Shown piece after piece: positions 1-64,000 of a DNA stretch of 64,000 nt (positions within the stretch are counted from its first letter, which is position 1; each line of letters starts with the position of its first letter). Location of the stretch: positions 6,516,001-6,580,000 of the forward strand of contig NZ_CP027706.1 of assembly GCF_003850565.1 (NCBI RefSeq). The letters are read 5' to 3'. Origin of the DNA: Pseudomonas sessilinigenes. Its GTDB lineage: Bacteria > Pseudomonadota > Gammaproteobacteria > Pseudomonadales > Pseudomonadaceae. The notes beneath the pieces were generated by a model. It worked only from the letters and a program-made list of their open reading frames with translations, searched no databases and had not been told where the DNA came from. The position numbers and the translations under genes were made by a program.

Positions 1-1443
1 CAGCGGCAAGTCCCCCAGGCGCTGCCCGGGTTGCTGGACAATGCCCTGCAGCAACTGCAGCCAGGACTGGGCCAGACGCTCGATGGTGGATGCCTCGAAC
101 AGGTCGGTGGCGTAAGTCAGCGAGGCCCACAGGCCGTCCTCGGCTTCGAAGGTATCCAGGGTCAGGTCGAACTGCGCGGCGCGCCCCTGCCAACTCAGGG
201 TCTCGATGCTGAGGTCGTCCAGGCGCTGGCTCTGCCCGCCCTTCTTGACCGCGGTCTGGTGGTTGAACATCGCCTGGAACAGCGGGCTATGGCTCAGGCT
301 GCGCTCGGGACGCAAGGCTTCCACCAACTGCTCGAAAGGCAAGTCCTGGTGGGACTGGGCCATCAGCGCGGTCTGCTTGACCTGTTGCAGGAAATCTCTG
401 AAACCCAATTGCCCATCGATCTCGGCCTTGAGTACCTGGGTATTGACGAAGAAGCCGATCAGGCGCTCGGTCTCGACCCGATTGCGGTTGGCGGTTGGCA
501 CGCCGACGCGGATGTCCGCTTGGCCGCTGTAGCGGTGCAGCAGGACCTGGAACGAAGCCAGCAACAACATGAACAGGGTCGCCCCCTCACGTTGCGCCAG
601 TTGCTTGAGAGCGACCCGCAGATCTTCCGGCAACGGGATATCGAGCAACGCTCCGCGATAGCTCTGGATCGCCGGACGAGGATGATCCAGCGGTAGCATC
701 AGCAGCGGCTGCTCTCCGGCCAGTTGTTCCAGCCAGTAACCCAACTGCCGCTCACGCTCGCCGGCATCCATCCACTGGCGCTGCCAGTTGGCATAGTCGG
801 CGTATTGGATCGGCAGGTCCGGCAGGCTGACCGTACGTCCTTGGCGGTAACCGGCATAGAGCTGGATCAGTTCGTCAACCATCACCCCCATCGACCAACC
901 ATCGGAAACGATGTGGTGCTGGGTCAAGACCAGCACATGTTCGTCTGCCGCTACCCGTAGCAATCTGGCCCGCAACAGCGGGCCATTACGCAGATCGAAG
1001 GGCGGCTGGCTCTTGCTATCGGTCAGTGCATGGACCTGAGCCTCGTAAGAAAGGCCGCCGGCGTGCAATTCGATGATCTCGATAGCCAACGGCGCAGGCG
1101 GATGGACCACTTGTACTGCAATGCCATCTTCTTCGGAAAAAGTAGTACGCAGGGTTTCATGCCGGGCAATCAAACTATCGAATGCATGATGCAAGGCTTC
1201 AAGGTCCAGTTGCCCCGTCAAGCGCAACGCCGTGGTGATGTGGTAGGCGGTGCTATCGGGCTCCAATTGCCAGAGAAACCATTGGCTTTCCTGGGTATAG
1301 GAGAGAACCGGCGCCTCATCGGCGCCACGACTGCAGATAGGAGCGATACCAAAGAGGTTGATGCCCTTTTCTTTAAGCAAAATCGCCAGGGCTTTTCTTT
1401 CTTTGGCAGAAAGCGTGCCTACCGAGTCGATTAAAGCTTGCAT
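1..1443 (-). CDS. pvdD: Pyoverdine synthetase PvdD, N-terminal part (runs off left edge)
   Basis: Third synthetase of the operon; only its first 481 codons are inside the window. It opens with MQALIDSVGTLS, the start I know from PvdD-type proteins. It continues as a full condensation domain with the HHxxxDG active site (HHIVSDGWS) near residue 177 and the LIGFFVNTQVLKAE segment typical of LCL domains. The adenylation domain would follow beyond position 1. The ATG at 1443 is preceded by AGGAGAGG, which overlaps the pvdJ stop, so only 12 bp separate the genes. By analogy it adds the last residues of the pyoverdine peptide and should carry the releasing thioesterase at its C terminus, but neither can be seen. 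The C domain is very close in DNA to the second C domain of pvdJ. Confidence 0.9.
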   Translation of the reverse strand, partial: MQALIDSVGTLSAKERKALAILLKEKGINLFGIAPICSRGADEAPVLSYTQESQWFLWQLEPDSTAYHITTALRLTGQLDLEALHHAFDSLIARHETLRTTFSEEDGIAVQVVHPPAPLAIEIIELHAGGLSYEAQVHALTDSKSQPPFDLRNGPLLRARLLRVAADEHVLVLTQHHIVSDGWSMGVMVDELIQLYAGYRQGRTVSLPDLPIQYADYANWQRQWMDAGERERQLGYWLEQLAGEQPLLMLPLDHPRPAIQSYRGALLDIPLPEDLRVALKQLAQREGATLFMLLLASFQVLLHRYSGQADIRVGVPTANRNRVETERLIGFFVNTQVLKAEIDGQLGFRDFLQQVKQTALMAQSHQDLPFEQLVEALRPERSLSHSPLFQAMFNHQTAVKKGGQSQRLDDLSIETLSWQGRAAQFDLTLDTFEAEDGLWASLTYATDLFEASTIERLAQSWLQLLQGIVQQPGQRLGDLPL

Positions 1444-1455
1444 GTACTACCTCTC

Positions 1456-4400
1456 CTAAGAAATTATTTTTTCAAGATCATCGGGAGATAAACGTTTGAG
1501 AGCCTCCAAAGATTTAGCTAATTCGTCCTGCAGCGAAGAAGTTGTCTGCCGCAGGGCCTGAACCTTCTCGACAAAGGCCGCGAGGCTCTCCGCACCGAAC
1601 AGCGACTTGATGGGAATATCCACGCCGAACTGCTGCTTGACCCGGGTCACCACCTGGGCCACCAGCAGGGAATGGCCGCCCAGCTCGAAGAAGTTGTCGG
1701 TCATGCCCACCCGATCCAGCTTCAGCACATCGGCCCAGATCGCCGCAATCTGCTGCTCCAGTTCGCTCTGCGGCGCCACATAGACCTGCTGCATCTGCTG
1801 GGCGTCGACCTTGGGCAGGGCCTTGCGGTCGAGTTTGCCATTCGGGGTCAGGGGCAGCGCCTCCAGGAACAGCAGGTACGCCGGCACCATGTAGTCCGGC
1901 ACGTGTTCCTTCAGCGCAGTCTTGATACTTTCGCGCAGGGCCGCCTGGACTTCCCCTGCCACCGCCATTGCGGCATCGCTCGGCACGATATAAGCCACCA
2001 GTTGCTGGCCGTTCTCACCGTCATGGGCCAGGACAAAGGCTTCGCGCACCGCCGTCTGCTGCACCAGCCGCGCTTCGATTTCCCCCAGTTCGATACGGAA
2101 GCCGCGAATCTTCACCTGATGGTCGATACGGCCGATGTACTCGATCACCCCATCGGCGCGGTAACGGGTCAGGTCGCCGGTGCGGTACACCCGGCCACCG
2201 TCGCTGGAGAACGGATTGGGCACGAACTTCTCGGCGGTCAGCCCTGGGCGTGCCAGATAACCGCGAGTCACCCCGGCACCAGCCAGGTACAGCTCACCGG
2301 CACTGCCCACCGGCATCGGTTGCAGGTCCGGGCTGAGGATGTAGCTCTGGGTATTGCTGATGGCCCGGCCGATATTCGCCTGCCCTCCCGCCTCGCGCCG
2401 GGTGTAGGTCGAGTAGGTGGTGTCTTCCGAAGGGCCATACAGGTCGTAGACATGCACCAGCCCCGCCTGTTGGTAGAGGCTGTCCACCAGGGCCTGTTTC
2501 AGCGGCTCACCCGCCAGGTTGATGATCCGTACGCTAGGCGGAATCTGCCCGCTGCGCTGCAGCGCGGCAATCGCCGAGGGCACGGTGTTGATCAAGCGCA
2601 CCCGATCACGATCCACCAGCTCCGGCAGCTCCAGGGCGTTGCGGGCCAGGACGATGGAGCCGCCGCTGGACAGGGTCACGAACAGCTCCCACACCGACAG
2701 GTCGAAGCAGATCGAAGTCGAGGCCAGCACCCCTTGCAGGTCTTCGCTGCTGTACACACGTTGCGACCAGTCGATCAGCGCCAGCACGTTGCGGTGGGCA
2801 ATCGCCACGCCCTTGGGCAGGCCGGTGGAACCGGAGGTGTAGATCACATAGGCCAGATTGTCTGGCGTACCTCGCGGCGTCGGATTGTCTATCGAGTAGC
2901 CGTCCAGCCAGCCCGGCTGGGCATCCACTTGCAGGGTCTGCAAGGACTCCACGGACGGCAGCAGCGACAGCAATGCGCTTTCGGTCAGCAGGATCTGCGC
3001 CTGACTGTCGCGCAGCATGTGCTCCAGGCGATCCTGTGGATAGTCCGGGTCCAGGGGCACATAGGCGCCACCGGCCTTGAGCACCGCCAACAGCGCCACG
3101 ACCATTTCAGGGGTGCGCTGCAAGGCCACGCCAACACGTACTTCAGGCCCGACACCGAGTTCGATCAACTTGTGCGCCAGGCGGTTGGCCCGGGCATTAA
3201 GCTCCCGATAACTCAGACACTGGCCGGCGAACCACAGGGCCTCTGCCTCCGGGGCAGCCTGCACCCGGGCCTCGACCAGTTGCTGCACGCAGCCATCGCT
3301 AGGGAACTCACCGGCGACCGGGGCCCACTCGTGCAGCAGTCTGTTCTGCTCGGCAGCACCCAACAGCGGTAAGTCTCCCAGGCGCTGGTGCGGCTGCTGG
3401 ACAATGCCTTGCAACAACTGCAGCCAGGACTGGGCCAGACGCTCGATGGTGGACGCCTCGAACAGGTCGGTGGCATAGGTCATGGAAGCCCAGAGGCCAT
3501 CGTCGGACTCGAAGGTATCCAACGTCAGATCGAACTGGGTACTGCTCTCCTCGCCACTGAGCATCTGCACTTGCAAGCCGGGAATCACCAAGCCCTGGTC
3601 ATCCTGACGGACAGCGGCCTGATGGTTGAACATCACCTGGAACAATGGGCTGTAACTCAGGCTACGCTCCGGTTTGAGGGCCTCCACCAACTGCTCGAAG
3701 GGCAGGTCCTGGTGCTCCTGGGCATCCAGGGCGCAGCCTTTGACCTGACGCAGAAAGTCGCTAAAGCTCAGTTGCCCGTCGACCTCGGCCTTGAGCACCT
3801 GAGTATTGACGAAGAAGCCGATCAGACGCTCGGTCTCGACCCGGTTGCGGTTGGCAGTCGGCACCCCGACGCGGATGTCCGCCTGGCCACTGTAGCGATG
3901 CAGCAGTACCTGGAACGAGGCCAGCAACAGCATGAACAGCGTGACCCCTTCGCGCTGGGCCAGCAGTTTCAGGGCTCCCGGCAAGGCGCCGTCCAGGCTG
4001 ATGCCATGGCGCGCGCCCTTGTGGCTTTGCTGCAACGGCCGCGGATGATCCAGGGGCAGGTCCAGCACCTGGGCGCCGCCTTCCAGTTGCTGCAACCAGT
4101 AATCGAGCTGCCGCTCGCGCTCACCGGCCTCCATCCATTGCCGTTGCCAGGCCGCGTAGTCCGCGTACTGCACCGCCAGCGCCGGCAACTCGGCCTGCTG
4201 CCCCTGGCTATGGGCGCCATAGAGCTTGATCAGTTCCTCCACCATCAACTGCATCGACCAGCCATCGGAAACGATGTGGTGCTGGACCAGCACCAGTACA
4301 TGCTCGTCCGCTGCCAGGCGCACCAGGGTGGCCCGCAGCAACGGTCCCTGGCGCAGGTCGAACGGCTGACGTACCTGGGTGTCGATGACCTGCTTGATCA

Positions 4401-7400
4401 AGTCATCGGTGTTGCCGGCCTCCACTAGCAGGGACAAGTCCTGCTGGCTGATGGGCAAGCGGGCCTGGGCCGCGATCACCTGTGTCAGGCCCTGGGCGCT
4501 CTCGACAAAGTGCGTGCGCAAGCTTTCATGGCGGGCGATCAAGGCATCGAAACTGCTTTGTAGGGCCTGGCTATCCAGATCGCCACGCAGGCGCAGGGCC
4601 ATGGGGATGTGATAGGCGCTGCTGTCAGAATCCAGCTGCCAGAGGAACCACTGGCGTTCCTGGGCATAGGACACCGCCAGCGGCTGTTGCCGATCTACCA
4701 GGGAAATCGGCTGGAGTTGCTGGGTGGTTTCCGGCCCCAGCAGGCGGACGAAATCTTCCAGCGACTCACCTTCGAACAGCAGCTTGAGCGGCGCTTCGAT
4801 CCCCAGTTCCTGGCGGATGCGCGACATCACCTGGGTGGCCAGCAGCGAATGGCCGCCGAGCTCGAAGAAGTTATCGCTCAAGCCAACCTGTTCCAGTTTC
4901 AGTACCTGGGCCCAGATTCCGGCCACTTGTCGTTCGCGCTCGCTGCGCGGGGCCACATGAGCCTGCTGCAACAGGCTGCCATCAATGGGCGGCAAAGCAT
5001 TGCGATTGAGCTTGCCGTTGGCAGTCAGAGGCAACGCCTGGAGGAACAGCACATGAGCCGGAACCATGTAACCCGGCAGATGCTCGCGCAGCCCGGCCTT
5101 GATATCGTCCCGCAGCGGCAGTTGCTCCGAGACCAGATCCTGGCTGTTCCAATCCAGGCCAGCGGGCACCACATAGGCCACCAACTGCGGACCGTCCGGC
5201 CCCTCCGGGGCCAGCACCACCGCCTCGCGTACCCTAGGCAATTCCAGCAGCCGCGCTTCGATCTCCCCCAACTCGATGCGGAAACCGCGGATTTTCACTT
5301 GATGGTCGATACGACCGATGTAGCCGATCGAACCGTCTGCCTGGTAGCGTGCCAGATCGCCGGTACGGTAGAGCCGTCCACCAACCTCACCAAACGGGTC
5401 CGGGACAAACCGCGCTGCGCTCAAGTCACCGCGATTCAGGTAGCCCCAAGCCAACCCGGCACGCCCGATATACAACTCACCGACGCAGCCCTTGGGCACC
5501 GGTTGCAGGTTGCCGTCCAGCAAATACCAGGACATGTCGGGAATCAGCTCGCCGATTGGGCTTGCTCCCGCCAGGCTCAGGTCCGCCCGGGACAATGGAC
5601 GGTAGGTCACATGCACCGTGGTTTCGGTGATGCCGTACATGTTCACCAGCTGAGGACGCTGATCGCCGAAACGCTGGAACCAGGGGTGCAGGGTATTGAC
5701 CTCCAGGGCCTCGCCACCGAACACGATGTAGCGCAACCGATGCTCCGGCTCGGCGTTACAGGCCACGTGCATCAATTGACGGAACGCCGACGGCGTCTGG
5801 TTGAGTACGGTCACGCCCTCGGCGCAAAGCAACGGGTAGAAGTCCTGGGCCGAACGCGCCACCTCTTGAGGCACGATCAGCAACCGCCCGCCGTACAGCA
5901 AGGCACCGAAGATCTCCCAGACCGAGAAATCGAACGCATAGGAGTGGAACAGGCTCCAGACATCCTCGGAGCCGAACTGGAACCACGCCTGGGTAGCCGC
6001 GAACAGACGCAGGACGTTGTGGTGCGGTTGCAAGGTGCCCTTGGGCTTGCCGGTGGAGCCGGAGGTATAGATCACATAGGCCAAGTCCTCGGGTGTTACC
6101 CCAACTTCGGGGTTGTCGGTCCGATAGCCGTCCAGTGGCTGCTCCAGCAACCAGGTGCGGCCGGCAAACGCCGGCAAACCCTGCTGCAGGTGTTCCTGGG
6201 TGAGCAGCAGCGCAATGGCGCTGTCATGCATCATGTGCTGCAGACGATCCTGGGGATAAGCCGGGTCCAGCGGCACATAGGCACCGCCAGCCTTGAGAAT
6301 CGCCAGCAAGCCGATGACCATCTCCAGGCTGCGCTCCACCGCCAGCCCCACCAGGACATTGGGCCCCACGCCCTGTTCAATGAGCTTGTGCGCCAGGCGG
6401 TTGGCCCGCTCGTTGAGCTGCTGGTAGTCCAGGCTCTGTCCGCCGAAGGTCAGAGCCATGGCCTGAGGCGCCCTGGCGGCCTGGGCCTCGATAAGCTGAT
6501 GGACACAGGCCCGGGAAGAGAATGCCTGCTGCTGCGGGTTCCACTGGCCAAGGATCTGCGCCTGCTCATCGGCCTCGAGCAAGGGCAACAGGCCGATGCG
6601 CTGCTGCGGCTGGCGGACCACGCCTTGCAACAACTGACGCCAATGGGTGGCCAGGCGCTCGACGGTGGCGGCGTCGAACACATCGCAGGCATAGACCAGG
6701 GACGCGGCGATCCGGCCCTGGGTTTCCACGGTGTCCAGGGTCAGGTCGAACTGCGCCGACTGCCCCTGGGAATCCAGGGCCTCGATGCTCAGGCCCGGCA
6801 GGTTTAGGGGTTTACCTGTGCCCGCCGCTTCCACCTGATGATTGAACATCACCTGAAACAGCGGGTTGTGGCTCAGGCTGCGCTCCGGCTGCAAGGCCTC
6901 CACCAATTGCTCGAAAGGCAGGTCCTGGTGCGCCTGCGCCGCCAGGGCGGTCTGGCGCACCTGCTGCAGCAACTGGCTGAAGGACATCTGTCCGTCGATC
7001 TCGGCCTTGAGCACCTGGGTGTTGACGAAGAAGCCGATCAGGCGCTCGGTTTCGACCCGGTTGCGGTTAGCAATGGGCACACCGACGCGGATATCGGCCT
7101 GGCCGCTGTAGCGGTGTAGCAGAGTCTGGAAAGAAGCCAGCAACAGCATGAACAGGGTCACCCCTTCCCGCTGGGCCAGGCTGCTCAGGGCTGCACTCAA
7201 CGGCTGCTCCAAAATCAGCTCCAGGCGCCCGCCCCTATGGCTTTGCACCGCGGGGCGCGGGCGATCCAGAGGCAGCTCGAGCAAGGGTTGCTCGCCACCC
7301 AGTTGCGCAGTCCAGTAGGCCAGTTGTCGCTCCTTTTCACCGGCCTCCATCCAGTGGCGCTGCCAAATGGTGTAGTCGGCATACTGGATCGGCAGCGCCG

Positions 7401-8043
7401 GCAACGGCGCCGGCTGCCCTTGGCAGTAACCGATATAGAGTGCGATCAGCTCCTCCACCATGACCTGCATCGACCAACCATCGGAAACGATATGGTGTTG
7501 GGTCATGACCAGCACATGGTCATCCTCGGCCACTTGCAACAAGCCGACCCTGAGCAGCGGCCCCGCCAGCAGGTCGAACAACTGCCGGGTCTGGACCTGG
7601 ACGAAGTCCTGCACGGCCGTGTTGATCTGCAGCTCGCTCGACTGTGCCGGCAGCGACTGGCGCACCAACTCCAGGGACGCCTCGGGGGCGACCACCTGTG
7701 CTGCCGCATCTTCATCCTCGACAAAATGCGTACGCAGGCTTTCATGCCGGGCGATCAGGCTGTCGAAGCTGCGCTGCAGGACCTCGACATTCAATTTTCC
7801 ACGCAGTCGCAGAGCCTTGGGAATGTGATAGGCAGTGCTCTGCGGCGCCAGTTGCCAGAGGAACCACTGGCGTTGCTGGGCATAGGAAAGCGGTATGCGC
7901 TCCTGGCTCAGCCGTACCTCGGGAATCGGCAGGTTGGCCGGGGAGATGCCCTGTTCGAGCATTTTCTGCAGGTAGACCTGGCGCTTCTCCAAGGGCAAGA
8001 GGATGAAGCCCTTGACGATTTTCAACGCGGTGGTGTTGTCCAT
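1456..8043 (-). CDS. pvdJ: Pyoverdine synthetase PvdJ, two modules (Thr, Ala predicted)
   Basis: Two-module cytoplasmic NRPS of 2195 aa with order C-A-T-C-A-T and no epimerase or thioesterase. C1 has HHIVSDGWSM near residue 182. A1 has TSGSTGKPKG near 658 and YGITE near 803. T1 has LGGHSLLA near 1063. C2 has HHIVSDGWSM near 1254. A2 has TSGSTG near 1736 and YGPSE near 1868. T2 has LGGHSLLV near 2122. Reading the A1 pocket by hand against GrsA gives D-F-W-N-V-G-M-V-H, essentially the known Thr code. A2 gives D-L-W-N-N-A-L-T-Y, close to a known Ala code (DLFNNALTY). The ATG shares one base with the pvdI stop (TAATG), so translation is coupled. It would add residues 4 and 5 of the peptide. Specificities are predictions; the family call is firm. 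Confidence 0.9.
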   Translation of the reverse strand: MDNTTALKIVKGFILLPLEKRQVYLQKMLEQGISPANLPIPEVRLSQERIPLSYAQQRQWFLWQLAPQSTAYHIPKALRLRGKLNVEVLQRSFDSLIARHESLRTHFVEDEDAAAQVVAPEASLELVRQSLPAQSSELQINTAVQDFVQVQTRQLFDLLAGPLLRVGLLQVAEDDHVLVMTQHHIVSDGWSMQVMVEELIALYIGYCQGQPAPLPALPIQYADYTIWQRHWMEAGEKERQLAYWTAQLGGEQPLLELPLDRPRPAVQSHRGGRLELILEQPLSAALSSLAQREGVTLFMLLLASFQTLLHRYSGQADIRVGVPIANRNRVETERLIGFFVNTQVLKAEIDGQMSFSQLLQQVRQTALAAQAHQDLPFEQLVEALQPERSLSHNPLFQVMFNHQVEAAGTGKPLNLPGLSIEALDSQGQSAQFDLTLDTVETQGRIAASLVYACDVFDAATVERLATHWRQLLQGVVRQPQQRIGLLPLLEADEQAQILGQWNPQQQAFSSRACVHQLIEAQAARAPQAMALTFGGQSLDYQQLNERANRLAHKLIEQGVGPNVLVGLAVERSLEMVIGLLAILKAGGAYVPLDPAYPQDRLQHMMHDSAIALLLTQEHLQQGLPAFAGRTWLLEQPLDGYRTDNPEVGVTPEDLAYVIYTSGSTGKPKGTLQPHHNVLRLFAATQAWFQFGSEDVWSLFHSYAFDFSVWEIFGALLYGGRLLIVPQEVARSAQDFYPLLCAEGVTVLNQTPSAFRQLMHVACNAEPEHRLRYIVFGGEALEVNTLHPWFQRFGDQRPQLVNMYGITETTVHVTYRPLSRADLSLAGASPIGELIPDMSWYLLDGNLQPVPKGCVGELYIGRAGLAWGYLNRGDLSAARFVPDPFGEVGGRLYRTGDLARYQADGSIGYIGRIDHQVKIRGFRIELGEIEARLLELPRVREAVVLAPEGPDGPQLVAYVVPAGLDWNSQDLVSEQLPLRDDIKAGLREHLPGYMVPAHVLFLQALPLTANGKLNRNALPPIDGSLLQQAHVAPRSERERQVAGIWAQVLKLEQVGLSDNFFELGGHSLLATQVMSRIRQELGIEAPLKLLFEGESLEDFVRLLGPETTQQLQPISLVDRQQPLAVSYAQERQWFLWQLDSDSSAYHIPMALRLRGDLDSQALQSSFDALIARHESLRTHFVESAQGLTQVIAAQARLPISQQDLSLLVEAGNTDDLIKQVIDTQVRQPFDLRQGPLLRATLVRLAADEHVLVLVQHHIVSDGWSMQLMVEELIKLYGAHSQGQQAELPALAVQYADYAAWQRQWMEAGERERQLDYWLQQLEGGAQVLDLPLDHPRPLQQSHKGARHGISLDGALPGALKLLAQREGVTLFMLLLASFQVLLHRYSGQADIRVGVPTANRNRVETERLIGFFVNTQVLKAEVDGQLSFSDFLRQVKGCALDAQEHQDLPFEQLVEALKPERSLSYSPLFQVMFNHQAAVRQDDQGLVIPGLQVQMLSGEESSTQFDLTLDTFESDDGLWASMTYATDLFEASTIERLAQSWLQLLQGIVQQPHQRLGDLPLLGAAEQNRLLHEWAPVAGEFPSDGCVQQLVEARVQAAPEAEALWFAGQCLSYRELNARANRLAHKLIELGVGPEVRVGVALQRTPEMVVALLAVLKAGGAYVPLDPDYPQDRLEHMLRDSQAQILLTESALLSLLPSVESLQTLQVDAQPGWLDGYSIDNPTPRGTPDNLAYVIYTSGSTGLPKGVAIAHRNVLALIDWSQRVYSSEDLQGVLASTSICFDLSVWELFVTLSSGGSIVLARNALELPELVDRDRVRLINTVPSAIAALQRSGQIPPSVRIINLAGEPLKQALVDSLYQQAGLVHVYDLYGPSEDTTYSTYTRREAGGQANIGRAISNTQSYILSPDLQPMPVGSAGELYLAGAGVTRGYLARPGLTAEKFVPNPFSSDGGRVYRTGDLTRYRADGVIEYIGRIDHQVKIRGFRIELGEIEARLVQQTAVREAFVLAHDGENGQQLVAYIVPSDAAMAVAGEVQAALRESIKTALKEHVPDYMVPAYLLFLEALPLTPNGKLDRKALPKVDAQQMQQVYVAPQSELEQQIAAIWADVLKLDRVGMTDNFFELGGHSLLVAQVVTRVKQQFGVDIPIKSLFGAESLAAFVEKVQALRQTTSSLQDELAKSLEALKRLSPDDLEKIIS

Positions 8044-11000
8044 TACACAGCCTCCATTTCGTCAAGTAACAGCTCCAGCGCACTCAGGTCGGCGCTTTGC
8101 ACCTGACCAGCAGCCTGTTGCAACTGGTTGACGAACAGCCCCAGGGTTGGAAATTCAAACGCCATCTGCACGCTGACCTGACGTCCAAGCTTGAGCTGGA
8201 CTCGAGAGACCATCGAAGTTACCAACAAGGAATGTCCACCTAGTTCAAAGAAGTTATCGTTCATACCCACCTGCTCGACCTCGAGCACTTGGGCCCAGAT
8301 CGCCGCGACCTGTTGTTCCAGCTCGCTCTCTGGGGCTATGTAGGCCTGCTGCCAAAAGCTGGCATCTGCCTGTGGCAGGGCCTTGCGGTCCAGCTTGCCG
8401 TTGGGGCTCAACGGCAAGGCCTCGAGGAACAGCAAGTGGGCCGGCAACATGTAGTCCGGCAACACCTCTTTGAGCGCCTCTCTCAGCTGCTCGCGCAACT
8501 GCGCCTGGTCTTCCTGGCTATCCGCTGCGACGCCGGCGGCCGCCACCAAGTAAGCCACCAGTTGTGGCCCACCAGCCGCCTCCTGGGCCAGGACCACTGC
8601 TTCGCGCACCTGCATCTGTTCCAACAACCGCGCTTCGATCTCGCCCATCTCGATACGGAAACCGCGGATCTTCACCTGATGGTCGATGCGCCCGGCGTAC
8701 TCCACCACGCCATCGGCGTCATAGCGGGCCAGGTCGCCGGAACGGTACAGGCGCCCACCATCGGTGCTGAACGGGTCAGGAATGAAGCGCTCCGCCGTCA
8801 ACCCCGGACGATCGTGGTAACCACGAGCCAGCAGCTCACCGCCAATCATCAGCTCGCCGGTGGCACCGCTGAGGGTCAGGTTGCCACTGTTGTCCAGCAG
8901 GTAGATGGAGCGACCCGGCAAGCCCTTGCCCAGAGGGATCTGGCTTGGCAGGGCTTCACCGTCCTGCAGGTAGCGACTGCAGTCATGGGTGGTAACACTC
9001 ACCGTGGCCTCGGTGGGCCCATAGGTGTTGAGCAGGCAGGCGTGCTTCAAGCCGGCCTTCTTCCAGGCCGCCACACCTTCGGCCGCCATCGCTTCGCCAC
9101 CCAGGTTGAGCTGGCGCAGGCGCCCGAAGTCACGGGGTTCACCAGCAGCAAAATCCTTGCCCAACATGAACCAGTAGGCGGTGCTCAAGTCGACGATGCT
9201 GATACCCTGCTCGATCAACTCGCGGTAGAAGGTTTCGCTGTCCCACAGCTCCTTGCCGCGAATCACTACCGAGGCGCCGCAGATCAGTGCCGGATACAGC
9301 TGTTCGACAAAGGCGTCGAAGTTGAAGGTCGAGAACTGCAGGCCACGATCTGCTGCACTCATGTTGAAGTAATCACGAGAAACCTGGGCATGCTGGCTCA
9401 AGGCGCTATGACTGATACCCACGCCCTTGGGCCGGCCAGTGGAACCCGAGGTGTACATCACATAGGCCAGATTGTCGGCTTGCGCCCGTGGCGATGGATT
9501 TTCCAGGGAATAGCCTTCAAAGCCCTGCTGATACGAGTCCAGGCACAGATGGGGTATTTCTACGGCCCCGCGCAGGCGCTCCAGCAACGGCGACTGGGTC
9601 AGTAGTAGCTGGATCCCGCTGTCCTGCATCATGTAGTGCAGGCGATCCTGGGGATATTCAGGGTCCAGGGGTACATAGGCGCCGCCCGCCTTGAGCACCG
9701 CCAGCAGGCCGACGATCATCTCCAAGCCACGCTCCACCGCGATACCAACCCGGACATCCGGACCGATGCCCAGTTCGATCAGCTTGTGGGCCAACTGATT
9801 GGCCCTCTGGTTGAGCTGGCCGTAACCCAGTTGCTGACCGGCGCATAGCAGTGCCAGCGCATCCGGAGTCTGCTCGGCCTGGACCTCGACCAACTGCTGG
9901 ACGCAGAGCGGCGACAGATGTCGCGCCGGGATACGACTACGCTGCTGCTCGATCAAGCCACGTTCGGTGGCGCCGATCAAAGACAGTTCGCCAATGCTGC
10001 ATTGCGGCTGTTCCACCATGACCATCAGCAACTGCTGCAGATAAGCCGCCAATTGCTGGATATTCGCCTGGCCGAAATGCTCCAGGGCATAGCTGTAGTC
10101 GAACGCCAAGGTCTGCCCCAGGTAGACCGACAGCGTCAGGGGATAGTTGGTCTGCTCATGGTTGGCAGCTACGCCAAAGCTCAATTGCGCCGGAGCGCCT
10201 TGCGCAAGGGCCTCGGATACCGGGTAGTTCTCGAACACCAGGATGTTGTCGAACAGAGCCTCGCCTCCCAGACCGGCCCAGCGCTGTACTTCGTACAACG
10301 GTGTGTGCTCGAAGTCGCGCAGGGCCAGGTTGCGCTCCTGCACCAATTGCAGCCAATCGCCGACCGGCATGTCCGGACGTGGCGCGGCCACCACCGGCAA
10401 GGTATTGATGAACAGGCCGATCTGCTGCTCCACGCCCTTGAGTTCCGCCGGGCGGCCAGACACCGTGGCACCGAACACCACCGTGTCCTGTCCGGTATAG
10501 CGCTGCAACAGCAGCAACCAGGCCGCTTGCACCAATGTGTTGACCGTGACCTTCTGCTGTCGAGCGAACTCGCTCAAGCGCTGGGTCTGTTGCAGGTCCA
10601 GGTGCTGCTGATAGGCGGCGTAGCCTTGGCCAGTCGGAGCCTGATCGCTACGGCTAATGGCCTGGGCCAACCGGGTTGGTTCATCCAGGGTCGCCAGTTG
10701 CTGCTTCCAGAAATGCTCGCTGAGCGTTGCATCCTGACGTTGCAGCCAGGCGATGTAGTCGCGATAGCGCCCGGGCACCTGGCTGGCGAACTGTCCTGCA
10801 TAGCGTTGCAGCACTTCACCCAGCAATCGCGAGTTGCTCCAGCCATCCATCAGGATGTGGTGGTTGGTATAGATAAGGTGGTGGCGTTTCTCACCGGTAC
10901 GCACCAAGGTCAGGCGTAGCAGCGGCGCGGCCAGCAAGTCGAAGCCACGCAGGCGCTCTTCCTCGGCCAAGCCATCCAGGGCTGCTGGCGCGAACTCGGT

Positions 11001-14000
11001 TGCCCGCCAGTCATGCTCGACAAAGTCCAGGTGGGCGCGCTTGCTCACTACCTGGATCGGCGCGGGCAATTCGCCCTGCCAGAGGAAACCGCTGCGCAGG
11101 ATGTCATGGCTGTCGATGGCCGCCTGCCAAGCCTGGCGGAAACGCTCAGGCTCCAGCCCATCCACGTCCAGCCGCAGTTGGTTGATGTAATCGCCCGCGC
11201 CCTGCTCGTAGAGGGTGTGGAACAGCATGCCCTGCTGCATCGGCGACAGTGGATAGAGGTCTTCGACCTCTGCCAGCGCCAATGGCAGTTGGTCCAGTTG
11301 CTGCTGGTTCAGGCCCGCCAACGGGAAGTCCGAAGGGGTTACACCGCGGTGCTCGGGCTGGCTGCAATGCTCGATCAGCGCCTTGAGCTCTCGGGCGTAG
11401 TCATCCGCCAGGCACTGGATGGTCGTGCTATCGAACATGGCCTGGCTGAAAGTCCAGCCCAGTTTCAATTGGCCGCCATAGACCTGGCCGTTGATGCTCA
11501 ACCAGTTGCCTAGTGGAGCCTGGGCGTCCTGATCGCGACCCTTGGCTTCAGCGCTCGGGGCAAACCAGGCATCCGGCTCGTCGAAGCTGCCGTCGAACTG
11601 ACCCAGGTAGTTGAAGGTGATGCGCGGCACCGCCAGCGCAGCCAGGGTCTGTTGTGCGGCCTCATCCCCCAGGTAACGCAAGACGCCAAAACCTAGGCCC
11701 TTGTTCGGTACCGCGCGCAGTTGCTCCTTGATGAACTTGATCGAGTCGGCCAGGGCCGGCTGCGGCGTCAGCTTCACCGGGAACACGCTGGTGAACCAAC
11801 CCACGGTGCGGCTCAGATCGATACTGTTGAACAGCTCCTCACGGCCGTGGCCTTCCAACTGCACCAGGGCGCTGTCCTGGCCAGTCCAGCGGGTGATGAC
11901 CCGGGCCAGTGCGGTGAGCAGCAGGTCATTGATCTGGGTGCGGTAAGCCGCTGGGGCATCTTGCAACAAACGCTGGGTATGAATCTGGTCCAGCTCGGTG
12001 CTGACGCTCAGTGCATCCTGGAGCACTGTCTGGCCGGTGGCCCGATCACAGGGCAAGTCCGACTCTACGCCTTGTAGCTGCGCCTGCCAGTAACCCAGCT
12101 CCTGCTGCAACGCCGCGCTGCCGGCATAGGCCTGCAATTGCCCAGCCCAAGACTGGAAAGAACTGGTCTTGGCCGGCAGCTTGATGGCTTGCCCGGCAGC
12201 TTGCTGCGCCAAGGCTTGCTGCAGATCCTCCAGCAGCACTCGCCAGGACACTCCATCCACCACCAGGTGATGGATAGCCAGCAACAAGCGCTGGGAGCCG
12301 TCTTGTAGAGTGAAGAGCACTGCACGCAGCAAAGGCCCCTGTTGCAGCTCGAGGCTGCGTTGCGCCGCATCGCACAAGGATGGCAGCGAACCTTCGGTGA
12401 CATTGTCCGCCAGCCACAACAACGCATCGGTTTGCATCGCTGCCAACGGCGCCGAGGTCACTTGCCCCAGCGGCGTATAAGTTGCGACCCAGGCTGGGGT
12501 TTTCTCAACAAAATTCAGCCGCAGGCCGTCGTGATGTTCGAGCAAGGCATGCAAGCCCTGCTCCAATGCCTTGGCGCTCAGGGTCTTCAATGGCTTGAGC
12601 AGCACCGACTGGTTCCAGTGATGCCGTTCCGGCACCGGTGTCTCGAAGAACCACTGCTGGATCGGCAGCAGCGGCATCTGCCCGCGCACCGGGCCCTGGT
12701 CGATCTGCAAACCGCCCTCGCCCTGCTCCGCCACCGTGGCCAGCCCCTGCACCGTCTGGTGCTGGAACAGGTCCTTGGGGGTGAAGCGGATACCGGCTTG
12801 CCGCGCCCGGCTGACCACCTGGATCGAGATGATCGAGTCACCGCCCAGCTCGAAGAAGTTATCGGTGACGCCCACCTGCTCAAGCTTCAGCACATCGGCC
12901 CAGATCGCGGCGATCTGTTGTTCCAGCTCGTTTTGCGGCGCCACGTAGGTCTGCTGCATCAGCTGCGCATCGACTTTCGGCAGCGACTTGCGGTCCAGCT
13001 TGCCGTTCGGTGTCAGCGGCAGTGCTTCGAGGAACAGCAGGTAGGTCGGTACCATGTAGTCCGGCAGGCTTTCCCGCAGGCGGGCCTTGATGCTCTCGCG
13101 CAACTGCGCCTGGCGCTCGTTGCTCGATGCCACCTCGGCGTCCACCGGCACGATATAGCCCACCAGTTGCTGGCCGCTCGGCCCTGGCTGGGCGATCACC
13201 GCCACTTCCAGCACCGGGTCCTGCTCCAGCAGGCGCGCTTCGATCTCGCCCAGCTCGATACGGAAGCCCCGCACCTTGACCTGGTGGTCGACACGCCCCA
13301 CGTACTCCACCAGGCCGTCGGTACGGTAGCGCGTCAGGTCACCGCTGCGGTACAACCGGGCACCGGTGGTGCTGTAGGGGTCAGGGATAAAGCGTTCCGC
13401 CGTCAGCCCCGGACGATCCAGGTAACCCCGGGCTACGCCCAGCCCACCCAGGTACAGCTCGCCCGCCACGCCCACCGGCAACAGGTTGAGGTTGGCATCG
13501 GCCACGTAGGCGCTGCGGTTGCCAACGATGTTGCCGATCGGCGCATAAGCTGCATCGCACGGGTCCCCCGCCTTAGCCTTCCAGATCAACGGCGTAACCA
13601 CCGTCTCGGTCGGGCCGTAGCCGTTGAAGATGTACTTCGGACGCAGCACTCGCCAGGCCAAGTCGTAACTGGCCTGGGGCACGGCATCGCCGCCGAAGCA
13701 GTAGACCCGCACCGCCGGTGGGTTGCCGTCGCGCTCGGCGTGTACCGCCAGTTGTTGCAGGTACACCGGCGGGAACACACCGACGGTGACACCGTAGCGA
13801 TGCATCTGTTCGTAGGTGAATTCCGGCGACCACACACTATCGTCGCGGATCAGCACGCTGGCGCCGTAGATCAGCGGGTGCATCCAGCCTTCGTGGGAGC
13901 CGTCGAAGGCGAAGGACATGAAATGCAGCTCGCAGTCCGCCGGGCTCATTTCATAACGCTCGCCGGTGGCCAGGCTGTGCATGGCCAGCGGGCCATGGGA

Positions 14001-17000
14001 CACCGCCACGCCCTTGGGCAAGCCGGTGGAGCCGGAGGTGTAGATCACATAGGCCAGGTTTTCCTCGGCCAGATCCACCTCCGGGCTGGTCGCAGGATAG
14101 GCCGCAAAATCCGCCGCGCCTTCGACGCTGAGGGTCGGCAAACCGTCCGGGATCGGCAAGCGCTCCAGCAGGTGATCCTGGGTCAGCAGCAGCCACGCGC
14201 CGCTGTCCTGCATCATGTAGCGCAGGCGGTCCTGGGGGTATTCGATATCCAGCGGCACATAGACACCGCCGGCCTTGAGCACCGCCAGGAAGGCCACCAT
14301 GATCTCCGCGCAGCGCGGCATGGCAATGGCCACCCGTACCTCCGGGCCCACTCCCAGCTCGATCAGCTTGTGCGCCAGTTGGTTGGCTTGCGTATCCAGC
14401 TCGCGATAGCTCAGGCGCTGCTCGGCGAAGAACACTGCCGGCGCGTCCGGGGCCTTGGCCGCCTGATCGGCGAACAGTTGATGGACAAAGCGGTGAGTCG
14501 GGTAGACCACATCGGTGTGGTCCCACTCCTGGCGAATGCGCCGCTGCTCGTCCTGGTTCAGCATCAGCAGCTCGCCGATCGCTTGCTGCGGCTCGAGCAT
14601 GCCCTGCAGCAGGTTTCGCCAATGATCGGCAAGACGCTCGATAGTCGAAACCTCAAACAGCTCGCCGGCGTAGATGAACGATGCATTGATCCCCGCGTCA
14701 GTCTCCAGGGTCTCCAGGGTCAGGTCGAATTGCGCCGTGCCGCCCTGAAGGACCATTTCTTGCGCCACAAGCCCTGGCAGGCTGGTGCCATCGGTACTTT
14801 CTCCGGCGATGCTCAAATGGTTGTACATCACCTGGAACAGCGGGTTCTGGTCCAGCGCACGCTGCGGCTTGAGGGCATCCACCAGGCGATCGAATGGCAG
14901 GTCCTGGTGGGCCTGGGCGGCCAACGCGGTCGCCTTCACCTGGCGCAGCAACTGCCCTACGACGAGGCTCGGCGCCAGGTCGACGCGCATGACCAGGGTG
15001 TTGACGAAGAAACCCATCACGCCTTCCATTTCCTGGTGGCGTCGATTGCTCACCGGAACCCCGATGCGGATATCCGGTTGATCCGAGTAGCGATGGAGCA
15101 AGAGCGCGAAGGACCCGAGGAACAGCTGGAACAGCGTCATGTCGTGGGCCTGCGCCAAGCGGCGCAGCCCTTGCTCCAGATCCACCGGCAAACGCAACCC
15201 CAAACGCTCCTGCCGATGGCTGACCAGCGCCTGGCGCGGGTGATCCACCGGCAGCTCCAGCACCGGGTGCTCCAACCCCAGTTGCTCGCGCCAGTAGTCC
15301 AGCTGGCGCTGCTGCTCTCCTTGCTCGAGCCAGGCCCGATGCCAGCTGGCATAGTCGGCGTACTGCACGCTCAACTCATCGAACTGCGCAACATGTCCCT
15401 GGACGAAGCCGCGGTAGAGCGCAACGAATTCCCGCGCCAGCACACTCATGGATGCACCATCGGAAATGATGTGGTGCAGCGTCACCACCAACAGGCAGTC
15501 CTGCTCCGCAATCTGCAGGACGCGGGCCCGACACAGCGGCCCGCGCTCCAGATCGAACAACTCCTGGGTCTCTGCCAGGGCGCGAGCCCGGATCGCCTCG
15601 TGGGACAGGCCCGGGGCAAGACTCTCCCAAGCCAGGGCAATCTCGCCCTGAGGGTGTACGACCTGGCACAGGGAGTCCTGGTTCTGGGTAAAAGTGGTGC
15701 GGAAGGCTTCATGGCGCTGTACCAGGACCTGGAAGGTCTGCCGCAGTGCCTCCGGGTCCAATACCCCCTGGAGCCGCACGATGATCGGTGTGTGATAAGC
15801 AGTGCTGTGCGGGTGCATCTGCCAGAACAACCACTGCCGCTGCTGGGCATGGGACACCGGCAGCGGCACCCCACGCTGCACGGCCTCGATGGTCGGCAGG
15901 CTAGCGGCGGCACAGTTCTGCACCTGCTCGACGAACTCGTCCAGGCGCGCCGTCTCGAACAGCACGCGCAAGGGCACATCAGCCGACAACAGCCGCCGCA
16001 CGCGAGAGATAATCTGGGTCGCCAGCAATGAATGGCCGCCCAGGGCAAAGAAGTTGTCACCCAGGCCTACGCGCTCGACCTTGAGTACCTCTTGCCAGAT
16101 CGACGCAATCCGCTGTTGCAGTTCGCTGACCGGCGCCACATGGACCTCGACCGATACCTGCTGTTGCAACGCAGGCAGTGCCCGCATATCCAGCTTACCG
16201 TTCGGAGTCAGTGGCATGTGCTCCAGCGCCACGAAATGCATGGGCACCATGTAGTCCGGCAACGTTGTGGCCAGTTGCCGGCGAATCTCCTGCCAGGCCT
16301 CCTCCGCCACCAGCCCCCCGGCCAGTACGACATAGGCCGCCACTTGCGGCTCATCGGCCGGCCGCACCACCTGCGCCACCGCATCCTCGACCCCGGGCAG
16401 TTGCTTGAGGGCAGAGGTGATCTCACCCAGCTCGATACGGTAACCACGAATCTTCACCTGATGGTCGATTCGCCCCAGGTAATCGAGCATGCCATCGTCC
16501 AGGTAACGCGCCAGATCCCCGGTCCGGTACAGGCGTTGGCCATCGCTGAAGGGGTCAGGGACAAAGCGCTCGGCAGTCAATGCCGCCCGGCGATGATAGC
16601 CACGCGCCAGCCCAGCTCCGCCCACGTAGAGCTCGGCAGGAGTGCCAGCGGCCACCGGTTGTAACGATGCATCCAGTACATGGGCACGCACGTTGGCCAG
16701 GGGCAATCCCAGGGGCACCACAGCCCGCGCATCATCCACCACGTCAGCGGCCATGGTCAGGGCGCCCACCGTGGTTTCCGTCGGGCCGTAGTGGTTGAAC
16801 ACCGCGCATTCTGGTGCCAATGCCTTGATTCTCGCTACCAGCCCGGTGGGGCAAGCCTCCCCTCCCAGTACCAGGCACTGCCTTGGCAAGGAACGCGCCG
16901 GCTGCTCGCACCCCATCAGCGCCAGCAGATGCGAAGGGACGATCTTCAACACGTCGATCTGCTGCACATGCAGATAGGCCGAAAAGGCCTCGGCATCCAA

Positions 17001-19190
17001 GCCGGTATCCAGATCGATGATATGCAGGCAACTACCGGAGCACAGGGCGCCGAACAACGTGGTATGCCCCAGGTCGGCGGCAATGGTCGAGACCACCGCC
17101 ATATTGCGCGCAGCCCCCAGGGGCAGGCGCTGGATGATCGCCTGCACGTAGTTGGCCAGGGCTCCATGGGAAATGCTGACCCCCTTGGCCGTGCCAGTGG
17201 AACCTGAGGTGTAGATCGAGTACGCCAGGTTCGCCGCCTCGACCCGCGGTAGCGTGGCCGAATGGCCGACAATCGGGGCCCAGTTATCCGGGCGGTCCAG
17301 CAACAGGACACCGACCTGGCTCGCCACGGGCAAACGATCCTGGACCCGGGACTCGCTCAACAACAGACGCACGCCACTGTCCTCGAGCATATGGCCCAGG
17401 CGTTGTTCGGGATATTGCGGGTCCAGCGGCACATAGGCACCACCGGCCTTGAGTACCGCCAGCAAACCGACCACCATTTCCAGCGAGCGCTCCACGGCGA
17501 TGCCCACCGGCACCTCCGGCCCCACTCCACGCGCCAGGAGAGCCACGGCCAGTCGATCGGCTTGCTGTTCCAGCTCGCGGTAGGTCAATACGCGCTCACC
17601 GAATACCAGGGCCGGCGCATCGGGCTGCAAACGAACCTGCTCACTGAACAGGTCGAGCACCGAATCGGCGCTGAATGACTGGACCATTCCGGCGCCCCGA
17701 TCCAGGGTTTCGCGGACCTGGCCGGCATCGAGTAGCGTCAGCTCGGCAATCGCCGAGTGCGGCTCGCGCACCATCGCCCACAGCAGGTTCTGCCAATGCC
17801 CCGCCATGCGCTCGATGGTCGACTGCTCGAAGAGCTGGCAGTCGTAGGTAAAAGCCGCTTGCAGGCGACCACCACGCTCGAAGGTATCCAGCGTCAGGTC
17901 GAATTGTACGGTTCGCTCGTTGCGTGGCAGTGCCTGTACCTCCAGCCCCGAACGACTGCGCAAGGCGGCCAGTTCGGTAACTTGCGGCTGATGGTTGTAA
18001 AGCACTTGGAACAAGGGGCTGTGGCTCAGGCTGCGCTCCAGCTGCAACGCCTCCACCAGGCGTTCGAAAGGCAACTCCTGATGAGCCTGCGCACCCAGGG
18101 TGGTCTCGCGGATATCGGCCAGCAATTGCTCGACCGTCACCTGCGGGCTCAACTCCGTACGCAACACCTGGGTATTGACGAAAAAGCCGATCAAGCCTTC
18201 GGCTTCCTGGCGCGTGCGGTTGGCGATCGGCACACCGACACGGATATCCTGCTGACCGCTGTATCGAGACAGCAGCAGCTTGAACCCAGCCAACAATACG
18301 GCAAACAGCGTCACTCCCTGCTTGCGGGCCAAGCCCCCCAACTGCTGGGCCAGGGAAGGGTCCAGGTCGAGGTCCAGACGGCGCCCCTGACGGCTGGAAT
18401 GGGCCTGGCGCGGATGATCGGTCGGCAGTTGCAGAACCGGATGCTCGTCCCCAAGCTTCGCCCGCCAGTACTCCAACTGCCGCTCCTGCTCTCCCGCCTC
18501 CAGCCAGCTGCGCTGCCACAAGGCATAGTCGCGGTACTGGATCGGCAAGGCCTGGACATCAAGGGATTCACCCTCGACCAAAGCATCGTAGGCACGCAGG
18601 AATTCCTCGATCAGCACCCCCATCGACCAACCATCAGCAACGATGTGGTGCAAGGTCAGGAGCATGACATGCTCCTGCGCGCCCAACTCCAACACACAAA
18701 CCCGTAGCAACGGCCCTTGCTGCAGATCGAAAGGCCGGCGAGCCTCGGCATCGGCCCGCAGCTGTACTTCAGCCTCGCGCTGCTCGGGAGCGAGCCCACA
18801 CAGATCCTGGTGGTCGATAGCCACCCGGGCCTCCAGGATGACTTGCCGAGGCTCGTCTTCTTCCAGACGAAACACCGTGCGCAGACTCTCGTGGCGGTCC
18901 AGCAACCAATCGAAGGCCCGGGCCAGCAGCCCGCGATCTAAAGGCCCTCGCAGGCGGACAGCGTTCGGCAGGTTGTAGGCGGCACTCTGCGGATCGAGCT
19001 GCCAAAGGAACCACATGCGCTGCTGCGCATAGGACAGCGCCTGGCGGCCAGGTACAGCGACCTCCGCAGGAATAGGCAGCAGAGAGAAATCGACACCTTC
19101 CTTGTCCAGCGCCTTCAAGAACAGCCGACGCTTTTCCAGCGGCAGTTCAATGAATCTGCGGGCGAGCTTCAAGGAGTCTTCTGCATTCAT
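8043..19190 (-). CDS. pvdI: Pyoverdine synthetase PvdI, three modules with one epimerase domain
   Basis: NRPS of 3715 aa with order C-A-T / C-A-T-E / C-A-T. The start MNAEDSLKLARRFIELP matches PvdI-type proteins. Landmarks: C1 HHIVADGWS near 180; A1 TSGSTG near 660 and YGPTE near 799; T1 LGGHSLLA near 1052; C2 HHIISDGAS near 1238; A2 TSGSTG near 1717; T2 LGGDSIIS near 2115 (the GGDS form used before E domains); E HHLVVDGVS near 2306; C3 HHILMDGWS near 2777, DCL-like as expected after E; A3 TSGSTG near 3246; T3 LGGHSLLV near 3650. Hand-read pockets: A1 D-L-T-K-V-G-H-V-G, close to the Asp code; A2 D-G-E-V-C-G-G-V-T, probably formyl-hydroxyornithine, made D by the E domain; A3 D-A-E-D-N-G-T-V-S, two acids, so a basic residue (Lys favoured). 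A PvdS-type promoter lies about 60 bp upstream. A3 and A2 calls are inference. Confidence 0.92.
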   Translation of the reverse strand: MNAEDSLKLARRFIELPLEKRRLFLKALDKEGVDFSLLPIPAEVAVPGRQALSYAQQRMWFLWQLDPQSAAYNLPNAVRLRGPLDRGLLARAFDWLLDRHESLRTVFRLEEDEPRQVILEARVAIDHQDLCGLAPEQREAEVQLRADAEARRPFDLQQGPLLRVCVLELGAQEHVMLLTLHHIVADGWSMGVLIEEFLRAYDALVEGESLDVQALPIQYRDYALWQRSWLEAGEQERQLEYWRAKLGDEHPVLQLPTDHPRQAHSSRQGRRLDLDLDPSLAQQLGGLARKQGVTLFAVLLAGFKLLLSRYSGQQDIRVGVPIANRTRQEAEGLIGFFVNTQVLRTELSPQVTVEQLLADIRETTLGAQAHQELPFERLVEALQLERSLSHSPLFQVLYNHQPQVTELAALRSRSGLEVQALPRNERTVQFDLTLDTFERGGRLQAAFTYDCQLFEQSTIERMAGHWQNLLWAMVREPHSAIAELTLLDAGQVRETLDRGAGMVQSFSADSVLDLFSEQVRLQPDAPALVFGERVLTYRELEQQADRLAVALLARGVGPEVPVGIAVERSLEMVVGLLAVLKAGGAYVPLDPQYPEQRLGHMLEDSGVRLLLSESRVQDRLPVASQVGVLLLDRPDNWAPIVGHSATLPRVEAANLAYSIYTSGSTGTAKGVSISHGALANYVQAIIQRLPLGAARNMAVVSTIAADLGHTTLFGALCSGSCLHIIDLDTGLDAEAFSAYLHVQQIDVLKIVPSHLLALMGCEQPARSLPRQCLVLGGEACPTGLVARIKALAPECAVFNHYGPTETTVGALTMAADVVDDARAVVPLGLPLANVRAHVLDASLQPVAAGTPAELYVGGAGLARGYHRRAALTAERFVPDPFSDGQRLYRTGDLARYLDDGMLDYLGRIDHQVKIRGYRIELGEITSALKQLPGVEDAVAQVVRPADEPQVAAYVVLAGGLVAEEAWQEIRRQLATTLPDYMVPMHFVALEHMPLTPNGKLDMRALPALQQQVSVEVHVAPVSELQQRIASIWQEVLKVERVGLGDNFFALGGHSLLATQIISRVRRLLSADVPLRVLFETARLDEFVEQVQNCAAASLPTIEAVQRGVPLPVSHAQQRQWLFWQMHPHSTAYHTPIIVRLQGVLDPEALRQTFQVLVQRHEAFRTTFTQNQDSLCQVVHPQGEIALAWESLAPGLSHEAIRARALAETQELFDLERGPLCRARVLQIAEQDCLLVVTLHHIISDGASMSVLAREFVALYRGFVQGHVAQFDELSVQYADYASWHRAWLEQGEQQRQLDYWREQLGLEHPVLELPVDHPRQALVSHRQERLGLRLPVDLEQGLRRLAQAHDMTLFQLFLGSFALLLHRYSDQPDIRIGVPVSNRRHQEMEGVMGFFVNTLVMRVDLAPSLVVGQLLRQVKATALAAQAHQDLPFDRLVDALKPQRALDQNPLFQVMYNHLSIAGESTDGTSLPGLVAQEMVLQGGTAQFDLTLETLETDAGINASFIYAGELFEVSTIERLADHWRNLLQGMLEPQQAIGELLMLNQDEQRRIRQEWDHTDVVYPTHRFVHQLFADQAAKAPDAPAVFFAEQRLSYRELDTQANQLAHKLIELGVGPEVRVAIAMPRCAEIMVAFLAVLKAGGVYVPLDIEYPQDRLRYMMQDSGAWLLLTQDHLLERLPIPDGLPTLSVEGAADFAAYPATSPEVDLAEENLAYVIYTSGSTGLPKGVAVSHGPLAMHSLATGERYEMSPADCELHFMSFAFDGSHEGWMHPLIYGASVLIRDDSVWSPEFTYEQMHRYGVTVGVFPPVYLQQLAVHAERDGNPPAVRVYCFGGDAVPQASYDLAWRVLRPKYIFNGYGPTETVVTPLIWKAKAGDPCDAAYAPIGNIVGNRSAYVADANLNLLPVGVAGELYLGGLGVARGYLDRPGLTAERFIPDPYSTTGARLYRSGDLTRYRTDGLVEYVGRVDHQVKVRGFRIELGEIEARLLEQDPVLEVAVIAQPGPSGQQLVGYIVPVDAEVASSNERQAQLRESIKARLRESLPDYMVPTYLLFLEALPLTPNGKLDRKSLPKVDAQLMQQTYVAPQNELEQQIAAIWADVLKLEQVGVTDNFFELGGDSIISIQVVSRARQAGIRFTPKDLFQHQTVQGLATVAEQGEGGLQIDQGPVRGQMPLLPIQQWFFETPVPERHHWNQSVLLKPLKTLSAKALEQGLHALLEHHDGLRLNFVEKTPAWVATYTPLGQVTSAPLAAMQTDALLWLADNVTEGSLPSLCDAAQRSLELQQGPLLRAVLFTLQDGSQRLLLAIHHLVVDGVSWRVLLEDLQQALAQQAAGQAIKLPAKTSSFQSWAGQLQAYAGSAALQQELGYWQAQLQGVESDLPCDRATGQTVLQDALSVSTELDQIHTQRLLQDAPAAYRTQINDLLLTALARVITRWTGQDSALVQLEGHGREELFNSIDLSRTVGWFTSVFPVKLTPQPALADSIKFIKEQLRAVPNKGLGFGVLRYLGDEAAQQTLAALAVPRITFNYLGQFDGSFDEPDAWFAPSAEAKGRDQDAQAPLGNWLSINGQVYGGQLKLGWTFSQAMFDSTTIQCLADDYARELKALIEHCSQPEHRGVTPSDFPLAGLNQQQLDQLPLALAEVEDLYPLSPMQQGMLFHTLYEQGAGDYINQLRLDVDGLEPERFRQAWQAAIDSHDILRSGFLWQGELPAPIQVVSKRAHLDFVEHDWRATEFAPAALDGLAEEERLRGFDLLAAPLLRLTLVRTGEKRHHLIYTNHHILMDGWSNSRLLGEVLQRYAGQFASQVPGRYRDYIAWLQRQDATLSEHFWKQQLATLDEPTRLAQAISRSDQAPTGQGYAAYQQHLDLQQTQRLSEFARQQKVTVNTLVQAAWLLLLQRYTGQDTVVFGATVSGRPAELKGVEQQIGLFINTLPVVAAPRPDMPVGDWLQLVQERNLALRDFEHTPLYEVQRWAGLGGEALFDNILVFENYPVSEALAQGAPAQLSFGVAANHEQTNYPLTLSVYLGQTLAFDYSYALEHFGQANIQQLAAYLQQLLMVMVEQPQCSIGELSLIGATERGLIEQQRSRIPARHLSPLCVQQLVEVQAEQTPDALALLCAGQQLGYGQLNQRANQLAHKLIELGIGPDVRVGIAVERGLEMIVGLLAVLKAGGAYVPLDPEYPQDRLHYMMQDSGIQLLLTQSPLLERLRGAVEIPHLCLDSYQQGFEGYSLENPSPRAQADNLAYVMYTSGSTGRPKGVGISHSALSQHAQVSRDYFNMSAADRGLQFSTFNFDAFVEQLYPALICGASVVIRGKELWDSETFYRELIEQGISIVDLSTAYWFMLGKDFAAGEPRDFGRLRQLNLGGEAMAAEGVAAWKKAGLKHACLLNTYGPTEATVSVTTHDCSRYLQDGEALPSQIPLGKGLPGRSIYLLDNSGNLTLSGATGELMIGGELLARGYHDRPGLTAERFIPDPFSTDGGRLYRSGDLARYDADGVVEYAGRIDHQVKIRGFRIEMGEIEARLLEQMQVREAVVLAQEAAGGPQLVAYLVAAAGVAADSQEDQAQLREQLREALKEVLPDYMLPAHLLFLEALPLSPNGKLDRKALPQADASFWQQAYIAPESELEQQVAAIWAQVLEVEQVGMNDNFFELGGHSLLVTSMVSRVQLKLGRQVSVQMAFEFPTLGLFVNQLQQAAGQVQSADLSALELLLDEMEAV

Positions 19191-19249
19191 CGGGAGTCAT
19201 CCGTACTTACTTGTTGGGTATCGGGCACTAGCCCAGTCATCCCTACGGA

Positions 19250-19273
19250 ACGGATGAAGCCCCGGAAAAATTA
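19250..19273 (-). promoter_or_regulatory. PvdS-type (iron starvation) promoter of pvdI
   Basis: Read on the minus strand this is TAATT, 16 nt, CGT. The PvdS consensus, as I know it, is TAAAT-N16/17-CGT, so there is one mismatch in the -35 block and exact spacing. It lies 60 bp before the pvdI start, leaving a short leader of about 50 nt. No good sigma-70 promoter was seen in this gap. Confidence 0.65.
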
Positions 19274-19341
19274 ACTCCGCGCACCGCCCAAACGACCAAT
19301 GCGCATGCCTCTACAGGCCACTGGAGGGTCAGCGGCGGCGG

Positions 19342-19365
19342 TAAATCCACCCAGTAATCCTTCGT
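19342..19365 (+). promoter_or_regulatory. PvdS-type (iron starvation) promoter, exact match
   Basis: TAAAT at 19342-19346, 16 nt, CGT at 19363-19365: an exact fit to the PvdS box. It faces the siderophore-interacting flavoprotein and lies 36 bp before the chosen start at 19401. It would lie inside the coding region if that gene began at the in-frame ATG at 19299, which argues for the later start. Confidence 0.75.
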
Positions 19366-19400
19366 TTCTTCTTCAATCCTTCCAGCAGCAGGTAATGCTC

Positions 19401-20369
19401 ATGTCTTCCGCCCAATCGCTGACCGACATCCTCGCCCAAGGCTTGCGCAAACTGACCGGTATCGACCGACCAAAACCCAAGGGCTACCGGGTGATCAACG
19501 TCGAACTCAAGCAGCGCATTGCCCTCAGCCCCTCCCTGGTGCGCCTGGTATTCAGCGGCGATGACATCGCCCAGGCCCGCACCCTGGCCCCGGACCAGCG
19601 CATCAAGCTGCTGTTTCCCGCGGCCGACGGTAGCCCCCCGCAATTGCCGGTGGAGGGCGACTGGCATGCCGTGCGGCGCAAGCTGCCGAGCGAGCAGCAA
19701 CCACCGATGCGCACCTACACCATCCGAGCGCTGCGCCTGCAACCGGCGGAGCTGGATGTGGACTTCGTGCTGCATGGGATCAATGGGCCGGCTTCGAGCT
19801 GGGCCACTTGTGCCCGGCCAGGCGACCGCTTGCAAATGGTGGTGCCGAACAAGGCCTTCAGTGGCGACCCCGGCGGCTATGAATGGATTCCACCGAGCGG
19901 CATCCGCAAGGTTTTGCTGATGGGTGACGAAACCGCCCTGCCTGCCATTGCCGGGATTCTCGAAGAACTCAAGCAATACCCGGACTACCCGGATGTGCAG
20001 GTGTTCATCGAGGTACCCCACGAACATGACTGCATCGAGCTGGGCTGCCACCCGCTAACCCGGTTGAACTGGCTGCCTCGCGACCTGCTCGACGCCCAGC
20101 ATGGCGAACCCTTGATCCATGCCGCTCGGGAGCTGGCCGAGCTGCCACCACCCAGCGCTGGAAGACGACCGGTCAAGAATGCCGGGCGCGACGAACAGGA
20201 ACGTCCTTGGGAAACCGCAGCGCCAGCGGACAACCAGTTCTATGCCTGGGTCGCCGGCGAATCGGCCACGGTGATGAAGATCCGCCGCCATCTGATCAAC
20301 GAGCGCGGCCAGGAGCGGCGCAACCTGACCCTGATGGGTTATTGGCGCATGGGCACTTCGCTGGGTTGA
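19401..20369 (+). CDS. Siderophore-interacting protein, FAD-dependent ferric-siderophore reductase family
   Basis: 322 aa protein of the SIP/ViuB/YqjH group, cytoplasmic flavin reductases that release iron from ferric siderophores using NAD(P)H. Evidence: the FAD-binding motif MRTYTIRAL near residue 103, a central GDETALPAI segment typical of the NAD-binding half, and a C-terminal YWRMG end. ATG 19401 is chosen over in-frame ATGs at 19395 and 19299 because AGGTAA sits just upstream and an exact PvdS box lies at 19342-19365. It is divergent from pvdI, so it is probably induced with pyoverdine. Substrate (ferripyoverdine or another siderophore) is not shown by sequence. A stretch after residue 250 rich in Pro, Arg and Glu looks like a linker insertion. 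Confidence 0.85.
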   Translation: MSSAQSLTDILAQGLRKLTGIDRPKPKGYRVINVELKQRIALSPSLVRLVFSGDDIAQARTLAPDQRIKLLFPAADGSPPQLPVEGDWHAVRRKLPSEQQPPMRTYTIRALRLQPAELDVDFVLHGINGPASSWATCARPGDRLQMVVPNKAFSGDPGGYEWIPPSGIRKVLLMGDETALPAIAGILEELKQYPDYPDVQVFIEVPHEHDCIELGCHPLTRLNWLPRDLLDAQHGEPLIHAARELAELPPPSAGRRPVKNAGRDEQERPWETAAPADNQFYAWVAGESATVMKIRRHLINERGQERRNLTLMGYWRMGTSLG

Positions 20370-20372
20370 TCC

Positions 20373-20431
20373 GCGTCGCAGGGCCACGCCCTGCGACGCT
20401 TGAACCGCCTGTAGCCCTTAGCGGCTACAGG
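20373..20431. terminator. Two inverted repeats between convergent genes, probable bidirectional terminator
   Basis: First hairpin: 11-bp arms at 20373-20383 and 20389-20399 with a 5-nt loop, perfectly paired and GC-rich. Second hairpin: 9-bp arms at 20409-20417 and 20423-20431, overlapping the thioesterase stop codon. Neither has a clear T run, so termination is inferred from position between two converging genes. Confidence 0.5.
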
Positions 20432-21165
20432 GACATGGCGACTTGTGGCTGGTGGCGGCGCCGATGCACCTCAAGGTGCCCCTTGATCAGGCTCAGCACC
20501 CTGGCCTCATGTTCATGGATGAAGAAATGCCCACCGGCGAGCATGTCCACCGAGAACCCGCCATGGGTCTCCTTGCTCCAGCCGATCAACTGTTCGGTGG
20601 TGGCGCGATCGGCCCTGCCGCCCAGCACGTGCACCGGGCAATTGAGCAGCGGGCGTTGCAGTGGACGGAAGCGCCCGCACAACAGGAAGTCGGCCCGCAG
20701 GATCGGTAACGTCAGGTTCATCAACTCCCGGTTGGCCAGCACTTCCTCACTGGTGCCGTTGAGGGTGCGCAATTGCTCGATCAGTTGCGCATCGGTCTTG
20801 GGTTCGGCAAAACCTCGGTCGTATTCGGTGCGCAAGGTCGGTGCTGCGGTTCCCGAAGCGAACAGCGCCACCGGTTCCGGGCAACCCAGGGCCCGCAGGG
20901 CATGGGCCAGTTCACAGGCCAGCAAGGCCCCCAGGCTGTGGCCGAACAAGGCATAGGGCGCACGCAAAGTGTCCCGGATTTCCAGGGCCAATTGCCCGGC
21001 CAGCTCACGCATGTCGGTGTGAAAGGGTTCGGCGAAGCGGGCGCCACGCCCGGGTAGCTCTACCGGCGACAGGTGCAGCCACTCCGGCAATTTGCGCCGC
21101 CAGCGGCTATAGACCATGGCACTGGCTCCGGAATACGGCAGGCACAGCAGGTTCAACTGGGTCAC
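20425..21165 (-). CDS. Type II thioesterase (editing thioesterase for NRPS)
   Basis: 246 aa alpha/beta-hydrolase of the GrsT/PvdG class, which removes wrong or stalled acyl groups from carrier proteins. It shows the early LCLPYSGAS motif, ELPGRG, the nucleophile elbow FGHSLGA (Ser near residue 90), and the late GGHFFI His motif near 225. GTG at 21165 is chosen because GAGG lies 7 nt upstream and the family begins near LNLLCLPYSG. A PvdS-type box stands at 21284-21307, linking it to pyoverdine. In P. aeruginosa, PvdG sits beside pvdL; whether this gene is pvdG or an additional copy cannot be told from this window, so no symbol is given. Confidence 0.85.
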   Translation of the reverse strand: MTQLNLLCLPYSGASAMVYSRWRRKLPEWLHLSPVELPGRGARFAEPFHTDMRELAGQLALEIRDTLRAPYALFGHSLGALLACELAHALRALGCPEPVALFASGTAAPTLRTEYDRGFAEPKTDAQLIEQLRTLNGTSEEVLANRELMNLTLPILRADFLLCGRFRPLQRPLLNCPVHVLGGRADRATTEQLIGWSKETHGGFSVDMLAGGHFFIHEHEARVLSLIKGHLEVHRRRHQPQVAMSL

Positions 21166-21283
21166 GGTTATCCCTCGACAAATGATCGCTCGGCACGCCC
21201 CTGAAAACCGATTGGGCCAGCCCAAACCGGGGGTGATTCACCTCGGTGGCTCGGGACCTTTTTCCAGGGGCTGCACAAGCAAA

Positions 21284-21307
21284 ACGCGATACGCCCGAGA
21301 CAAATTA
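21284..21307 (-). promoter_or_regulatory. PvdS-type (iron starvation) promoter of the type II thioesterase
   Basis: On the minus strand: TAATT at 21307-21303, 16 nt, CGT at 21286-21284, the same form as the pvdI box. It lies in the 155-bp gap between the MFS gene end and the thioesterase start, about 120 bp before the GTG. Confidence 0.55.
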
Positions 21308-21320
21308 GTCCCGATTGCCC

Positions 21321-22493
21321 TCAACGCAAACGCCGATAGCTTTGCAGCGCCGCGCCCAACACCACCCCTCCACCGGCCAGGGCCAGCCAGAAACCGCTGC
21401 GGGCACCGAAGTGATCCACCAGGGCGCCGGAACCCGCCGCCCCCAAGGCCACGCCAATACCCAGGCCGGTGACCAGCCAGGTCAAACCCTCGGTGAGCTT
21501 GGCCGGCGGCACGATACGCTCCACCAGGGCCATGGCCACGATCAGGGTCGGGGAGAAGAACAGCCCGGCGACGAACACCGCCAGCGACAGGCCGAGGACG
21601 TTGCCGGCCAGCAACAACGGCAAGGTGGTGACGGCCGTGGCGATGCCGCTGTACATGAACAAGCGGGGCAATGGCGTGGACAGTTTCAAGGCCCCGAAGG
21701 CGATACCCGCCAGGCACGAACCGGTGGCGTACATCGACAGCACGATGCTCGCCGCCGCCGGTTGCCCCTGTTGCTGGGCAAACGCAACGCTGACCACGTC
21801 CACCACGCCGACAATGGTGCCCATGGCCGTCATCAGCAACAGCAACATGCGGATCTGCCCGGAACGGATGATCGACCCCGAATGCTCTTCGTCATGGGGA
21901 TGGACCGGCGGCTCGGTGGATTTCTGCACCACGAACAGCCCTACCCCCAGCGCCAGCATCAGCAGCGCCACCAGCGGTCCGGCCTCGGGAAACAGGCCGA
22001 CGCTGAGGCCGACCGAGATCGGCGGGCCGACGATGAAGCACACCTCGTCCAGCACCGACTCCAGGGCGTAGGCGGTCTGCAACTGCGGCTGCCCTCGGTA
22101 CAGTTCGGTCCAGCGGGCCCGGACCATGGCCGACATGCTGGGCATGCAACCGGCGAGGGCGGCAAAGAGGAACAAGGTCCAGTGCGGGGCCTGCAAGCGG
22201 GTGCACAGCAACAGCGCCAGCAAGGCGCCGCCACCCAGCCCGGCCGCCACAGGCAAAACCCGGCCCTGGCCGAAGCGGTCCACCAGGCGCGAGACCTGGG
22301 GCGCACAGAATGCCGTGGCCAGGGCGAAGGTGGCCGCCACCGAACCGGCCAGGGCGTAGCCGCCGTGCAACTGCGCCAGCATGGTGATCAGGCCGATGCC
22401 GGTCATGGAGATCGGCATGCGCGCGATCATCCCGGCCAGCACGAACGCCCGGCTGCCGGGGGCCTTGAACAACTCGCGGTAGGGGTTTGCCAT
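21321..22493 (-). CDS. MFS transporter, probable TetR-controlled exporter
   Basis: 390 aa inner-membrane protein with about 12 hydrophobic helices in two halves separated by a hydrophilic loop rich in His and Glu (HPHDEEHSG). The overall pattern is that of the major facilitator superfamily; no close named relative is recognised. ATG 22493 is used because AAGGAG lies 9 nt upstream; an in-frame upstream extension would run into the operator region. The gene is divergent from a TetR repressor with two palindromes between them, the usual layout for drug or metabolite efflux. It lies between the regulator and the thioesterase, but nothing in the sequence proves a role in pyoverdine export. Confidence 0.8.
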   Translation of the reverse strand: MANPYRELFKAPGSRAFVLAGMIARMPISMTGIGLITMLAQLHGGYALAGSVAATFALATAFCAPQVSRLVDRFGQGRVLPVAAGLGGGALLALLLCTRLQAPHWTLFLFAALAGCMPSMSAMVRARWTELYRGQPQLQTAYALESVLDEVCFIVGPPISVGLSVGLFPEAGPLVALLMLALGVGLFVVQKSTEPPVHPHDEEHSGSIIRSGQIRMLLLLMTAMGTIVGVVDVVSVAFAQQQGQPAAASIVLSMYATGSCLAGIAFGALKLSTPLPRLFMYSGIATAVTTLPLLLAGNVLGLSLAVFVAGLFFSPTLIVAMALVERIVPPAKLTEGLTWLVTGLGIGVALGAAGSGALVDHFGARSGFWLALAGGGVVLGAALQSYRRLR

Positions 22494-22540
22494 GTACAAC
22501 GACTCCTTATGGGTCCTCAGGGCGGCTTTGCAGTAGCTAC

Positions 22541-22588
22541 ACATACGCCGCGTATGTTAAAAAGCATGAAAACATACGCCGCGTATGT
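22541..22588. promoter_or_regulatory. Duplicated 17-bp palindromic operator, TetR type
   Basis: The sequence ACATACGCCGCGTATGT occurs twice, at 22541-22557 and 22572-22588. Each has 7-bp perfect inverted arms around CCG. The copies are 31 bp apart, about three helical turns, so two dimers would lie on the same DNA face. The pair is placed between divergent start codons at 22493 and 22619, where it could block both promoters. Confidence 0.8.
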
Positions 22589-22618
22589 CAATCCATCATG
22601 TGTTGGAGAATTGTTTTC

Positions 22619-23206
22619 ATGAGCAGCCGCCCGCGCGCCGAAATGATCGAGGCCACCCGCGCCAAGCTGATTGCCAGCGCCCGCCTGGCCTTTGCCCGCC
22701 TGGGCTACGCCAAGACTTCCATGGACGACCTGACCGCTGAAGCCGGGTTGACCCGAGGTGCCTTGTATCACCACTTCGGTGACAAGCAAGGCCTGCTGGC
22801 CGCGGTAGTGGAGCAGATCGACAGCGAGATGGACGCCCGCCTGGACCGGGTCAGCGACCAGGCCGGCGATCCCTGGGAGGGTTTTACCCGGCGTTGCCGG
22901 GCCTACCTGGAGATGGCCCAGGAGCCGGAAATCCGGCGCATCGTCCTGCAGGACGCCCGGGCCGTCCTGGGCGAACGCCTGCCGGCCCAGGAACACTGCA
23001 TCGACTCCCTGGGCCGGCGCCTGCAAGCCCTGGCCGAGGCCGGGATCATCAGCCCCGCGCCGAGCCAGGCCCTGGCCCGCCTGGTCAATGGCAGCCTGGT
23101 GGATACCGCGCTGTGGATCGCCGCCGACACAGCGCCCGGACAACGCCTGGAACAAGCGCTGCAGGGCCTGGAACTGCTGTTGCGGGGATTACGCACCAAG
23201 CCCTGA
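22619..23206 (+). CDS. TetR/AcrR family transcriptional repressor
   Basis: 195 aa. The N-terminal helix-turn-helix is typical: ARLAFARLGYAKTSMDDL followed by AGLTRGALYHHFGDKQGLLAAV (residues about 18-60). The C-terminal ligand domain is of the TetR C_33-like kind (EPEIRRIVLQDARAVLG). ATG 22619 follows GGAG by 10 nt. A longer reading frame upstream would cover the second operator copy and is rejected. It probably represses itself and the divergent MFS gene through the two palindromes. The inducer is unknown. Confidence 0.88.
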   Translation: MSSRPRAEMIEATRAKLIASARLAFARLGYAKTSMDDLTAEAGLTRGALYHHFGDKQGLLAAVVEQIDSEMDARLDRVSDQAGDPWEGFTRRCRAYLEMAQEPEIRRIVLQDARAVLGERLPAQEHCIDSLGRRLQALAEAGIISPAPSQALARLVNGSLVDTALWIAADTAPGQRLEQALQGLELLLRGLRTKP

Positions 23207-23323
23207 GTGAACTCCCGGGGCGCTGCGCAGGTCAGCTCAACAGAAGCCGGGCGTCCTCGCCTGGCCTGACCTTCGCCCCGCTCATCGCCTGTGGCATGGG
23301 CCTGAACCCGGAGTCTTGCGGCC

Positions 23324-25150
23324 ATGGCTGAGCAGCATCCTGCGACCCAGCGTCCCATCGACGCCCACGGCATCATCGGCGACATGCGCAGCGCCGCCCT
23401 GGTGGACGACCAGGGCAGCATCGACTTCTTCTGCTGGCCGGAATTCGACAGCCCGACGATCTTCTGCGCCCTGCTGGACAGCCCCAGCGCCGGGATCTTC
23501 CAGCTGGCGCCGGCGCTGGCCAATGCCCGCCGCCAGCAGATCTACCTGCCCGACAGCAACGTCCTGCAGACCCGCTGGCTGGGCAACGAGGCGGTGGTGG
23601 AAGTCACCGACCTGCTGGCCATCGATGAAGACGTCGAGCTGTTGCCGCTGCTGATCCGCCGGGTCCGGGTGGTCAGCGGCCGGGCCAGGCTGCACCTGCA
23701 CTGCGCGCCACGGCTGGATTACGCCAGGGCCAGCACCCAGGCGCGGATGGACGGCGCCGCGGTGTGCTTCCAGGCCCCCGGCCAGCCCGGCCTGCGCCTG
23801 GTGGGCGACCGGCCACTGCAGTTGGAACAGGACGCGGCCGTGGCCGAATTCGAGCTGGAACAAGGCCAGAGCGCCGAGTTCATCCTCGGCGGCAGTGACG
23901 ATCCGCGGGTGCAATGCGGCGCCGGCGACCTGCACCTGAGCCGCACCCTGAGGTTCTGGCGCGACTGGATCGGGCGCTCCAACTACCGCGGGCGGTGGCG
24001 CGAGATGGTCAATCGCTCGGCCCTGGCGCTCAAGCTGCTGACCTCCAGGCGCCACGGCGCGATTCTCGCCGCGGCGACCTTCGGCCTGCCGGAAAGCCCG
24101 GGCGGGATACGCAACTGGGACTACCGCTACACCTGGGTCCGCGATGCTTCGTTCACCGTCTACGCCTTCATGCGCCTGGGCTACGTCGAGGAAGCCAACG
24201 CCTACATGCGCTGGCTGCGCGGGCGGGTCAGCGACTGCCATGGCAAGCCGACGAAACTCAACGTGCTGTATGGCATCGACGGGCGCCAGGAACTGCCGGA
24301 AATGGAGCTTGCGCACCTGTCCGGCCACGGCGGCGCACAGCCGGTGCGCATCGGCAACCAGGCCTACGAACAAGTGCAGCTGGACATCTTCGGCGAGCTG
24401 CTGGATGCGGTGTACCTGGTGAACAAGTACGGCGAAGGAATCTCCCACGAGGGCTGGAAACACACGGTGCAGGTGGTGGACCGGGTGTGCGCCGGCTGGC
24501 AGCACAAGGACGTGGGAATCTGGGAGATGCGCGGCGAGCAGCATCATTTCCTGCATTCGCGGCTGATGTGCTGGGTGGCGGTGGACCGGGCCATCCGCCT
24601 GGCCTCCAAGCGCTCGCTGCCGGCGCCCTTCGCCCGCTGGGACCAGGCCCGCCAGGCCATCTACGACGACATCTGGAGCCAGTTCTGGAACGAAGAGCGC
24701 GGGCACTTCGTCCAGCGCATCGGCAGCACCGCCCTGGACGGTTCGATGCTGTTGATGCCGCTGGTACGCTTCGTCGGTGCCCGTGATCCACGCTGGCTCT
24801 CCACCCTGGAGGCCATCGAGAACAGCCTGGTGCGCGACGGCATGGTCTATCGCTACCGCAACGACGACAGCCGGATCGACGGCCTGGACGGTACCGAGGG
24901 CGCGTTCGCCGCCTGCTCGTTCTGGTACGTCGAATGCCTGGCCCGGGCCGGGCGCCTGGAGCAGGCGCACCTGGAGTTCGAGCAATTGCTGCGTTATGCC
25001 AACCCCCTGGGCCTGTACGCCGAGGAGTTCGACCCCCACGGCCGTCACTTGGGCAATACGCCCCAGGCCCTGACCCACCTGGCGCTGATCAGCGCGGCCT
25101 GTTTCCTCGACCGGCGCTTGAGCGGCGACAAGGAGGTCTGGCAACCTTGA
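23324..25150 (+). CDS. Glycoside hydrolase family 15 protein (glucoamylase/trehalase-like)
   Basis: 608 aa, the usual length for bacterial cytoplasmic GH15 proteins with an N-terminal beta-sandwich and a C-terminal (alpha/alpha)6 barrel. Motifs seen: IGDMRSAALVDDQGSIDFFCWP at the start, NWDYRYTWVRDASFT near residue 265, GIWEMRG near 400 (a catalytic Glu is expected in this segment), and LYAEEFDP near 565, where the second acid lies. No signal peptide. Family members act on alpha-glucans or trehalose; the substrate cannot be chosen from sequence. The start has no strong ribosome site. A large open frame on the opposite strand is its GC-rich shadow. Confidence 0.88.
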   Translation: MAEQHPATQRPIDAHGIIGDMRSAALVDDQGSIDFFCWPEFDSPTIFCALLDSPSAGIFQLAPALANARRQQIYLPDSNVLQTRWLGNEAVVEVTDLLAIDEDVELLPLLIRRVRVVSGRARLHLHCAPRLDYARASTQARMDGAAVCFQAPGQPGLRLVGDRPLQLEQDAAVAEFELEQGQSAEFILGGSDDPRVQCGAGDLHLSRTLRFWRDWIGRSNYRGRWREMVNRSALALKLLTSRRHGAILAAATFGLPESPGGIRNWDYRYTWVRDASFTVYAFMRLGYVEEANAYMRWLRGRVSDCHGKPTKLNVLYGIDGRQELPEMELAHLSGHGGAQPVRIGNQAYEQVQLDIFGELLDAVYLVNKYGEGISHEGWKHTVQVVDRVCAGWQHKDVGIWEMRGEQHHFLHSRLMCWVAVDRAIRLASKRSLPAPFARWDQARQAIYDDIWSQFWNEERGHFVQRIGSTALDGSMLLMPLVRFVGARDPRWLSTLEAIENSLVRDGMVYRYRNDDSRIDGLDGTEGAFAACSFWYVECLARAGRLEQAHLEFEQLLRYANPLGLYAEEFDPHGRHLGNTPQALTHLALISAACFLDRRLSGDKEVWQP

Positions 25151-25154
25151 GCGC

Positions 25155-25172
25155 CGCCTGTGAGCACAGGCG
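25155..25172 (+). terminator. Small hairpin after the GH15 gene
   Basis: Seven-bp arms (CGCCTGT/ACAGGCG) around GAGC, starting 5 nt after the stop codon. There is no T run, so it may stabilise the mRNA end rather than terminate. Confidence 0.3.
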
Positions 25173-25190
25173 CCCTCCTCCCCCGGCCCA

Positions 25191-25571
25191 ATGGATGTGC
25201 CCATGCCCGACTCACCGATCATCGCCGTGATGATCCACGCCGCCGACTGGCGCGCCGCCACTGACTGGTACGCCCAGGCGTTTCCCCAGGCCCGCCGGGT
25301 GCGGCATGAGCCCGATGATTTCGGGCACCTGCAACTGGGCGAGCTGGCCCTGGAAATCGTCCCCAGCGACGCCAAGGTCGGCCAGGGCCCGGCGGGCAGC
25401 GTGGTGTACTGGCGCGTCGCCGACCTATCCGGTGAACTGCAGCGCCTGGAGGCCCTGGGCGGTCGCTTGTATCGCGGCCCCATGGCCATCGAAGGTGGCG
25501 AGTGGATCTGCCAGGTGCAGGACCCCTGGGGCAACTGCATCGGCCTGCGCCAGCCGGCGCCCTTGGCCTGA
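25191..25571 (+). CDS. VOC (glyoxalase/bleomycin-resistance fold) family protein
   Basis: 126 aa single-domain protein. The pattern MIHAADWRAATDWYAQAFPQA near the start and GGEWICQVQDPWGNCIGL at the end is that of VOC proteins, with two beta-alpha-beta-beta-beta units that often bind a metal. The central EIVP and the late CQVQDPWGN give possible ligands, but the canonical His is not obvious. The start could instead be the ATG at 25203 (MPDSP); neither has a strong ribosome site. It follows GH15 by 40 bp in the same direction. Function unknown. Confidence 0.75.
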   Translation: MDVPMPDSPIIAVMIHAADWRAATDWYAQAFPQARRVRHEPDDFGHLQLGELALEIVPSDAKVGQGPAGSVVYWRVADLSGELQRLEALGGRLYRGPMAIEGGEWICQVQDPWGNCIGLRQPAPLA

Positions 25572-25692
25572 GGTGAAAAATGGCGCTCCTCCTTCAAGCA
25601 GCGTGTCCACAGCACCGACCTGCAAGTGAAGCCGGTGCGGCGAGCGACACCGCGCTAGAATCCGCCCCTCGACTTTCCCCTGGAGCCCCCTC

Positions 25693-26079
25693 ATGAGCCT
25701 GGAGTTGCACCTTGAAGCCGACAAACGCCTGACCACGGCGCTGCTCGGCCGTCTGCTGGAGGGTCTTGCGGGAGCCGAAATGGCCCCAGCGTCCGGAGGC
25801 CTGCAGGCGACCTTCCCATCAGGGCTGAGCCTTGACAACGAGGATTCGAACCTGGAGCCCGAAATCCGCGCCGAAGACCGCAAAGGCTGCGACTTCGCCG
25901 TCGGCCTGCGCTGCTACTTGCGCATCAAGGGCCCCGAACCCGAGGGCCACAGCGCCCTGGATGACCTGCGACGACTGCTGGACAGCATTGCCCAGAACAG
26001 CGAGGCGCTGTTCATCCTCTCGTTCCAGTACGAATCCACGCTCTACTGGCGCGACGCCGACGGTCTGCATGAAGCCTGA
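25693..26079 (+). CDS. Hypothetical protein, 128 aa
   Basis: Small soluble acidic protein with no signal peptide or membrane helix. I do not recognise a family. The sequence has an N-terminal alpha/beta-looking half (SLELHLEADKRLTTALLGRLLEGL) and a C-terminal FILSFQYESTLYWRD segment. The ATG is preceded by GGAG (CTGGAGCCCCCTC). It is followed after 32 bp by a secreted protein, so the two may be co-transcribed. The mix of Asp, Glu and Arg and the lack of Cys are consistent with a cytoplasmic or immunity-like protein, but this is speculation. Confidence 0.7.
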   Translation: MSLELHLEADKRLTTALLGRLLEGLAGAEMAPASGGLQATFPSGLSLDNEDSNLEPEIRAEDRKGCDFAVGLRCYLRIKGPEPEGHSALDDLRRLLDSIAQNSEALFILSFQYESTLYWRDADGLHEA

Positions 26080-26111
26080 GCCACGAAACCACCACGAGTG
26101 ACACCACCCCG

Positions 26112-26564
26112 ATGAAAACACTGGTCGCCCTGTTTGCCCTGCTGTTCAGCAACGTCGCCCTGTGCGCCTCGTTCAGCGACTCCCCCGAAGCTCTGGTGCG
26201 CCAGTTCATTGCCGACTATCAGCAGTGGAGCGACAACGCCAGCGCACGCCAGCCGGTGGACGCGCCCCTGCAATCGCTCGACCTGGCGCAGCAGGAGTAC
26301 GCCCGGTTGCTGGCCAAGTTCTGCCTGCCGGGCTTCCAGGGCCAGCCGATTGCCTTCACCTCCCCGGCCAGCCACGGCACGGGCTATGAGCAAGTTCTCT
26401 CGAGCAGCCGTACCGGTGATCGCGCGCTGGTGAAAACCCGGGCGATCACGCCCGGTACGGGGTTTGCCGCCGATTATCACTACCAGCTGATCTTCCGTGA
26501 CCAGCGCTGGTACCTCAGCGAAGTGTTCTACGTGGACGATGAGGGCCAGTACGAATCGCTGTAG
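26112..26564 (+). CDS. Small secreted protein, DUF3828-like
   Basis: 150 aa with a clear Sec signal peptide (MKTLVALFALLFSNVALCAS, cut near residue 19). The mature part, with PEALVRQFIADYQQW early and YHYQLIFRDQRWYLSEVFYVDDEG at the end, resembles small periplasmic proteins of the DUF3828/NTF2-like kind. The closing pattern of a beta sheet that reports a calculated 'force' (WYLSEVFY) is typical of that group. No enzyme motif is seen. It lies 32 bp after a hypothetical gene in the same direction. Confidence 0.7.
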   Translation: MKTLVALFALLFSNVALCASFSDSPEALVRQFIADYQQWSDNASARQPVDAPLQSLDLAQQEYARLLAKFCLPGFQGQPIAFTSPASHGTGYEQVLSSSRTGDRALVKTRAITPGTGFAADYHYQLIFRDQRWYLSEVFYVDDEGQYESL

Positions 26565-26623
26565 ATCACCTGCAAGCCATTTTTGCGCTAGGGTGTTGCG
26601 AGCCACCGAACTCCGGAGTCGCC

Positions 26624-27529
26624 ATGCCCAGCCCAGCCGCCCTGCATCACGCCACCACTGCCAGCCTGCATATCGCCTACGAGGAACACGGCCCGCGTGG
26701 TGGCGAGCCGGTGATCCTGCTGCACGGTTTTCCCTACGATCCACGGGCCTACGACGAGATCGCCCCGCCCCTGGCCGAGCGCGGCTATCGAGTGATCGTG
26801 CCGTACCTGCGCGGCTATGGGCCGACGCGCTTCACCCACCCGGGGATCATGCGTTCCGGGCAACAGGCGGCACTGGCCCAGGACCTGCTGGAGCTGATGG
26901 ATGCCCTGCAACTGCCCACGGCCACCCTGGCCGGCTACGACTGGGGCGGACGCGCGGCGTGCATCGTCGCGGCCCTCTGGCCGCACCGGGTGCGCGGCCT
27001 GATGAGCGCCGACGGCTACAACATCCAGAACATCGCCAAGGCCTGTGAGCCCCGGGCTCCGGAAACCGAGCTGCAGCTCTGGTACCAGTATTACTTCAAT
27101 ACCCAGCGCGGGGTGGACGGCCTGCGCGCCAACCGCCAGGAGTTCTGCAAGCTGCTGTGGCGCCTGTGGTCGCCGACCTGGCAACAAGGGCCCGGGCTCT
27201 ATGGGTTGAGCGCGCCGTCCTTGGACAATCCGGATTTCGTCGAGGTGGTGATCCACTCCTATCGCCATCGCTTCGGCTACGCCCCGGGCGATCCGGCGCT
27301 GGAACCCATCGAGCAGGCGCTGCTGGCCCAGCCGCCGATCCAGGTACCGACCATCGCCCTGTGCGGCGCCGACGATGGCGTCGGTGCGCCGCTGGTGCCG
27401 GACCCCGACGGCCCGCAGTTCACCCGCGGTTATGAACGGCGGATCTTGCCCGGGGTCGGCCACAACGTGCCCCAGGAGGCGCCGCAAGCCACCCTCGAGG
27501 CCCTGTTGGAACTGCTGCAAGACGCTTGA
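26624..27529 (+). CDS. Alpha/beta hydrolase, epoxide hydrolase/dehalogenase-like
   Basis: 301 aa. HGFPYDPRAYDEIAPPLA gives the oxyanion-hole HG motif near residue 34. The nucleophile elbow is AGYDWGG, with Asp near residue 107 in place of Ser, as in epoxide hydrolases and haloalkane dehalogenases. CGADDGVG and PGVGHNVPQEAP near 275 supply the acid and the His of the triad. No signal peptide. It stands 59 bp after the secreted protein and 77 bp before a membrane-protein operon, so it may have its own promoter. Substrate not predictable. Confidence 0.82.
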   Translation: MPSPAALHHATTASLHIAYEEHGPRGGEPVILLHGFPYDPRAYDEIAPPLAERGYRVIVPYLRGYGPTRFTHPGIMRSGQQAALAQDLLELMDALQLPTATLAGYDWGGRAACIVAALWPHRVRGLMSADGYNIQNIAKACEPRAPETELQLWYQYYFNTQRGVDGLRANRQEFCKLLWRLWSPTWQQGPGLYGLSAPSLDNPDFVEVVIHSYRHRFGYAPGDPALEPIEQALLAQPPIQVPTIALCGADDGVGAPLVPDPDGPQFTRGYERRILPGVGHNVPQEAPQATLEALLELLQDA

Positions 27530-27606
27530 AGAGCGCGACTGGCGCACGCCATGGCGGGGGAAAAATCGGTACACTGCGCGACCTCGATCCCCCCACAGGA
27601 CATGGA

Positions 27607-28080
27607 ATGTTATCCGCCGCCTCTTCTTCACGCCCTGGCCTGCGCCGGGGCCTGGTGCTCTGGCTGTACGCCGCCGGCGCCGGCCACTTGCTCGCCGGCC
27701 TGCTGCTGACCTGGGCCGGCCACCAGGCGCTGTTCAACGACTACCTGGCCACTATCGAACAAGCCTTCTGGGGCGCCGCCGCCCCGGCGCCGGCCCGGGC
27801 CCAGCAGGTCTGGTGGCTGGGCCTGTTCGGCGCCACCCTGCAAAGCTACGCCCTGTACCTGCTGGCCCTGGTGTACCTGGGCGATCGCCTGCGCGCGCCG
27901 GCGGCCTGGGCCTGGCTGATGGCCGGGATCGTCCTCTGGGCGCCCCAGGACATGTGGCTGTCCTGGCAGGTGGGCATGTCGTCCCATCTGTGGATCGACA
28001 GCTTCGCCCTGCTGGTGCTGCTGCCACCTTTGGCCTGGCTGTACCGCCACGACCGCCTTACCTCTCGCTCTCTTTCGTAA
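27607..28080 (+). CDS. Small integral membrane protein, first gene of the hydrolase-dikinase unit
   Basis: 157 aa with four hydrophobic helices (about residues 14-32, 58-83, 92-112 and 120-138) and a basic C-terminal tail. No family is recognised. ATG 27607 is chosen because ACAGGA lies 10 nt upstream and the earlier in-frame start gives a polar extension unlike a membrane protein. It ends 15 bp before the next gene, so it is probably part of a three-gene operon. Its helices contain Trp-rich stretches (WAPQDMWLSWQ), but there is no motif that shows a function. Confidence 0.75.
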   Translation: MLSAASSSRPGLRRGLVLWLYAAGAGHLLAGLLLTWAGHQALFNDYLATIEQAFWGAAAPAPARAQQVWWLGLFGATLQSYALYLLALVYLGDRLRAPAAWAWLMAGIVLWAPQDMWLSWQVGMSSHLWIDSFALLVLLPPLAWLYRHDRLTSRSLS

Positions 28081-28095
28081 AAGGACTTCATCATC

Positions 28096-29538
28096 GTGGC
28101 TGACTTGCCGTTCCTGCAGTGGGCCGTCGCCCTGCTGCTCGCCCAAGGGGTGCTGGGCGCCCTGGACACCCTCTACCACCACGAACTCACCGTGGCCCTG
28201 CCGCAACGCCACAGCGCACGCAAGGAACTGAGCATCCATGCCCTGCGCTCGTGCTTCTACGGCGTGCTGTTCATGGGCATCGCCCACCTGGCGTTCCAGG
28301 GCATCTGGGCCTTGGTGATCGCCCTGCTGTTCGCCCTGGAGATCGGCCTGACCCTGTGGGACTTCGTGGTCGAGGACCGCAGCCGCAAGCTGCCGGCCAT
28401 CGAGCGCATCATGCACACGGTGCTGGCGATCAACGCCGGTGCCTTCTTCGCCTTGTACGGCCTGCAACTGCTGGAATGGTCGCGCTTGCCCAGCGCCCTG
28501 GCCCCTATCGACCTGGGCTGGCAGGGCTGGGCCCTGAGCCTGTTCGCCGTGGGCGTGAGCGCCTCGGGGATTCGCGATGGCCTGGCGGCCCTGCGCCTGC
28601 AACGCCAGGGGCAGGCGATCAATCCGTTCACCGGCGGCGCAGGCAAGCGGGTGCTGGTCACCGGCGGCACCGGCTTCATCGGCGAAGCGCTGGTCAACCA
28701 GTTGCTCGACGCCGGCCATACGGTCAGCGTGCTGGCCCGGGACCCCTTGCGCGCCGCCTACCTGTTCGACGGTCGCGCCCGCTGCCTGCGCTCTTTGGAC
28801 AAGCTGGGCCATGGCGAAGCGTTCGACGTGATCATCAACCTGGCCGGCGCCCCGGTGGCCGGGCCGCGCTGGTCGGCCAAGCGCCAGGCACAACTGCTGG
28901 CCAGCCGGGTCGGCACCACCGAAGGCCTGCTCAATTGGCTGCAACACGCCCAGCACAAGCCGGCCCTGTGGATCCAGGCCTCGGCCATCGGCTTCTACGG
29001 GGTGCGCGATGCCAGCCAGGAACTGGATGAAGACGCCGAGCGCGGCGAAGGCTTCATGGCGGATTTGTGCGCCCGCTGGGAGTCCTCGGCCGAGCCCGCC
29101 AAACGCTTCGGCGTACGCCAGGTGGTGCTGCGCCTGGGTATCGTGTTCGGCCCCGGCGGCGCCCTCAAGCCGCTGCTGATGCCCTTCTACTTCGGTTTTG
29201 GCGGACGCATGGGTGATGGCCGGCAGATCATGAGCTGGGTGCACCGCGACGATGTGCTGCAAGTGATGGCCCGCGCCATGCGCGACGAATCCCTGGAGGG
29301 CACCTACAACCTGGTGGCCCCGGATGCCGTGAGCCAGGGGCAGTTCGCCGAGAGCGTCGGCCAGTTGCTCAAGCGCCCGGTATGGCTGCATGTACCCTCA
29401 GCGCCGGTGCGGGCTCTGGCCGGGGAAATGGCCCAGCTGTTCTTCGATGGCCAGAAGGTGGTGCCGGCGCGGCTGTTGCAGGCCGGCTACCGCTTCCGCT
29501 ACCCGACCCTGGACAGCGCCCTGCGCGATCTGGCCTGA
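28096..29538 (+). CDS. Membrane-anchored NAD-dependent epimerase-like protein (TIGR01777/SDR39U1 family)
   Basis: 480 aa in two parts. Residues 1 to about 175 form a membrane domain of four or five helices. It has a cluster of polar residues: LDTLYHHEL near 23, ELSIHALRS near 45, WDFVVEDRS near 92 and ERIMHTVLAIN near 105. Residues 186-480 are a short-chain dehydrogenase with VLVTGGTGFIGEAL, the usual INLAGAPVAGPRW segment of TIGR01777 (YfcH-like) proteins, SAIGFYG, and a C-terminal DUF1731-like tail. The GTG start follows AAAGGAC. It sits between a small membrane protein (15 bp) and the hydrolase-dikinase fusion (14 bp). Most relatives I know lack the membrane part. Substrate unknown. Confidence 0.8.
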   Translation: MADLPFLQWAVALLLAQGVLGALDTLYHHELTVALPQRHSARKELSIHALRSCFYGVLFMGIAHLAFQGIWALVIALLFALEIGLTLWDFVVEDRSRKLPAIERIMHTVLAINAGAFFALYGLQLLEWSRLPSALAPIDLGWQGWALSLFAVGVSASGIRDGLAALRLQRQGQAINPFTGGAGKRVLVTGGTGFIGEALVNQLLDAGHTVSVLARDPLRAAYLFDGRARCLRSLDKLGHGEAFDVIINLAGAPVAGPRWSAKRQAQLLASRVGTTEGLLNWLQHAQHKPALWIQASAIGFYGVRDASQELDEDAERGEGFMADLCARWESSAEPAKRFGVRQVVLRLGIVFGPGGALKPLLMPFYFGFGGRMGDGRQIMSWVHRDDVLQVMARAMRDESLEGTYNLVAPDAVSQGQFAESVGQLLKRPVWLHVPSAPVRALAGEMAQLFFDGQKVVPARLLQAGYRFRYPTLDSALRDLA

Positions 29539-29552
29539 ACCGAGGAGCCTCG

Positions 29553-31991
29553 ATGAGCAAGCCCCTGTTGTACTTGCTGGCGGGCAACGGCAGCGCCAGC
29601 GACTGGTGGGACGATGCCGTACCGCACTTTCGCCGTTATCGAGTGCAAACCCTGGAACTGCCGGGGTTCGGCGACAACCCACAACCACCGTGCGACGACC
29701 TGGGGCAGTACGCCGAGGCCCTGCTGGCGCTGACCGCCCCGGGCAACGCCATCGTCGCCGTGGGCATCAGCGCCCTGGTGGTGCTGCATGCCTTGCAGCG
29801 CCGTCCCGGGCACTTCTCCCGCAGCGTGCTGCTGTCGCCGGTGGGGGCCTTCCTCTGGCAGCGGCGCCTGCCGGCGTTGATGTCGCCACTGCCGGTGCGG
29901 CTGTTGATCCACCGCTTGCTCGGCCAGCGTCCGGCCTGGTTCGCCCACAAGTTCTCGCGCCAGCGCTGGAGCCCCCAGCAGTACCGGCGCATGGGCGCAG
30001 GTTATGCCCGCTGCCGGGCCTTCGTGCCGCTGTGGGAGCAATTGCGGGCCGACACCGCGCTGCCACTGCTGGAATGGATCGAAGACCCGGTGGAGCTGGT
30101 CTGGGGTGATCAGGACCAACTGCTCGGCAGCGCCCAGGCCGCAGCCTGGAGCGCGATCCTGGCCCGCGCCGACCTGCGGGTCAGCCTGCGCCCGGGCTGG
30201 GGCCACTACCCGTGGATCGATGCGCCGGCCGAGTTCGTCGCCTGGATCGAGGCGCCCAACGATGGCTTCGTCGCCCACACCAAGGGCGGGCGCCTGCATC
30301 TTGCACAATGGGCCGGCCAGCCGGTGCCGGCCGCCCTGAGCCTGGACAGCGCCGAGGATCCGCGCCTGCCATCGCTGCTGGCCAGCCAGCCCGATGCCCT
30401 GTGGGCCGTGCGTTCCTCCAGCTATGGCGAAGACCAGGCCGACTCGGCCAACGCCGGGCTCAGCACCACCTACCTGCGGGTGGCCGCCAGCGAAGTGGCG
30501 CAACGCATCAGCGAACTGCGCCGGAGCGGGGTCGAGGAAGTGGTGGTGCAGCGTTTCGTCCAGCCGGTGCTGTCGGGGATCGCCTTCGTGCGCCACCTGG
30601 CGGTGGAACTGGAATGGGTCGAGGGCCACCTGGAAAGCCTCGCCGATGGCCAGGCCAGCCCCGAGCGGGCGGTGCTGTCGCGCCTGGGCCAGGCTTGGGA
30701 AAGCGGCACCTTCACCACCCGCCACGGCCTGTCTGCCAAGGCCTTGTGGGACTTTCTGCAAGGGGTGCTGAAGGTTTTCCACTACGTCCCCGGCGACATC
30801 GAGTGGGCCTGGGATGGCCAGCAACTGTGGCTGCTGCAATACCGCCCGATCAGCGACTACGGCTGGCGCCGGCACCTGACCGCGGCCAACATCGCCGAGA
30901 TCCTGCCACCACAACCCAGCCGCTTCGTCGAGTACGGCCAGCGCCGGGCAGCGGCCAGCATCCCGGCGATCATGGCCCGCTGGGACAGCCGGGTACTGGA
31001 GAACAACGAGCCGTTTACCGCCCTGTTCGGCGGCGCCTCCTACATCAACAACGACCTGTTCCTGGCGCGCCTGGCGGATTGGGGCCTGCCCTCCTCCGGT
31101 TATGCCGCCGAAGTCGGTGGCGCGGCCCCGGCCCTGCCCTTGCGGCCCCTGCGCCTGCTGCGTTCGCTACCACGCCTGCTGCGCATGCAATTCATCGCCC
31201 GCAGCCACCTGCTGAGCCTGGAACCGGGCCTGCGGCGCTTCGAACGGGAACTGGCGCAACTGCGCGAGGCCGGGGCCTCGGGCCAGGAACTGGCGGACTG
31301 GTTCAGCCGCTTCTACGTGTTCGTGGTCCAGGGCAACCTGTGCATCGCCACGGCCCTGGCCAGCAGCGGTGGCGCCCTGCTCGGTCGCCCGCCCACCGCC
31401 TACGACAACCTGGAGCACAGCCCCCATCGGTTGCCCTGGGAAACCGATCCCGGCACTGCGCGCCCAGCATGCGCGCCGCTGCCATTGCAGGCGTTCCCAA
31501 GCTGGAGCCCGGCCGTCGCCCTGGCCCATCGCCTGGGCCTGCCGGGCATGCGCGGCTACTACCTGCAAGTGCGCGAATGGTACCGGGACAACCTGATGCG
31601 CCTCTTCATGGGCCTGCACCATGCACTGCCCGAGGCCGATCGCGACTACTGGTTCGCCCCCCACGAACAGGTGCGCAGTCGCGGTGGCAGCTTCTGGCAG
31701 GACGGCCGCGAAGGCAGCGAGCAGGCCAGTGGCTTCATGATCTACCCGGGCCAGGCCCAGGGCATCCTCGGGGTGGACATCCTCCTGGAGGACACCCTCG
31801 ACCCCGGTCGGCATGCCCACTACCAGCAGGCGCGGGCAGTGATCGCACGCATGGGCGGGCGCCTGTCCCATGGCTCGACCCTGCTGCGGGAACTGCGCAA
31901 GCCCTCGGCGGTGCTGCCCCAGGTGGATCCGAGCTGGATGGGCCGCGAAGTGCACTATGTCGACGGTCAACTGAACCTGGTCCAGGACTGA
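29553..31991 (+). CDS. Fusion of alpha/beta hydrolase with ATP-grasp/phosphohistidine dikinase
   Basis: 812 aa. Residues 1 to about 235 are an alpha/beta hydrolase with a degenerate elbow GISAL (Ser73), WGDQDQ and GWGHYPW for Asp and His. Residues about 270-420 look like the ATP-grasp part of PEP synthase: VRSSSYGED (Arg287) and DIEWAWDGQQLWLLQYRPI (Asp415). About 420-730 is an alpha-helical middle part of unknown kind. About 735-812 is a swivelling phosphohistidine domain, GGRLSHGSTLLREL with His773. The C-terminal PEP-binding barrel of PEP synthase is absent, so the order recalls rifampin phosphotransferase, with the hydrolase replacing the first lobe of the ATP domain. ATG follows GAGGAG by 6 nt. 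It probably moves a phosphate to a small molecule or lipid; that is inference. Confidence 0.8.
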   Translation: MSKPLLYLLAGNGSASDWWDDAVPHFRRYRVQTLELPGFGDNPQPPCDDLGQYAEALLALTAPGNAIVAVGISALVVLHALQRRPGHFSRSVLLSPVGAFLWQRRLPALMSPLPVRLLIHRLLGQRPAWFAHKFSRQRWSPQQYRRMGAGYARCRAFVPLWEQLRADTALPLLEWIEDPVELVWGDQDQLLGSAQAAAWSAILARADLRVSLRPGWGHYPWIDAPAEFVAWIEAPNDGFVAHTKGGRLHLAQWAGQPVPAALSLDSAEDPRLPSLLASQPDALWAVRSSSYGEDQADSANAGLSTTYLRVAASEVAQRISELRRSGVEEVVVQRFVQPVLSGIAFVRHLAVELEWVEGHLESLADGQASPERAVLSRLGQAWESGTFTTRHGLSAKALWDFLQGVLKVFHYVPGDIEWAWDGQQLWLLQYRPISDYGWRRHLTAANIAEILPPQPSRFVEYGQRRAAASIPAIMARWDSRVLENNEPFTALFGGASYINNDLFLARLADWGLPSSGYAAEVGGAAPALPLRPLRLLRSLPRLLRMQFIARSHLLSLEPGLRRFERELAQLREAGASGQELADWFSRFYVFVVQGNLCIATALASSGGALLGRPPTAYDNLEHSPHRLPWETDPGTARPACAPLPLQAFPSWSPAVALAHRLGLPGMRGYYLQVREWYRDNLMRLFMGLHHALPEADRDYWFAPHEQVRSRGGSFWQDGREGSEQASGFMIYPGQAQGILGVDILLEDTLDPGRHAHYQQARAVIARMGGRLSHGSTLLRELRKPSAVLPQVDPSWMGREVHYVDGQLNLVQD

Positions 31992-31998
31992 GAGTGGC

Positions 31999-32985
31999 TC
32001 AGGAGGATTCCTGGGTGGCGGCGAAACGTTCGCGATAGGCCTGGGGCGTCACGCCCAGGGCCCGCAACACGCTGCGGCGCAGAGTCTCCTCACTGCCAAA
32101 ACCGCACTGCACGGCAATGCGCTTGATCGACAAGCCAGTGTCGGCCAGCAAGCGGCGGGCGGTTTCCACCCGGATCAGCTCGATCGCCCGGGCCGGGGTC
32201 TGGCCGGTGTCGGTGCGGTAGTGGCGCACGAAACTGCGCTCGCTCATGGCCGCTTGCTCGGCCAGCACCGGCACCGTCAGTTCCCGGTTGAGGTTCTCGG
32301 CGATCCAGGCGTGCAGCCCATCGAAACGCCCGCCACCGTTCTGCAGCGCCAGGGTCACGCTGAACTGCGCCTGCCCGCCCGGGCGCTTGAGGAACACCAC
32401 CAGTTGCCGGGCCACTTCCAGGGCTGCCTCGCGCCCCAGGTCAGCCTCCACCAGGGCCAGCGCCAGGTCGATGCCGGCAGTGACCCCGGCCGACGTCCAG
32501 ACCGGGCCGTCGTTGATGAAGATCGGGTTGGCCTCGACCCGCAATTGCGGATAGGCCTCGGCCAGTTGCTCGCAGCGAGTCCAGTGGGTCACCACCCGTC
32601 GGCCATCCAGCCAGCCGCTGGCCGCCAGCAGGAAAGCCCCGGTACAGACCGAGGCCACCCGCCGTGCCGCCCCCGCCCGGCTCGCGATCCAGGCCACCAG
32701 TTGCGGGTCACGGGCAGCCGCGTAGACCCCGCCGCCACCGGCCACGATCAAGGTATCGCAAGCCTGCTCCAGGCCCGGCAGGGGGTCGGCCAACAACGCC
32801 AGGCCCGACGAACTGAGGGTCGCCCCGCCGGGGCTTGCCACCACCCGGGGGTTATAGGGCAACGGCAGCCCCCGCTCGCGGGCCCGGTCATTGGCTGAGG
32901 CGAACACCTGCAAGGGCCCGGTGACATCCAGCAACTGGGCGTTGGCAAAAGCCAGGACAAAGACGTTTTTCGCGGTGCTGGGCAT
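31999..32985 (-). CDS. AraC-family regulator with DJ-1/PfpI-like sensor domain (FtrA type)
   Basis: 328 aa. Residues 1 to about 195 are a class I glutamine-amidotransferase/DJ-1-like domain: FANAQLLDVTGPLQVF, the VAGGGG turn, and the elbow SVCTGAFLLAA, which keeps its Cys. The C-terminal 100 residues hold two AraC helix-turn-helix motifs (VPVLAEQAAMSERSFVRHY and IKRIAVQCGFGSEETLRRS). ATG 32985 is used; an in-frame TTG at 33024 would overlap the operator. It is divergent from an isonitrile hydratase of the same DJ-1 fold, which it probably controls. The sensor Cys could detect a reactive ligand, but this is inference. Confidence 0.85.
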   Translation of the reverse strand: MPSTAKNVFVLAFANAQLLDVTGPLQVFASANDRARERGLPLPYNPRVVASPGGATLSSSGLALLADPLPGLEQACDTLIVAGGGGVYAAARDPQLVAWIASRAGAARRVASVCTGAFLLAASGWLDGRRVVTHWTRCEQLAEAYPQLRVEANPIFINDGPVWTSAGVTAGIDLALALVEADLGREAALEVARQLVVFLKRPGGQAQFSVTLALQNGGGRFDGLHAWIAENLNRELTVPVLAEQAAMSERSFVRHYRTDTGQTPARAIELIRVETARRLLADTGLSIKRIAVQCGFGSEETLRRSVLRALGVTPQAYRERFAATQESS

Positions 32986-32987
32986 GA

Positions 32988-33024
32988 TTGGCGTAAATCG
33001 AGGGCAGGTTGGCGTATGCGCCAA
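32988..33024. promoter_or_regulatory. Repeated TTGGCG sites, probable AraC-type operator
   Basis: TTGGCGTA occurs at 32988-32995 and again at 33009-33016, starts 21 bp apart (two helical turns). The second copy forms an inverted repeat TTGGCG-TATG-CGCCAA at 33009-33024. They lie between the regulator and the isonitrile hydratase, where such a protein would bind. Confidence 0.5.
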
Positions 33025-33077
33025 ATCCTAGAAGGCTAGAGTCAGCTCGTCCACCCCATCGATACAAGGAGCTCGCA

Positions 33078-33764
33078 ATGGCCGTGCAGATCGGTTTTCT
33101 GTTGTTCCCAGGCGTCCAGCAACTGGACCTGACTGGCCCCTATGACGTGCTGGCGGCGCTGCCGGATACGCAAGTGCATTTGCTGTGGAAGGAGCCAGGG
33201 CCGATCAGCTCCAGTGCCGGGATGCTGCTGCAAGCCACCACTGGCTTCGCCGCTTGCCCGCCGCTGGATGTGCTCTGCGTACCGGGCGGGGCCGGCGTCG
33301 GGGCCTTGATGGAAGACCCACAGGTGCTGGATTTTCTCCGCCAGCAGGCCGCCCAAGTGCGTTACCTGACCTCGGTCTGCACCGGTTCCCTGGTGCTCGG
33401 TGCCGCCGGCCTGCTACAGGGCAAGCGGGCCACCACCCACTGGGCCTACCACGAGTTGTTGGCGCTGCTGGGGGCCATTCCCGTCCATGAACGAGTGGTG
33501 CGCGATGGCAACCTGTTCACCGGCGGCGGCATCACCGCGGGCATCGACTTCGCCCTGACCCTGGCCGCCGAGTTGTTCGACCCACAGACTGCGCAGCGGG
33601 TGCAGCTGGATCTGGAATATGCCCCGGCCCCGCCCTTCGACGCTGGCAGCCCGGACACCGCCCCCGCCCCCCTGGTGCAACAAGCCCGCCAGGCCACCAC
33701 GGCCTCCCTGAACAAGCGCCGGGAAATCACCCTGCGCGCCGCCGCCAGGTTGCAGGCCGGCTGA
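33078..33764 (+). CDS. inhA: Isonitrile hydratase (DJ-1/PfpI family)
   Basis: 228 aa, the same length as Pseudomonas putida InhA, which hydrates isonitriles to N-substituted formamides. The sequence keeps Asp17 (QQLDLTGPYDV), Cys101 in the elbow TSVCTGSLVLGA and Thr102, the residues known from InhA to be catalytic or close to the active site. The GGAG-rich site AAGGAG lies 6 nt before ATG 33078; an earlier in-frame start would enter the operator. Divergent from an AraC/DJ-1 regulator. Isonitriles arise in some secondary metabolites, so the role could be detoxification or use of nitrogen. Family call firm; substrate from family knowledge. Confidence 0.85.
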   Translation: MAVQIGFLLFPGVQQLDLTGPYDVLAALPDTQVHLLWKEPGPISSSAGMLLQATTGFAACPPLDVLCVPGGAGVGALMEDPQVLDFLRQQAAQVRYLTSVCTGSLVLGAAGLLQGKRATTHWAYHELLALLGAIPVHERVVRDGNLFTGGGITAGIDFALTLAAELFDPQTAQRVQLDLEYAPAPPFDAGSPDTAPAPLVQQARQATTASLNKRREITLRAAARLQAG

Positions 33765-33774
33765 TCCGGCACCC

Positions 33775-34119
33775 TCAGGCGCGGCGTACCGGGCCGTGGC
33801 GGTCGCTGGCCAGCAAGGAGTCAATGCCGCCATCGCCATAGACCCGCTCGACCCTGGAGATCACCACCTGGTAACCGGCGTACCAACGCCGGTACTGGCG
33901 CTTGGCGGCAAGGTGCCGGGGGTCGCGGGCGAAAGCCTGGATCGATGCCTCGTCCTCCCAGTAGTAGCTGGCGTTGACCAGGCCCTGGCCAGCGTTGGTC
34001 CAGGACTGGGCACCGACGAAACCCGGCAGGCTGGCGGCAACTTCGTCGATGATCGCGCTCAAACGCTGGAACTCTTCGTCGGCCTGGCCGGGCTTGTAGA
34101 TAAAGGCGGCGATGTACAT
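33775..34119 (-). CDS. ABM-type (antibiotic biosynthesis monooxygenase-like) small protein
   Basis: 114 aa alpha+beta barrel-like protein with the order YIAAFIYKPG, then EEFQRLSAIIDEVAASLPGFVGAQSW, then SYYWEDEASIQAFARDPRH, then VVISRVERVYG. These are the features of ABM/DUF4188-like domains, small dimeric ferredoxin folds. ATG 34119 follows GGAG by 8 nt. It lies 23 bp after the LysE exporter in the same direction, so both may share a transcript. Catalytic residues are not predictable. Confidence 0.72.
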   Translation of the reverse strand: MYIAAFIYKPGQADEEFQRLSAIIDEVAASLPGFVGAQSWTNAGQGLVNASYYWEDEASIQAFARDPRHLAAKRQYRRWYAGYQVVISRVERVYGDGGIDSLLASDRHGPVRRA

Positions 34120-34142
34120 GCTCGGACTCCATTGGGGAAAAA

Positions 34143-34775
34143 TCAGCTCGGCTGGGTCATCAGCGCCAGGCGCAAGGCCAGGGCCAGCAACACCGCCGCC
34201 AGTAGCCAGGACTGCAACCTGGCAACACCTGCCGTACGAGCGGCCAGGCCACGGCCCAGCGCGGCACCAAAGACTCCCAGGCAGGTATGAAAGACGCCGC
34301 TGACCAGGGTCAGGACCAAGCCCAGGACCACCAATTGCCAGGCGATGCTGCCCTGTCCGGGGCTGACGAACTGCGGCAAGAAGACCATGAAGAACAACAG
34401 CGCCTTGGGGTTGAGCAGGCTGTTGCCCATGGCCCGGACGAACACCGTGGCCAGCGGCACCCGGGGCGTGTCGGCAAGGTTCAAGCCAGCCCTGCTGCCC
34501 AGGGCCTTCCAGGCCAGCCACAAAAGGTAGGCGACCCCGGCATAACGAATCAGGTCCAGGGCCGGCGGCCAACTGGCCACCAGCGTGGTGACGCCGGTGG
34601 CGGTGAGCAGGGTCAGGCAGATATCCGCGACCCCGATCCCCAGCCCCGAAGCGACCCCTCCCCGCCAGCCATAGGCCATGCCCTGGCTGAGGACGAAGGC
34701 CATGTTCGGCCCCGGTGACAACAGCAACAACAGTACGGCACCGATGAAGATCGATAGGCTCGTCCAGTCCGGCAT
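34143..34775 (-). CDS. LysE/RhtB-family amino-acid exporter
   Basis: 210 aa inner-membrane protein with five or six helices. The N-terminal pattern LLLSPGPNMAFVLSQGMAYGWRGG is the family signature, and GNSLLNPKALLFFMVFLPQFV is the second conserved block. ATG 34775 follows AGGAG by 9 nt. It is divergent from a MocR regulator, a common arrangement for exporters of amino acids or related metabolites. The ABM protein lies downstream on the same strand. Confidence 0.88.
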   Translation of the reverse strand: MPDWTSLSIFIGAVLLLLLSPGPNMAFVLSQGMAYGWRGGVASGLGIGVADICLTLLTATGVTTLVASWPPALDLIRYAGVAYLLWLAWKALGSRAGLNLADTPRVPLATVFVRAMGNSLLNPKALLFFMVFLPQFVSPGQGSIAWQLVVLGLVLTLVSGVFHTCLGVFGAALGRGLAARTAGVARLQSWLLAAVLLALALRLALMTQPS

Positions 34776-34821
34776 GCTTGTGCGCTCCTGCGGGAAAGCC
34801 GGTAGATTAGGAGCCCTTCCT

Positions 34822-34850
34822 GATACAAACAAAAAACTGTTCTAGATACA
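34822..34850. promoter_or_regulatory. Direct repeats GATACA between LysE and MocR genes
   Basis: GATACA occurs at 34822-34827 and 34845-34850, 23 bp apart, in the 89-bp gap between the divergent starts. MocR proteins often bind direct repeats, so this is a plausible site, but the motif is short. Confidence 0.3.
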
Positions 34851-34864
34851 CCGGGAGTCCAGCA

Positions 34865-36190
34865 ATGCGCCGCACTCGCTACAAGGCCATCGTCGATGAT
34901 TTCGCCCTGCGCATTCGTGCCGGGCAGTTGCCGCCCGGCACCCAGTTGCCCACGGTCCGGGCGCTGATGGCCAGGGAGCGGGTAGCCCTGGCCACCGCCT
35001 TGCGGGTCTACCAGGAGCTGGAAGCCATTGGTCTGGTGGTGGGCGAGGCCGGGCGCGGGACCTTCGTACGCGATAGCAGCCTGTGCCGGGGGATGGGCCT
35101 GGAGCAGCAACCGGCCAAGGACTGCGAGGTGGACCTGTCCTTCAACTACCCGGCCCTGCCCGGCCAGGAACAGAACCTGCGTGAGGGCCTGCGGGCCATC
35201 GCCGCCTCCGGCGACCTGGATGCCCTGCTGCATTCCGCTCCCCAGGGCGGGCGCCTGCATGAACGCCAGACCGCGGCCCGGCACCTGCGCAATCGCGAGA
35301 TCCGCGTCGGTGCCGAGCAGGTGCTGATCGTCAATGGCGCCCAGCAAGGGCTGGCGGTCAGCCTGCTGGCGCTGCTGCGGCCCGGGGATGTCCTGGCGGT
35401 GGACGCCCTGACGTACCCGGGCCTCAAGAGCCTGGCCCTGGTCCACCGCCTGGACCTGGAACCCCTGCCGCAGATCGATGGCCTGACCGACCTCGACGCC
35501 TTGGAAGAGCTGTGTCGCCGGCGGCCGGTGCGCGCGCTGTACTGCATGCCCACCCTGCACAACCCCCTGGGCACGGTGATGCCTCTGGCCCAGCGCCAGC
35601 GCCTGGTGCAACTGGCCCGCGAGCATGACTTCTGGCTGATCGAGGACGGTGCCTATGCCTTTCTCGCTGAACCGGCGCCGCCACCACTGCAGACCCTGGC
35701 GCCGGAGCGCACCTTGTACATCTCGGGTTTGTCCAAGAGCGTCGCCTCGGGGCTGCGCATCGGTTTCATCGTCGCGCCCCCGGCGTTGATCCCGGCCCTG
35801 GAACGGGCGATTCGAGTGTCCAGCTGGAGCACCCCGACCCTGACCGTGACCTTAGGTTGCCTGTGGATAGAATCGGGGCTGGTGGACAACCTGGAAGAGC
35901 AGAAGCGCCACGACGCCCGCCAACGCCAGCACCTGGCAGCACGGGTGCTGCAGGGTTGCGATTACCTGGCCAACCCTTCGTCCTACTTTCTCTGGTTGAA
36001 GCTGGGGGACGGTCGTCGGGCCGACAGCGTGGTGGCGGCCCTGGCCCGGCAGAAGGTAACCGTGACCTCGGCAGATCCCTTCGCCACCACAACCCACACA
36101 CCCCAGGCGCTGCGCCTGGCCCTGGGTTCGATCAGCCTGCCGCTGCTGGAGCAGGCGCTGCACAAGGTGCACAGCGAAGTCACCCGGTGA
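34865..36190 (+). CDS. MocR/PdxR-type transcriptional regulator (GntR HTH plus aminotransferase domain)
   Basis: 441 aa. Residues 1-75 are a GntR winged helix (LRIRAGQLPPGTQLPTVRALM, then EAGRGTFVRD). The rest is a PLP-dependent type I aminotransferase-like domain, with YPGLKSLA, NPLGTVMP and the lysine segment ISGLSKSVASGLRIGF that should bind PLP. It probably senses an amine or amino acid and controls the divergent LysE exporter. The start ATG 34865 is preceded by GGGAG. An intrinsic terminator follows the gene at 36246. Confidence 0.88.
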   Translation: MRRTRYKAIVDDFALRIRAGQLPPGTQLPTVRALMARERVALATALRVYQELEAIGLVVGEAGRGTFVRDSSLCRGMGLEQQPAKDCEVDLSFNYPALPGQEQNLREGLRAIAASGDLDALLHSAPQGGRLHERQTAARHLRNREIRVGAEQVLIVNGAQQGLAVSLLALLRPGDVLAVDALTYPGLKSLALVHRLDLEPLPQIDGLTDLDALEELCRRRPVRALYCMPTLHNPLGTVMPLAQRQRLVQLAREHDFWLIEDGAYAFLAEPAPPPLQTLAPERTLYISGLSKSVASGLRIGFIVAPPALIPALERAIRVSSWSTPTLTVTLGCLWIESGLVDNLEEQKRHDARQRQHLAARVLQGCDYLANPSSYFLWLKLGDGRRADSVVAALARQKVTVTSADPFATTTHTPQALRLALGSISLPLLEQALHKVHSEVTR

Positions 36191-36245
36191 CCGACCGGAG
36201 CCTCGCCGTTGCGGGCTCCGGCCCGATGAAAACCCAGGCGAAAAA

Positions 36246-36269
36246 AAACCCGCCGAAGCGGGTTTCTTT
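36246..36269 (+). terminator. Intrinsic terminator after the MocR gene
   Basis: Perfect stem AAACCCGC/GCGGGTTT (36246-36253 and 36258-36265) with loop CGAA, then TTCTTTC. The A run before the stem makes it usable in both directions. Confidence 0.75.
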
Positions 36270-36454
36270 CAAGACCATCATGACATCCTGTCTGCAGCAT
36301 CCGTGCTAATGGTCGATCTTCCGTGATCCTGAAGCGCGTCCTGCGCTGCAGTTGTGGGAAGAGATATTAAACATGTACCTGGGTAGGCAGAAGGCGCATT
36401 GAAATACAGCGCGTGTAGGAAATTGGCTATAGCGCACCTACGCAATCCCCTAGA

Positions 36455-37258
36455 TCAGCCCGCCAGGGCCTGAACCGCCAAAGCCGCGACCTTGAGCTGG
36501 TGCCGGGCCCCCGCTTGATGATCGTCCTGGAGAAACCAGGCGGCGGACAAGCCGCTGAAGGCCAGCACCCACTGCACCAGCCGCCGGGGTTCCAGATTGG
36601 CCGCGCAGGCGATCACCCGTACCTGGCGCTCGAAACGCAGGGGATCGGTGGCACTGGGCAGGTCCGGGTTGCAGATCAGGTTGGCAAAGTCGAACGTGCG
36701 CTCGCCGTACACGCGCTTGGGGTCGATTACCAGCCAGCCACGCTCGCCGAAATCCAATACGTTGTCGTGATGTACATCGCCATGCAGGACCACTTCATCC
36801 CGAGGTGTTGCGAGCAGGTGCTCGGCCATGGCCAGGCTCTGGACGAACAGGCCGCCCTGTTGTCGTGCCGCCTCATGCAGGTCCTTGAACCAGTGGTCCA
36901 GCGCCAGCAAGGGTGGCCGGGGGTCAGGCCGTGGCGCATGCAGGCGCGCCAGGGTGGCGCAGACGATCTGGCTGACCGCGTCGTGGTCACCGGCCAGGGC
37001 CATGCGCATCAGCGAACCCGGCCCCATGGCCCGCTCCATCAGCAGCGCAACGTCTTGCTGGGCATGTACCCGCGCCGCGCCCTCACCGCCCCACCAGGCC
37101 ATCAGCCGGTTACCGGCCTGTTCGTCTTCATCCAGGGCGATCTTCAGCATTGCCGGTGCGCCCGTCTCCAGGCGCACCGGCAACAGGCGACTGCCGGGGG
37201 TCACGATGGGTTCGCCATCGGCCAACAGGCGCCAGCGTTCAATGTAGGTTGCAAACAC
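36455..37258 (-). CDS. Aminoglycoside phosphotransferase-like kinase, APH(6)/hydroxyurea-kinase family
   Basis: 267 aa. It shows a kinase-like catalytic loop HGDVHHDNVLDF near residue 158 and IDPKRVYGERTFDFANL near 180, matching the APH(6) family that includes streptomycin 6-kinases. GTG 37258 follows GGAG by 8 nt. Such chromosomal copies often act on small metabolites other than drugs, so a resistance role is not assumed. A SRPBCC protein lies upstream on the same strand (80 bp). Confidence 0.82.
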   Translation of the reverse strand: MFATYIERWRLLADGEPIVTPGSRLLPVRLETGAPAMLKIALDEDEQAGNRLMAWWGGEGAARVHAQQDVALLMERAMGPGSLMRMALAGDHDAVSQIVCATLARLHAPRPDPRPPLLALDHWFKDLHEAARQQGGLFVQSLAMAEHLLATPRDEVVLHGDVHHDNVLDFGERGWLVIDPKRVYGERTFDFANLICNPDLPSATDPLRFERQVRVIACAANLEPRRLVQWVLAFSGLSAAWFLQDDHQAGARHQLKVAALAVQALAG

Positions 37259-37338
37259 AACAGCAGCTCCGAGCGGTCAGCGACAAGCTGCAAGTTTCAA
37301 ACGGCCCGGGCACCAGCGCAAGGTTGGTGGCCCGGCAA

Positions 37339-37797
37339 TCATTGCTGGCGCAGGTAGTTCTCGATGTTGCCCATCTGCTCGTCCCAACCGCGGCTGTTCA
37401 TGCGAAAGGCCTTGAGCCGGCGCTCGGCGGGAATGGCGTCGAACCCCGATTCGCTGACCCGCAGCAAGGTGCCTTCGGCGTGTTCGTCCAGCTCGAAGCG
37501 CACCAGGGTGGTGGGCTCGCTCGAGTAGTCGTGGCCCGGCTCCACGGCATAAGGGTGCCAACGGAAGGAGAACAGCTCCTCGGGCAACATCTGCTCCACC
37601 TGCACCTCCAGCACCAGGTGCTCGTAACCGGGGTAAGTGATGGCGCCACGGGTCCGCTGGCCCGGAGCGAAATGCTCGCCAGCGAGTGTCACGCCGAACC
37701 AGCGGCCGAAGCTCTCGGCCTCGCTCAGCGCGGCCCAGACCTGCGCCGCACTGGCCTGGAGCAGGATCTTGCGTTCGATACGATCTGAAGAATTCAT
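37339..37797 (-). CDS. SRPBCC (START-like, AHSA1) family protein
   Basis: 152 aa lipid/small-molecule-binding fold. The pattern IERKILLQASAAQVWAALSEAESFGRWFG at the start and GWDEQMGNIENYLRQQ at the end is typical of AHSA1-like SRPBCC proteins. ATG 37797 follows GGAGGTGG, a strong ribosome site; the longer upstream frame has no such site. It is upstream of the APH-like gene on the same strand and divergent from the ADP-ribosylglycohydrolase fusion. No specific ligand can be given. Confidence 0.85.
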   Translation of the reverse strand: MNSSDRIERKILLQASAAQVWAALSEAESFGRWFGVTLAGEHFAPGQRTRGAITYPGYEHLVLEVQVEQMLPEELFSFRWHPYAVEPGHDYSSEPTTLVRFELDEHAEGTLLRVSESGFDAIPAERRLKAFRMNSRGWDEQMGNIENYLRQQ

Positions 37798-37928
37798 AAG
37801 CCACCTCCAGTGATGAACACTAGACCGCCCTGGGTCGAGCGCAACCGTCAGTTGCTTGCGGACCGGCCCGGCGGCCATGGATAAAAATGCTAATGTCACC
37901 CACCCAACGCTTTTGCAAAGGACCTGCT

Positions 37929-39251
37929 ATGCCCCTCGCCCTCCTCGACCGCTATCGCGGCAGCCTGCTGGGCCTGGCCTGCGGCGATGCCGTCGGTACC
38001 AGCGTCGAATTCAAGCCTCGTGGAAGCTTCCCACCCGTTACTGACCTGCAAGGTGGCGGACCGTTCAACCTCAAGCCCGGCCAGTGGACCGACGATACCT
38101 CGATGGCCCTGTGCCTGGGGGAAAGCCTGCTACGCAAGAACGGGTTCGATGCCGCCGACCAGATGGGCCGCTACCTGAACTGGTGGCAGTGGGGTTATCT
38201 GAGCGCCACCGGCGAATGCTTCGACATCGGCATGACCGTGCGCCAGGCCCTGGCCGACTATCAGGAACATGGCCAGCCCTTCGCCGGTTCCAGCGATCCC
38301 TATACCGCCGGCAACGGTTCGCTGATGCGCCTGGCCCCCGTGGTGCTGTTTTTCTACCCTGACCTGGCCCGGGTCCGGCAGTTCGCTGGCGACAGCTCGC
38401 GCACCACCCATGGCGCCGCCGAAGCCATCGAATGCTGCCAGCTGTTTGCCAGCCTGATCGCCAGGGCCCTGGCCGGCGCCTCCAAGCAGGAGCTGCAGGT
38501 GGTGGAGGACATGCGGTTCGAGCAAGCCAAGGTGGCGACCCTGGCGCGCGGTAGCTACCTGAGCAAGGGCCGCGAAGAGATTCGCGGCAACGGTTACTGC
38601 GTGGACTCCCTGGAAGCGGCGCTGTGGTGCTTCCAGCACAGCGACAACTACGCCGATGCGGTGCTGGCCGCGGCCAATCTGGGGGACGATGCCGACACCA
38701 CCGCCGCCATCGTCGGCCAACTGGCCGGAGCCTTCTACGGCATCCAGGGCATACCCGGGCCCTGGCTGGCCAAGCTGCACATGGGCCAGGAGATCCAGGC
38801 CATGGCCGACGACCTGCTGGCCGCGGCCCAACGCCAAGCGCCCGCCCGGCCGTTGCACGGCAGTTGCCTGTGCAAGGCCGTGCAATATCAGGTCGAGCGC
38901 CTGGACATGCCCATCGGCCACTGCCATTGCCAGACCTGCCGCAAGGCCCACGCCGCTGCCTTTGCCTCCACAGCCGGGGTGATGCGCGAACACTTCCGCT
39001 GGCTGCGGGGCCAGGAACACCTGAGCAGCTACCAATCGTCCCCGGGCAAGCTGCGGCACTTCTGCTCGGTCTGCGGTTCCCACCTTCTAGCTGAACGTGC
39101 AGGACAACCCCATGTGATCCTGCGGGTAGCGACCCTGGACGATGATCCTGGGCAGATGCCGCAGATGCATATCTGGACCTCCCACGATGTGCCCTGGCTG
39201 GCCCATGCAGGCCTGGACAGCTGGCCCGAATGGCAACCCGGCCGCGACTAG
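37929..39251 (+). CDS. Fusion of ADP-ribosylglycohydrolase with a GFA-type zinc domain
   Basis: 440 aa. Residues 1 to about 300 are an ADP-ribosylglycohydrolase (DraG/ARH group): GLACGDAVGTSVEF, QWTDDTSMALC with Asp55 and Asp56, and NLGDDADTTAAIVG with Asp253, Asp254 and Asp256, the two metal-binding acid sets. Residues about 310-440 are a GFA/CENP-V zinc domain with Cys313, Cys315, Cys332, Cys334, Cys337, Cys379 and Cys382, all in the usual spacing. ATG follows AAAGGA by 7 nt. The first domain removes ADP-ribose from protein or small molecules. The second belongs to a family linked to formaldehyde-glutathione and CENP-V. I know of no described role for the pair. Confidence 0.88.
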   Translation: MPLALLDRYRGSLLGLACGDAVGTSVEFKPRGSFPPVTDLQGGGPFNLKPGQWTDDTSMALCLGESLLRKNGFDAADQMGRYLNWWQWGYLSATGECFDIGMTVRQALADYQEHGQPFAGSSDPYTAGNGSLMRLAPVVLFFYPDLARVRQFAGDSSRTTHGAAEAIECCQLFASLIARALAGASKQELQVVEDMRFEQAKVATLARGSYLSKGREEIRGNGYCVDSLEAALWCFQHSDNYADAVLAAANLGDDADTTAAIVGQLAGAFYGIQGIPGPWLAKLHMGQEIQAMADDLLAAAQRQAPARPLHGSCLCKAVQYQVERLDMPIGHCHCQTCRKAHAAAFASTAGVMREHFRWLRGQEHLSSYQSSPGKLRHFCSVCGSHLLAERAGQPHVILRVATLDDDPGQMPQMHIWTSHDVPWLAHAGLDSWPEWQPGRD

Positions 39252-39289
39252 ACGGCGATTCTTCCCACTGACCGATTGCGAGACCCTCC

Positions 39290-39691
39290 ATGCGCCCAAC
39301 CCTGATCCTGGCCCTTGCGCCCCTGCTGCTGGCGCCATTGGCCCACGCCGACGAATGCAGCGATGCTCCCGACCAAGCCGCCCTGAACCAGTGCGCCAGC
39401 GTCCAGTACAAGGCTGCGGACAAGGAGCTGAACAGCCTGTACCAACAGATCAGCCAGGGCCTGAAGAACCAGGCGCACAGCAAGCAGCGGCTGGTCAGCG
39501 CTCAGCGCGCCTGGGTGGCATTTCGCGATGCCGAATGCGGCTACGCTACCTCGGGCGTGGAAGGTGGCAGCCTCTACCCATTGGCCTATAGCCAATGCAT
39601 GACGGCACTGACCAAGGCCCGGGTGGAGAACTTCAAGAACTACCTGAAGTGTGAGGAAGGTGATGTGAGCTGCCCGGTGCTGGGGCGGTAG
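39290..39691 (+). CDS. LprI-like/DUF1311 periplasmic protein
   Basis: 133 aa with a signal peptide (LILALAPLLLAPLAHADE, cut near residue 20). The mature part has the LprI pattern: C-x-A-xx-Q-AALNQCAS, AADKELNSLYQQ, and LVSAQRAWVAFRDAECGY, plus further Cys at CMTAL and CEEGDVSC that could form disulfides. Relatives include lysozyme inhibitors and other small envelope proteins. It follows the fusion gene by 38 bp and may be co-transcribed. Confidence 0.82.
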   Translation: MRPTLILALAPLLLAPLAHADECSDAPDQAALNQCASVQYKAADKELNSLYQQISQGLKNQAHSKQRLVSAQRAWVAFRDAECGYATSGVEGGSLYPLAYSQCMTALTKARVENFKNYLKCEEGDVSCPVLGR

Positions 39692-39902
39692 CAGACGCCT
39701 GTCTCCAGCCTCGTTGGACTGTTGCCCCGCGCGCCATGTCGTGAAAAACGTCTGGGCCTTGTACGGCGCGGTGGGCTGTACCGGTGGTTTTCTTTGCAAT
39801 TGGATCTTGCATTTATCTGTCGCCACCGCAGAATCACCCCGCTTTGCCTGGCCGCTTGCGCAGGCAGTGCAATTCCCCCCTATTGCAAAGGAACCTTCGT
39901 TC

Positions 39903-41540
39903 ATGGATAGAAGCGCCAGCGCCCGTCTCGGCTCGCTGATCCTCTCGTTGTCTGCTCTGGCCCTGACCGGATGCAAGGAAGAATCCAGTCCCAAGACCGT
40001 GGCCGCCGCGCCTGCCCCGGCACCCGCCGCCATGGTGATTCCCGTGTGCGCCAACGGCGAATGCGCAGTGCTGGACCAGAACGGCTCGGTGCTGGTCGGT
40101 GCCGACAACGACTATGAGGCTGTCGTCACCCTGCCCCTGGACAAGAGTTTCCTGTTCGCCAAGGACGGGACCTGGAACCTGGCCAGTGCCGACGGCAAGC
40201 AGATCCTGCTGGCCAATTTCACCGATGACCTGCGTCTGTTGACCCCTGGCTACTTCGGCTTCGGCAAGGACGGCAAAGTGGGCGTCATCGACCAGAGCGG
40301 CAAGGAAGTCCAGCCGCCGCGTTTCGATGACCTGTACGTCGGAGGCCAGAACGACTTCATCGTCTATGAATTGAACGAGAAACGCGGCCTGCTGGACGCC
40401 AAGGGCCAGGAACTGACCCAGGCGCTGTATGACAGCAGCGTGGTGCGCGACGACTTCGCCAAGCGCGGCTGGTGGATGACCGCCGAACGCGGCGAGGAAA
40501 AGTGGGCGTTCAACCTCAAGACCCACGAGCAAAAGAAAGTCGCGTTCGACAACATCGACAGCGCCGCCAACGGGTACCTGGTGGTCAGCAACGACCAGGG
40601 CAAGTTCCTGGCCGATGCCCAGGCCCAGCTGGTTGGCGGTACCCAGTACTACTGGCTGGGCGTGCCGGGCGAAAGCCGGGTGGCCTTCAGGGAAAAATAC
40701 GACAGCCCCTGTGGCTACCTGGACTTGCAAGGCAAGACGGTGATCCAGGCTCAGTTCAGCACTTGCGAAGTGTTCGGCAAGCAAGGAGCGCTGGTCACGG
40801 CCAAGGGCGCCGATGGCGAAAGCGGCAAGATCGGCATGATCGACCCGCAGGGCCAGTGGAAAGTGCAGCCGGTATACGACTCGGCGGAACCGGCAGGCTT
40901 CAGTCCCTACGGCCTGTTCCCCCAGGTGGCCGGCCTGAACCAGATCGGTACCCTGCAAAGCGCGTTCACCGCGACCTACGGCATCTTCGATGTGGACAAG
41001 GGTGTCGAACTGTTCAAGCCGACCTACACCAATATCGGTGCAATTACCCCCGACCTGTTCGCCTTCAGCACGCCTGACAGCCCGACCAAGCCGGTCACCC
41101 TGTTCGGTGAGGCGACCAAGACCGCCACCGTCGGCCTGATGGACGCCACGGGCAAGGTACTGATGGAGCCAGGCCAATACGTGGACATCCACCTGGACAG
41201 CACCGGTCACTACCTGCTGGCCAGCGAAGACACCTCGCCGCTGGCCACCGTAGCGCTGCTGGACATGAAGGGCCAACGCCTGATTCCCGGCAAGTGGCAG
41301 GAGCTGGTCATCGATGAAGCCCGTGGCGCGATCTTCGGTTATGCCGTGGAAGGCCTCGGCGACGACCAGACCCGCACCATCAAGGCGCTGTACCGCATGG
41401 ACGGCACCCCGAGCTTCCAGGTGACCCAGGTCGAATGCGGTGCCGAACAAGTGCTCGATGGCCAGGGCAAGGTGCTGTGGCCAACCAACCCACAAGAGCA
41501 CTGCCCACAGCCCGACGAAGACGGCCCGGCCGAGGGTTGA
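39903..41540 (+). CDS. WG-repeat lipoprotein
   Basis: 545 aa. A lipobox LALTGC (Cys near residue 24) predicts lipid attachment; the residue after the Cys is Lys, so inner-membrane retention by an Asp at +2 is not expected. The mature chain is made of many WG-type beta repeats, for example DGKVGVIDQSGKEV, GLLDAKGQEL, GKIGMIDPQGQW and VGLMDATGKVL. Such repeats are usually envelope scaffolds or binding surfaces. An Ala-Pro linker (APAPAPAAM) follows the lipobox. ATG follows AAAGGAA. No enzyme motif is seen. Confidence 0.8.
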   Translation: MDRSASARLGSLILSLSALALTGCKEESSPKTVAAAPAPAPAAMVIPVCANGECAVLDQNGSVLVGADNDYEAVVTLPLDKSFLFAKDGTWNLASADGKQILLANFTDDLRLLTPGYFGFGKDGKVGVIDQSGKEVQPPRFDDLYVGGQNDFIVYELNEKRGLLDAKGQELTQALYDSSVVRDDFAKRGWWMTAERGEEKWAFNLKTHEQKKVAFDNIDSAANGYLVVSNDQGKFLADAQAQLVGGTQYYWLGVPGESRVAFREKYDSPCGYLDLQGKTVIQAQFSTCEVFGKQGALVTAKGADGESGKIGMIDPQGQWKVQPVYDSAEPAGFSPYGLFPQVAGLNQIGTLQSAFTATYGIFDVDKGVELFKPTYTNIGAITPDLFAFSTPDSPTKPVTLFGEATKTATVGLMDATGKVLMEPGQYVDIHLDSTGHYLLASEDTSPLATVALLDMKGQRLIPGKWQELVIDEARGAIFGYAVEGLGDDQTRTIKALYRMDGTPSFQVTQVECGAEQVLDGQGKVLWPTNPQEHCPQPDEDGPAEG

Positions 41541-41641
41541 CCCTTAGTTGAGCGGCCACGGCTGCGATCAAGCCTGCTAGGATGCGGGCTTGATCGATTC
41601 AGCCAACCGGCCCGGATGGGGCCCGACAGGAACTGTCTCCC

Positions 41642-42310
41642 ATGCTCAACGCTTTGCTCTTCGACCTTGACGGCACCCTGGCCGACACCGATGCCCTGCA
41701 CCTGTTGGCCCTGCAGCAACTGTTGCAGGAGGAAGAAGGCCGGGACTTCGGCCACGAGGAATTCATGGCCCATGTCAGCGGCCAGGCCAACGCCAACATG
41801 TGCCGCTACCTGTTCCCCGGACGCAGCGTGAACGAGCACGAGGCCTTTGCCGAGCGCAAGGAACAGCGCTTTCGCCAACTGTCAGCACAACTGGAACCGA
41901 TGCCCGGACTGTTGCGCCTGTTGGATTTCGCCGAGCAGCACGGCATTGCTACCTGCGTGGTGACCAACGCTCCACGGGCCAACGCCGAGCACATGCTCAA
42001 GGCCCTGGGCCTTGAACAACGCCTGCATCAAGTGCTGGTGGCCGAAGAACTACCCCGGGCCAAGCCCGATCCCCTGCCCTACCTTCGCGGCCTGGAATGC
42101 CTGCGTGCCAGCGCCAGTGCAGCCCTGGCCTTCGAAGACTCGGTCCCGGGGCTGACAGCCGCGGTCGGGGCCGGTATCCCCACCTTCGGCCTGGCCACCA
42201 GCCACCCCCCCCGGACCTTGCTGGAGGCGGGTGCCCACCGGGTTATCCGCGACTTCGACGACCCGCAACTGTGGTCGGAGATCCATCATCGGCTCGGTCT
42301 GCCTGCCTAG
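41642..42310 (+). CDS. HAD-superfamily phosphatase, phosphoglycolate-phosphatase-like
   Basis: 222 aa. Motif I DLDGTLADTDALH (residues 8-20), motif II VVTNAPRANAE near 103, motif III Lys in RAKPDPLPYL near 140, and motif IV FEDSVPGLTAA near 162 are all in place. The all-alpha cap between motifs I and II is of the C1 type, as in sugar-phosphate and phosphoglycolate phosphatases. The exact substrate is unknown. A 10-bp hairpin follows the gene. Confidence 0.85.
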   Translation: MLNALLFDLDGTLADTDALHLLALQQLLQEEEGRDFGHEEFMAHVSGQANANMCRYLFPGRSVNEHEAFAERKEQRFRQLSAQLEPMPGLLRLLDFAEQHGIATCVVTNAPRANAEHMLKALGLEQRLHQVLVAEELPRAKPDPLPYLRGLECLRASASAALAFEDSVPGLTAAVGAGIPTFGLATSHPPRTLLEAGAHRVIRDFDDPQLWSEIHHRLGLPA

Positions 42311-42331
42311 GGACCTGCCCGGAATCTGCCA

Positions 42332-42362
42332 GAGCCTGCGCCAGCCACCACCGCAGGCTCTA
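42332..42362 (+). terminator. Hairpin after the HAD gene
   Basis: AGAGCCTGCG at 42332-42341 pairs with CGCAGGCTCT at 42353-42362 across an 11-nt loop. It starts 21 bp after the stop codon. There is no T run, so termination would be weak or factor-assisted. Confidence 0.4.
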
Positions 42363-42700
42363 ATGACCCACCCTCTGCCAACCTCGCACCTCGCACCTCG
42401 CACCTCAGCAGCCTGTCCGGTTACGCCGGGTGGGCACCCGCAACGCAGGCGCTGAACTGCACGATTTGGCAGGCACGCCGTACAGGCGATGAACTGGCAG
42501 TGCAGGGCGGAAATAAAGGAAGTGGCGATTCAAGCGAGGAGTCGGGGGGAGAAAGGGTGCTCGCCCATTACTTCGGCAGTGGTATCTCAGCCGAAGCCCC
42601 CCTTTGGCTGGGCGAGCAGGGAGCCATGTTACGTGGGAGGCCACAACTGGCCACATCAGATAATTCCTAAAGATCTGTGGGATTCAGGAAAAAACCAATG
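42363..42700 (+). other. Gene-poor stretch with tandem repeat and RNA-like structure
   Basis: Between the HAD gene and the next regulator no convincing protein gene is seen. The stretch holds a CCTCGCA tandem repeat (three units, 42382-42406), a purine-rich block, and a long nested inverted repeat at 42559-42617, followed by two intrinsic terminators. A 74-codon frame at 42489-42713 has no ribosome site and its 3' end runs through the first terminator arm, so it is not called. Confidence 0.5.
42559..42617 (+). ncRNA. Candidate structured RNA element
   Basis: Outer arms GCTCGCCCA (42559-42567) and TGGGCGAGC (42609-42617) pair over 9 bp. Inside, CTTCGGC (42571-42577) pairs with GCCGAAG (42590-42596). 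The nested, unequal arrangement is typical of a folded RNA. Two strong terminators lie 80-200 bp downstream with no gene in between, which would suit a small RNA read on the plus strand. No known RNA family was recognised, and the ends are not determined. Confidence 0.35.
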
Positions 42701-42728
42701 CGCGTTTTCTTAAACGCGACCTTTTTTT
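42701..42728 (+). terminator. Intrinsic terminator with no gene upstream
   Basis: CGCGTTT (42701-42707), loop TCTT, AAACGCG (42712-42718), then ACC and seven T. It is a good rho-independent form. The nearest plus-strand protein gene ends almost 400 bp before it. Confidence 0.6.
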
Positions 42729-42788
42729 CACAGCTCTTTCACCTCACCAGCCTTAGATTGAGAGCCACTCCTTAACGAATCCCATTTG

Positions 42789-42813
42789 GCCCGCTCATCG
42801 CGGGCTTTTTTTT
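42789..42813 (+). terminator. Strong intrinsic terminator
   Basis: GCCCGC (42789-42794), loop TCATC, GCGGGC (42800-42805), then eight T. It is the second of two tandem terminators and protects the regulator at 42976 from upstream transcription. Confidence 0.8.
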
Positions 42814-42975
42814 GCCTGGCGTTCTGCTGCCAATACGCTTGTTAGCGGCCTACGTTGAAATCGCGGATTATCGGCAGCAACTGAGACTACGGCAGCAAGT
42901 GCTCTTTCATTGTCTCGAAATGGACATTGCACTTTATGATGGACACCCTTTGTCCTGCCTGGAGGCGATGCATCC

Positions 42976-43743
42976 ATGTCCGACCTGCTTGTAGTTTCGT
43001 CCATCGACAGCCTGGCGGTACCGGTCACCAGCATTGCCGTGGATTATCCCAACGGCCATGTGATCCCCTCCCACAGCCATCCCCGCTCGCAACTGGCCTA
43101 TGCCATCGAAGGCGTGTTGGTGATCGATACCCAATCCGGACGCTGGGTGGTGCCGCCCAGCCGCGGAGTCTGGCTGCAGGCCGGGGTCGAGCACCGGGTG
43201 CGCATGCGCGGGGCTGTGCGCATGCGCAGCCTGTTCGTCAACGTCGACGCCATCAGCGACCTACCCGAGAACGACTGCGTGATCGAGGTCTCGCCGTTGC
43301 TGCGCGAATTGATCCTGGCCGCCTCCCAGGTCGATGAGCACTACCAGGCCGATAGCCGCGATGGCCGGCTGATGCGCCTGATACTCGATGAAATGCGCTC
43401 GCTGCCAGTGTTGCCATTCAGCCTGCCCTGGCCCCAGGAACCGCGCATGCTCCAGGTCTGCCAGGCCCTGGCCGAAGATCCGGCGGACAACCGCACCGCC
43501 GAGCAATGGAGCGACCGCCTGGCCATGAGCGCCAAGACCTTCCACCGCCAGTTCCAGCGCCACACCGGCATCACCTTCGGCCGCTGGCGCCAGCAGGCGC
43601 GGTTGTTGATGTCCCTGGAGTGCCTGGCCCAGGGCATGCCCGTGGTGCAGGTGGCCCTGCAACACGGCTACGACAGCCAGAGTGCCTTCGCCGCCGCCTT
43701 CAAGCACCAGTTCGGCACTCCGCCATCGGAGTTCTACCGTTGA
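42976..43743 (+). CDS. AraC-family transcriptional regulator
   Basis: 255 aa. The N-terminal half is a cupin-like sensor (GHVIPSHSHPRSQLAYAIEGVLVI, then WVVPPSRGVWLQAGVEHRV), and the C-terminal half has two helix-turn-helix motifs (TAEQWSDRLAMSAKTFHRQF and MPVVQVALQHGYDSQSAFAAAF). This group often represses or activates an adjacent efflux operon. The gene ends 4 bp from the end of the convergent EmrB-type gene, so control of that operon is likely but would act at its distant promoter near 47930. GGAGG lies about 12 nt upstream of the ATG. Confidence 0.85.
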   Translation: MSDLLVVSSIDSLAVPVTSIAVDYPNGHVIPSHSHPRSQLAYAIEGVLVIDTQSGRWVVPPSRGVWLQAGVEHRVRMRGAVRMRSLFVNVDAISDLPENDCVIEVSPLLRELILAASQVDEHYQADSRDGRLMRLILDEMRSLPVLPFSLPWPQEPRMLQVCQALAEDPADNRTAEQWSDRLAMSAKTFHRQFQRHTGITFGRWRQQARLLMSLECLAQGMPVVQVALQHGYDSQSAFAAAFKHQFGTPPSEFYR

Positions 43744-43747
43744 GCAT

Positions 43748-45334
43748 TCAGGCCCGGCGCAGGAGCAATCCGGCCAGTACGCACAGCAACATCGCGGCCC
43801 CAGCCAGCAGGAAGGCATCGCTGTAGGCCATGAGCAGGGCATCGCGATGCAACACCCGGTTCATCAATTCCAGGGCCTGTCGGCGCAAGGGCGCGGCCGC
43901 CGCCGAATGCAGCGCGCTGGCGTAGTCCAGCGGCACCTGGGCGAGCATCCGCACCCACTCCACCAGACGCTCCTGGGTGGCCTGGGCGAACAGGCTCACC
44001 GACTCGCCAATGCGCTGACCATGGAATTTCTCACGCTCCACCACCACCTGGCTGGACAGGGCGATACCAATGGCGCCACCGACGTTGCGCACCATGGAGA
44101 ACAGCCCCGAGGCCGAACCCACCTGGTCTTTTTCCAACCCCTGGATGGCCATCACCCCCAGCGCCACCACCACCAGCGACTGACCGATGCCACGGATCAC
44201 CAGCGACGGCACGATGACGTTGACCGAGGCATCGGGGTTCAGGTGCATGTTCATCAGGCAACCGATGCCGGTAATGGCAAAGCCGGCGATGATGATCGTT
44301 CGCGCGCTGGTCCAGCGCATCAGGTGCGGCGTAGCGAAGGACATGGCGAACTGCACCAGGCCGTAGGGAATCATCATCAGGCCGATCTGCCGGGCGTTGT
44401 AGCCGTGGATCTCGGCGAAGTAGTTGGGCACCAGGAACACCACGCCGAATACCACCGCACCGAAGGTGAATTGCATCAGGCTGGCGATGCCGAAGTTGTA
44501 GCGAGCCAGCAGCCGCAGGTTGATCAGTGGCTGCGGGCGACGCAGTTCGATGACCGTGAAGGCCAGCAGGCCGACGCAGGCCAACACCGCGCAGTTGACG
44601 ATGAACGACGAGGCCAGCCAATCATGGCGCCCGCCCTCCTCCAGCATGATCTGCAAGGCCGCCAGGCCCACCGCCATGCTGGCGATGCCGCCCCAGTCTC
44701 CCTGGCGCAACTTCTCCAGGACCATGGGCTGCGGGCGCACCGACCAGCCGATGGCTGCCAGCAGCAGCAACCCCGGTGGCACTTGCAGGTAGAAGATCCA
44801 GCGCCAGGAGTAAGCATCCGTGAGCCAGCCGCCCAGGGATGGGCCCGCCGCCTGGGCGACGTTGTTGGCCACTGCGAACAGCGCCATGCCCAGGGGATGG
44901 CGGGCCGCCGGCAGCTCGGTGACGATCAGTTGGAACGACAGCGGAATCAGTACGCCGCCAAAGGCTCCCTGCAGCACCCGCGCCAGGATCAGGCTGTGGA
45001 TGTTCGGCGCCAGGGAACAGGCGATGGAGAACAGTACGAAGCCGGCGGTACCGACCATCAGCACCCGGCGCATGGAGAACACCGACACCAGCCAGCCGGT
45101 CATGGGGATGATGATGATCTCGGCCACCAGGTAGGCAGTGGTGATCCATGAGCCCTCCTCGAACGTAGCGCCCAGGGAGCCGCGCACATCCGGCAGCGAG
45201 GCGTTGGTCACGTGCACGTTCATTCCGGCCATGAAGCAGCCAACCACGCTGCCCAACACCGCCACCCAGGTACGCAGGCTGATCGCCGGCACTGCCTCGG
45301 CCGCTGGCTCGGCCAAGCGCTCGGCACTAGTCAT
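43748..45334 (-). CDS. DHA2-type MFS efflux transporter (EmrB-like)
   Basis: 528 aa with about 14 hydrophobic helices, the length and number of the DHA2 drug:proton antiporters. The first segment NVHVTNASLPDVRGSLG and GSWITTAYLVAEIIIIPMTGWL are typical of EmrB. The last gene of a three-gene efflux operon, it overlaps the membrane-fusion gene by 8 bp. It would exchange protons for a substrate across the inner membrane and pass the substrate to the fusion protein. Substrate unknown. Confidence 0.9.
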   Translation of the reverse strand: MTSAERLAEPAAEAVPAISLRTWVAVLGSVVGCFMAGMNVHVTNASLPDVRGSLGATFEEGSWITTAYLVAEIIIIPMTGWLVSVFSMRRVLMVGTAGFVLFSIACSLAPNIHSLILARVLQGAFGGVLIPLSFQLIVTELPAARHPLGMALFAVANNVAQAAGPSLGGWLTDAYSWRWIFYLQVPPGLLLLAAIGWSVRPQPMVLEKLRQGDWGGIASMAVGLAALQIMLEEGGRHDWLASSFIVNCAVLACVGLLAFTVIELRRPQPLINLRLLARYNFGIASLMQFTFGAVVFGVVFLVPNYFAEIHGYNARQIGLMMIPYGLVQFAMSFATPHLMRWTSARTIIIAGFAITGIGCLMNMHLNPDASVNVIVPSLVIRGIGQSLVVVALGVMAIQGLEKDQVGSASGLFSMVRNVGGAIGIALSSQVVVEREKFHGQRIGESVSLFAQATQERLVEWVRMLAQVPLDYASALHSAAAAPLRRQALELMNRVLHRDALLMAYSDAFLLAGAAMLLCVLAGLLLRRA

Positions 45335-46439
45335 GGCGGGTATCCACGGTCACCACCACCGACATGCCTGGGCGCAACTCGGCCTGGCGCGGCTGCCCGG
45401 GGTCCAGGTGGATGCGCACCGGCATGCGTTGCACGATCTTGGTGAAGTTGCCGGTGGCGTTGTCCGGTGGCAGCAGGGCGAACTGCGCGCCAGAGGCCGG
45501 GGCGAAGCTCTCCACCCGACCGCTGAGCCGTTGGCCACCCAGGGCGTCGACCTCGACCTGGGCGACTTGCCCGGGGCGCATGCCGTCGACCTGGGTCTCC
45601 TTGTAGTTGGCCACTACGTAGGCCTCCTGGGGCACGACCGCCAGCAGCGGCGCCCCCACTTCCACATACTGCCCTGCGCGCAGACTGCGTTGCCCGGCGA
45701 CCCCATCCACGGGGCTGCGCAGCTCGGTACGGGCCAGGTCGATACGGGCCAGGCGCAACTGGGCCTCGCTGCGGGCCACGCCGGCTTCGAGCTTGTCCAG
45801 CTGGGCCCGGGCACTCTGCTGCTCGGTATCGAGCACCGCCACTTGCTGGCGGCGCGCGGCCAGGCTGGCCCGGGCAGCGACCAACGCAGCGTCGGCCTGG
45901 CGCGCCAGGGCATCGGCGCTTTCCAATTGCTGCACACTGCTGACCTGCTGGCTGGCCAGGTGCCGTTGCCGGCGCCCTTCCTGGCCAGCGCGCAACGACT
46001 CGGCCTGGGCCGCGCTCACTTGTGCCTGGGCCTCGCCGATCAGGCTCTGCTGTTGCTGCTGGCGCGCCCCCAGGTTGGCCAACCGGGCTTGCCCCGTGCG
46101 CAATTCGGCACGGGCTTCGCGCAGCACGGCCTCGGCCTGCTCCACCCGTGCCGAGTAATCGCTGTCGTCGATCCGGGCCAGCAGGTCGCCGGCCTTGAGT
46201 AGCTGGTTGTCACGCACCTCGACGCTGGCCAGGTAGCCGGCCACCCTGGGCGCGATGGTGACGATATCGGCACGCAGGTAAGCATTGTCGGTCACCACCA
46301 GGAAACGACCGTTGAACCACCAGTACAGGCTCCAGGCCAGGATCAGCAGCAGGCCCAGGACCAGCCCGGTGTACAGCAACAGGCGGCGTCGGGTCAGGCC
46401 ATGGACAGGGGAAGCGGAAGTAGAAGCGGTATCGGTCAT
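45327..46439 (-). CDS. Membrane fusion protein of EmrA/HlyD family
   Basis: 370 aa. A single N-terminal helix (LLLYTGLVLGLLLILAWSLYWW) anchors it in the inner membrane. It is followed by a biotinyl-lipoyl-like part (TDNAYLRADIVTIAPRVAGYL), a long coiled coil (about residues 95-210, with runs of Ala, Gln and Arg), and the RSPVDGVAGQRSLRAGQYVEVGAPLL block. It bridges the EmrB-type transporter and the outer-membrane channel. Overlaps both neighbours (4 and 8 bp), a sign of coupled translation. Confidence 0.9.
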   Translation of the reverse strand: MTDTASTSASPVHGLTRRRLLLYTGLVLGLLLILAWSLYWWFNGRFLVVTDNAYLRADIVTIAPRVAGYLASVEVRDNQLLKAGDLLARIDDSDYSARVEQAEAVLREARAELRTGQARLANLGARQQQQQSLIGEAQAQVSAAQAESLRAGQEGRRQRHLASQQVSSVQQLESADALARQADAALVAARASLAARRQQVAVLDTEQQSARAQLDKLEAGVARSEAQLRLARIDLARTELRSPVDGVAGQRSLRAGQYVEVGAPLLAVVPQEAYVVANYKETQVDGMRPGQVAQVEVDALGGQRLSGRVESFAPASGAQFALLPPDNATGNFTKIVQRMPVRIHLDPGQPRQAELRPGMSVVVTVDTRHD

Positions 46440-47926
46440 TGCAGGGACTCGCCAGTGGCTTGAGAGGAGGAGGAGCGAAAGGACGATGCGTGGCTGTCAC
46501 GGTCCACGGTGGGCAGGATCACCGGCGGGGCATTGCGCCAGCCGCCACCGAAAGCCTTGAATACCAGGACCTGGGCGTCGATCAGTTGGCCGTCGGCCCG
46601 CGCCGCCGCGGATCGGGAAGCCACATCGGTGCGCTGGGCATCGAGGTAGTCCAGGGCACTGGACGCTCCGGCGGCGCGGGCCAGGCCGGCCAGGCGCAGG
46701 GCCTCGTGGTTGCGTTCGGCCGCCAGCTGCAGGTCCTGCTGGCGCTGCCCGGCGGCCTGGTAGTCGCTCAGGGCCTGGCGCTGCTCCTTGAGCGCCACCA
46801 GGATGCTGCGGTCGAATTCCGCCAGCGCTGCGCTTTCACGGGCATCGGCCTGGGCGATCCGGGCACGTACTGCGCTGATATTGGGAAAGCTCCAGGACAG
46901 CAACGGTCCCAGGCGCCAGACCGAGGCGTCGCGCTCGTCGAAACCGTCAGGATGATGGGCCGAACTGGCGATCCCGGCACCCAGGCTGATACGCGGATAG
47001 AGCTCGGCCCGGGCTACGCCGATACGCGCCGTGGCCGCCGCCAGCCGACGTTCGGCCTGGCTCACGTCCGGCCGCCGACGCAACATGGCCAAGGCATCAT
47101 CGCCCGGCAGGCTGGCAATCAGCGCCGGAGGCTGGCGACAGGCTTGCGCCCGGGCCGGCACATCACCCGGCAGGCGTCCCAACAGTACCGCCAGTTCGGC
47201 CAGGGCCCGCTGGCGCCCGGCTTCCAGTGACGGCACGGCGGCGCGCACCTGGCCCACCAGCCCCTCGGCCCGGGCCACGTCCAGGGGCAGCGCGGCGCCG
47301 GAACGATGCAGCTCGGCAGTCAGGTCACGACCCTGCTCCACCAGTGCCAGGGACTGGCGCGCCACATCCAGGCGCTGGCCGTAGCTGCAGGCTTGCAGCC
47401 AGGCGCGGGTGGTCTCGGCGGCCACCACCACCCGCAGGCCGTCCTCGGCAGCCCTTGCGGCGTCGGCATCGGCCCGGGCCGCTTGCTCCAGGCCATGCAA
47501 GCGACCGAACAGGTCCATCTCCCACTGCACATCCAGGCCGATGCCGTAGCGAGTACCGGTGCGGATACGTCGGTTGTCGCCCAGGGCCGCTTCCAGTTGG
47601 TCGTCCGCCGTGCTGCCATAACCGGCGTTGGCCGACAACTGGGTCTGCGGCTGGTCCAGGGTATCGGCTTCACGCAACAGGGCCCTGGCTTGCAACAGGT
47701 TGGCCGCCGCCGCCCGCAAGTCGCGGTTGTGGCTAAGTGCCTCCTCGACGGCGGCATTCAATGCCGGGTCCTGGTACAGGCGCCACCATTGGTCGCTCCC
47801 AGGCTCGCGCGCCGGGGATGGATCAGCAGGCAGGCTCAAGGTGGTACTGGGGGCTCGCTGTGGCCCGACGCTACAGGCGCCCAGGAAGATGCACAGGGCC
47901 AGCGCGGGCCCCCGGTAAATAGGCAT
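46436..47926 (-). CDS. Outer-membrane efflux channel lipoprotein (NodT/OprM family)
   Basis: 496 aa. A signal peptide ends in a lipobox (IFLGAC, Cys near residue 18). The mature part has the TolC-type repeat with DQWWRLYQDPALNAAVEEAL and a second half RRPDVSQAERRLAAATARIGVARAELYPRISL, a strong family mark. It is the first gene of the efflux operon, ahead of the fusion protein, an uncommon gene order; the overlap ATGA with the next gene is 4 bp. Confidence 0.9.
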   Translation of the reverse strand: MPIYRGPALALCIFLGACSVGPQRAPSTTLSLPADPSPAREPGSDQWWRLYQDPALNAAVEEALSHNRDLRAAAANLLQARALLREADTLDQPQTQLSANAGYGSTADDQLEAALGDNRRIRTGTRYGIGLDVQWEMDLFGRLHGLEQAARADADAARAAEDGLRVVVAAETTRAWLQACSYGQRLDVARQSLALVEQGRDLTAELHRSGAALPLDVARAEGLVGQVRAAVPSLEAGRQRALAELAVLLGRLPGDVPARAQACRQPPALIASLPGDDALAMLRRRPDVSQAERRLAAATARIGVARAELYPRISLGAGIASSAHHPDGFDERDASVWRLGPLLSWSFPNISAVRARIAQADARESAALAEFDRSILVALKEQRQALSDYQAAGQRQQDLQLAAERNHEALRLAGLARAAGASSALDYLDAQRTDVASRSAAARADGQLIDAQVLVFKAFGGGWRNAPPVILPTVDRDSHASSFRSSSSQATGESLQ

Positions 47927-48176
47927 GGAAGATACTCGATGAGACGATGGGCCTACTTTAGGAAGGCATCTGACGACCGTCTAACGAGAATCTCCTTTCT
48001 GTTATCGCAAAATGGTCATTATCCTTCGAGCACCCCGCTGCCCGTCTCAGCACGCTTTCACCATCGGCAATGCCAGGCTGTCGCCTGGCTGAACAACATT
48101 GCGCCAGACCAACCGGGCGTCGGCACCGTAGTTACAATTTGATACTTCCCCCCTCCCTACTTCCTGATCGATCGCC

Positions 48177-48755
48177 ATGACCGAAGAATTCGAAGTGCCC
48201 AGCCCCCACGAAAAGCACCTGGAACACGTAAGCGAACATGCCCATGCCCGCAGCGATGGTTTCGCCAGCAAGATTGCGGTGATGACGGCGATCATGGCCA
48301 CCATTGGCGCCCTGTTGAGCTACCAGGCCGGCTCCAGCGAGAGTCTGGCGGCGATGGACAAGAACAATGCAGCGATGAAGAAGACCGAGGCGGCCAACCA
48401 GTGGAACTACTACCAGGCCAAGTCCAGTCGGCAGAACCTGGCGGAGCTGGCGACTCATATTCCCGGAGTGGATGCCAAGCACTATGGCATCGAGGCCCAG
48501 CGCTACCAGAAGGAAAAGGAAGCGGTGCGCCTCAAGGCCGAAGCCCTGGAAGCCCAGGCCCAGGATTGGGATGAACAGTCCGAAGCCGCCTTGCACCAGC
48601 ACCATCGCTGGGCCCAGGCGATGATGGCGATCCAGATCGCGATCTCGATGGCAGCCATCACCCTGCTGACCCGCAAGCAATGGCTGGCGCGCCTGGCCTA
48701 TGGCACGGCCGGGGCCAGCGTGCTGCTGGGTTCGTTGGCCTGGTTGCATATCTAG
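48177..48755 (+). CDS. DUF4337 family membrane protein
   Basis: 192 aa. One helix near residues 33-50 (IAVMTAIMATIGALLSYQAG), a long charged helical middle (about 55-130) and two helices at the end (IQIAISMAAITLLT and LAYGTAGASVLLGSLAW). The shape matches DUF4337, a family of unknown function. It is divergent from the efflux channel gene with a 250-bp gap between them. The ribosome site is weak. Confidence 0.82.
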   Translation: MTEEFEVPSPHEKHLEHVSEHAHARSDGFASKIAVMTAIMATIGALLSYQAGSSESLAAMDKNNAAMKKTEAANQWNYYQAKSSRQNLAELATHIPGVDAKHYGIEAQRYQKEKEAVRLKAEALEAQAQDWDEQSEAALHQHHRWAQAMMAIQIAISMAAITLLTRKQWLARLAYGTAGASVLLGSLAWLHI

Positions 48756-48973
48756 CGGCGCGCCTGGAAATCCTCGAGGGCTGCCTGCGTTTGCCAATCC
48801 GCCCCCCAACCAACCCCGCCACGGGCCGGCGCAGGACCGGGCCGCTCCTGGCAATGGGCCAGCTCGCCCGGCGAACGGCTGCTACGCTCAGCGCGAGCCG
48901 GATCGTACCTGCCCGTGCTCCTGGCTCATGAACCTTTCCCCCTCAAACCACCAAGAACCTTGAGGAACGCATC

Positions 48974-50911
48974 ATGGGATCAAATGGAAATGATCACGAC
49001 TACATCCAGTGCGGATGCCACAACCCGGTCTGGGAAGCGCTGAAGCACAGCCTCGACCCGGCCCGCTACATGGCCGGGCTGCCCCGCGAAGCCCATGGCC
49101 CGCTGCAGGAGCCGGACGGCGCATCCATCGTCTTCACCAATGGCACCATCTATCCGCTGCGCGAGGGCAATATGGACGACCGGGTCGAGGCCCTGGGCAT
49201 CCATGCCGGCGATGTGGTGGCCGTCGGCACCCTGGCCGAGGTCAAGGCGCGCATGCAGGACTTGAAGCTCACCTACACCACCCAGGACCTGGGCGGCAGG
49301 ACACTGCTCCCCGGCCTGGTGGAACCCCACGCCCATATCGTGCAGAGCTGTGCCATGGATGGCTGGTTGAACCTGGGCGCCATCGTCAATGACGTGGATA
49401 CCGACCCCGACAGCAAAACCTTCAACCACGACGAGCGGCAGAACCAGCGACTGCGTCCCGTCTATGACTGGAACTGGCTGAAGACCACCATCCAGGCCCA
49501 GCTCCCCAAGGACAACTCGACCTGGATCCTCGGGCACATGGTCGACCCGGCGCTGATGCCGTTCAAGGTGGTGCCCGGGGGCCAGAACCAGCTCATCACC
49601 CTGGGCTGCGGCTTCGACGAAGAAGTCGGCAACCTGGACAGCATCGACAAGCTGCACCCGATGCTGCTGGTCAGCGCCTCGATGCACACCGCCTACCTGA
49701 ACAGCGCCGCCAGCGAACTGGTCACCAAGGCCGGGATCACGGTCACTAACGGCACGGTGCAGGAAGAGGATGTGCTCAAGGCGATCCTGGTCATTCCCCT
49801 CAAGCAGCAACTGGAGATGCTCAACATCTTCAAGCGCCTGGACCACTACTTCGCCACCGCCGCGCGGCGCGGTATCACCCTGTTGTACGACGCCATGATG
49901 GACCCCATCTCCAAGCTGCTGCTGGATGCCTATTTCCTCAACCATCCGCGGACCCTGCGCATCGGCTACGCCGCGGCCTGCAACGGCACGGCCAAGAGCA
50001 TCGGCCAGCTACCGGCCTATCAGCCGGCCACCCGCGAACAGGCCAAGCGCATGTACCAGGGCTCGGTGAAACTGGTCTCGGACGGCTCCAACCAGGGGCT
50101 GACCGGTTACCAGACCGCCGATTACTGCTGCAATGCCGGTACCCGCCCCAAGGGCAACTTCAACTTCTGCGATGAGGGCGAGCAAGATCCGCAAGACCTC
50201 CCCGCCGCCTACCAGGACCTGGTCCAGGCCGTCGCCGCCAAGGGCTGGCCGCTGATGATCCACGCCAATGGCGACCGGGCCATCGACTTCACCCTGCAGG
50301 CCTACCAGAAAGCCTTCGAGCAGGGTGTGGGCCTGAACAAGCGCCACCGCATCGAACACTGCTCGCTGCTCAGCGAAGATCGCCTCAAGACCATGGTCAA
50401 GCTGGGGCTGTCGCCCAGTTTCCTGGTGGGGCATGTCGGCTACTGGGGCTACGCCTTCCAGCAGGCAATCTTCGAGAATCGCGCCGACACCATGCTCGAC
50501 CTGTGCCAGATGGCCCTGGGCAAGGACCTGCGGATCTCCCTGCACAGCGATTGCACGGTCACGCCGCTGGGCCCGCTGCGCTCGATGGAGCAGGCGGTAA
50601 CGCGCAAGATGGAAGGCCTGCGCCTCCCAGGACAGACGCCTTATGTGCGGGACCCGCAACAGTTACCGGTGCTCAACCCCGAAGAGTGCCTGACGCGTAA
50701 ACAAGCGCTGAAAGCCATCACCTACGATGCCGCCTGGCAGTGCAATGCCGAAGCCTGGACCGGCTCCCTGGCTGAGCGCAACTTCGCCGACTTCGTGATC
50801 CTCGAGCAGGACCCGCTGGACGAAAACGTCCCAGCCACCAGCCTCCGCGACATCAAGGTGCATGAGACCTGGAAAGGCGGCCAGCGGGTGTACTCCAGCA
50901 GCGCCAGCTGA
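48974..50911 (+). CDS. Amidohydrolase, YtcJ/Amidohydro_3 type
   Basis: 645 aa metal-dependent hydrolase. The first metal motif is GLVEPHAHI near residue 117, followed by the KLVSDGSNQGLTGY segment, IHANGDRAIDF near 433, HRIEHCSLL near 458 and HSDCTVTPLGPL near 528, as in Amidohydro_3 proteins. The N terminus carries a short CGC segment (YIQCGCHNPVWE) that is not part of the usual domain. No signal peptide. GAGGA precedes the ATG. It probably removes an acyl or formyl group from an N-substituted compound; the substrate is unknown. Confidence 0.82.
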   Translation: MGSNGNDHDYIQCGCHNPVWEALKHSLDPARYMAGLPREAHGPLQEPDGASIVFTNGTIYPLREGNMDDRVEALGIHAGDVVAVGTLAEVKARMQDLKLTYTTQDLGGRTLLPGLVEPHAHIVQSCAMDGWLNLGAIVNDVDTDPDSKTFNHDERQNQRLRPVYDWNWLKTTIQAQLPKDNSTWILGHMVDPALMPFKVVPGGQNQLITLGCGFDEEVGNLDSIDKLHPMLLVSASMHTAYLNSAASELVTKAGITVTNGTVQEEDVLKAILVIPLKQQLEMLNIFKRLDHYFATAARRGITLLYDAMMDPISKLLLDAYFLNHPRTLRIGYAAACNGTAKSIGQLPAYQPATREQAKRMYQGSVKLVSDGSNQGLTGYQTADYCCNAGTRPKGNFNFCDEGEQDPQDLPAAYQDLVQAVAAKGWPLMIHANGDRAIDFTLQAYQKAFEQGVGLNKRHRIEHCSLLSEDRLKTMVKLGLSPSFLVGHVGYWGYAFQQAIFENRADTMLDLCQMALGKDLRISLHSDCTVTPLGPLRSMEQAVTRKMEGLRLPGQTPYVRDPQQLPVLNPEECLTRKQALKAITYDAAWQCNAEAWTGSLAERNFADFVILEQDPLDENVPATSLRDIKVHETWKGGQRVYSSSAS

Positions 50912-50929
50912 CACCTCGGCAAGCCCTCT

Positions 50930-50957
50930 CCCGCAGCACCGGCGATGGTGTTGCGGG
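50930..50957 (+). terminator. Hairpin after the amidohydrolase gene
   Basis: CCCGCAGCACC (50930-50940) pairs with GGTGTTGCGGG (50947-50957) with one G-T pair and a 6-nt loop. There is no T run. It lies between two convergent genes. Confidence 0.45.
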
Positions 50958-51069
50958 ACACTCGGGCCGTTGCAGATGCCAACACTCAGGGAAAGGTAAA
51001 GGCTCGCGCCAGAGGGCGAGTGCCGTCCAGCCGCTCCCCTGGCAAACACACAGCCAGCGTCTGATCCGG

Positions 51070-52095
51070 TCAGCAGGCCCAGGCAGCGGCGTCGGCGAAG
51101 AAGGCCCGGGCGTTGTCTTCCAGGCTTTCCAGGTGATAACCACCCTCCTGGACGATCAGGCATGGCAGGCCCAGGCCGCGGATACGCTGGCCCAGGCTGG
51201 CGAAGCCGGCACGGGTTACCGCCACCTTGCTTTGCGGGTCCAGCTCGAAGATGTCGAAGCCCAGGGACAGCACCAGCACCTGGGCATCGAACGCCCGTAC
51301 CGCGGCCAGGGCCTGCTCCAGCCGCGCGAGGAAATCCTCTTCGCTGGCACCGTGGGCCATGGGCAGGTTGAGGTTGTAGCCCTGGCCCGCGCCGCTGCCA
51401 CGTTCCTCGGCAAAACCGGCGACGCCCGGGTAGAAGTTGGTGGGGTCGCCGTGCACCGAGACATACAGCACGTCGCTGCGCTCGTAGAAGATTTCCTGGA
51501 TGCCCTGGCCGTGGTGCATGTCGGTGTCGAGCACCGCGACCCGGCTGTATCGCTCCCGCAGCACCTGGGCGGCGATGGCCGCGTTGTTCAGGTAGCAGAA
51601 GCCACCGGCGGCCTCGGCCCGCGCATGGTGCCCCGGCGGGCGGCACAGGGCGTAGGCCGCCGGTTCGCCATCGAGCAGCGCCCTGGCCCCGGCGATGGCG
51701 CTCTGGGCCGACCAGTAGGCCGAGCGCCAGGTCCACTCGCCCACCGGGCAACTGCCGTCGGCCAGGTAGCGCGCGGCCTGGGCCAGGACACCACGCAGGG
51801 CATTGGGCTCACGCACGAAGATGTTGGACATGACCTCCTCGCCCCAGTCCTCGGGGATGTCCTTCCAGCGCCGATGGGCCTGTTCGAGGAACTCCAGGTA
51901 GGCCGCACCATGCACCGCTAGCAGGGGTTGCAGGCCGGCATCCAGCGGTTGCTCCAGGGCGAAACCCAGGGTGTGTACCGCCTGCACCAGGCGCCGCGCC
52001 CGCTCGGGCACTTCCTGGGGCGTGCGCATCTGGCCCCGGGAGAAATAGCTCCGGGGATGGTGAAGCAATTGTTCGGGGTGGAAAAAACTGCGCAT
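51070..52095 (-). CDS. Histone-deacetylase-family amidohydrolase (acetylpolyamine amidohydrolase-like)
   Basis: 341 aa, close to the length of bacterial acetylpolyamine amidohydrolases. Zinc and catalytic residues are in place: RPPGHHARAE (the two His), VLDTDMHHGQGI (Asp and His ligands) and the Asp of LSLGFDIFE. QEGGYHLE supplies the late Tyr. ATG 52095 follows GAGGAG by 7 nt. In Pseudomonas this class removes acetyl groups from acetylputrescine and related amines, and it is placed here with a hydrolase and a permease, which suggests catabolism of an N-acylated amine. Confidence 0.88.
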   Translation of the reverse strand: MRSFFHPEQLLHHPRSYFSRGQMRTPQEVPERARRLVQAVHTLGFALEQPLDAGLQPLLAVHGAAYLEFLEQAHRRWKDIPEDWGEEVMSNIFVREPNALRGVLAQAARYLADGSCPVGEWTWRSAYWSAQSAIAGARALLDGEPAAYALCRPPGHHARAEAAGGFCYLNNAAIAAQVLRERYSRVAVLDTDMHHGQGIQEIFYERSDVLYVSVHGDPTNFYPGVAGFAEERGSGAGQGYNLNLPMAHGASEEDFLARLEQALAAVRAFDAQVLVLSLGFDIFELDPQSKVAVTRAGFASLGQRIRGLGLPCLIVQEGGYHLESLEDNARAFFADAAAWAC

Positions 52096-52105
52096 GCAAG
52101 GCTCC

Positions 52106-53335
52106 TCAGGCGACCCGGCCGGCACGGGCCAGCACGGCGTTAAGCAGGACATCGGCGCCCTGGCGCACGTCCTCGGGCAAGACATCTTCGGCTTCGTTGT
52201 GGCTCAGGCCGCCGACACAGGGAATGAACACCATGGCGGTCGGGCAGTAACGCGCCAGCAGGATCGCATCATGGCCGGCGCCGCTGACGATGGACTGCTG
52301 AGGGTAGCCCAGGCCGTCCACTGCCTCCTGCACCGCTGCCACGCAGTCGGCGTCGAACGGCGTGGCCGGGCTGACCCAGTGGCGGCTGATGCGCACCTTG
52401 AGCCCCCGTTGCCGGGCGATCTCCTCCAGGCGCTGCTGGACCTGTTGCTCCATGGCGGCGATCTGCTCGTCCTGGTGATGGCGCAGGTCGACGGTGAATT
52501 GCAGCAGGCCGGGAATGGTGTTGCGCGAGGATTTGGCGATGCTCAACTCACCCACGGTGGTCAGGCCCTCGGGAGCGAAATCGGCGGCCAGTCGCTCCAC
52601 CGCCAGGATCATCTGCGCCGCGCCATACAGGGCGTCCTTGCGCAATGGCATCGGCGTGGTTCCGGCGTGGGCGGCCATGCCTTCGACCTGGATGTCGAGC
52701 CAGCGGATGGCCTGGCCACCGCTGACCACACCGATGCTCTTGGCGTTGTCTTCGAGGATCGGTCCCTGCTCGATATGCGCTTCGAAGTAGGCATCCACCG
52801 CCCCGCCCAAGGGCCGCTGGCCGGCATAACCGGTGTTCTGCAAAGCCTGGGCGACACTGATGCCCTCGGCGTCGCGCACCGCCAGCGCATCTTCCAAGGC
52901 CATGGCCCCGGTGAACACCGCCGAGCCGAACATCGCCGGGGTGAAGCGCGCGCCCTCTTCGTTGGTCCAGACCGCCAGCTCCAGCGGCTTGCAGGTGGCA
53001 ATGCCCTGGTCGTTCAGGCTGCGCAGCACTTCCAGCCCCGCCAGCACCCCGTAGACCCCGTCGAAACGGCCGCCTTCGGGCTGGGTGTCCAGGTGGCTGC
53101 CGATCATCACCGGCGCAGCCTGCGGGTCGGTTCCGGGGCGCCTGGCGAACAGGTTGCCGATGGGATCGACGCTCAGGCTCAGCCCGGCTTCGCGGCACCA
53201 GTGGGCGAACAGTTCGCGACCGGCCTTGTCCTCTTCGCTCAAGGCCAGGCGGCAGCTACCGCCACGGGCGGTGGCGCCGATCTCGGCCATGGCCATCAGG
53301 CTCGCCCACAGGCGTTCGCCATTGATCTTCAACAT
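52106..53335 (-). CDS. Zn-dependent amidase of the N-carbamoyl-amino-acid hydrolase/allantoate amidohydrolase family
   Basis: 409 aa M20-type hydrolase. It keeps GSHLDTQPEGGRFDG near 80, WTNEEGARF near 125, EAHIEQGPILE near 190 and the late SGAGHDAILLARYCP and HNEAEDV. This family (HydC/AmaB/AllC) opens carbamoyl or amide groups next to an amino acid. It is 10 bp upstream of the HDAC-like gene and 19 bp downstream of an MHS permease on the same strand, so the three form one transcript. Confidence 0.88.
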   Translation of the reverse strand: MLKINGERLWASLMAMAEIGATARGGSCRLALSEEDKAGRELFAHWCREAGLSLSVDPIGNLFARRPGTDPQAAPVMIGSHLDTQPEGGRFDGVYGVLAGLEVLRSLNDQGIATCKPLELAVWTNEEGARFTPAMFGSAVFTGAMALEDALAVRDAEGISVAQALQNTGYAGQRPLGGAVDAYFEAHIEQGPILEDNAKSIGVVSGGQAIRWLDIQVEGMAAHAGTTPMPLRKDALYGAAQMILAVERLAADFAPEGLTTVGELSIAKSSRNTIPGLLQFTVDLRHHQDEQIAAMEQQVQQRLEEIARQRGLKVRISRHWVSPATPFDADCVAAVQEAVDGLGYPQQSIVSGAGHDAILLARYCPTAMVFIPCVGGLSHNEAEDVLPEDVRQGADVLLNAVLARAGRVA

Positions 53336-53354
53336 CTTCAGGTTCTCCAGACAG

Positions 53355-54665
53355 TCAGGCGTGGGATGCCATTTCCAGGCGATGGGCAGCGGCGTGCCGG
53401 CGGGCCAGGGCTAGCACGCACAGCAGCGATACAGCGGCGATCAGGCTGTAGAACAGCGCCATCGGCCACCATTGGCCGAGAAAACGATGGGCCAGCCAGG
53501 TGCCGATCAAGGGTGTCAGGCCACCGGCCACAGCGCCGCAGACCTGATAGGCCAGGGAGATCGCGGTGTAGCGCACCCGGGTCTCGAACATGCCGCTGAC
53601 GTAGCCGGCGATCACCGCATAGAAGGACGCCATGCACACCACCGCCAGGGCGATGCCGAGGATCATCAGCGGCGCCTGGGCCGAACTCACCAGCACGAAC
53701 ATTGGGTATGGCGAGGCCATGGCCAGCATCGCCACCAGGCACAGGAAGCTCGTGGCGCCGATCTTCTCGGCAACCCAGGCGGCCAGGGGCTGGATGCAGA
53801 ACTGGATGATCGCCACCACGAACAGGCACTCGAGGATCAGCGACCGGGGAATCTGCAGCTGCTGGGTGCTGTAGGCGATCATGAAGGTGTTGGTGAAGTA
53901 CACCCCGGCGATCCCCAGGGTGTTGGCGCCGATGCACAGCAGCAACGGCCGCCAGGCGCTGTGCAGGACTTCCAGTACCGGCGCCTGCTCATGGCGGGCA
54001 GCCTTGGCGGCGCGCTCGCGGCTGGCGAGGAATTCCGGCGACTCCTCGACCCCCAGGCGAATCGCCAGGCCCACCACCAGCAACAGCGCGCTGGCCAGGA
54101 ACGGCAGGCGCCAGCCCCAGCTCATCAGGGCTTCCTCGGGCAAGCGGGTCACGGCGCTGAACGCCAGCAGCGAGAGGATCAACCCGGCCGGGCTGCCCAG
54201 TTGTGCGAAAGAGGCGAAGAAGTTGCGCCGGCCCTTGGGCGCATGCTCGCCGGCCATCAATACCGCCCCGCCCCACTCGCCCCCCACGGCGATGCCCTGG
54301 ACGATGCGCAACAGGATCAGCAGCACCGGCGCCGTGGCACCGATCTGCGCGTAGGTCGGCAGCAGGCCGATGCACACCGTGACCACGCCCATCATCAGCA
54401 AGGTGATGACCAGGGACTTCTTGCGCCCGATGCGATCGCCGATATGGCCGAAAATGATGCCGCCCAGAGGCCGGGCGAAGAAGCCCACGGCGAAGGTGCC
54501 GAAGGCCGCCATGGTGCTGAACAGCGAGTCGCTGGAGGGGAAGAACAAGGCGCCGAATACCAGCGCTGCGGCCGTGGCGTAGATGTAGAAGTCGTACCAT
54601 TCGATCATGGTGCCGATGAACGCGGCGGCAGCGGCCCGGCGCGGTTGAGGCGAGGCGGAGGACAT
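53355..54665 (-). CDS. MHS-family MFS permease (metabolite:proton symporter)
   Basis: 436 aa with about 12 helices. FIGTMIEWYDFYIYATAAALVF and FARPLGGIIFGHIGDRIGRKKSL, plus GGEWGGAVLM, are the marks of MHS transporters (ShiA, KgtP and ProP group), which take up organic acids or amino compounds. It heads the HDAC-like operon and is divergent from a LysR regulator. A second MHS permease at 57453 is a paralogue with the same start (RRAAAAAFIGT). Confidence 0.88.
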   Translation of the reverse strand: MSSASPQPRRAAAAAFIGTMIEWYDFYIYATAAALVFGALFFPSSDSLFSTMAAFGTFAVGFFARPLGGIIFGHIGDRIGRKKSLVITLLMMGVVTVCIGLLPTYAQIGATAPVLLILLRIVQGIAVGGEWGGAVLMAGEHAPKGRRNFFASFAQLGSPAGLILSLLAFSAVTRLPEEALMSWGWRLPFLASALLLVVGLAIRLGVEESPEFLASRERAAKAARHEQAPVLEVLHSAWRPLLLCIGANTLGIAGVYFTNTFMIAYSTQQLQIPRSLILECLFVVAIIQFCIQPLAAWVAEKIGATSFLCLVAMLAMASPYPMFVLVSSAQAPLMILGIALAVVCMASFYAVIAGYVSGMFETRVRYTAISLAYQVCGAVAGGLTPLIGTWLAHRFLGQWWPMALFYSLIAAVSLLCVLALARRHAAAHRLEMASHA

Positions 54666-54769
54666 GGATCAGGCTCCCTTGATTGTTGTTCTGGCAGGAG
54701 GACGGTGCAGCGCAGGCGCCTTCTGCGGGCGCCGTTGTGGAGTGGATTTATCCGCGGCCGGGGATAATC

Positions 54770-54805
54770 AGTCAATTTTCTATTGGTTATCTCGATTATT
54801 ATCCT
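54770..54805. promoter_or_regulatory. Shared LysR-type control motif, copy 1
   Basis: AGTCAATTTTC (54770-54780) and TTATCCT (54799-54805) lie between the divergent MHS and LysR genes. The same two blocks recur at the second MHS-LysR pair (58854-58877), though with 18 nt instead of 6 nt between them. Confidence 0.5.
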
Positions 54806-54845
54806 GGCTTATTATCAAGCCCTCGCCCGCCCCAGAGCCTTCGCC

Positions 54846-55781
54846 ATGTCCGACCACGATGCCCGCCGCTTGCTCAACGACCGCCTGGACTGGAACCTGC
54901 TGCGCACCTTCCGGGTGATCGGCCAGGAACTGAGCATCAGCCGTGCGGCGGCGCGCCTGCATCTGACCCAGCCCGCGGTGAGCCAGGCCCTCAAGCGCCT
55001 GGAGGAACAACTGGGCCGGCAGTTGATCGCCCGCCGCGGCCCGCGCTTTGCCCTGACCGAAGTGGGCGAGCAGATCTTCGCCCTGGCCGGGGAGATCTAC
55101 GGCCAGGTGTCCCAGGTCGGCAGCGTGCTGGAGCAGCCCGCCGACGAGGTGATCGGCAAGGTCCGGCTGCTGATCATCAGCCGCATCTGCAACGAACGCT
55201 TCGACCAGTTCCTGGCGGACTTTCATCGCCAGCACCCACGGGTCGACCTGGAGGTGGACGTGATGCGCAGCTCGGACATCGTCAGCGCCCTGCAGGAGAA
55301 GACCGCGACCCTGGGCCTGAGCCTCAACCGCCGGCCGCAGCCGCGCCTGGAGCAACGCTTGTTCCTGCGCCAGCGCTATGCGTTCTTCTGTGGCAAGCAC
55401 CACCCGCTGTTCGGCCGCGCGGATGTGGCCGAGGGCGACCTGCAACGGGAGAACTTCGTCAGTTTCACCAGCGACCAGATCGGCGGCATGCTCTCGCCGT
55501 TGACCATCTTCCGCGACCAGCAGGGCTTCAGCGGACGTATCGTCGCCTCCTCCCCCAGCCTGGAAGAAGTGCGCCGCCTGGTGATCGCCGGGTTCGGCAT
55601 CGGCTGCCTGCCGGAGCATGTGGTGGCGGCCGATGTCGACAGCGGGTTACTGTGGCGACTACCGCCCCACGAGGGCATCGCCGATGTCGACATCCACCTG
55701 CTGTGGAACCGCGAGCAGCGCCTGAGCCGCGCCGAGGCGTTGTTCCTCGAACGCTTGCAGGCGTGCCTGGACGCTCAGTAA
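54846..55781 (+). CDS. LysR-family transcriptional regulator
   Basis: 311 aa. The N-terminal HTH is standard (ISRAAARLHLTQPAVSQALKRLEEQLGRQL). The C-terminal part is a two-lobe substrate domain. It is divergent from the MHS permease and should control the permease-amidase-HDAC-like operon. ATG 54846 is taken because the earlier in-frame start would cover the control motif. Its stop overlaps the end of the convergent dehydrogenase by 7 bp. It is a close paralogue of the regulator at 58961 (LNDRLDWNLLRT, EKTATLGL, ENFVSFTSDQ). Confidence 0.88.
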   Translation: MSDHDARRLLNDRLDWNLLRTFRVIGQELSISRAAARLHLTQPAVSQALKRLEEQLGRQLIARRGPRFALTEVGEQIFALAGEIYGQVSQVGSVLEQPADEVIGKVRLLIISRICNERFDQFLADFHRQHPRVDLEVDVMRSSDIVSALQEKTATLGLSLNRRPQPRLEQRLFLRQRYAFFCGKHHPLFGRADVAEGDLQRENFVSFTSDQIGGMLSPLTIFRDQQGFSGRIVASSPSLEEVRRLVIAGFGIGCLPEHVVAADVDSGLLWRLPPHEGIADVDIHLLWNREQRLSRAEALFLERLQACLDAQ

Positions 55782-56704
55782 CCCAGGCGGCGGTCGGCCA
55801 GGTTCAGCAGCGGTTCGCCCGCCTCCAGGCGGCGCAGGTTCTCCGCCACTTGCCGGGCAATGCAATCGTGGGAGGCGGCCGAGGCCATGTGCGGGGTGAC
55901 GGTGACCCCGGGCAGGCTCCACAGCCGATGCTCCGCCGGCAGCGGCTCCTGGTCGAAGACATCCAGCAAGGCGCCGCGCAGTTGGCCACTGGCCAGGGCC
56001 TGTTGCAGGTCGTCGATCCGCAGGTGCCCGCCACGCCCGCAATTGACCAGCGCCGCCCCTGGCGCCAGCCGGGCGAAGGTGGCATGACCGAGGATGCCCC
56101 GGGTCTCGGGCGTCAGGGGCAGCAGGTTGACCAGCAGGTCCAGGCCGTCGAGGAAGCCATCCCGCGCCTCGGCGCCGGCAAAGCACCGCACCTGGGGCAA
56201 CTGCTTGGCGCTGCGGGCCCAGCCACGCACCTGGTAGCCCGCGCCGGCGAGGTCCTGGGCGATGGCTGCGCCCAGGGAACCCAGGCCCATGACCCCGACC
56301 TTGAAGTCCTGCGCCGGCACTTGCAGCGGCCGCTCCCAGCAGTGCCCGGCCTGTTGCCCAAGTACCCGGTCGAAGCCCCGGTGGTAGTGGATCACCGCCC
56401 AGCGCACGTACTCGGTCATGCCCTGGCGGTGTCCGGGGTCCACCACCCGGCACACCGGCAATGGCGGGCAGCCTGGATCGTGTTCCAGGTGATCGATGCC
56501 GGCCGCCACCGAATGGATCAACTGCAATGCCGGCAAGGCTCGCAGGCTGCCCGGCGGCGGGAACCAGCAGGCCGCCAGCCGTGCCTCGGCAGCCCCGGGG
56601 TCGCCTGCCAGTAATGCCTGCACCTGCGGCGCACTGCGGGCAAAGGCCTGCTGCAGTTGTTGCAGCAACAGTCGGTCACGGGACAGCAGCACCACAGGGC
56701 TCAT
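55775..56704 (-). CDS. D-2-hydroxyacid dehydrogenase (glyoxylate/hydroxypyruvate reductase type)
   Basis: 309 aa. The NAD(P) motif VGVMGLGSLGAAIAQ is near residue 138. Catalytic residues are seen in NCGRGGH (Arg), DVFDQEPLP (Glu) and VTPHMASAAS (His). The length and pattern fit the GhrA subgroup. It overlaps the upstream aldolase gene by 4 bp (ATGA) and is the last gene of the aldolase operon. It probably reduces a 2-keto acid or oxidises a D-2-hydroxy acid made in that path. Confidence 0.87.
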   Translation of the reverse strand: MSPVVLLSRDRLLLQQLQQAFARSAPQVQALLAGDPGAAEARLAACWFPPPGSLRALPALQLIHSVAAGIDHLEHDPGCPPLPVCRVVDPGHRQGMTEYVRWAVIHYHRGFDRVLGQQAGHCWERPLQVPAQDFKVGVMGLGSLGAAIAQDLAGAGYQVRGWARSAKQLPQVRCFAGAEARDGFLDGLDLLVNLLPLTPETRGILGHATFARLAPGAALVNCGRGGHLRIDDLQQALASGQLRGALLDVFDQEPLPAEHRLWSLPGVTVTPHMASAASHDCIARQVAENLRRLEAGEPLLNLADRRLGY

Positions 56705-57456
56705 GACAGGTAGGACTCGCGCTGGTGTTCGATCAGGGTCAGGGCCGCGTCCCAGGCCAGCTCGATGATGTTGTCGGCATCGTCGCGCTCGAACTGCTCG
56801 GCGGTGTGGGCACAGACCTGTGGCGAGGGGTAGTTGAGCACCGAGCCACCGGCCAGGGCCTGTACCTGGGCCTGGCAGGCGCGCTCCAGGAAGTGGATCT
56901 CGTGGAAGGCGTGGGCCACGCTGGCACCGCCCACCAGCAGGCCGTGGTTGCGCAGGATCATGGCCTTGTGCGGGCCCAGGTCGGCGATCAGGCGCTGGCG
57001 CTCGTCCAGGGACAGGGCGATGCCTTCATAGGTGTGGTAGGCCAGCTTGCCGTAGAACTTCAGCGCGTGCTGGCTGATGGGCAGCAGGCCCTGCTGCTGG
57101 GCCGCCACTGCCATGCCCGCGGCGGTGTGGGTATGGATCACGCAATTGAGGTCGGGACGGGCCATGTGGATCGCCGAGTGGATGACGAAGCCCGCGGCGT
57201 TGACCCGGTGTCCGCTGTAGTGGGGATCGACGATGCGCCCCTCCTGATCGATGCGCACCAGGTCGCTGGCACGCATGCGGTCAAAGATCACCCCATAGCG
57301 GTTGATCAGGAAGTGGTGCTCGGGCCCGGGGATGCGCAAGGTGATGTGGGTGTCGATCAGGTCGGTCATGCGAAAGTGCGCCACCAGGCGATACAGCGCC
57401 GCCAGTTCGCAACGGGCTTGCCATTCGACGGCACTCATGTGTTCAGGTTTGCTCAC
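56701..57456 (-). CDS. Class II aldolase/adducin family protein
   Basis: 251 aa. It shows DLIDTHITLRIPGPEHHFLIN, the metal-binding NCVIHTHTAAG near 120, and LRNHGLLVGG near 185, as in class II aldolases (fuculose-phosphate type and decarboxylase relatives). The GTG at 57456 overlaps the stop of the upstream permease by 4 bp (GTGA) and has AGAGGTG before it, which fixes the start. With the permease and dehydrogenase it forms a three-gene operon for uptake and breakdown of a hydroxy acid or sugar acid. Confidence 0.87.
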   Translation of the reverse strand: MSKPEHMSAVEWQARCELAALYRLVAHFRMTDLIDTHITLRIPGPEHHFLINRYGVIFDRMRASDLVRIDQEGRIVDPHYSGHRVNAAGFVIHSAIHMARPDLNCVIHTHTAAGMAVAAQQQGLLPISQHALKFYGKLAYHTYEGIALSLDERQRLIADLGPHKAMILRNHGLLVGGASVAHAFHEIHFLERACQAQVQALAGGSVLNYPSPQVCAHTAEQFERDDADNIIELAWDAALTLIEHQRESYLS

Positions 57457-58754
57457 GGATACACCTCTTGGGGAGCGGGTTGGACCACCGGCTTGGCGCG
57501 CATGCGCGCCAAGCCGCAGACGCCGATCAGCGACAACGCCGACAGCAGGCTGAAGAACAGCGCCAGGGGCAGCCATTGCCCGGAAAACTTGCTGGCCAGC
57601 AGCGTCCCCAGCAGCGGCGTGGTGCCGCCGGCCAGGGCGCAACTGAGTTGGTAGGCGATGGAGATGCCTGAGTAGCGCAGGTGCACCGGGAACGCCTGGG
57701 TCATGTAGCCGGCGATCACCGCATACAGCGCCGACAGGATCACCACCGCCAGGGCGATGCCGAGGGTCATCAAGAGGATGTTCTGGGTACCGACCAGCAG
57801 GAACATCGGGTACGGCGTGACCATGCACAGCAGGGCCACCAGGGTCAGGAAGCGCCCTTCGCCGATGCGCTCGGCCAGCAGGGCCGAGAGCGGTTGCGAC
57901 AGCAGCTGGATCACGGTGACCAGGAACAGGCAGTCGAGGATGGTGGCCCGGGGGATACCCTGGTACTGGGTGACGTAGGTGATCATGAAAGTGTTGGTGA
58001 AGAAGAAACCGGCCGAACCGATGGTCACCGCCGCCGCGGCCAGGAGGATCTGCCGCCAGCAGTCGCGGATCACCTCCAGCACCGGGTAACGCGCTGTCTC
58101 CTGGTTATCCCGGGCCTTGGCGAATTCCGGCGACTCATGCACCCCGCTACGGATCATCAGGCCCACCATCATCAGCACGCCACTGGCCAGGAACGGCAGG
58201 CGCCAGCCCCAGGTGAGGAAGTCCTCGGGGGCAAGGCTGGTGACCAGGCGAAAGGCGATCAATGCCAGCAACAGGCCGGCCGGGCTGCCCAATTGGGCGA
58301 AGGAGGCGTAGAAGGTCTTGCGCCGGGCCGGAGCATGTTCGCTGGCCATCAGCACCGCCCCACCCCACTCGCCGCCGACGGAAATACCCTGGATCAACCG
58401 CAACACGATCAGGCCGATGGGCGCCCAGATGCCGACGCTGGCATAACTGGGCAGCAGGCCGATGCCGGTGGTGGCCAGGCCCATCAGCGCCATGGTCACC
58501 AGGAGCATCTTCTTGCGTCCGAGACGATCACCCAGGTGGCCGAAGACCATGCCCGCCAGCGGCCGGGCGACGAACCCCACGGCAAAGCTGCCGAACGCCG
58601 CCAGGGTGCTGGTCACCGGGTCGCTGCTGGGAAAGAACACCTGTCCCAGCACCAGGGCCGCGGCCGTGGCGTAGATGTAGAAGTCGTAGAACTCGATGGT
58701 GGTGCCGATGAAGGCCGCTGCCGCGGCGCGTCGCGGCTGAGGGGTGCTGTGCAT
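57453..58754 (-). CDS. MHS-family MFS permease, paralogue of the one at 53355
   Basis: 433 aa, about 12 helices, with FIGTTIEFYDFYIYATAAALVL, VARPLAGMVFGHLGDRLGRKKML and SVGGEWGGAVLM. The sequence is close to the other MHS permease throughout. ATG 58754 is taken at MHSTPQPRR, matching the paralogue's start. It heads the aldolase-dehydrogenase operon and is divergent from a paralogous LysR regulator. Substrate unknown. Confidence 0.88.
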   Translation of the reverse strand: MHSTPQPRRAAAAAFIGTTIEFYDFYIYATAAALVLGQVFFPSSDPVTSTLAAFGSFAVGFVARPLAGMVFGHLGDRLGRKKMLLVTMALMGLATTGIGLLPSYASVGIWAPIGLIVLRLIQGISVGGEWGGAVLMASEHAPARRKTFYASFAQLGSPAGLLLALIAFRLVTSLAPEDFLTWGWRLPFLASGVLMMVGLMIRSGVHESPEFAKARDNQETARYPVLEVIRDCWRQILLAAAAVTIGSAGFFFTNTFMITYVTQYQGIPRATILDCLFLVTVIQLLSQPLSALLAERIGEGRFLTLVALLCMVTPYPMFLLVGTQNILLMTLGIALAVVILSALYAVIAGYMTQAFPVHLRYSGISIAYQLSCALAGGTTPLLGTLLASKFSGQWLPLALFFSLLSALSLIGVCGLARMRAKPVVQPAPQEVYP

Positions 58755-58853
58755 GCAAGGACCTGTGTATTTGTAGTTATGGGCAGGTGCTGAAGGCTTG
58801 GTCAGGCGGCGCTCTATGGCGCTTGTGGGCTTTATCGCCGCCGTGCCAGGATT

Positions 58854-58877
58854 AGTCAATTTTCGAATTCTTATCCT
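58854..58877. promoter_or_regulatory. Shared LysR-type control motif, copy 2
   Basis: AGTCAATTTTC (58854-58864) and TTATCCT (58871-58877) repeat the blocks found at 54770-54805 before the paralogous permease. The 206-bp gap between the divergent genes holds no other clear signal. Confidence 0.5.
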
Positions 58878-58960
58878 AACTATTAGCCTTGCTACTACTA
58901 GAGCTCCCCATGGGCGCTTCTAAAAACGTAGGCGAGGCAGGTCGTTTTTAGAGGAGCCCC

Positions 58961-59947
58961 ATGTCGACACTCGATCCTGTGACCGGCTCCTGGGCCGGAC
59001 GGCGTTTTCTCAACGATCGCCTGGACTGGAACCTGTTGCGCACCTACCTGGTGATCGGCCAGGAAGGCAGCATGAGCCGCGCCGCCGCGCGCCTGCACAT
59101 CACCCAGTCGGCGGTCAGCCAGGCCCTCAAGCGGCTCGAGGAGCAGCTCGACTGCTTGTTGATCGTCCGTAGCGGACGGCGCTTCGAACTCACCGAGACC
59201 GGCGAGGAGGTGCTGCGCATCGCCACCGATATCTATGGCGATATCTCGCGCCTGGGCACCGTGGTACAAAGCCGCCAGGACGACGTGGTGGGCAAGATCC
59301 GGATTCTCACCGTCAGTGGGGTGAAGGCCCGGCACTACGATGAGTTCCTCGCGGACTTCCATGCCGCGCACCCGAAGATCGAGCTGGAGGTGGAGGTGCT
59401 GGGCAGTCCGGACATCATCAGTTCGCTGCTGCAAAAGACCGCGACCCTGGGGGTGGGCCTGTGCCGGCTGCCGCAGCCCAGGCTGGAGCAGCGTGTGCTG
59501 TTCCGGGAGCGCTACGCCTACTTCTGCGGCCCACGCCATCGGCTGTTCGGGCAGGCCAACCTGAGCCTGCAACAGCTGGCCACGGAGAACTTCGTCAGCT
59601 TCACCAGCGACCAGCTGGGAGGCAACCTGTCACCCCTGACGCTGTTTCGCGATCAGCAGGGCTTTACCGGCAAGATCGTCGCCTCTTCTACCAGTTTCGA
59701 GGAAATTCATCGGCTGATCTGCGCCGGTTTCGGCATTGGCTGCCTGCCGATCCACCTGGTGCGCCGGGACGTCGAACAGGGCTTGCTGTGGCCGCTGCCG
59801 CCGGAGGATGGGGTGGTGGATTTCGATATCCAGCTGCTGTGGAACCGTGAGCAGAAGATGAGCCAGGCCGAGGCGCTGTTTCTCCAGAGCATCCAGCACA
59901 TGCTCAGTATCCACGAGCAGGTGCCGGACAGCCTGGTGCTGCGCTGA
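58961..59947 (+). CDS. LysR-family transcriptional regulator, paralogue of the one at 54846
   Basis: 328 aa with the HTH MSRAAARLHITQSAVSQALKRLEEQL and a two-lobe ligand domain. It shares long stretches with the regulator at 54846 (ENFVSFTSDQ, LFRDQQGF, GIGCLP). ATG follows GAGGAG. It is divergent from the second MHS permease and should control the permease-aldolase-dehydrogenase operon. Its stop is 1 bp from the end of the convergent PBP2 gene. Confidence 0.88.
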   Translation: MSTLDPVTGSWAGRRFLNDRLDWNLLRTYLVIGQEGSMSRAAARLHITQSAVSQALKRLEEQLDCLLIVRSGRRFELTETGEEVLRIATDIYGDISRLGTVVQSRQDDVVGKIRILTVSGVKARHYDEFLADFHAAHPKIELEVEVLGSPDIISSLLQKTATLGVGLCRLPQPRLEQRVLFRERYAYFCGPRHRLFGQANLSLQQLATENFVSFTSDQLGGNLSPLTLFRDQQGFTGKIVASSTSFEEIHRLICAGFGIGCLPIHLVRRDVEQGLLWPLPPEDGVVDFDIQLLWNREQKMSQAEALFLQSIQHMLSIHEQVPDSLVLR

Positions 59948-59948
59948 C

Positions 59949-61841
59949 TCAGACGTGGGGATCGCCAGGAGCCTTGGCCGGTGCGGCGTACTGCGGCTTG
60001 AGGTGGCCGTTCTGGTCCAGTAGCCAGGCGTCCATGATCTGCCGCACCACGGGGCCGGCGACCCGGCCACCGGCCTCGCCGTTCTCGATCATCACCGAGA
60101 TCACGATCTGCGGATGCTCGGCCGGAGCGAAGCCGACGAACAGGGCATTGTCGCGGTTGCGCTCGCGGGTCTTGAGGCGGTCATAACGCTCGCCCTGCTT
60201 GATCGCCACCACCTGGGCGGTACCGCTCTTGCCGGCAATCCGGTACTGGGCCCCGGCAGCAGCGGCGCGGGCAATGCCGCGAGGATCGTGCATGACCATC
60301 TGCATGCCATGGTTGACCTGGTCCCACTCGCGCGGGTCCTTCAACAGGATGTTGGGCATCGGATGCGGGTCCACCGGGGCCACGCCATCGACGGTCTTGG
60401 CCAGGTGCGGCCGGTTCCATACTCCCTTGTTGGCGATCAGTGCCGTGGCCTGGGCCAGCTGCAGCGGCGTCACCTGCATGTAGCCCTGGCCAATGCCGAG
60501 GATCAGCGTTTCTCCCGGGAACCACGCCTGGCGGCGGGTGGCGCGTTTCCAGGCCTGGGACGGCATCAGCCCCGAGGCTTCCTCGAACATGTCCAGGGAG
60601 ACCTTTTCGCCGAGGCCGAACATGGCCATGTAGTCGTGCAGGCGATCGATGCCCAGCTTGTGGGCCAGGTCGTAGAAGTAGGTGTCGTTGGAGCGCATGA
60701 TCGCCGCGTCCATGTCCACCCAGCCATCGCCGCTGCGGTTCCAGTTGCGGTATTTGTGGTCGTAGTCCGGCAACTGGTAGTAGCCCGGATCGAAGACGCG
60801 GCTGGAGGGGGTGACCACGCCGGTATCCAGGCCGGCGATCGCCACTTCCGGCTTGATGGTCGAGCCCGGCGCATAGAGGCCGCGCAACGCCCGGTTGAAC
60901 AGTGGCCGGTCGATGGAGTCGTGCAGGGCGGCATATTCCTTGAAACTGATGCCGGTAACGAACAGGTTGGGGTCGAAGCTGGGATTGCTGACCATGGCCA
61001 GCACTTCGCCGGTGGAGGGGTCCAGGGCCACCACCGAGCCGCGACGGTCACCCAGGGCCTGCTCGGCAGCTTCCTGGAGCTTCACGTCCAGGCTCAGGAC
61101 AATGCTTTTCCCAGGGACCGGATCGGTGTGCTTGAGCACCCTCATGATCCGTCCCTGGGCGTTGGTCTCCACCTCTTCGTAACCGACATGGCCATGCAGC
61201 TCGGCCTCGTAGAACTTCTCGATACCAGTCTTGCCGATGGACTGGGTTCCACGGTATTCCACGGAGTCCAGGGTCTTGGCCTCCTTCTCGTTGATCCGCC
61301 CGACGTAACCGATGGAATGGGCGAAATGCGTCCCCAGGGGGTAGTGGCGGACGAACTGGGCTTCGACATCCATTCCCGGCAGGCGGTATTCGTTAACCGC
61401 CAATACGGCGATCTGCTCCTCGGTGAGCTGGTAGAACAAGGTAACGGGGACGAAGGGGTGGCGGGCCTGCTTCATTTCCTTGTCGAACAGTGTCCGGTCT
61501 TCGGGCGGCAGGTGCAGGAGTTCGACCACGGTATCCAGTTCACCCTTGAGGTCGGTGGCCCGTTCGCGAGTGATGGTCAGGTTGAAACTGGGGCGGTTGT
61601 CTGCCAGGACCACCCCGTTACGGTCATAGATCACTCCACGGGTCGGGGTGATGGGCAGCACATGTACACGGTTGTTCTGCGAAACGGTGGAGTGGTAATC
61701 GAACTCCACTACCTGGAGGAAATACATGCGTGCGACCAGTGCGCAACTGATGGCGGCCACCAGCACGGCGCAGGCCAGCAGCCGCTTGTTGACCAGGCGG
61801 GTTTCTTTCTCGTGGTCCTTGATTGGAATCGCTTCGGGCAT
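59949..61841 (-). CDS. mrdA: Penicillin-binding protein 2 (class B, MrdA type)
   Basis: 630 aa transpeptidase for cell elongation. An N-terminal anchor (LLACAVLVAAISCALVARMYFLQ, residues about 21-43), a dimerisation domain with NNRVHVLPITPTRGVIYDRNG, and a C-terminal transpeptidase domain. The active site has APGSTIKP (Ser near 327), RSNDTYF (near 383) and AGKSGTAQ (near 536). ATG 61841 gives the usual short cytoplasmic start (MPEAIPIKDHEKE). RodA, RlpA and DacA, normally beside the main mrdA, are not in this window, so this is probably an additional PBP2 copy. Confidence 0.85.
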   Translation of the reverse strand: MPEAIPIKDHEKETRLVNKRLLACAVLVAAISCALVARMYFLQVVEFDYHSTVSQNNRVHVLPITPTRGVIYDRNGVVLADNRPSFNLTITRERATDLKGELDTVVELLHLPPEDRTLFDKEMKQARHPFVPVTLFYQLTEEQIAVLAVNEYRLPGMDVEAQFVRHYPLGTHFAHSIGYVGRINEKEAKTLDSVEYRGTQSIGKTGIEKFYEAELHGHVGYEEVETNAQGRIMRVLKHTDPVPGKSIVLSLDVKLQEAAEQALGDRRGSVVALDPSTGEVLAMVSNPSFDPNLFVTGISFKEYAALHDSIDRPLFNRALRGLYAPGSTIKPEVAIAGLDTGVVTPSSRVFDPGYYQLPDYDHKYRNWNRSGDGWVDMDAAIMRSNDTYFYDLAHKLGIDRLHDYMAMFGLGEKVSLDMFEEASGLMPSQAWKRATRRQAWFPGETLILGIGQGYMQVTPLQLAQATALIANKGVWNRPHLAKTVDGVAPVDPHPMPNILLKDPREWDQVNHGMQMVMHDPRGIARAAAAGAQYRIAGKSGTAQVVAIKQGERYDRLKTRERNRDNALFVGFAPAEHPQIVISVMIENGEAGGRVAGPVVRQIMDAWLLDQNGHLKPQYAAPAKAPGDPHV

Positions 61842-62124
61842 TGCTACAGCTTCTCGGTGAAATAGAGATCGGCGCTGATCCGTGCGGGTGAAATCGGGTG
61901 CGTAAAAAAGAGCTGCACGATACCAAAAACCGGCCGCCGACTTTGCCAGGATTTCTCCCATGGCTGATCAATGGTGCTGGCCGCAGGGGCATTATTGACC
62001 TGTGATCAAGGGTGTTGTTCCGATTATTGGGTTTTTCCTGCCTTGCCCACTGGGGAGACTGCAAGGTGCCCTTGGCCAGCCTAGCTGGTGCAAGGGCGTC
62101 TCGAAAACCTGATGGAGAATGAAG

Positions 62125-63129
62125 ATGCCAACCGAATACGTGGCCTGGGGCTGGACCCGGGGATCGGGCCTGCCTGGCCTGCGATCAATCCGTAAAGCCC
62201 TGCCGCAACCATCGGCCAACCAACTGCTGGTCGCCAATAGCGTGATTGCGTTGAATCCGGTGGATTGGAAAATGATCGAGTGGGGCCACGACGACTGGCG
62301 GGACGGCCATGTGCCGGGCGTGGACGGTGTCGGGGTGGTGGTGACAGCAGGCCCTGATGCGAGCATCCGACCAGGAACCCGGGTGGCTTATCACCAGGGG
62401 TTGAGCGCTGACGGCAGCTTCGCCGAATACAGCCTGATCGATGCCAGGGCCGCCATTGTCCTCCCTGATGAGCTGGATGACGCTGTGGCGGCGGCCTTGC
62501 CTTGCCCCGGTCTGACGGCCCTGCAAGCATTGGACAAGCTGCCCCAGGCGGGCGTGGGGGATGTGCTGGTGGTGGGTGCTGGCGGCGCCGTGGGCTCGTT
62601 ACTGGCACAGATGGCGGTACAGAGGGGGATGCGGGTCTGGGCCACGGCCTCGCCCAAGCATCATGAACAACTGCTGGAGCAGGGTGTGCTTGGAGTTTTC
62701 GACTATCACCGACCAGAGTGGCAATCCGAATTGCAAGCACGCCTGGGTAGCCGTCGGCTGTCGGCCATCTTCGATACGGTCAGCGCAAGGCACGCGGCAA
62801 ACCTGGCCGAGTTGCTGGGCTATAACGGACACCTGGTGTGCATTCAGGATCGCCAGGAGACAGCGCCGCTGCCAGCCTTCAGCACAGCCGTCTCCCTGCA
62901 TGAAGTGGCATTGAACAGTCTTCATGTACACGGCGTTGAGGCGGATTGGCAACGCTACCAGCAACAGGGTGCCTATTTGCTGCAGCAGGTTGCACAAGGT
63001 CAGCTCAGGGCCTCGCCCCTGCTGCCCTTCGACTTCAACGAACTGCCGGCAAAGCTTGAAGCGCTCAGGGATGCGGAGCAGCACGGCAAGTGGATCACCC
63101 GCCTACAGCCCGGTCAGGTACCCGCCTGA
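62125..63129 (+). CDS. Quinone-oxidoreductase-like (medium-chain) dehydrogenase
   Basis: 334 aa MDR-family protein. It keeps NPVDWKMIEWG, the VPGVDGVGVV turn, LPCPGLTALQAL and the NAD(P) motif VLVVGAGGAVGSLLAQM near 150. No structural or catalytic zinc Cys set is seen, so it belongs to the zinc-free quinone-reductase group. ATG 62125 is preferred to ATG 62119 because GGAG lies 7 nt before it. It is placed alone, 283 bp after the divergent PBP2 gene, and ends near the rRNA operon terminator. Confidence 0.82.
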   Translation: MPTEYVAWGWTRGSGLPGLRSIRKALPQPSANQLLVANSVIALNPVDWKMIEWGHDDWRDGHVPGVDGVGVVVTAGPDASIRPGTRVAYHQGLSADGSFAEYSLIDARAAIVLPDELDDAVAAALPCPGLTALQALDKLPQAGVGDVLVVGAGGAVGSLLAQMAVQRGMRVWATASPKHHEQLLEQGVLGVFDYHRPEWQSELQARLGSRRLSAIFDTVSARHAANLAELLGYNGHLVCIQDRQETAPLPAFSTAVSLHEVALNSLHVHGVEADWQRYQQQGAYLLQQVAQGQLRASPLLPFDFNELPAKLEALRDAEQHGKWITRLQPGQVPA

Positions 63130-63188
63130 AGCAGATCAGGCCCGGTAGATACCGGGCCGCTCTGCTAGTTTTCGCCAGCGCAAAGACA

Positions 63189-63218
63189 AAACCCCAACTG
63201 CTTTCGCAATTGGGGTTT
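63189..63218 (-). terminator. Intrinsic terminator of the rRNA operon
   Basis: Stem AAACCCCAA (63189-63197) with TTGGGGTTT (63210-63218), extended by TGC/GCA around a short loop. T-rich sequence follows on the minus strand (TTTTGTCTTTG). It lies 11 bp downstream of 5S and faces the end of the oxidoreductase gene, so it may stop both. Confidence 0.8.
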
Positions 63219-63229
63219 CGGAATTTAAT

Positions 63230-63344
63230 CTTGACGATGACCTACTCTCACATGGGGAAACCCCACACTACCATCGGCGATGCATCGTTTCACTGCTGAG
63301 TTCGGGATGGGATCAGGTGGTTCCAATGCTCTATGGTCGTCAAG
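63230..63344 (-). rRNA. rrf: 5S ribosomal RNA
   Basis: Read on the minus strand it begins CTTGACGACCATAGAGC and ends GTCATCGTCAAG, so the two ends pair. The core GGAACCACCTGATCCCATCC is the standard Pseudomonas 5S sequence. Length about 115 nt. Ends may be off by a few bases. Confidence 0.95.
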
Positions 63345-63482
63345 AAATTCTGTAGCTGAGCCGTTGTTTGGGCAACGTTCCAGCGAATGGGTATGCAATA
63401 GGTTTGTGTGCTGCAAACTTTCGGTTCGTGCGTCTTCACACACCGCAACTCGCTTCTTAAGCAAATTGCTTGGGTGTTATAT
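63345..63482 (-). other. 23S-5S internal spacer
   Basis: 138-bp spacer with no tRNA. It includes the tail CCAAGCAATTTGCTTAAG that I recognise as the typical sequence just after Pseudomonas 23S. Confidence 0.8.

Positions 63483-64000
<518 letters not shown>

Follow-up and report, generated by a model that had tools for sequence, protein, structure and literature searches.

The window, a stretch of 64,000 nucleotides of Pseudomonas sessilinigenes DNA, holds three genes that encode a 157-aa polytopic membrane protein (mem), a 480-aa dehydrogenase-like protein and an 812-aa protein in which an alpha/beta-hydrolase-like domain is fused to a putative dikinase (Table 1). The open reading frame coordinates place all three on the plus strand, with gaps of 15 bp (mem to the 480-aa gene) and 14 bp (480-aa to 812-aa gene), in agreement with the layout that had been read from the sequence alone. 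For the 157-aa and 812-aa genes we took a downstream ATG as the start; the listed open reading frames begin further upstream. We found no promoter or terminator pattern in positions 27450-32200. The 812-aa gene is present as a single copy in its own genome, and the nearest named record that we found was from Pseudomonas piscis MC042 (99%). A gene for an AraC-type regulator with a DJ-1/PfpI domain, which scores below the FtrA cut-off, adjoins the trio (31999-33024, minus strand) and is divergent from a gene for a DJ-1/PfpI protein (33078-33764, plus strand); in 10 of the 80 loci from named genomes that are compared below, this regulator directly follows the fusion. Elsewhere in the window, the minus strand of 1456-19190 encodes a 2195-aa protein, which has two stretches of condensation type and two of AMP-binding type, and an adjoining 3715-aa open reading frame; genes for a siderophore-interacting FAD protein (19299-20369, plus strand) and an MFS transporter (21321-22544, minus strand) lie near them. 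Judged by these gene products, positions 1456-22544 probably hold a siderophore-type peptide synthetase cluster.

Table 1. Genes and domains of the three-gene locus, in window coordinates
Feature	Position	Strand	Residues and basis
mem, 157-aa polytopic membrane protein	27607..28080	+	ORF list, hydrophobic segments
480-aa membrane-bound dehydrogenase-like protein	28096..29538	+	GTG start; Pfam, NCBIfam
Membrane part of 480-aa protein	28096..28629	+	Residues about 1-178
TIGR01777 NAD(P)-binding dehydrogenase/epimerase part of 480-aa protein		+	Residues about 186-479
812-aa fusion, alpha/beta-hydrolase-like domain and putative RPH-type dikinase	29553..31991	+	Pfam, Foldseek, profile comparisons
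Alpha/beta-hydrolase-like domain	29553..30260	+	Residues 1-236; elbow residue 73 is Ser in the window
ATP-grasp domain	30261..30860	+	Residues 237-436; Lys244, Arg287, Thr306, Glu417, Gln429, Arg431
Central, presumed acceptor-binding domain	30861..31733	+	Residues 437-727
Swivel phosphohistidine domain	31734..31988	+	Residues 728-812; His773 in GGRLSHG

The 157-aa protein matched no Pfam or NCBIfam family above cut-off and no PHROG. For the 480-aa protein, Pfam (Epimerase and DUF1731), NCBIfam (TIGR01777 at 306.7 bits against a cut-off of 207.35, residues 186-476) and at least three hydrophobic segments in the preceding membrane part of about 180 residues bear out the proposal that the middle gene joins a polytopic membrane part to a TIGR01777 dehydrogenase. 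Conservation within this membrane part is strongest around DTLYHHEL and DFVVEDRSRKLP. The same genome holds a second, stand-alone TIGR01777 gene above cut-off. We rejected a phage origin, as neither mem nor the 812-aa protein matched a PHROG and the two PHROG matches of the 480-aa protein run through its common NAD-binding part; a defence system was likewise rejected, since PADLOC searches with each of the three (E up to 0.001) found no family.

Pfam recognised Abhydrolase_1, PPDK_N and the PEP-utilizers mobile domain in the 812-aa protein, the last of these narrowly (PF00391 at residues 742-787, 23.3 bits against a cut-off of 23.1). No family of the PEP/pyruvate barrel appeared at E up to 1, and no Pfam family was detected in the central domain, which opens with NxxEILP. 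We counted residues in 121 sequences, comprising the window protein and 120 listed of 247 homologues. His773 was invariant in all 121, as were Lys244, Arg287, Thr306, Glu417 and the residues Arg674, Glu675 and Arg678 of the central motif Arg674-Glu675-x-x-Arg678; Gln429 was present in 120. Pfam and these counts agree with the sequence-only reading of a hydrolase domain ahead of an ATP-grasp and phosphohistidine module that lacks a PEP barrel. The Arg and Thr of the ATP-grasp domain align with those of dikinases in profile comparisons, Lys244 was placed by eye through an ungapped extension of one hhalign alignment, and Arg674-Glu675 aligns to the known motif in one dikinase-like protein (L160) but not in another (L159), which MAFFT misplaced.

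That reading had also proposed that the hydrolase replaces the first ATP lobe, which we reject because the Lys244 motif is present and a short lobe exists elsewhere without this hydrolase. The lobe is merely shortened: Lys244 and Arg287 are 43 residues apart, and the corresponding spacing is 48 in L160 and 46 in L159. L160 starts 18 residues before its lysine; the lysine of L159 is at position 163, and the N terminus of L159 gave no blastp match to the hydrolase domain.

The resemblance to rifampin phosphotransferase (RPH) suggested earlier held up in structure and profile comparisons, with the ATP and phosphohistidine residues intact. The top three Foldseek hits of the 812-aa protein were RPH entries (851-890 alignment columns, E 1.6e-11 to 1.6e-10). 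Their TM-scores were low (0.18-0.24, rmsd 23-26 A), and the overall RPH arrangement is therefore not reproduced. A family profile of residues 237-812 matched chains of PEPS and of RPH at their ATP and phosphohistidine motifs with whole-chain E values of 1.2e-6 to 2.9e-4, each motif being weak alone and no single stretch passing for the RPH chains; against two dikinase-like proteins, hhalign gave 95.5 and 96.4%. The protein falls far under the curated cut-off of every NCBIfam dikinase model that it matched, and AlphaFold, run on residues 237-812 by themselves, gave a poor model (pLDDT 57.7), which we set aside. We looked for stand-alone dikinase relatives by searching 274 genomes of the class with the C-terminal dikinase part alone (E up to 1e-6); besides the protein's own genome, this gave one weak match, 35% over 151 residues, in a 1458-aa frame of G286.

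The N-terminal domain is a hydrolase fold in which the triad residues Asp188 and His218 are invariant across the 121 sequences and the nucleophile position is not. Residue 73 is Asn in 85 sequences, Ser in 33, the window protein among them, and Gly in 3. Conserved serine hydrolysis is unlikely because the serine is absent in 88 of 121, which puts in doubt the hydrolytic step, in its conserved form, that had been ascribed to the system. In a tree built by a quick method with midpoint rooting, and with long branches flagged, the deepest branches carry Asn, nine changes among Ser, Asn and Gly are needed, and Ser73 occurs in several Pseudomonas-rich groups, that of the window among them. The best PDB sequence match was the alpha/beta hydrolase 6i8w (E 1.6e-10), and the VIA-align list for the whole protein was taken up by this domain, leaving it uninformative on the remainder. 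Median dN/dS, from 60 pairs drawn from 1101 eligible among 74 sequences, was 0.086 for the hydrolase-like domain and 0.111, 0.082 and 0.065 for the other three, indicating purifying selection in all four. As residue 73 varies, Asp188 and His218 are fixed and the constraint equals that on the other domains, the domain has been retained, though probably not as a plain serine hydrolase.

The 812-aa protein was strongly matched (E at most 1.3e-226) in 16 of 95 genomes, the window's own included, and the 157-aa protein (E at most 1.3e-40) in exactly these 16; neither gene was found at this level in the other 79 (Fisher p 1.8e-18, for related genomes that are not independent). All 16 belong to the genus of the window, from which 59 genomes were examined. 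A further 26 of the 95 genomes gave only weak partial matches to the 812-aa protein (E 1.1e-11 or weaker), and G013, G028 and G054 gave only distant relatives of the 157-aa protein (24-29%). Because the two genes are common to the same genomes of the examined set, their products likely work together. In three of the 15 relatives (G007, G010 and G034), the 812-aa match was split in two, with the parts lying in different frames, which could reflect decay or sequencing error.

We next compared gene order in the 80 best of 128 loci that were found in named genomes. Mem adjoins the fusion in 71 of them: 26 contain all three genes, and fused or two-gene forms account for another 45. In 22 loci mem and the TIGR01777 dehydrogenase form a single reading frame beside the fusion; the 480-aa membrane part has no match there, and mem stands in its place. 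The remaining 23 consist of mem and the fusion with no dehydrogenase between, so the unit does not depend on the dehydrogenase; a search of five of these genomes (L030, L037, L009, L011 and L067) found nothing closer to the dehydrogenase domain than a 39-44% relative. Two loci, L069 (with a dehydrogenase fragment) and L075, have the dehydrogenase and fusion, and a search of both genomes, run without a positive control, found no mem. The fusion is alone at its locus in seven cases, all Burkholderia, and all seven genomes carry mem and the dehydrogenase side by side elsewhere. Flanking genes vary, with 51 different upstream/downstream family pairs in the 80 loci by a rough gene caller. A nucleoside hydrolase directly follows the fusion at L067:10442-11446 (by Pfam) and L078:10445-11449 (by likeness), and DUF169 does so at L071:10507-11274; both are lineage-specific. 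In one of the 26 three-gene loci, L080 (Rhodoferax, 6565-7998), the dehydrogenase frame carries one stop codon about three fifths of the way in and the fusion beside it is intact.

The recurrence of the gene order exceeds chance, and conserved co-occurrence and adjacency support the view that the genes form a conserved unit. Even with the variable flanks and the separate fusion of Burkholderia, homologues were not mostly separate genes in unrelated contexts, nor was the nucleotide site lacking. Of the three-gene pathway proposed from the sequence, the pairing of mem with the fusion is conserved, and the dehydrogenase is optional.

Homologues of the membrane and redox genes also occur with other partners. 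Burkholderia proteins combine the membrane part with a thiol-disulfide domain of DCC type (DCC1-like). With this membrane part as query, matches were limited to proteins of about 160-510 aa, and 103 proteins were among the matches listed: 75 with a DCC1-like domain, 14 of TIGR01777 type without DCC and 14 without a Pfam domain. The named DCC1-like membrane fusions among the 75 are mostly from Burkholderia; one of the 75 (P0195) has both DCC1-like and DUF1731 domains, and P0137 combines a DCC1-like membrane fusion with DUF2269. At L139, a DCC1-membrane fusion (7858-8733) adjoins a dehydrogenase, with DoxX-SDR, DUF2269 and MarR-like genes near, the last named by likeness to L121. The L080 row runs MarR-like, DCC-like, mem, interrupted dehydrogenase and fusion, the first two named by likeness. 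A similar row without a fusion nearby, at L121:5069-8259, consists of a MarR-like gene, a DCC1-like gene, a homologue of the 480-aa dehydrogenase and DUF4166, and seems to be an older set of redox genes. A distant mem homologue lies directly before a dehydrogenase at L119, and distant relatives adjoin an amine-oxidase-like flavoprotein at L118:1828-3925 (by Pfam) and L120 (by likeness). The 480-aa membrane part was found in 7 of 274 genomes of the class, its own included, a wider spread than that of the fusion. Because membrane and dehydrogenase homologues occur with other partners and no fusion near, the membrane protein and its redox partners look like an older gene set, which the fusion probably joined later, in Pseudomonas and Burkholderiales.

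Gene order, fusions, co-occurrence and residue conservation are the observed basis for reading the 812-aa protein as a likely RPH-type small-molecule dikinase, mem being its near-constant genomic partner and the dehydrogenase optional; we give this a probability of roughly 0.6. The enzyme would pass the beta-phosphate of ATP by way of His773 to a hydroxyl of a probably lipophilic small molecule. ATP would be held in the ATP-grasp domain by Lys244, Arg287 and Thr306, and the swivel His773 would take the phosphate with release of AMP and Pi. The swivel domain would then shift to the central domain, where Arg674-Glu675 may position the acceptor. The hydrolase fold could bind or process the same compound through His218-Asp188, mostly without a serine nucleophile. 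The membrane protein may tether the enzyme or its substrate to the membrane, and a dehydrogenase, in loci that have one, could introduce the hydroxyl or take it away through NAD(P)-dependent redox chemistry. Our statements on substrate, direction of the reaction and membrane location, the notion of a membrane-linked compound included, are inferences.

A more specific scheme, which we regard as very unlikely, would make the locus an undescribed membrane system powered by the conversion of ATP to AMP. A compound dissolved in the membrane would have a carbonyl reduced by the dehydrogenase and the resulting hydroxyl phosphorylated by the dikinase; the hydrolase fold, lacking its serine, would then eliminate the phosphate with His218-Asp188 as base. 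The fusion would then be a one-chain ATP-dependent dehydratase fed by a dedicated membrane protein.

Among other explanations, an RPH-like detoxifying kinase is unlikely but deserves consideration. Here an accessory gene set would inactivate a lipophilic antibiotic or toxin by phosphorylating it, and the membrane protein would act as a sensor or assist an exporter, which would fit the patchy spread (16 of 59 genomes of the genus, the window's own included), the 51 flank pairs in 80 loci from rough gene calls, and RPH as the closest known full-length fold. However, the model of rifamycin-inactivating RPH (NF041857) scored 14.9 bits against a cut-off of 999, and no resistance or efflux gene was recognised as recurring beside the fusion in the minority of flanking genes scanned. 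Metabolism accounts at least as well for the dehydrogenase and, elsewhere, the DCC and MarR-like genes that accompany the fusion. Combining phosphorylation with hydrolysis, as was first suggested, would require a true serine esterase in the lineage of the window, with the kinase part phosphorylating its product. Ser73 stands with Asp188 and His218 in the window protein and in 32 of 120 listed homologues, and 6i8w is the best PDB sequence match. We nevertheless consider this quite unlikely, given Asn or Gly at residue 73 in most of the family; Asn on the deepest branches and nine changes, on a midpoint-rooted tree, are not what one would expect of a nucleophile that is essential. A PigC/RedH-like ATP-driven ligase or condensing enzyme is highly improbable; in such an enzyme, phosphohistidine chemistry would activate one of two substrates, and the hydrolase domain would provide or shape the second. 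The PigC and RedH models match weakly (21.3 and 14.3 bits) over some 25 residues where the ATP-grasp domain ends, in a motif also matched in PEPS and RPH, and no partner gene of the trio hints at a second building block; membership was rejected against cut-offs of 1300 and 1350.

Among the papers listed by our searches of the open-access literature, several of which were aimed at neighbours and analogues, none describes a fusion or operon of this kind. The component pieces are already known; what looks new is the architecture together with its partners. The branch brings a strong functional context, with a near-constant membrane partner, an optional dehydrogenase and a mostly nucleophile-free hydrolase fold, and is therefore a good target for substrate discovery. 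It is also a family in which Asn mostly replaces the serine that normally defines the chemistry of this fold.

Compared with known systems, the 480-aa protein exceeds the cut-off for TIGR01777 (YfcH) oxidoreductases but differs from them in its N-terminal membrane part, and it scored 269.2 with the ThyD model, under the cut-off of 400. Unlike alpha/beta hydrolases such as 6i8w, DAD2/D14 and PhaZ, the 812-aa family is without a conserved nucleophile and is fused to a putative dikinase. The best NCBIfam match of the 812-aa protein was PRK05849/NF004508, a family that we take to include the Campylobacter L-glutamine kinase Cj1418. The match reached 34.4 bits against a cut-off of 501, spans residues 276-438 only and starts at position 53 of the profile, a hint that the ATP lobe is short. 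HpeHI, CreHI and PpsAB, which like RPH are close analogues in function, share RPH-type dikinase chemistry on small hydroxylated compounds, and AMP is the main product of HpeHI; by contrast, they are split over two proteins, and the available portion of their description mentions no hydrolase domain (PMC12167813). RPH-Lm (PDB 5hv1-3, 5fbs-u) differs in having neither the extra N-terminal hydrolase domain nor the short ATP lobe, in a central domain of roughly 440 residues against about 290, and in Lys670 where the 812-aa protein has Arg678; its curated family also lies far from this sequence. The likeness is in the order of ATP-grasp domain, acceptor domain and C-terminal swivel His, and in an Arg-Glu pair before the swivel domain, for which the alignment held in one of two comparison proteins. 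Among the functional residues of RPH given in its published account (Lys22, Arg117, Thr136, Arg666, Glu667 and His825), Lys22, Arg117, Thr136 and His825 have equivalents in the 812-aa protein, as does Glu297 (PMC4844700).
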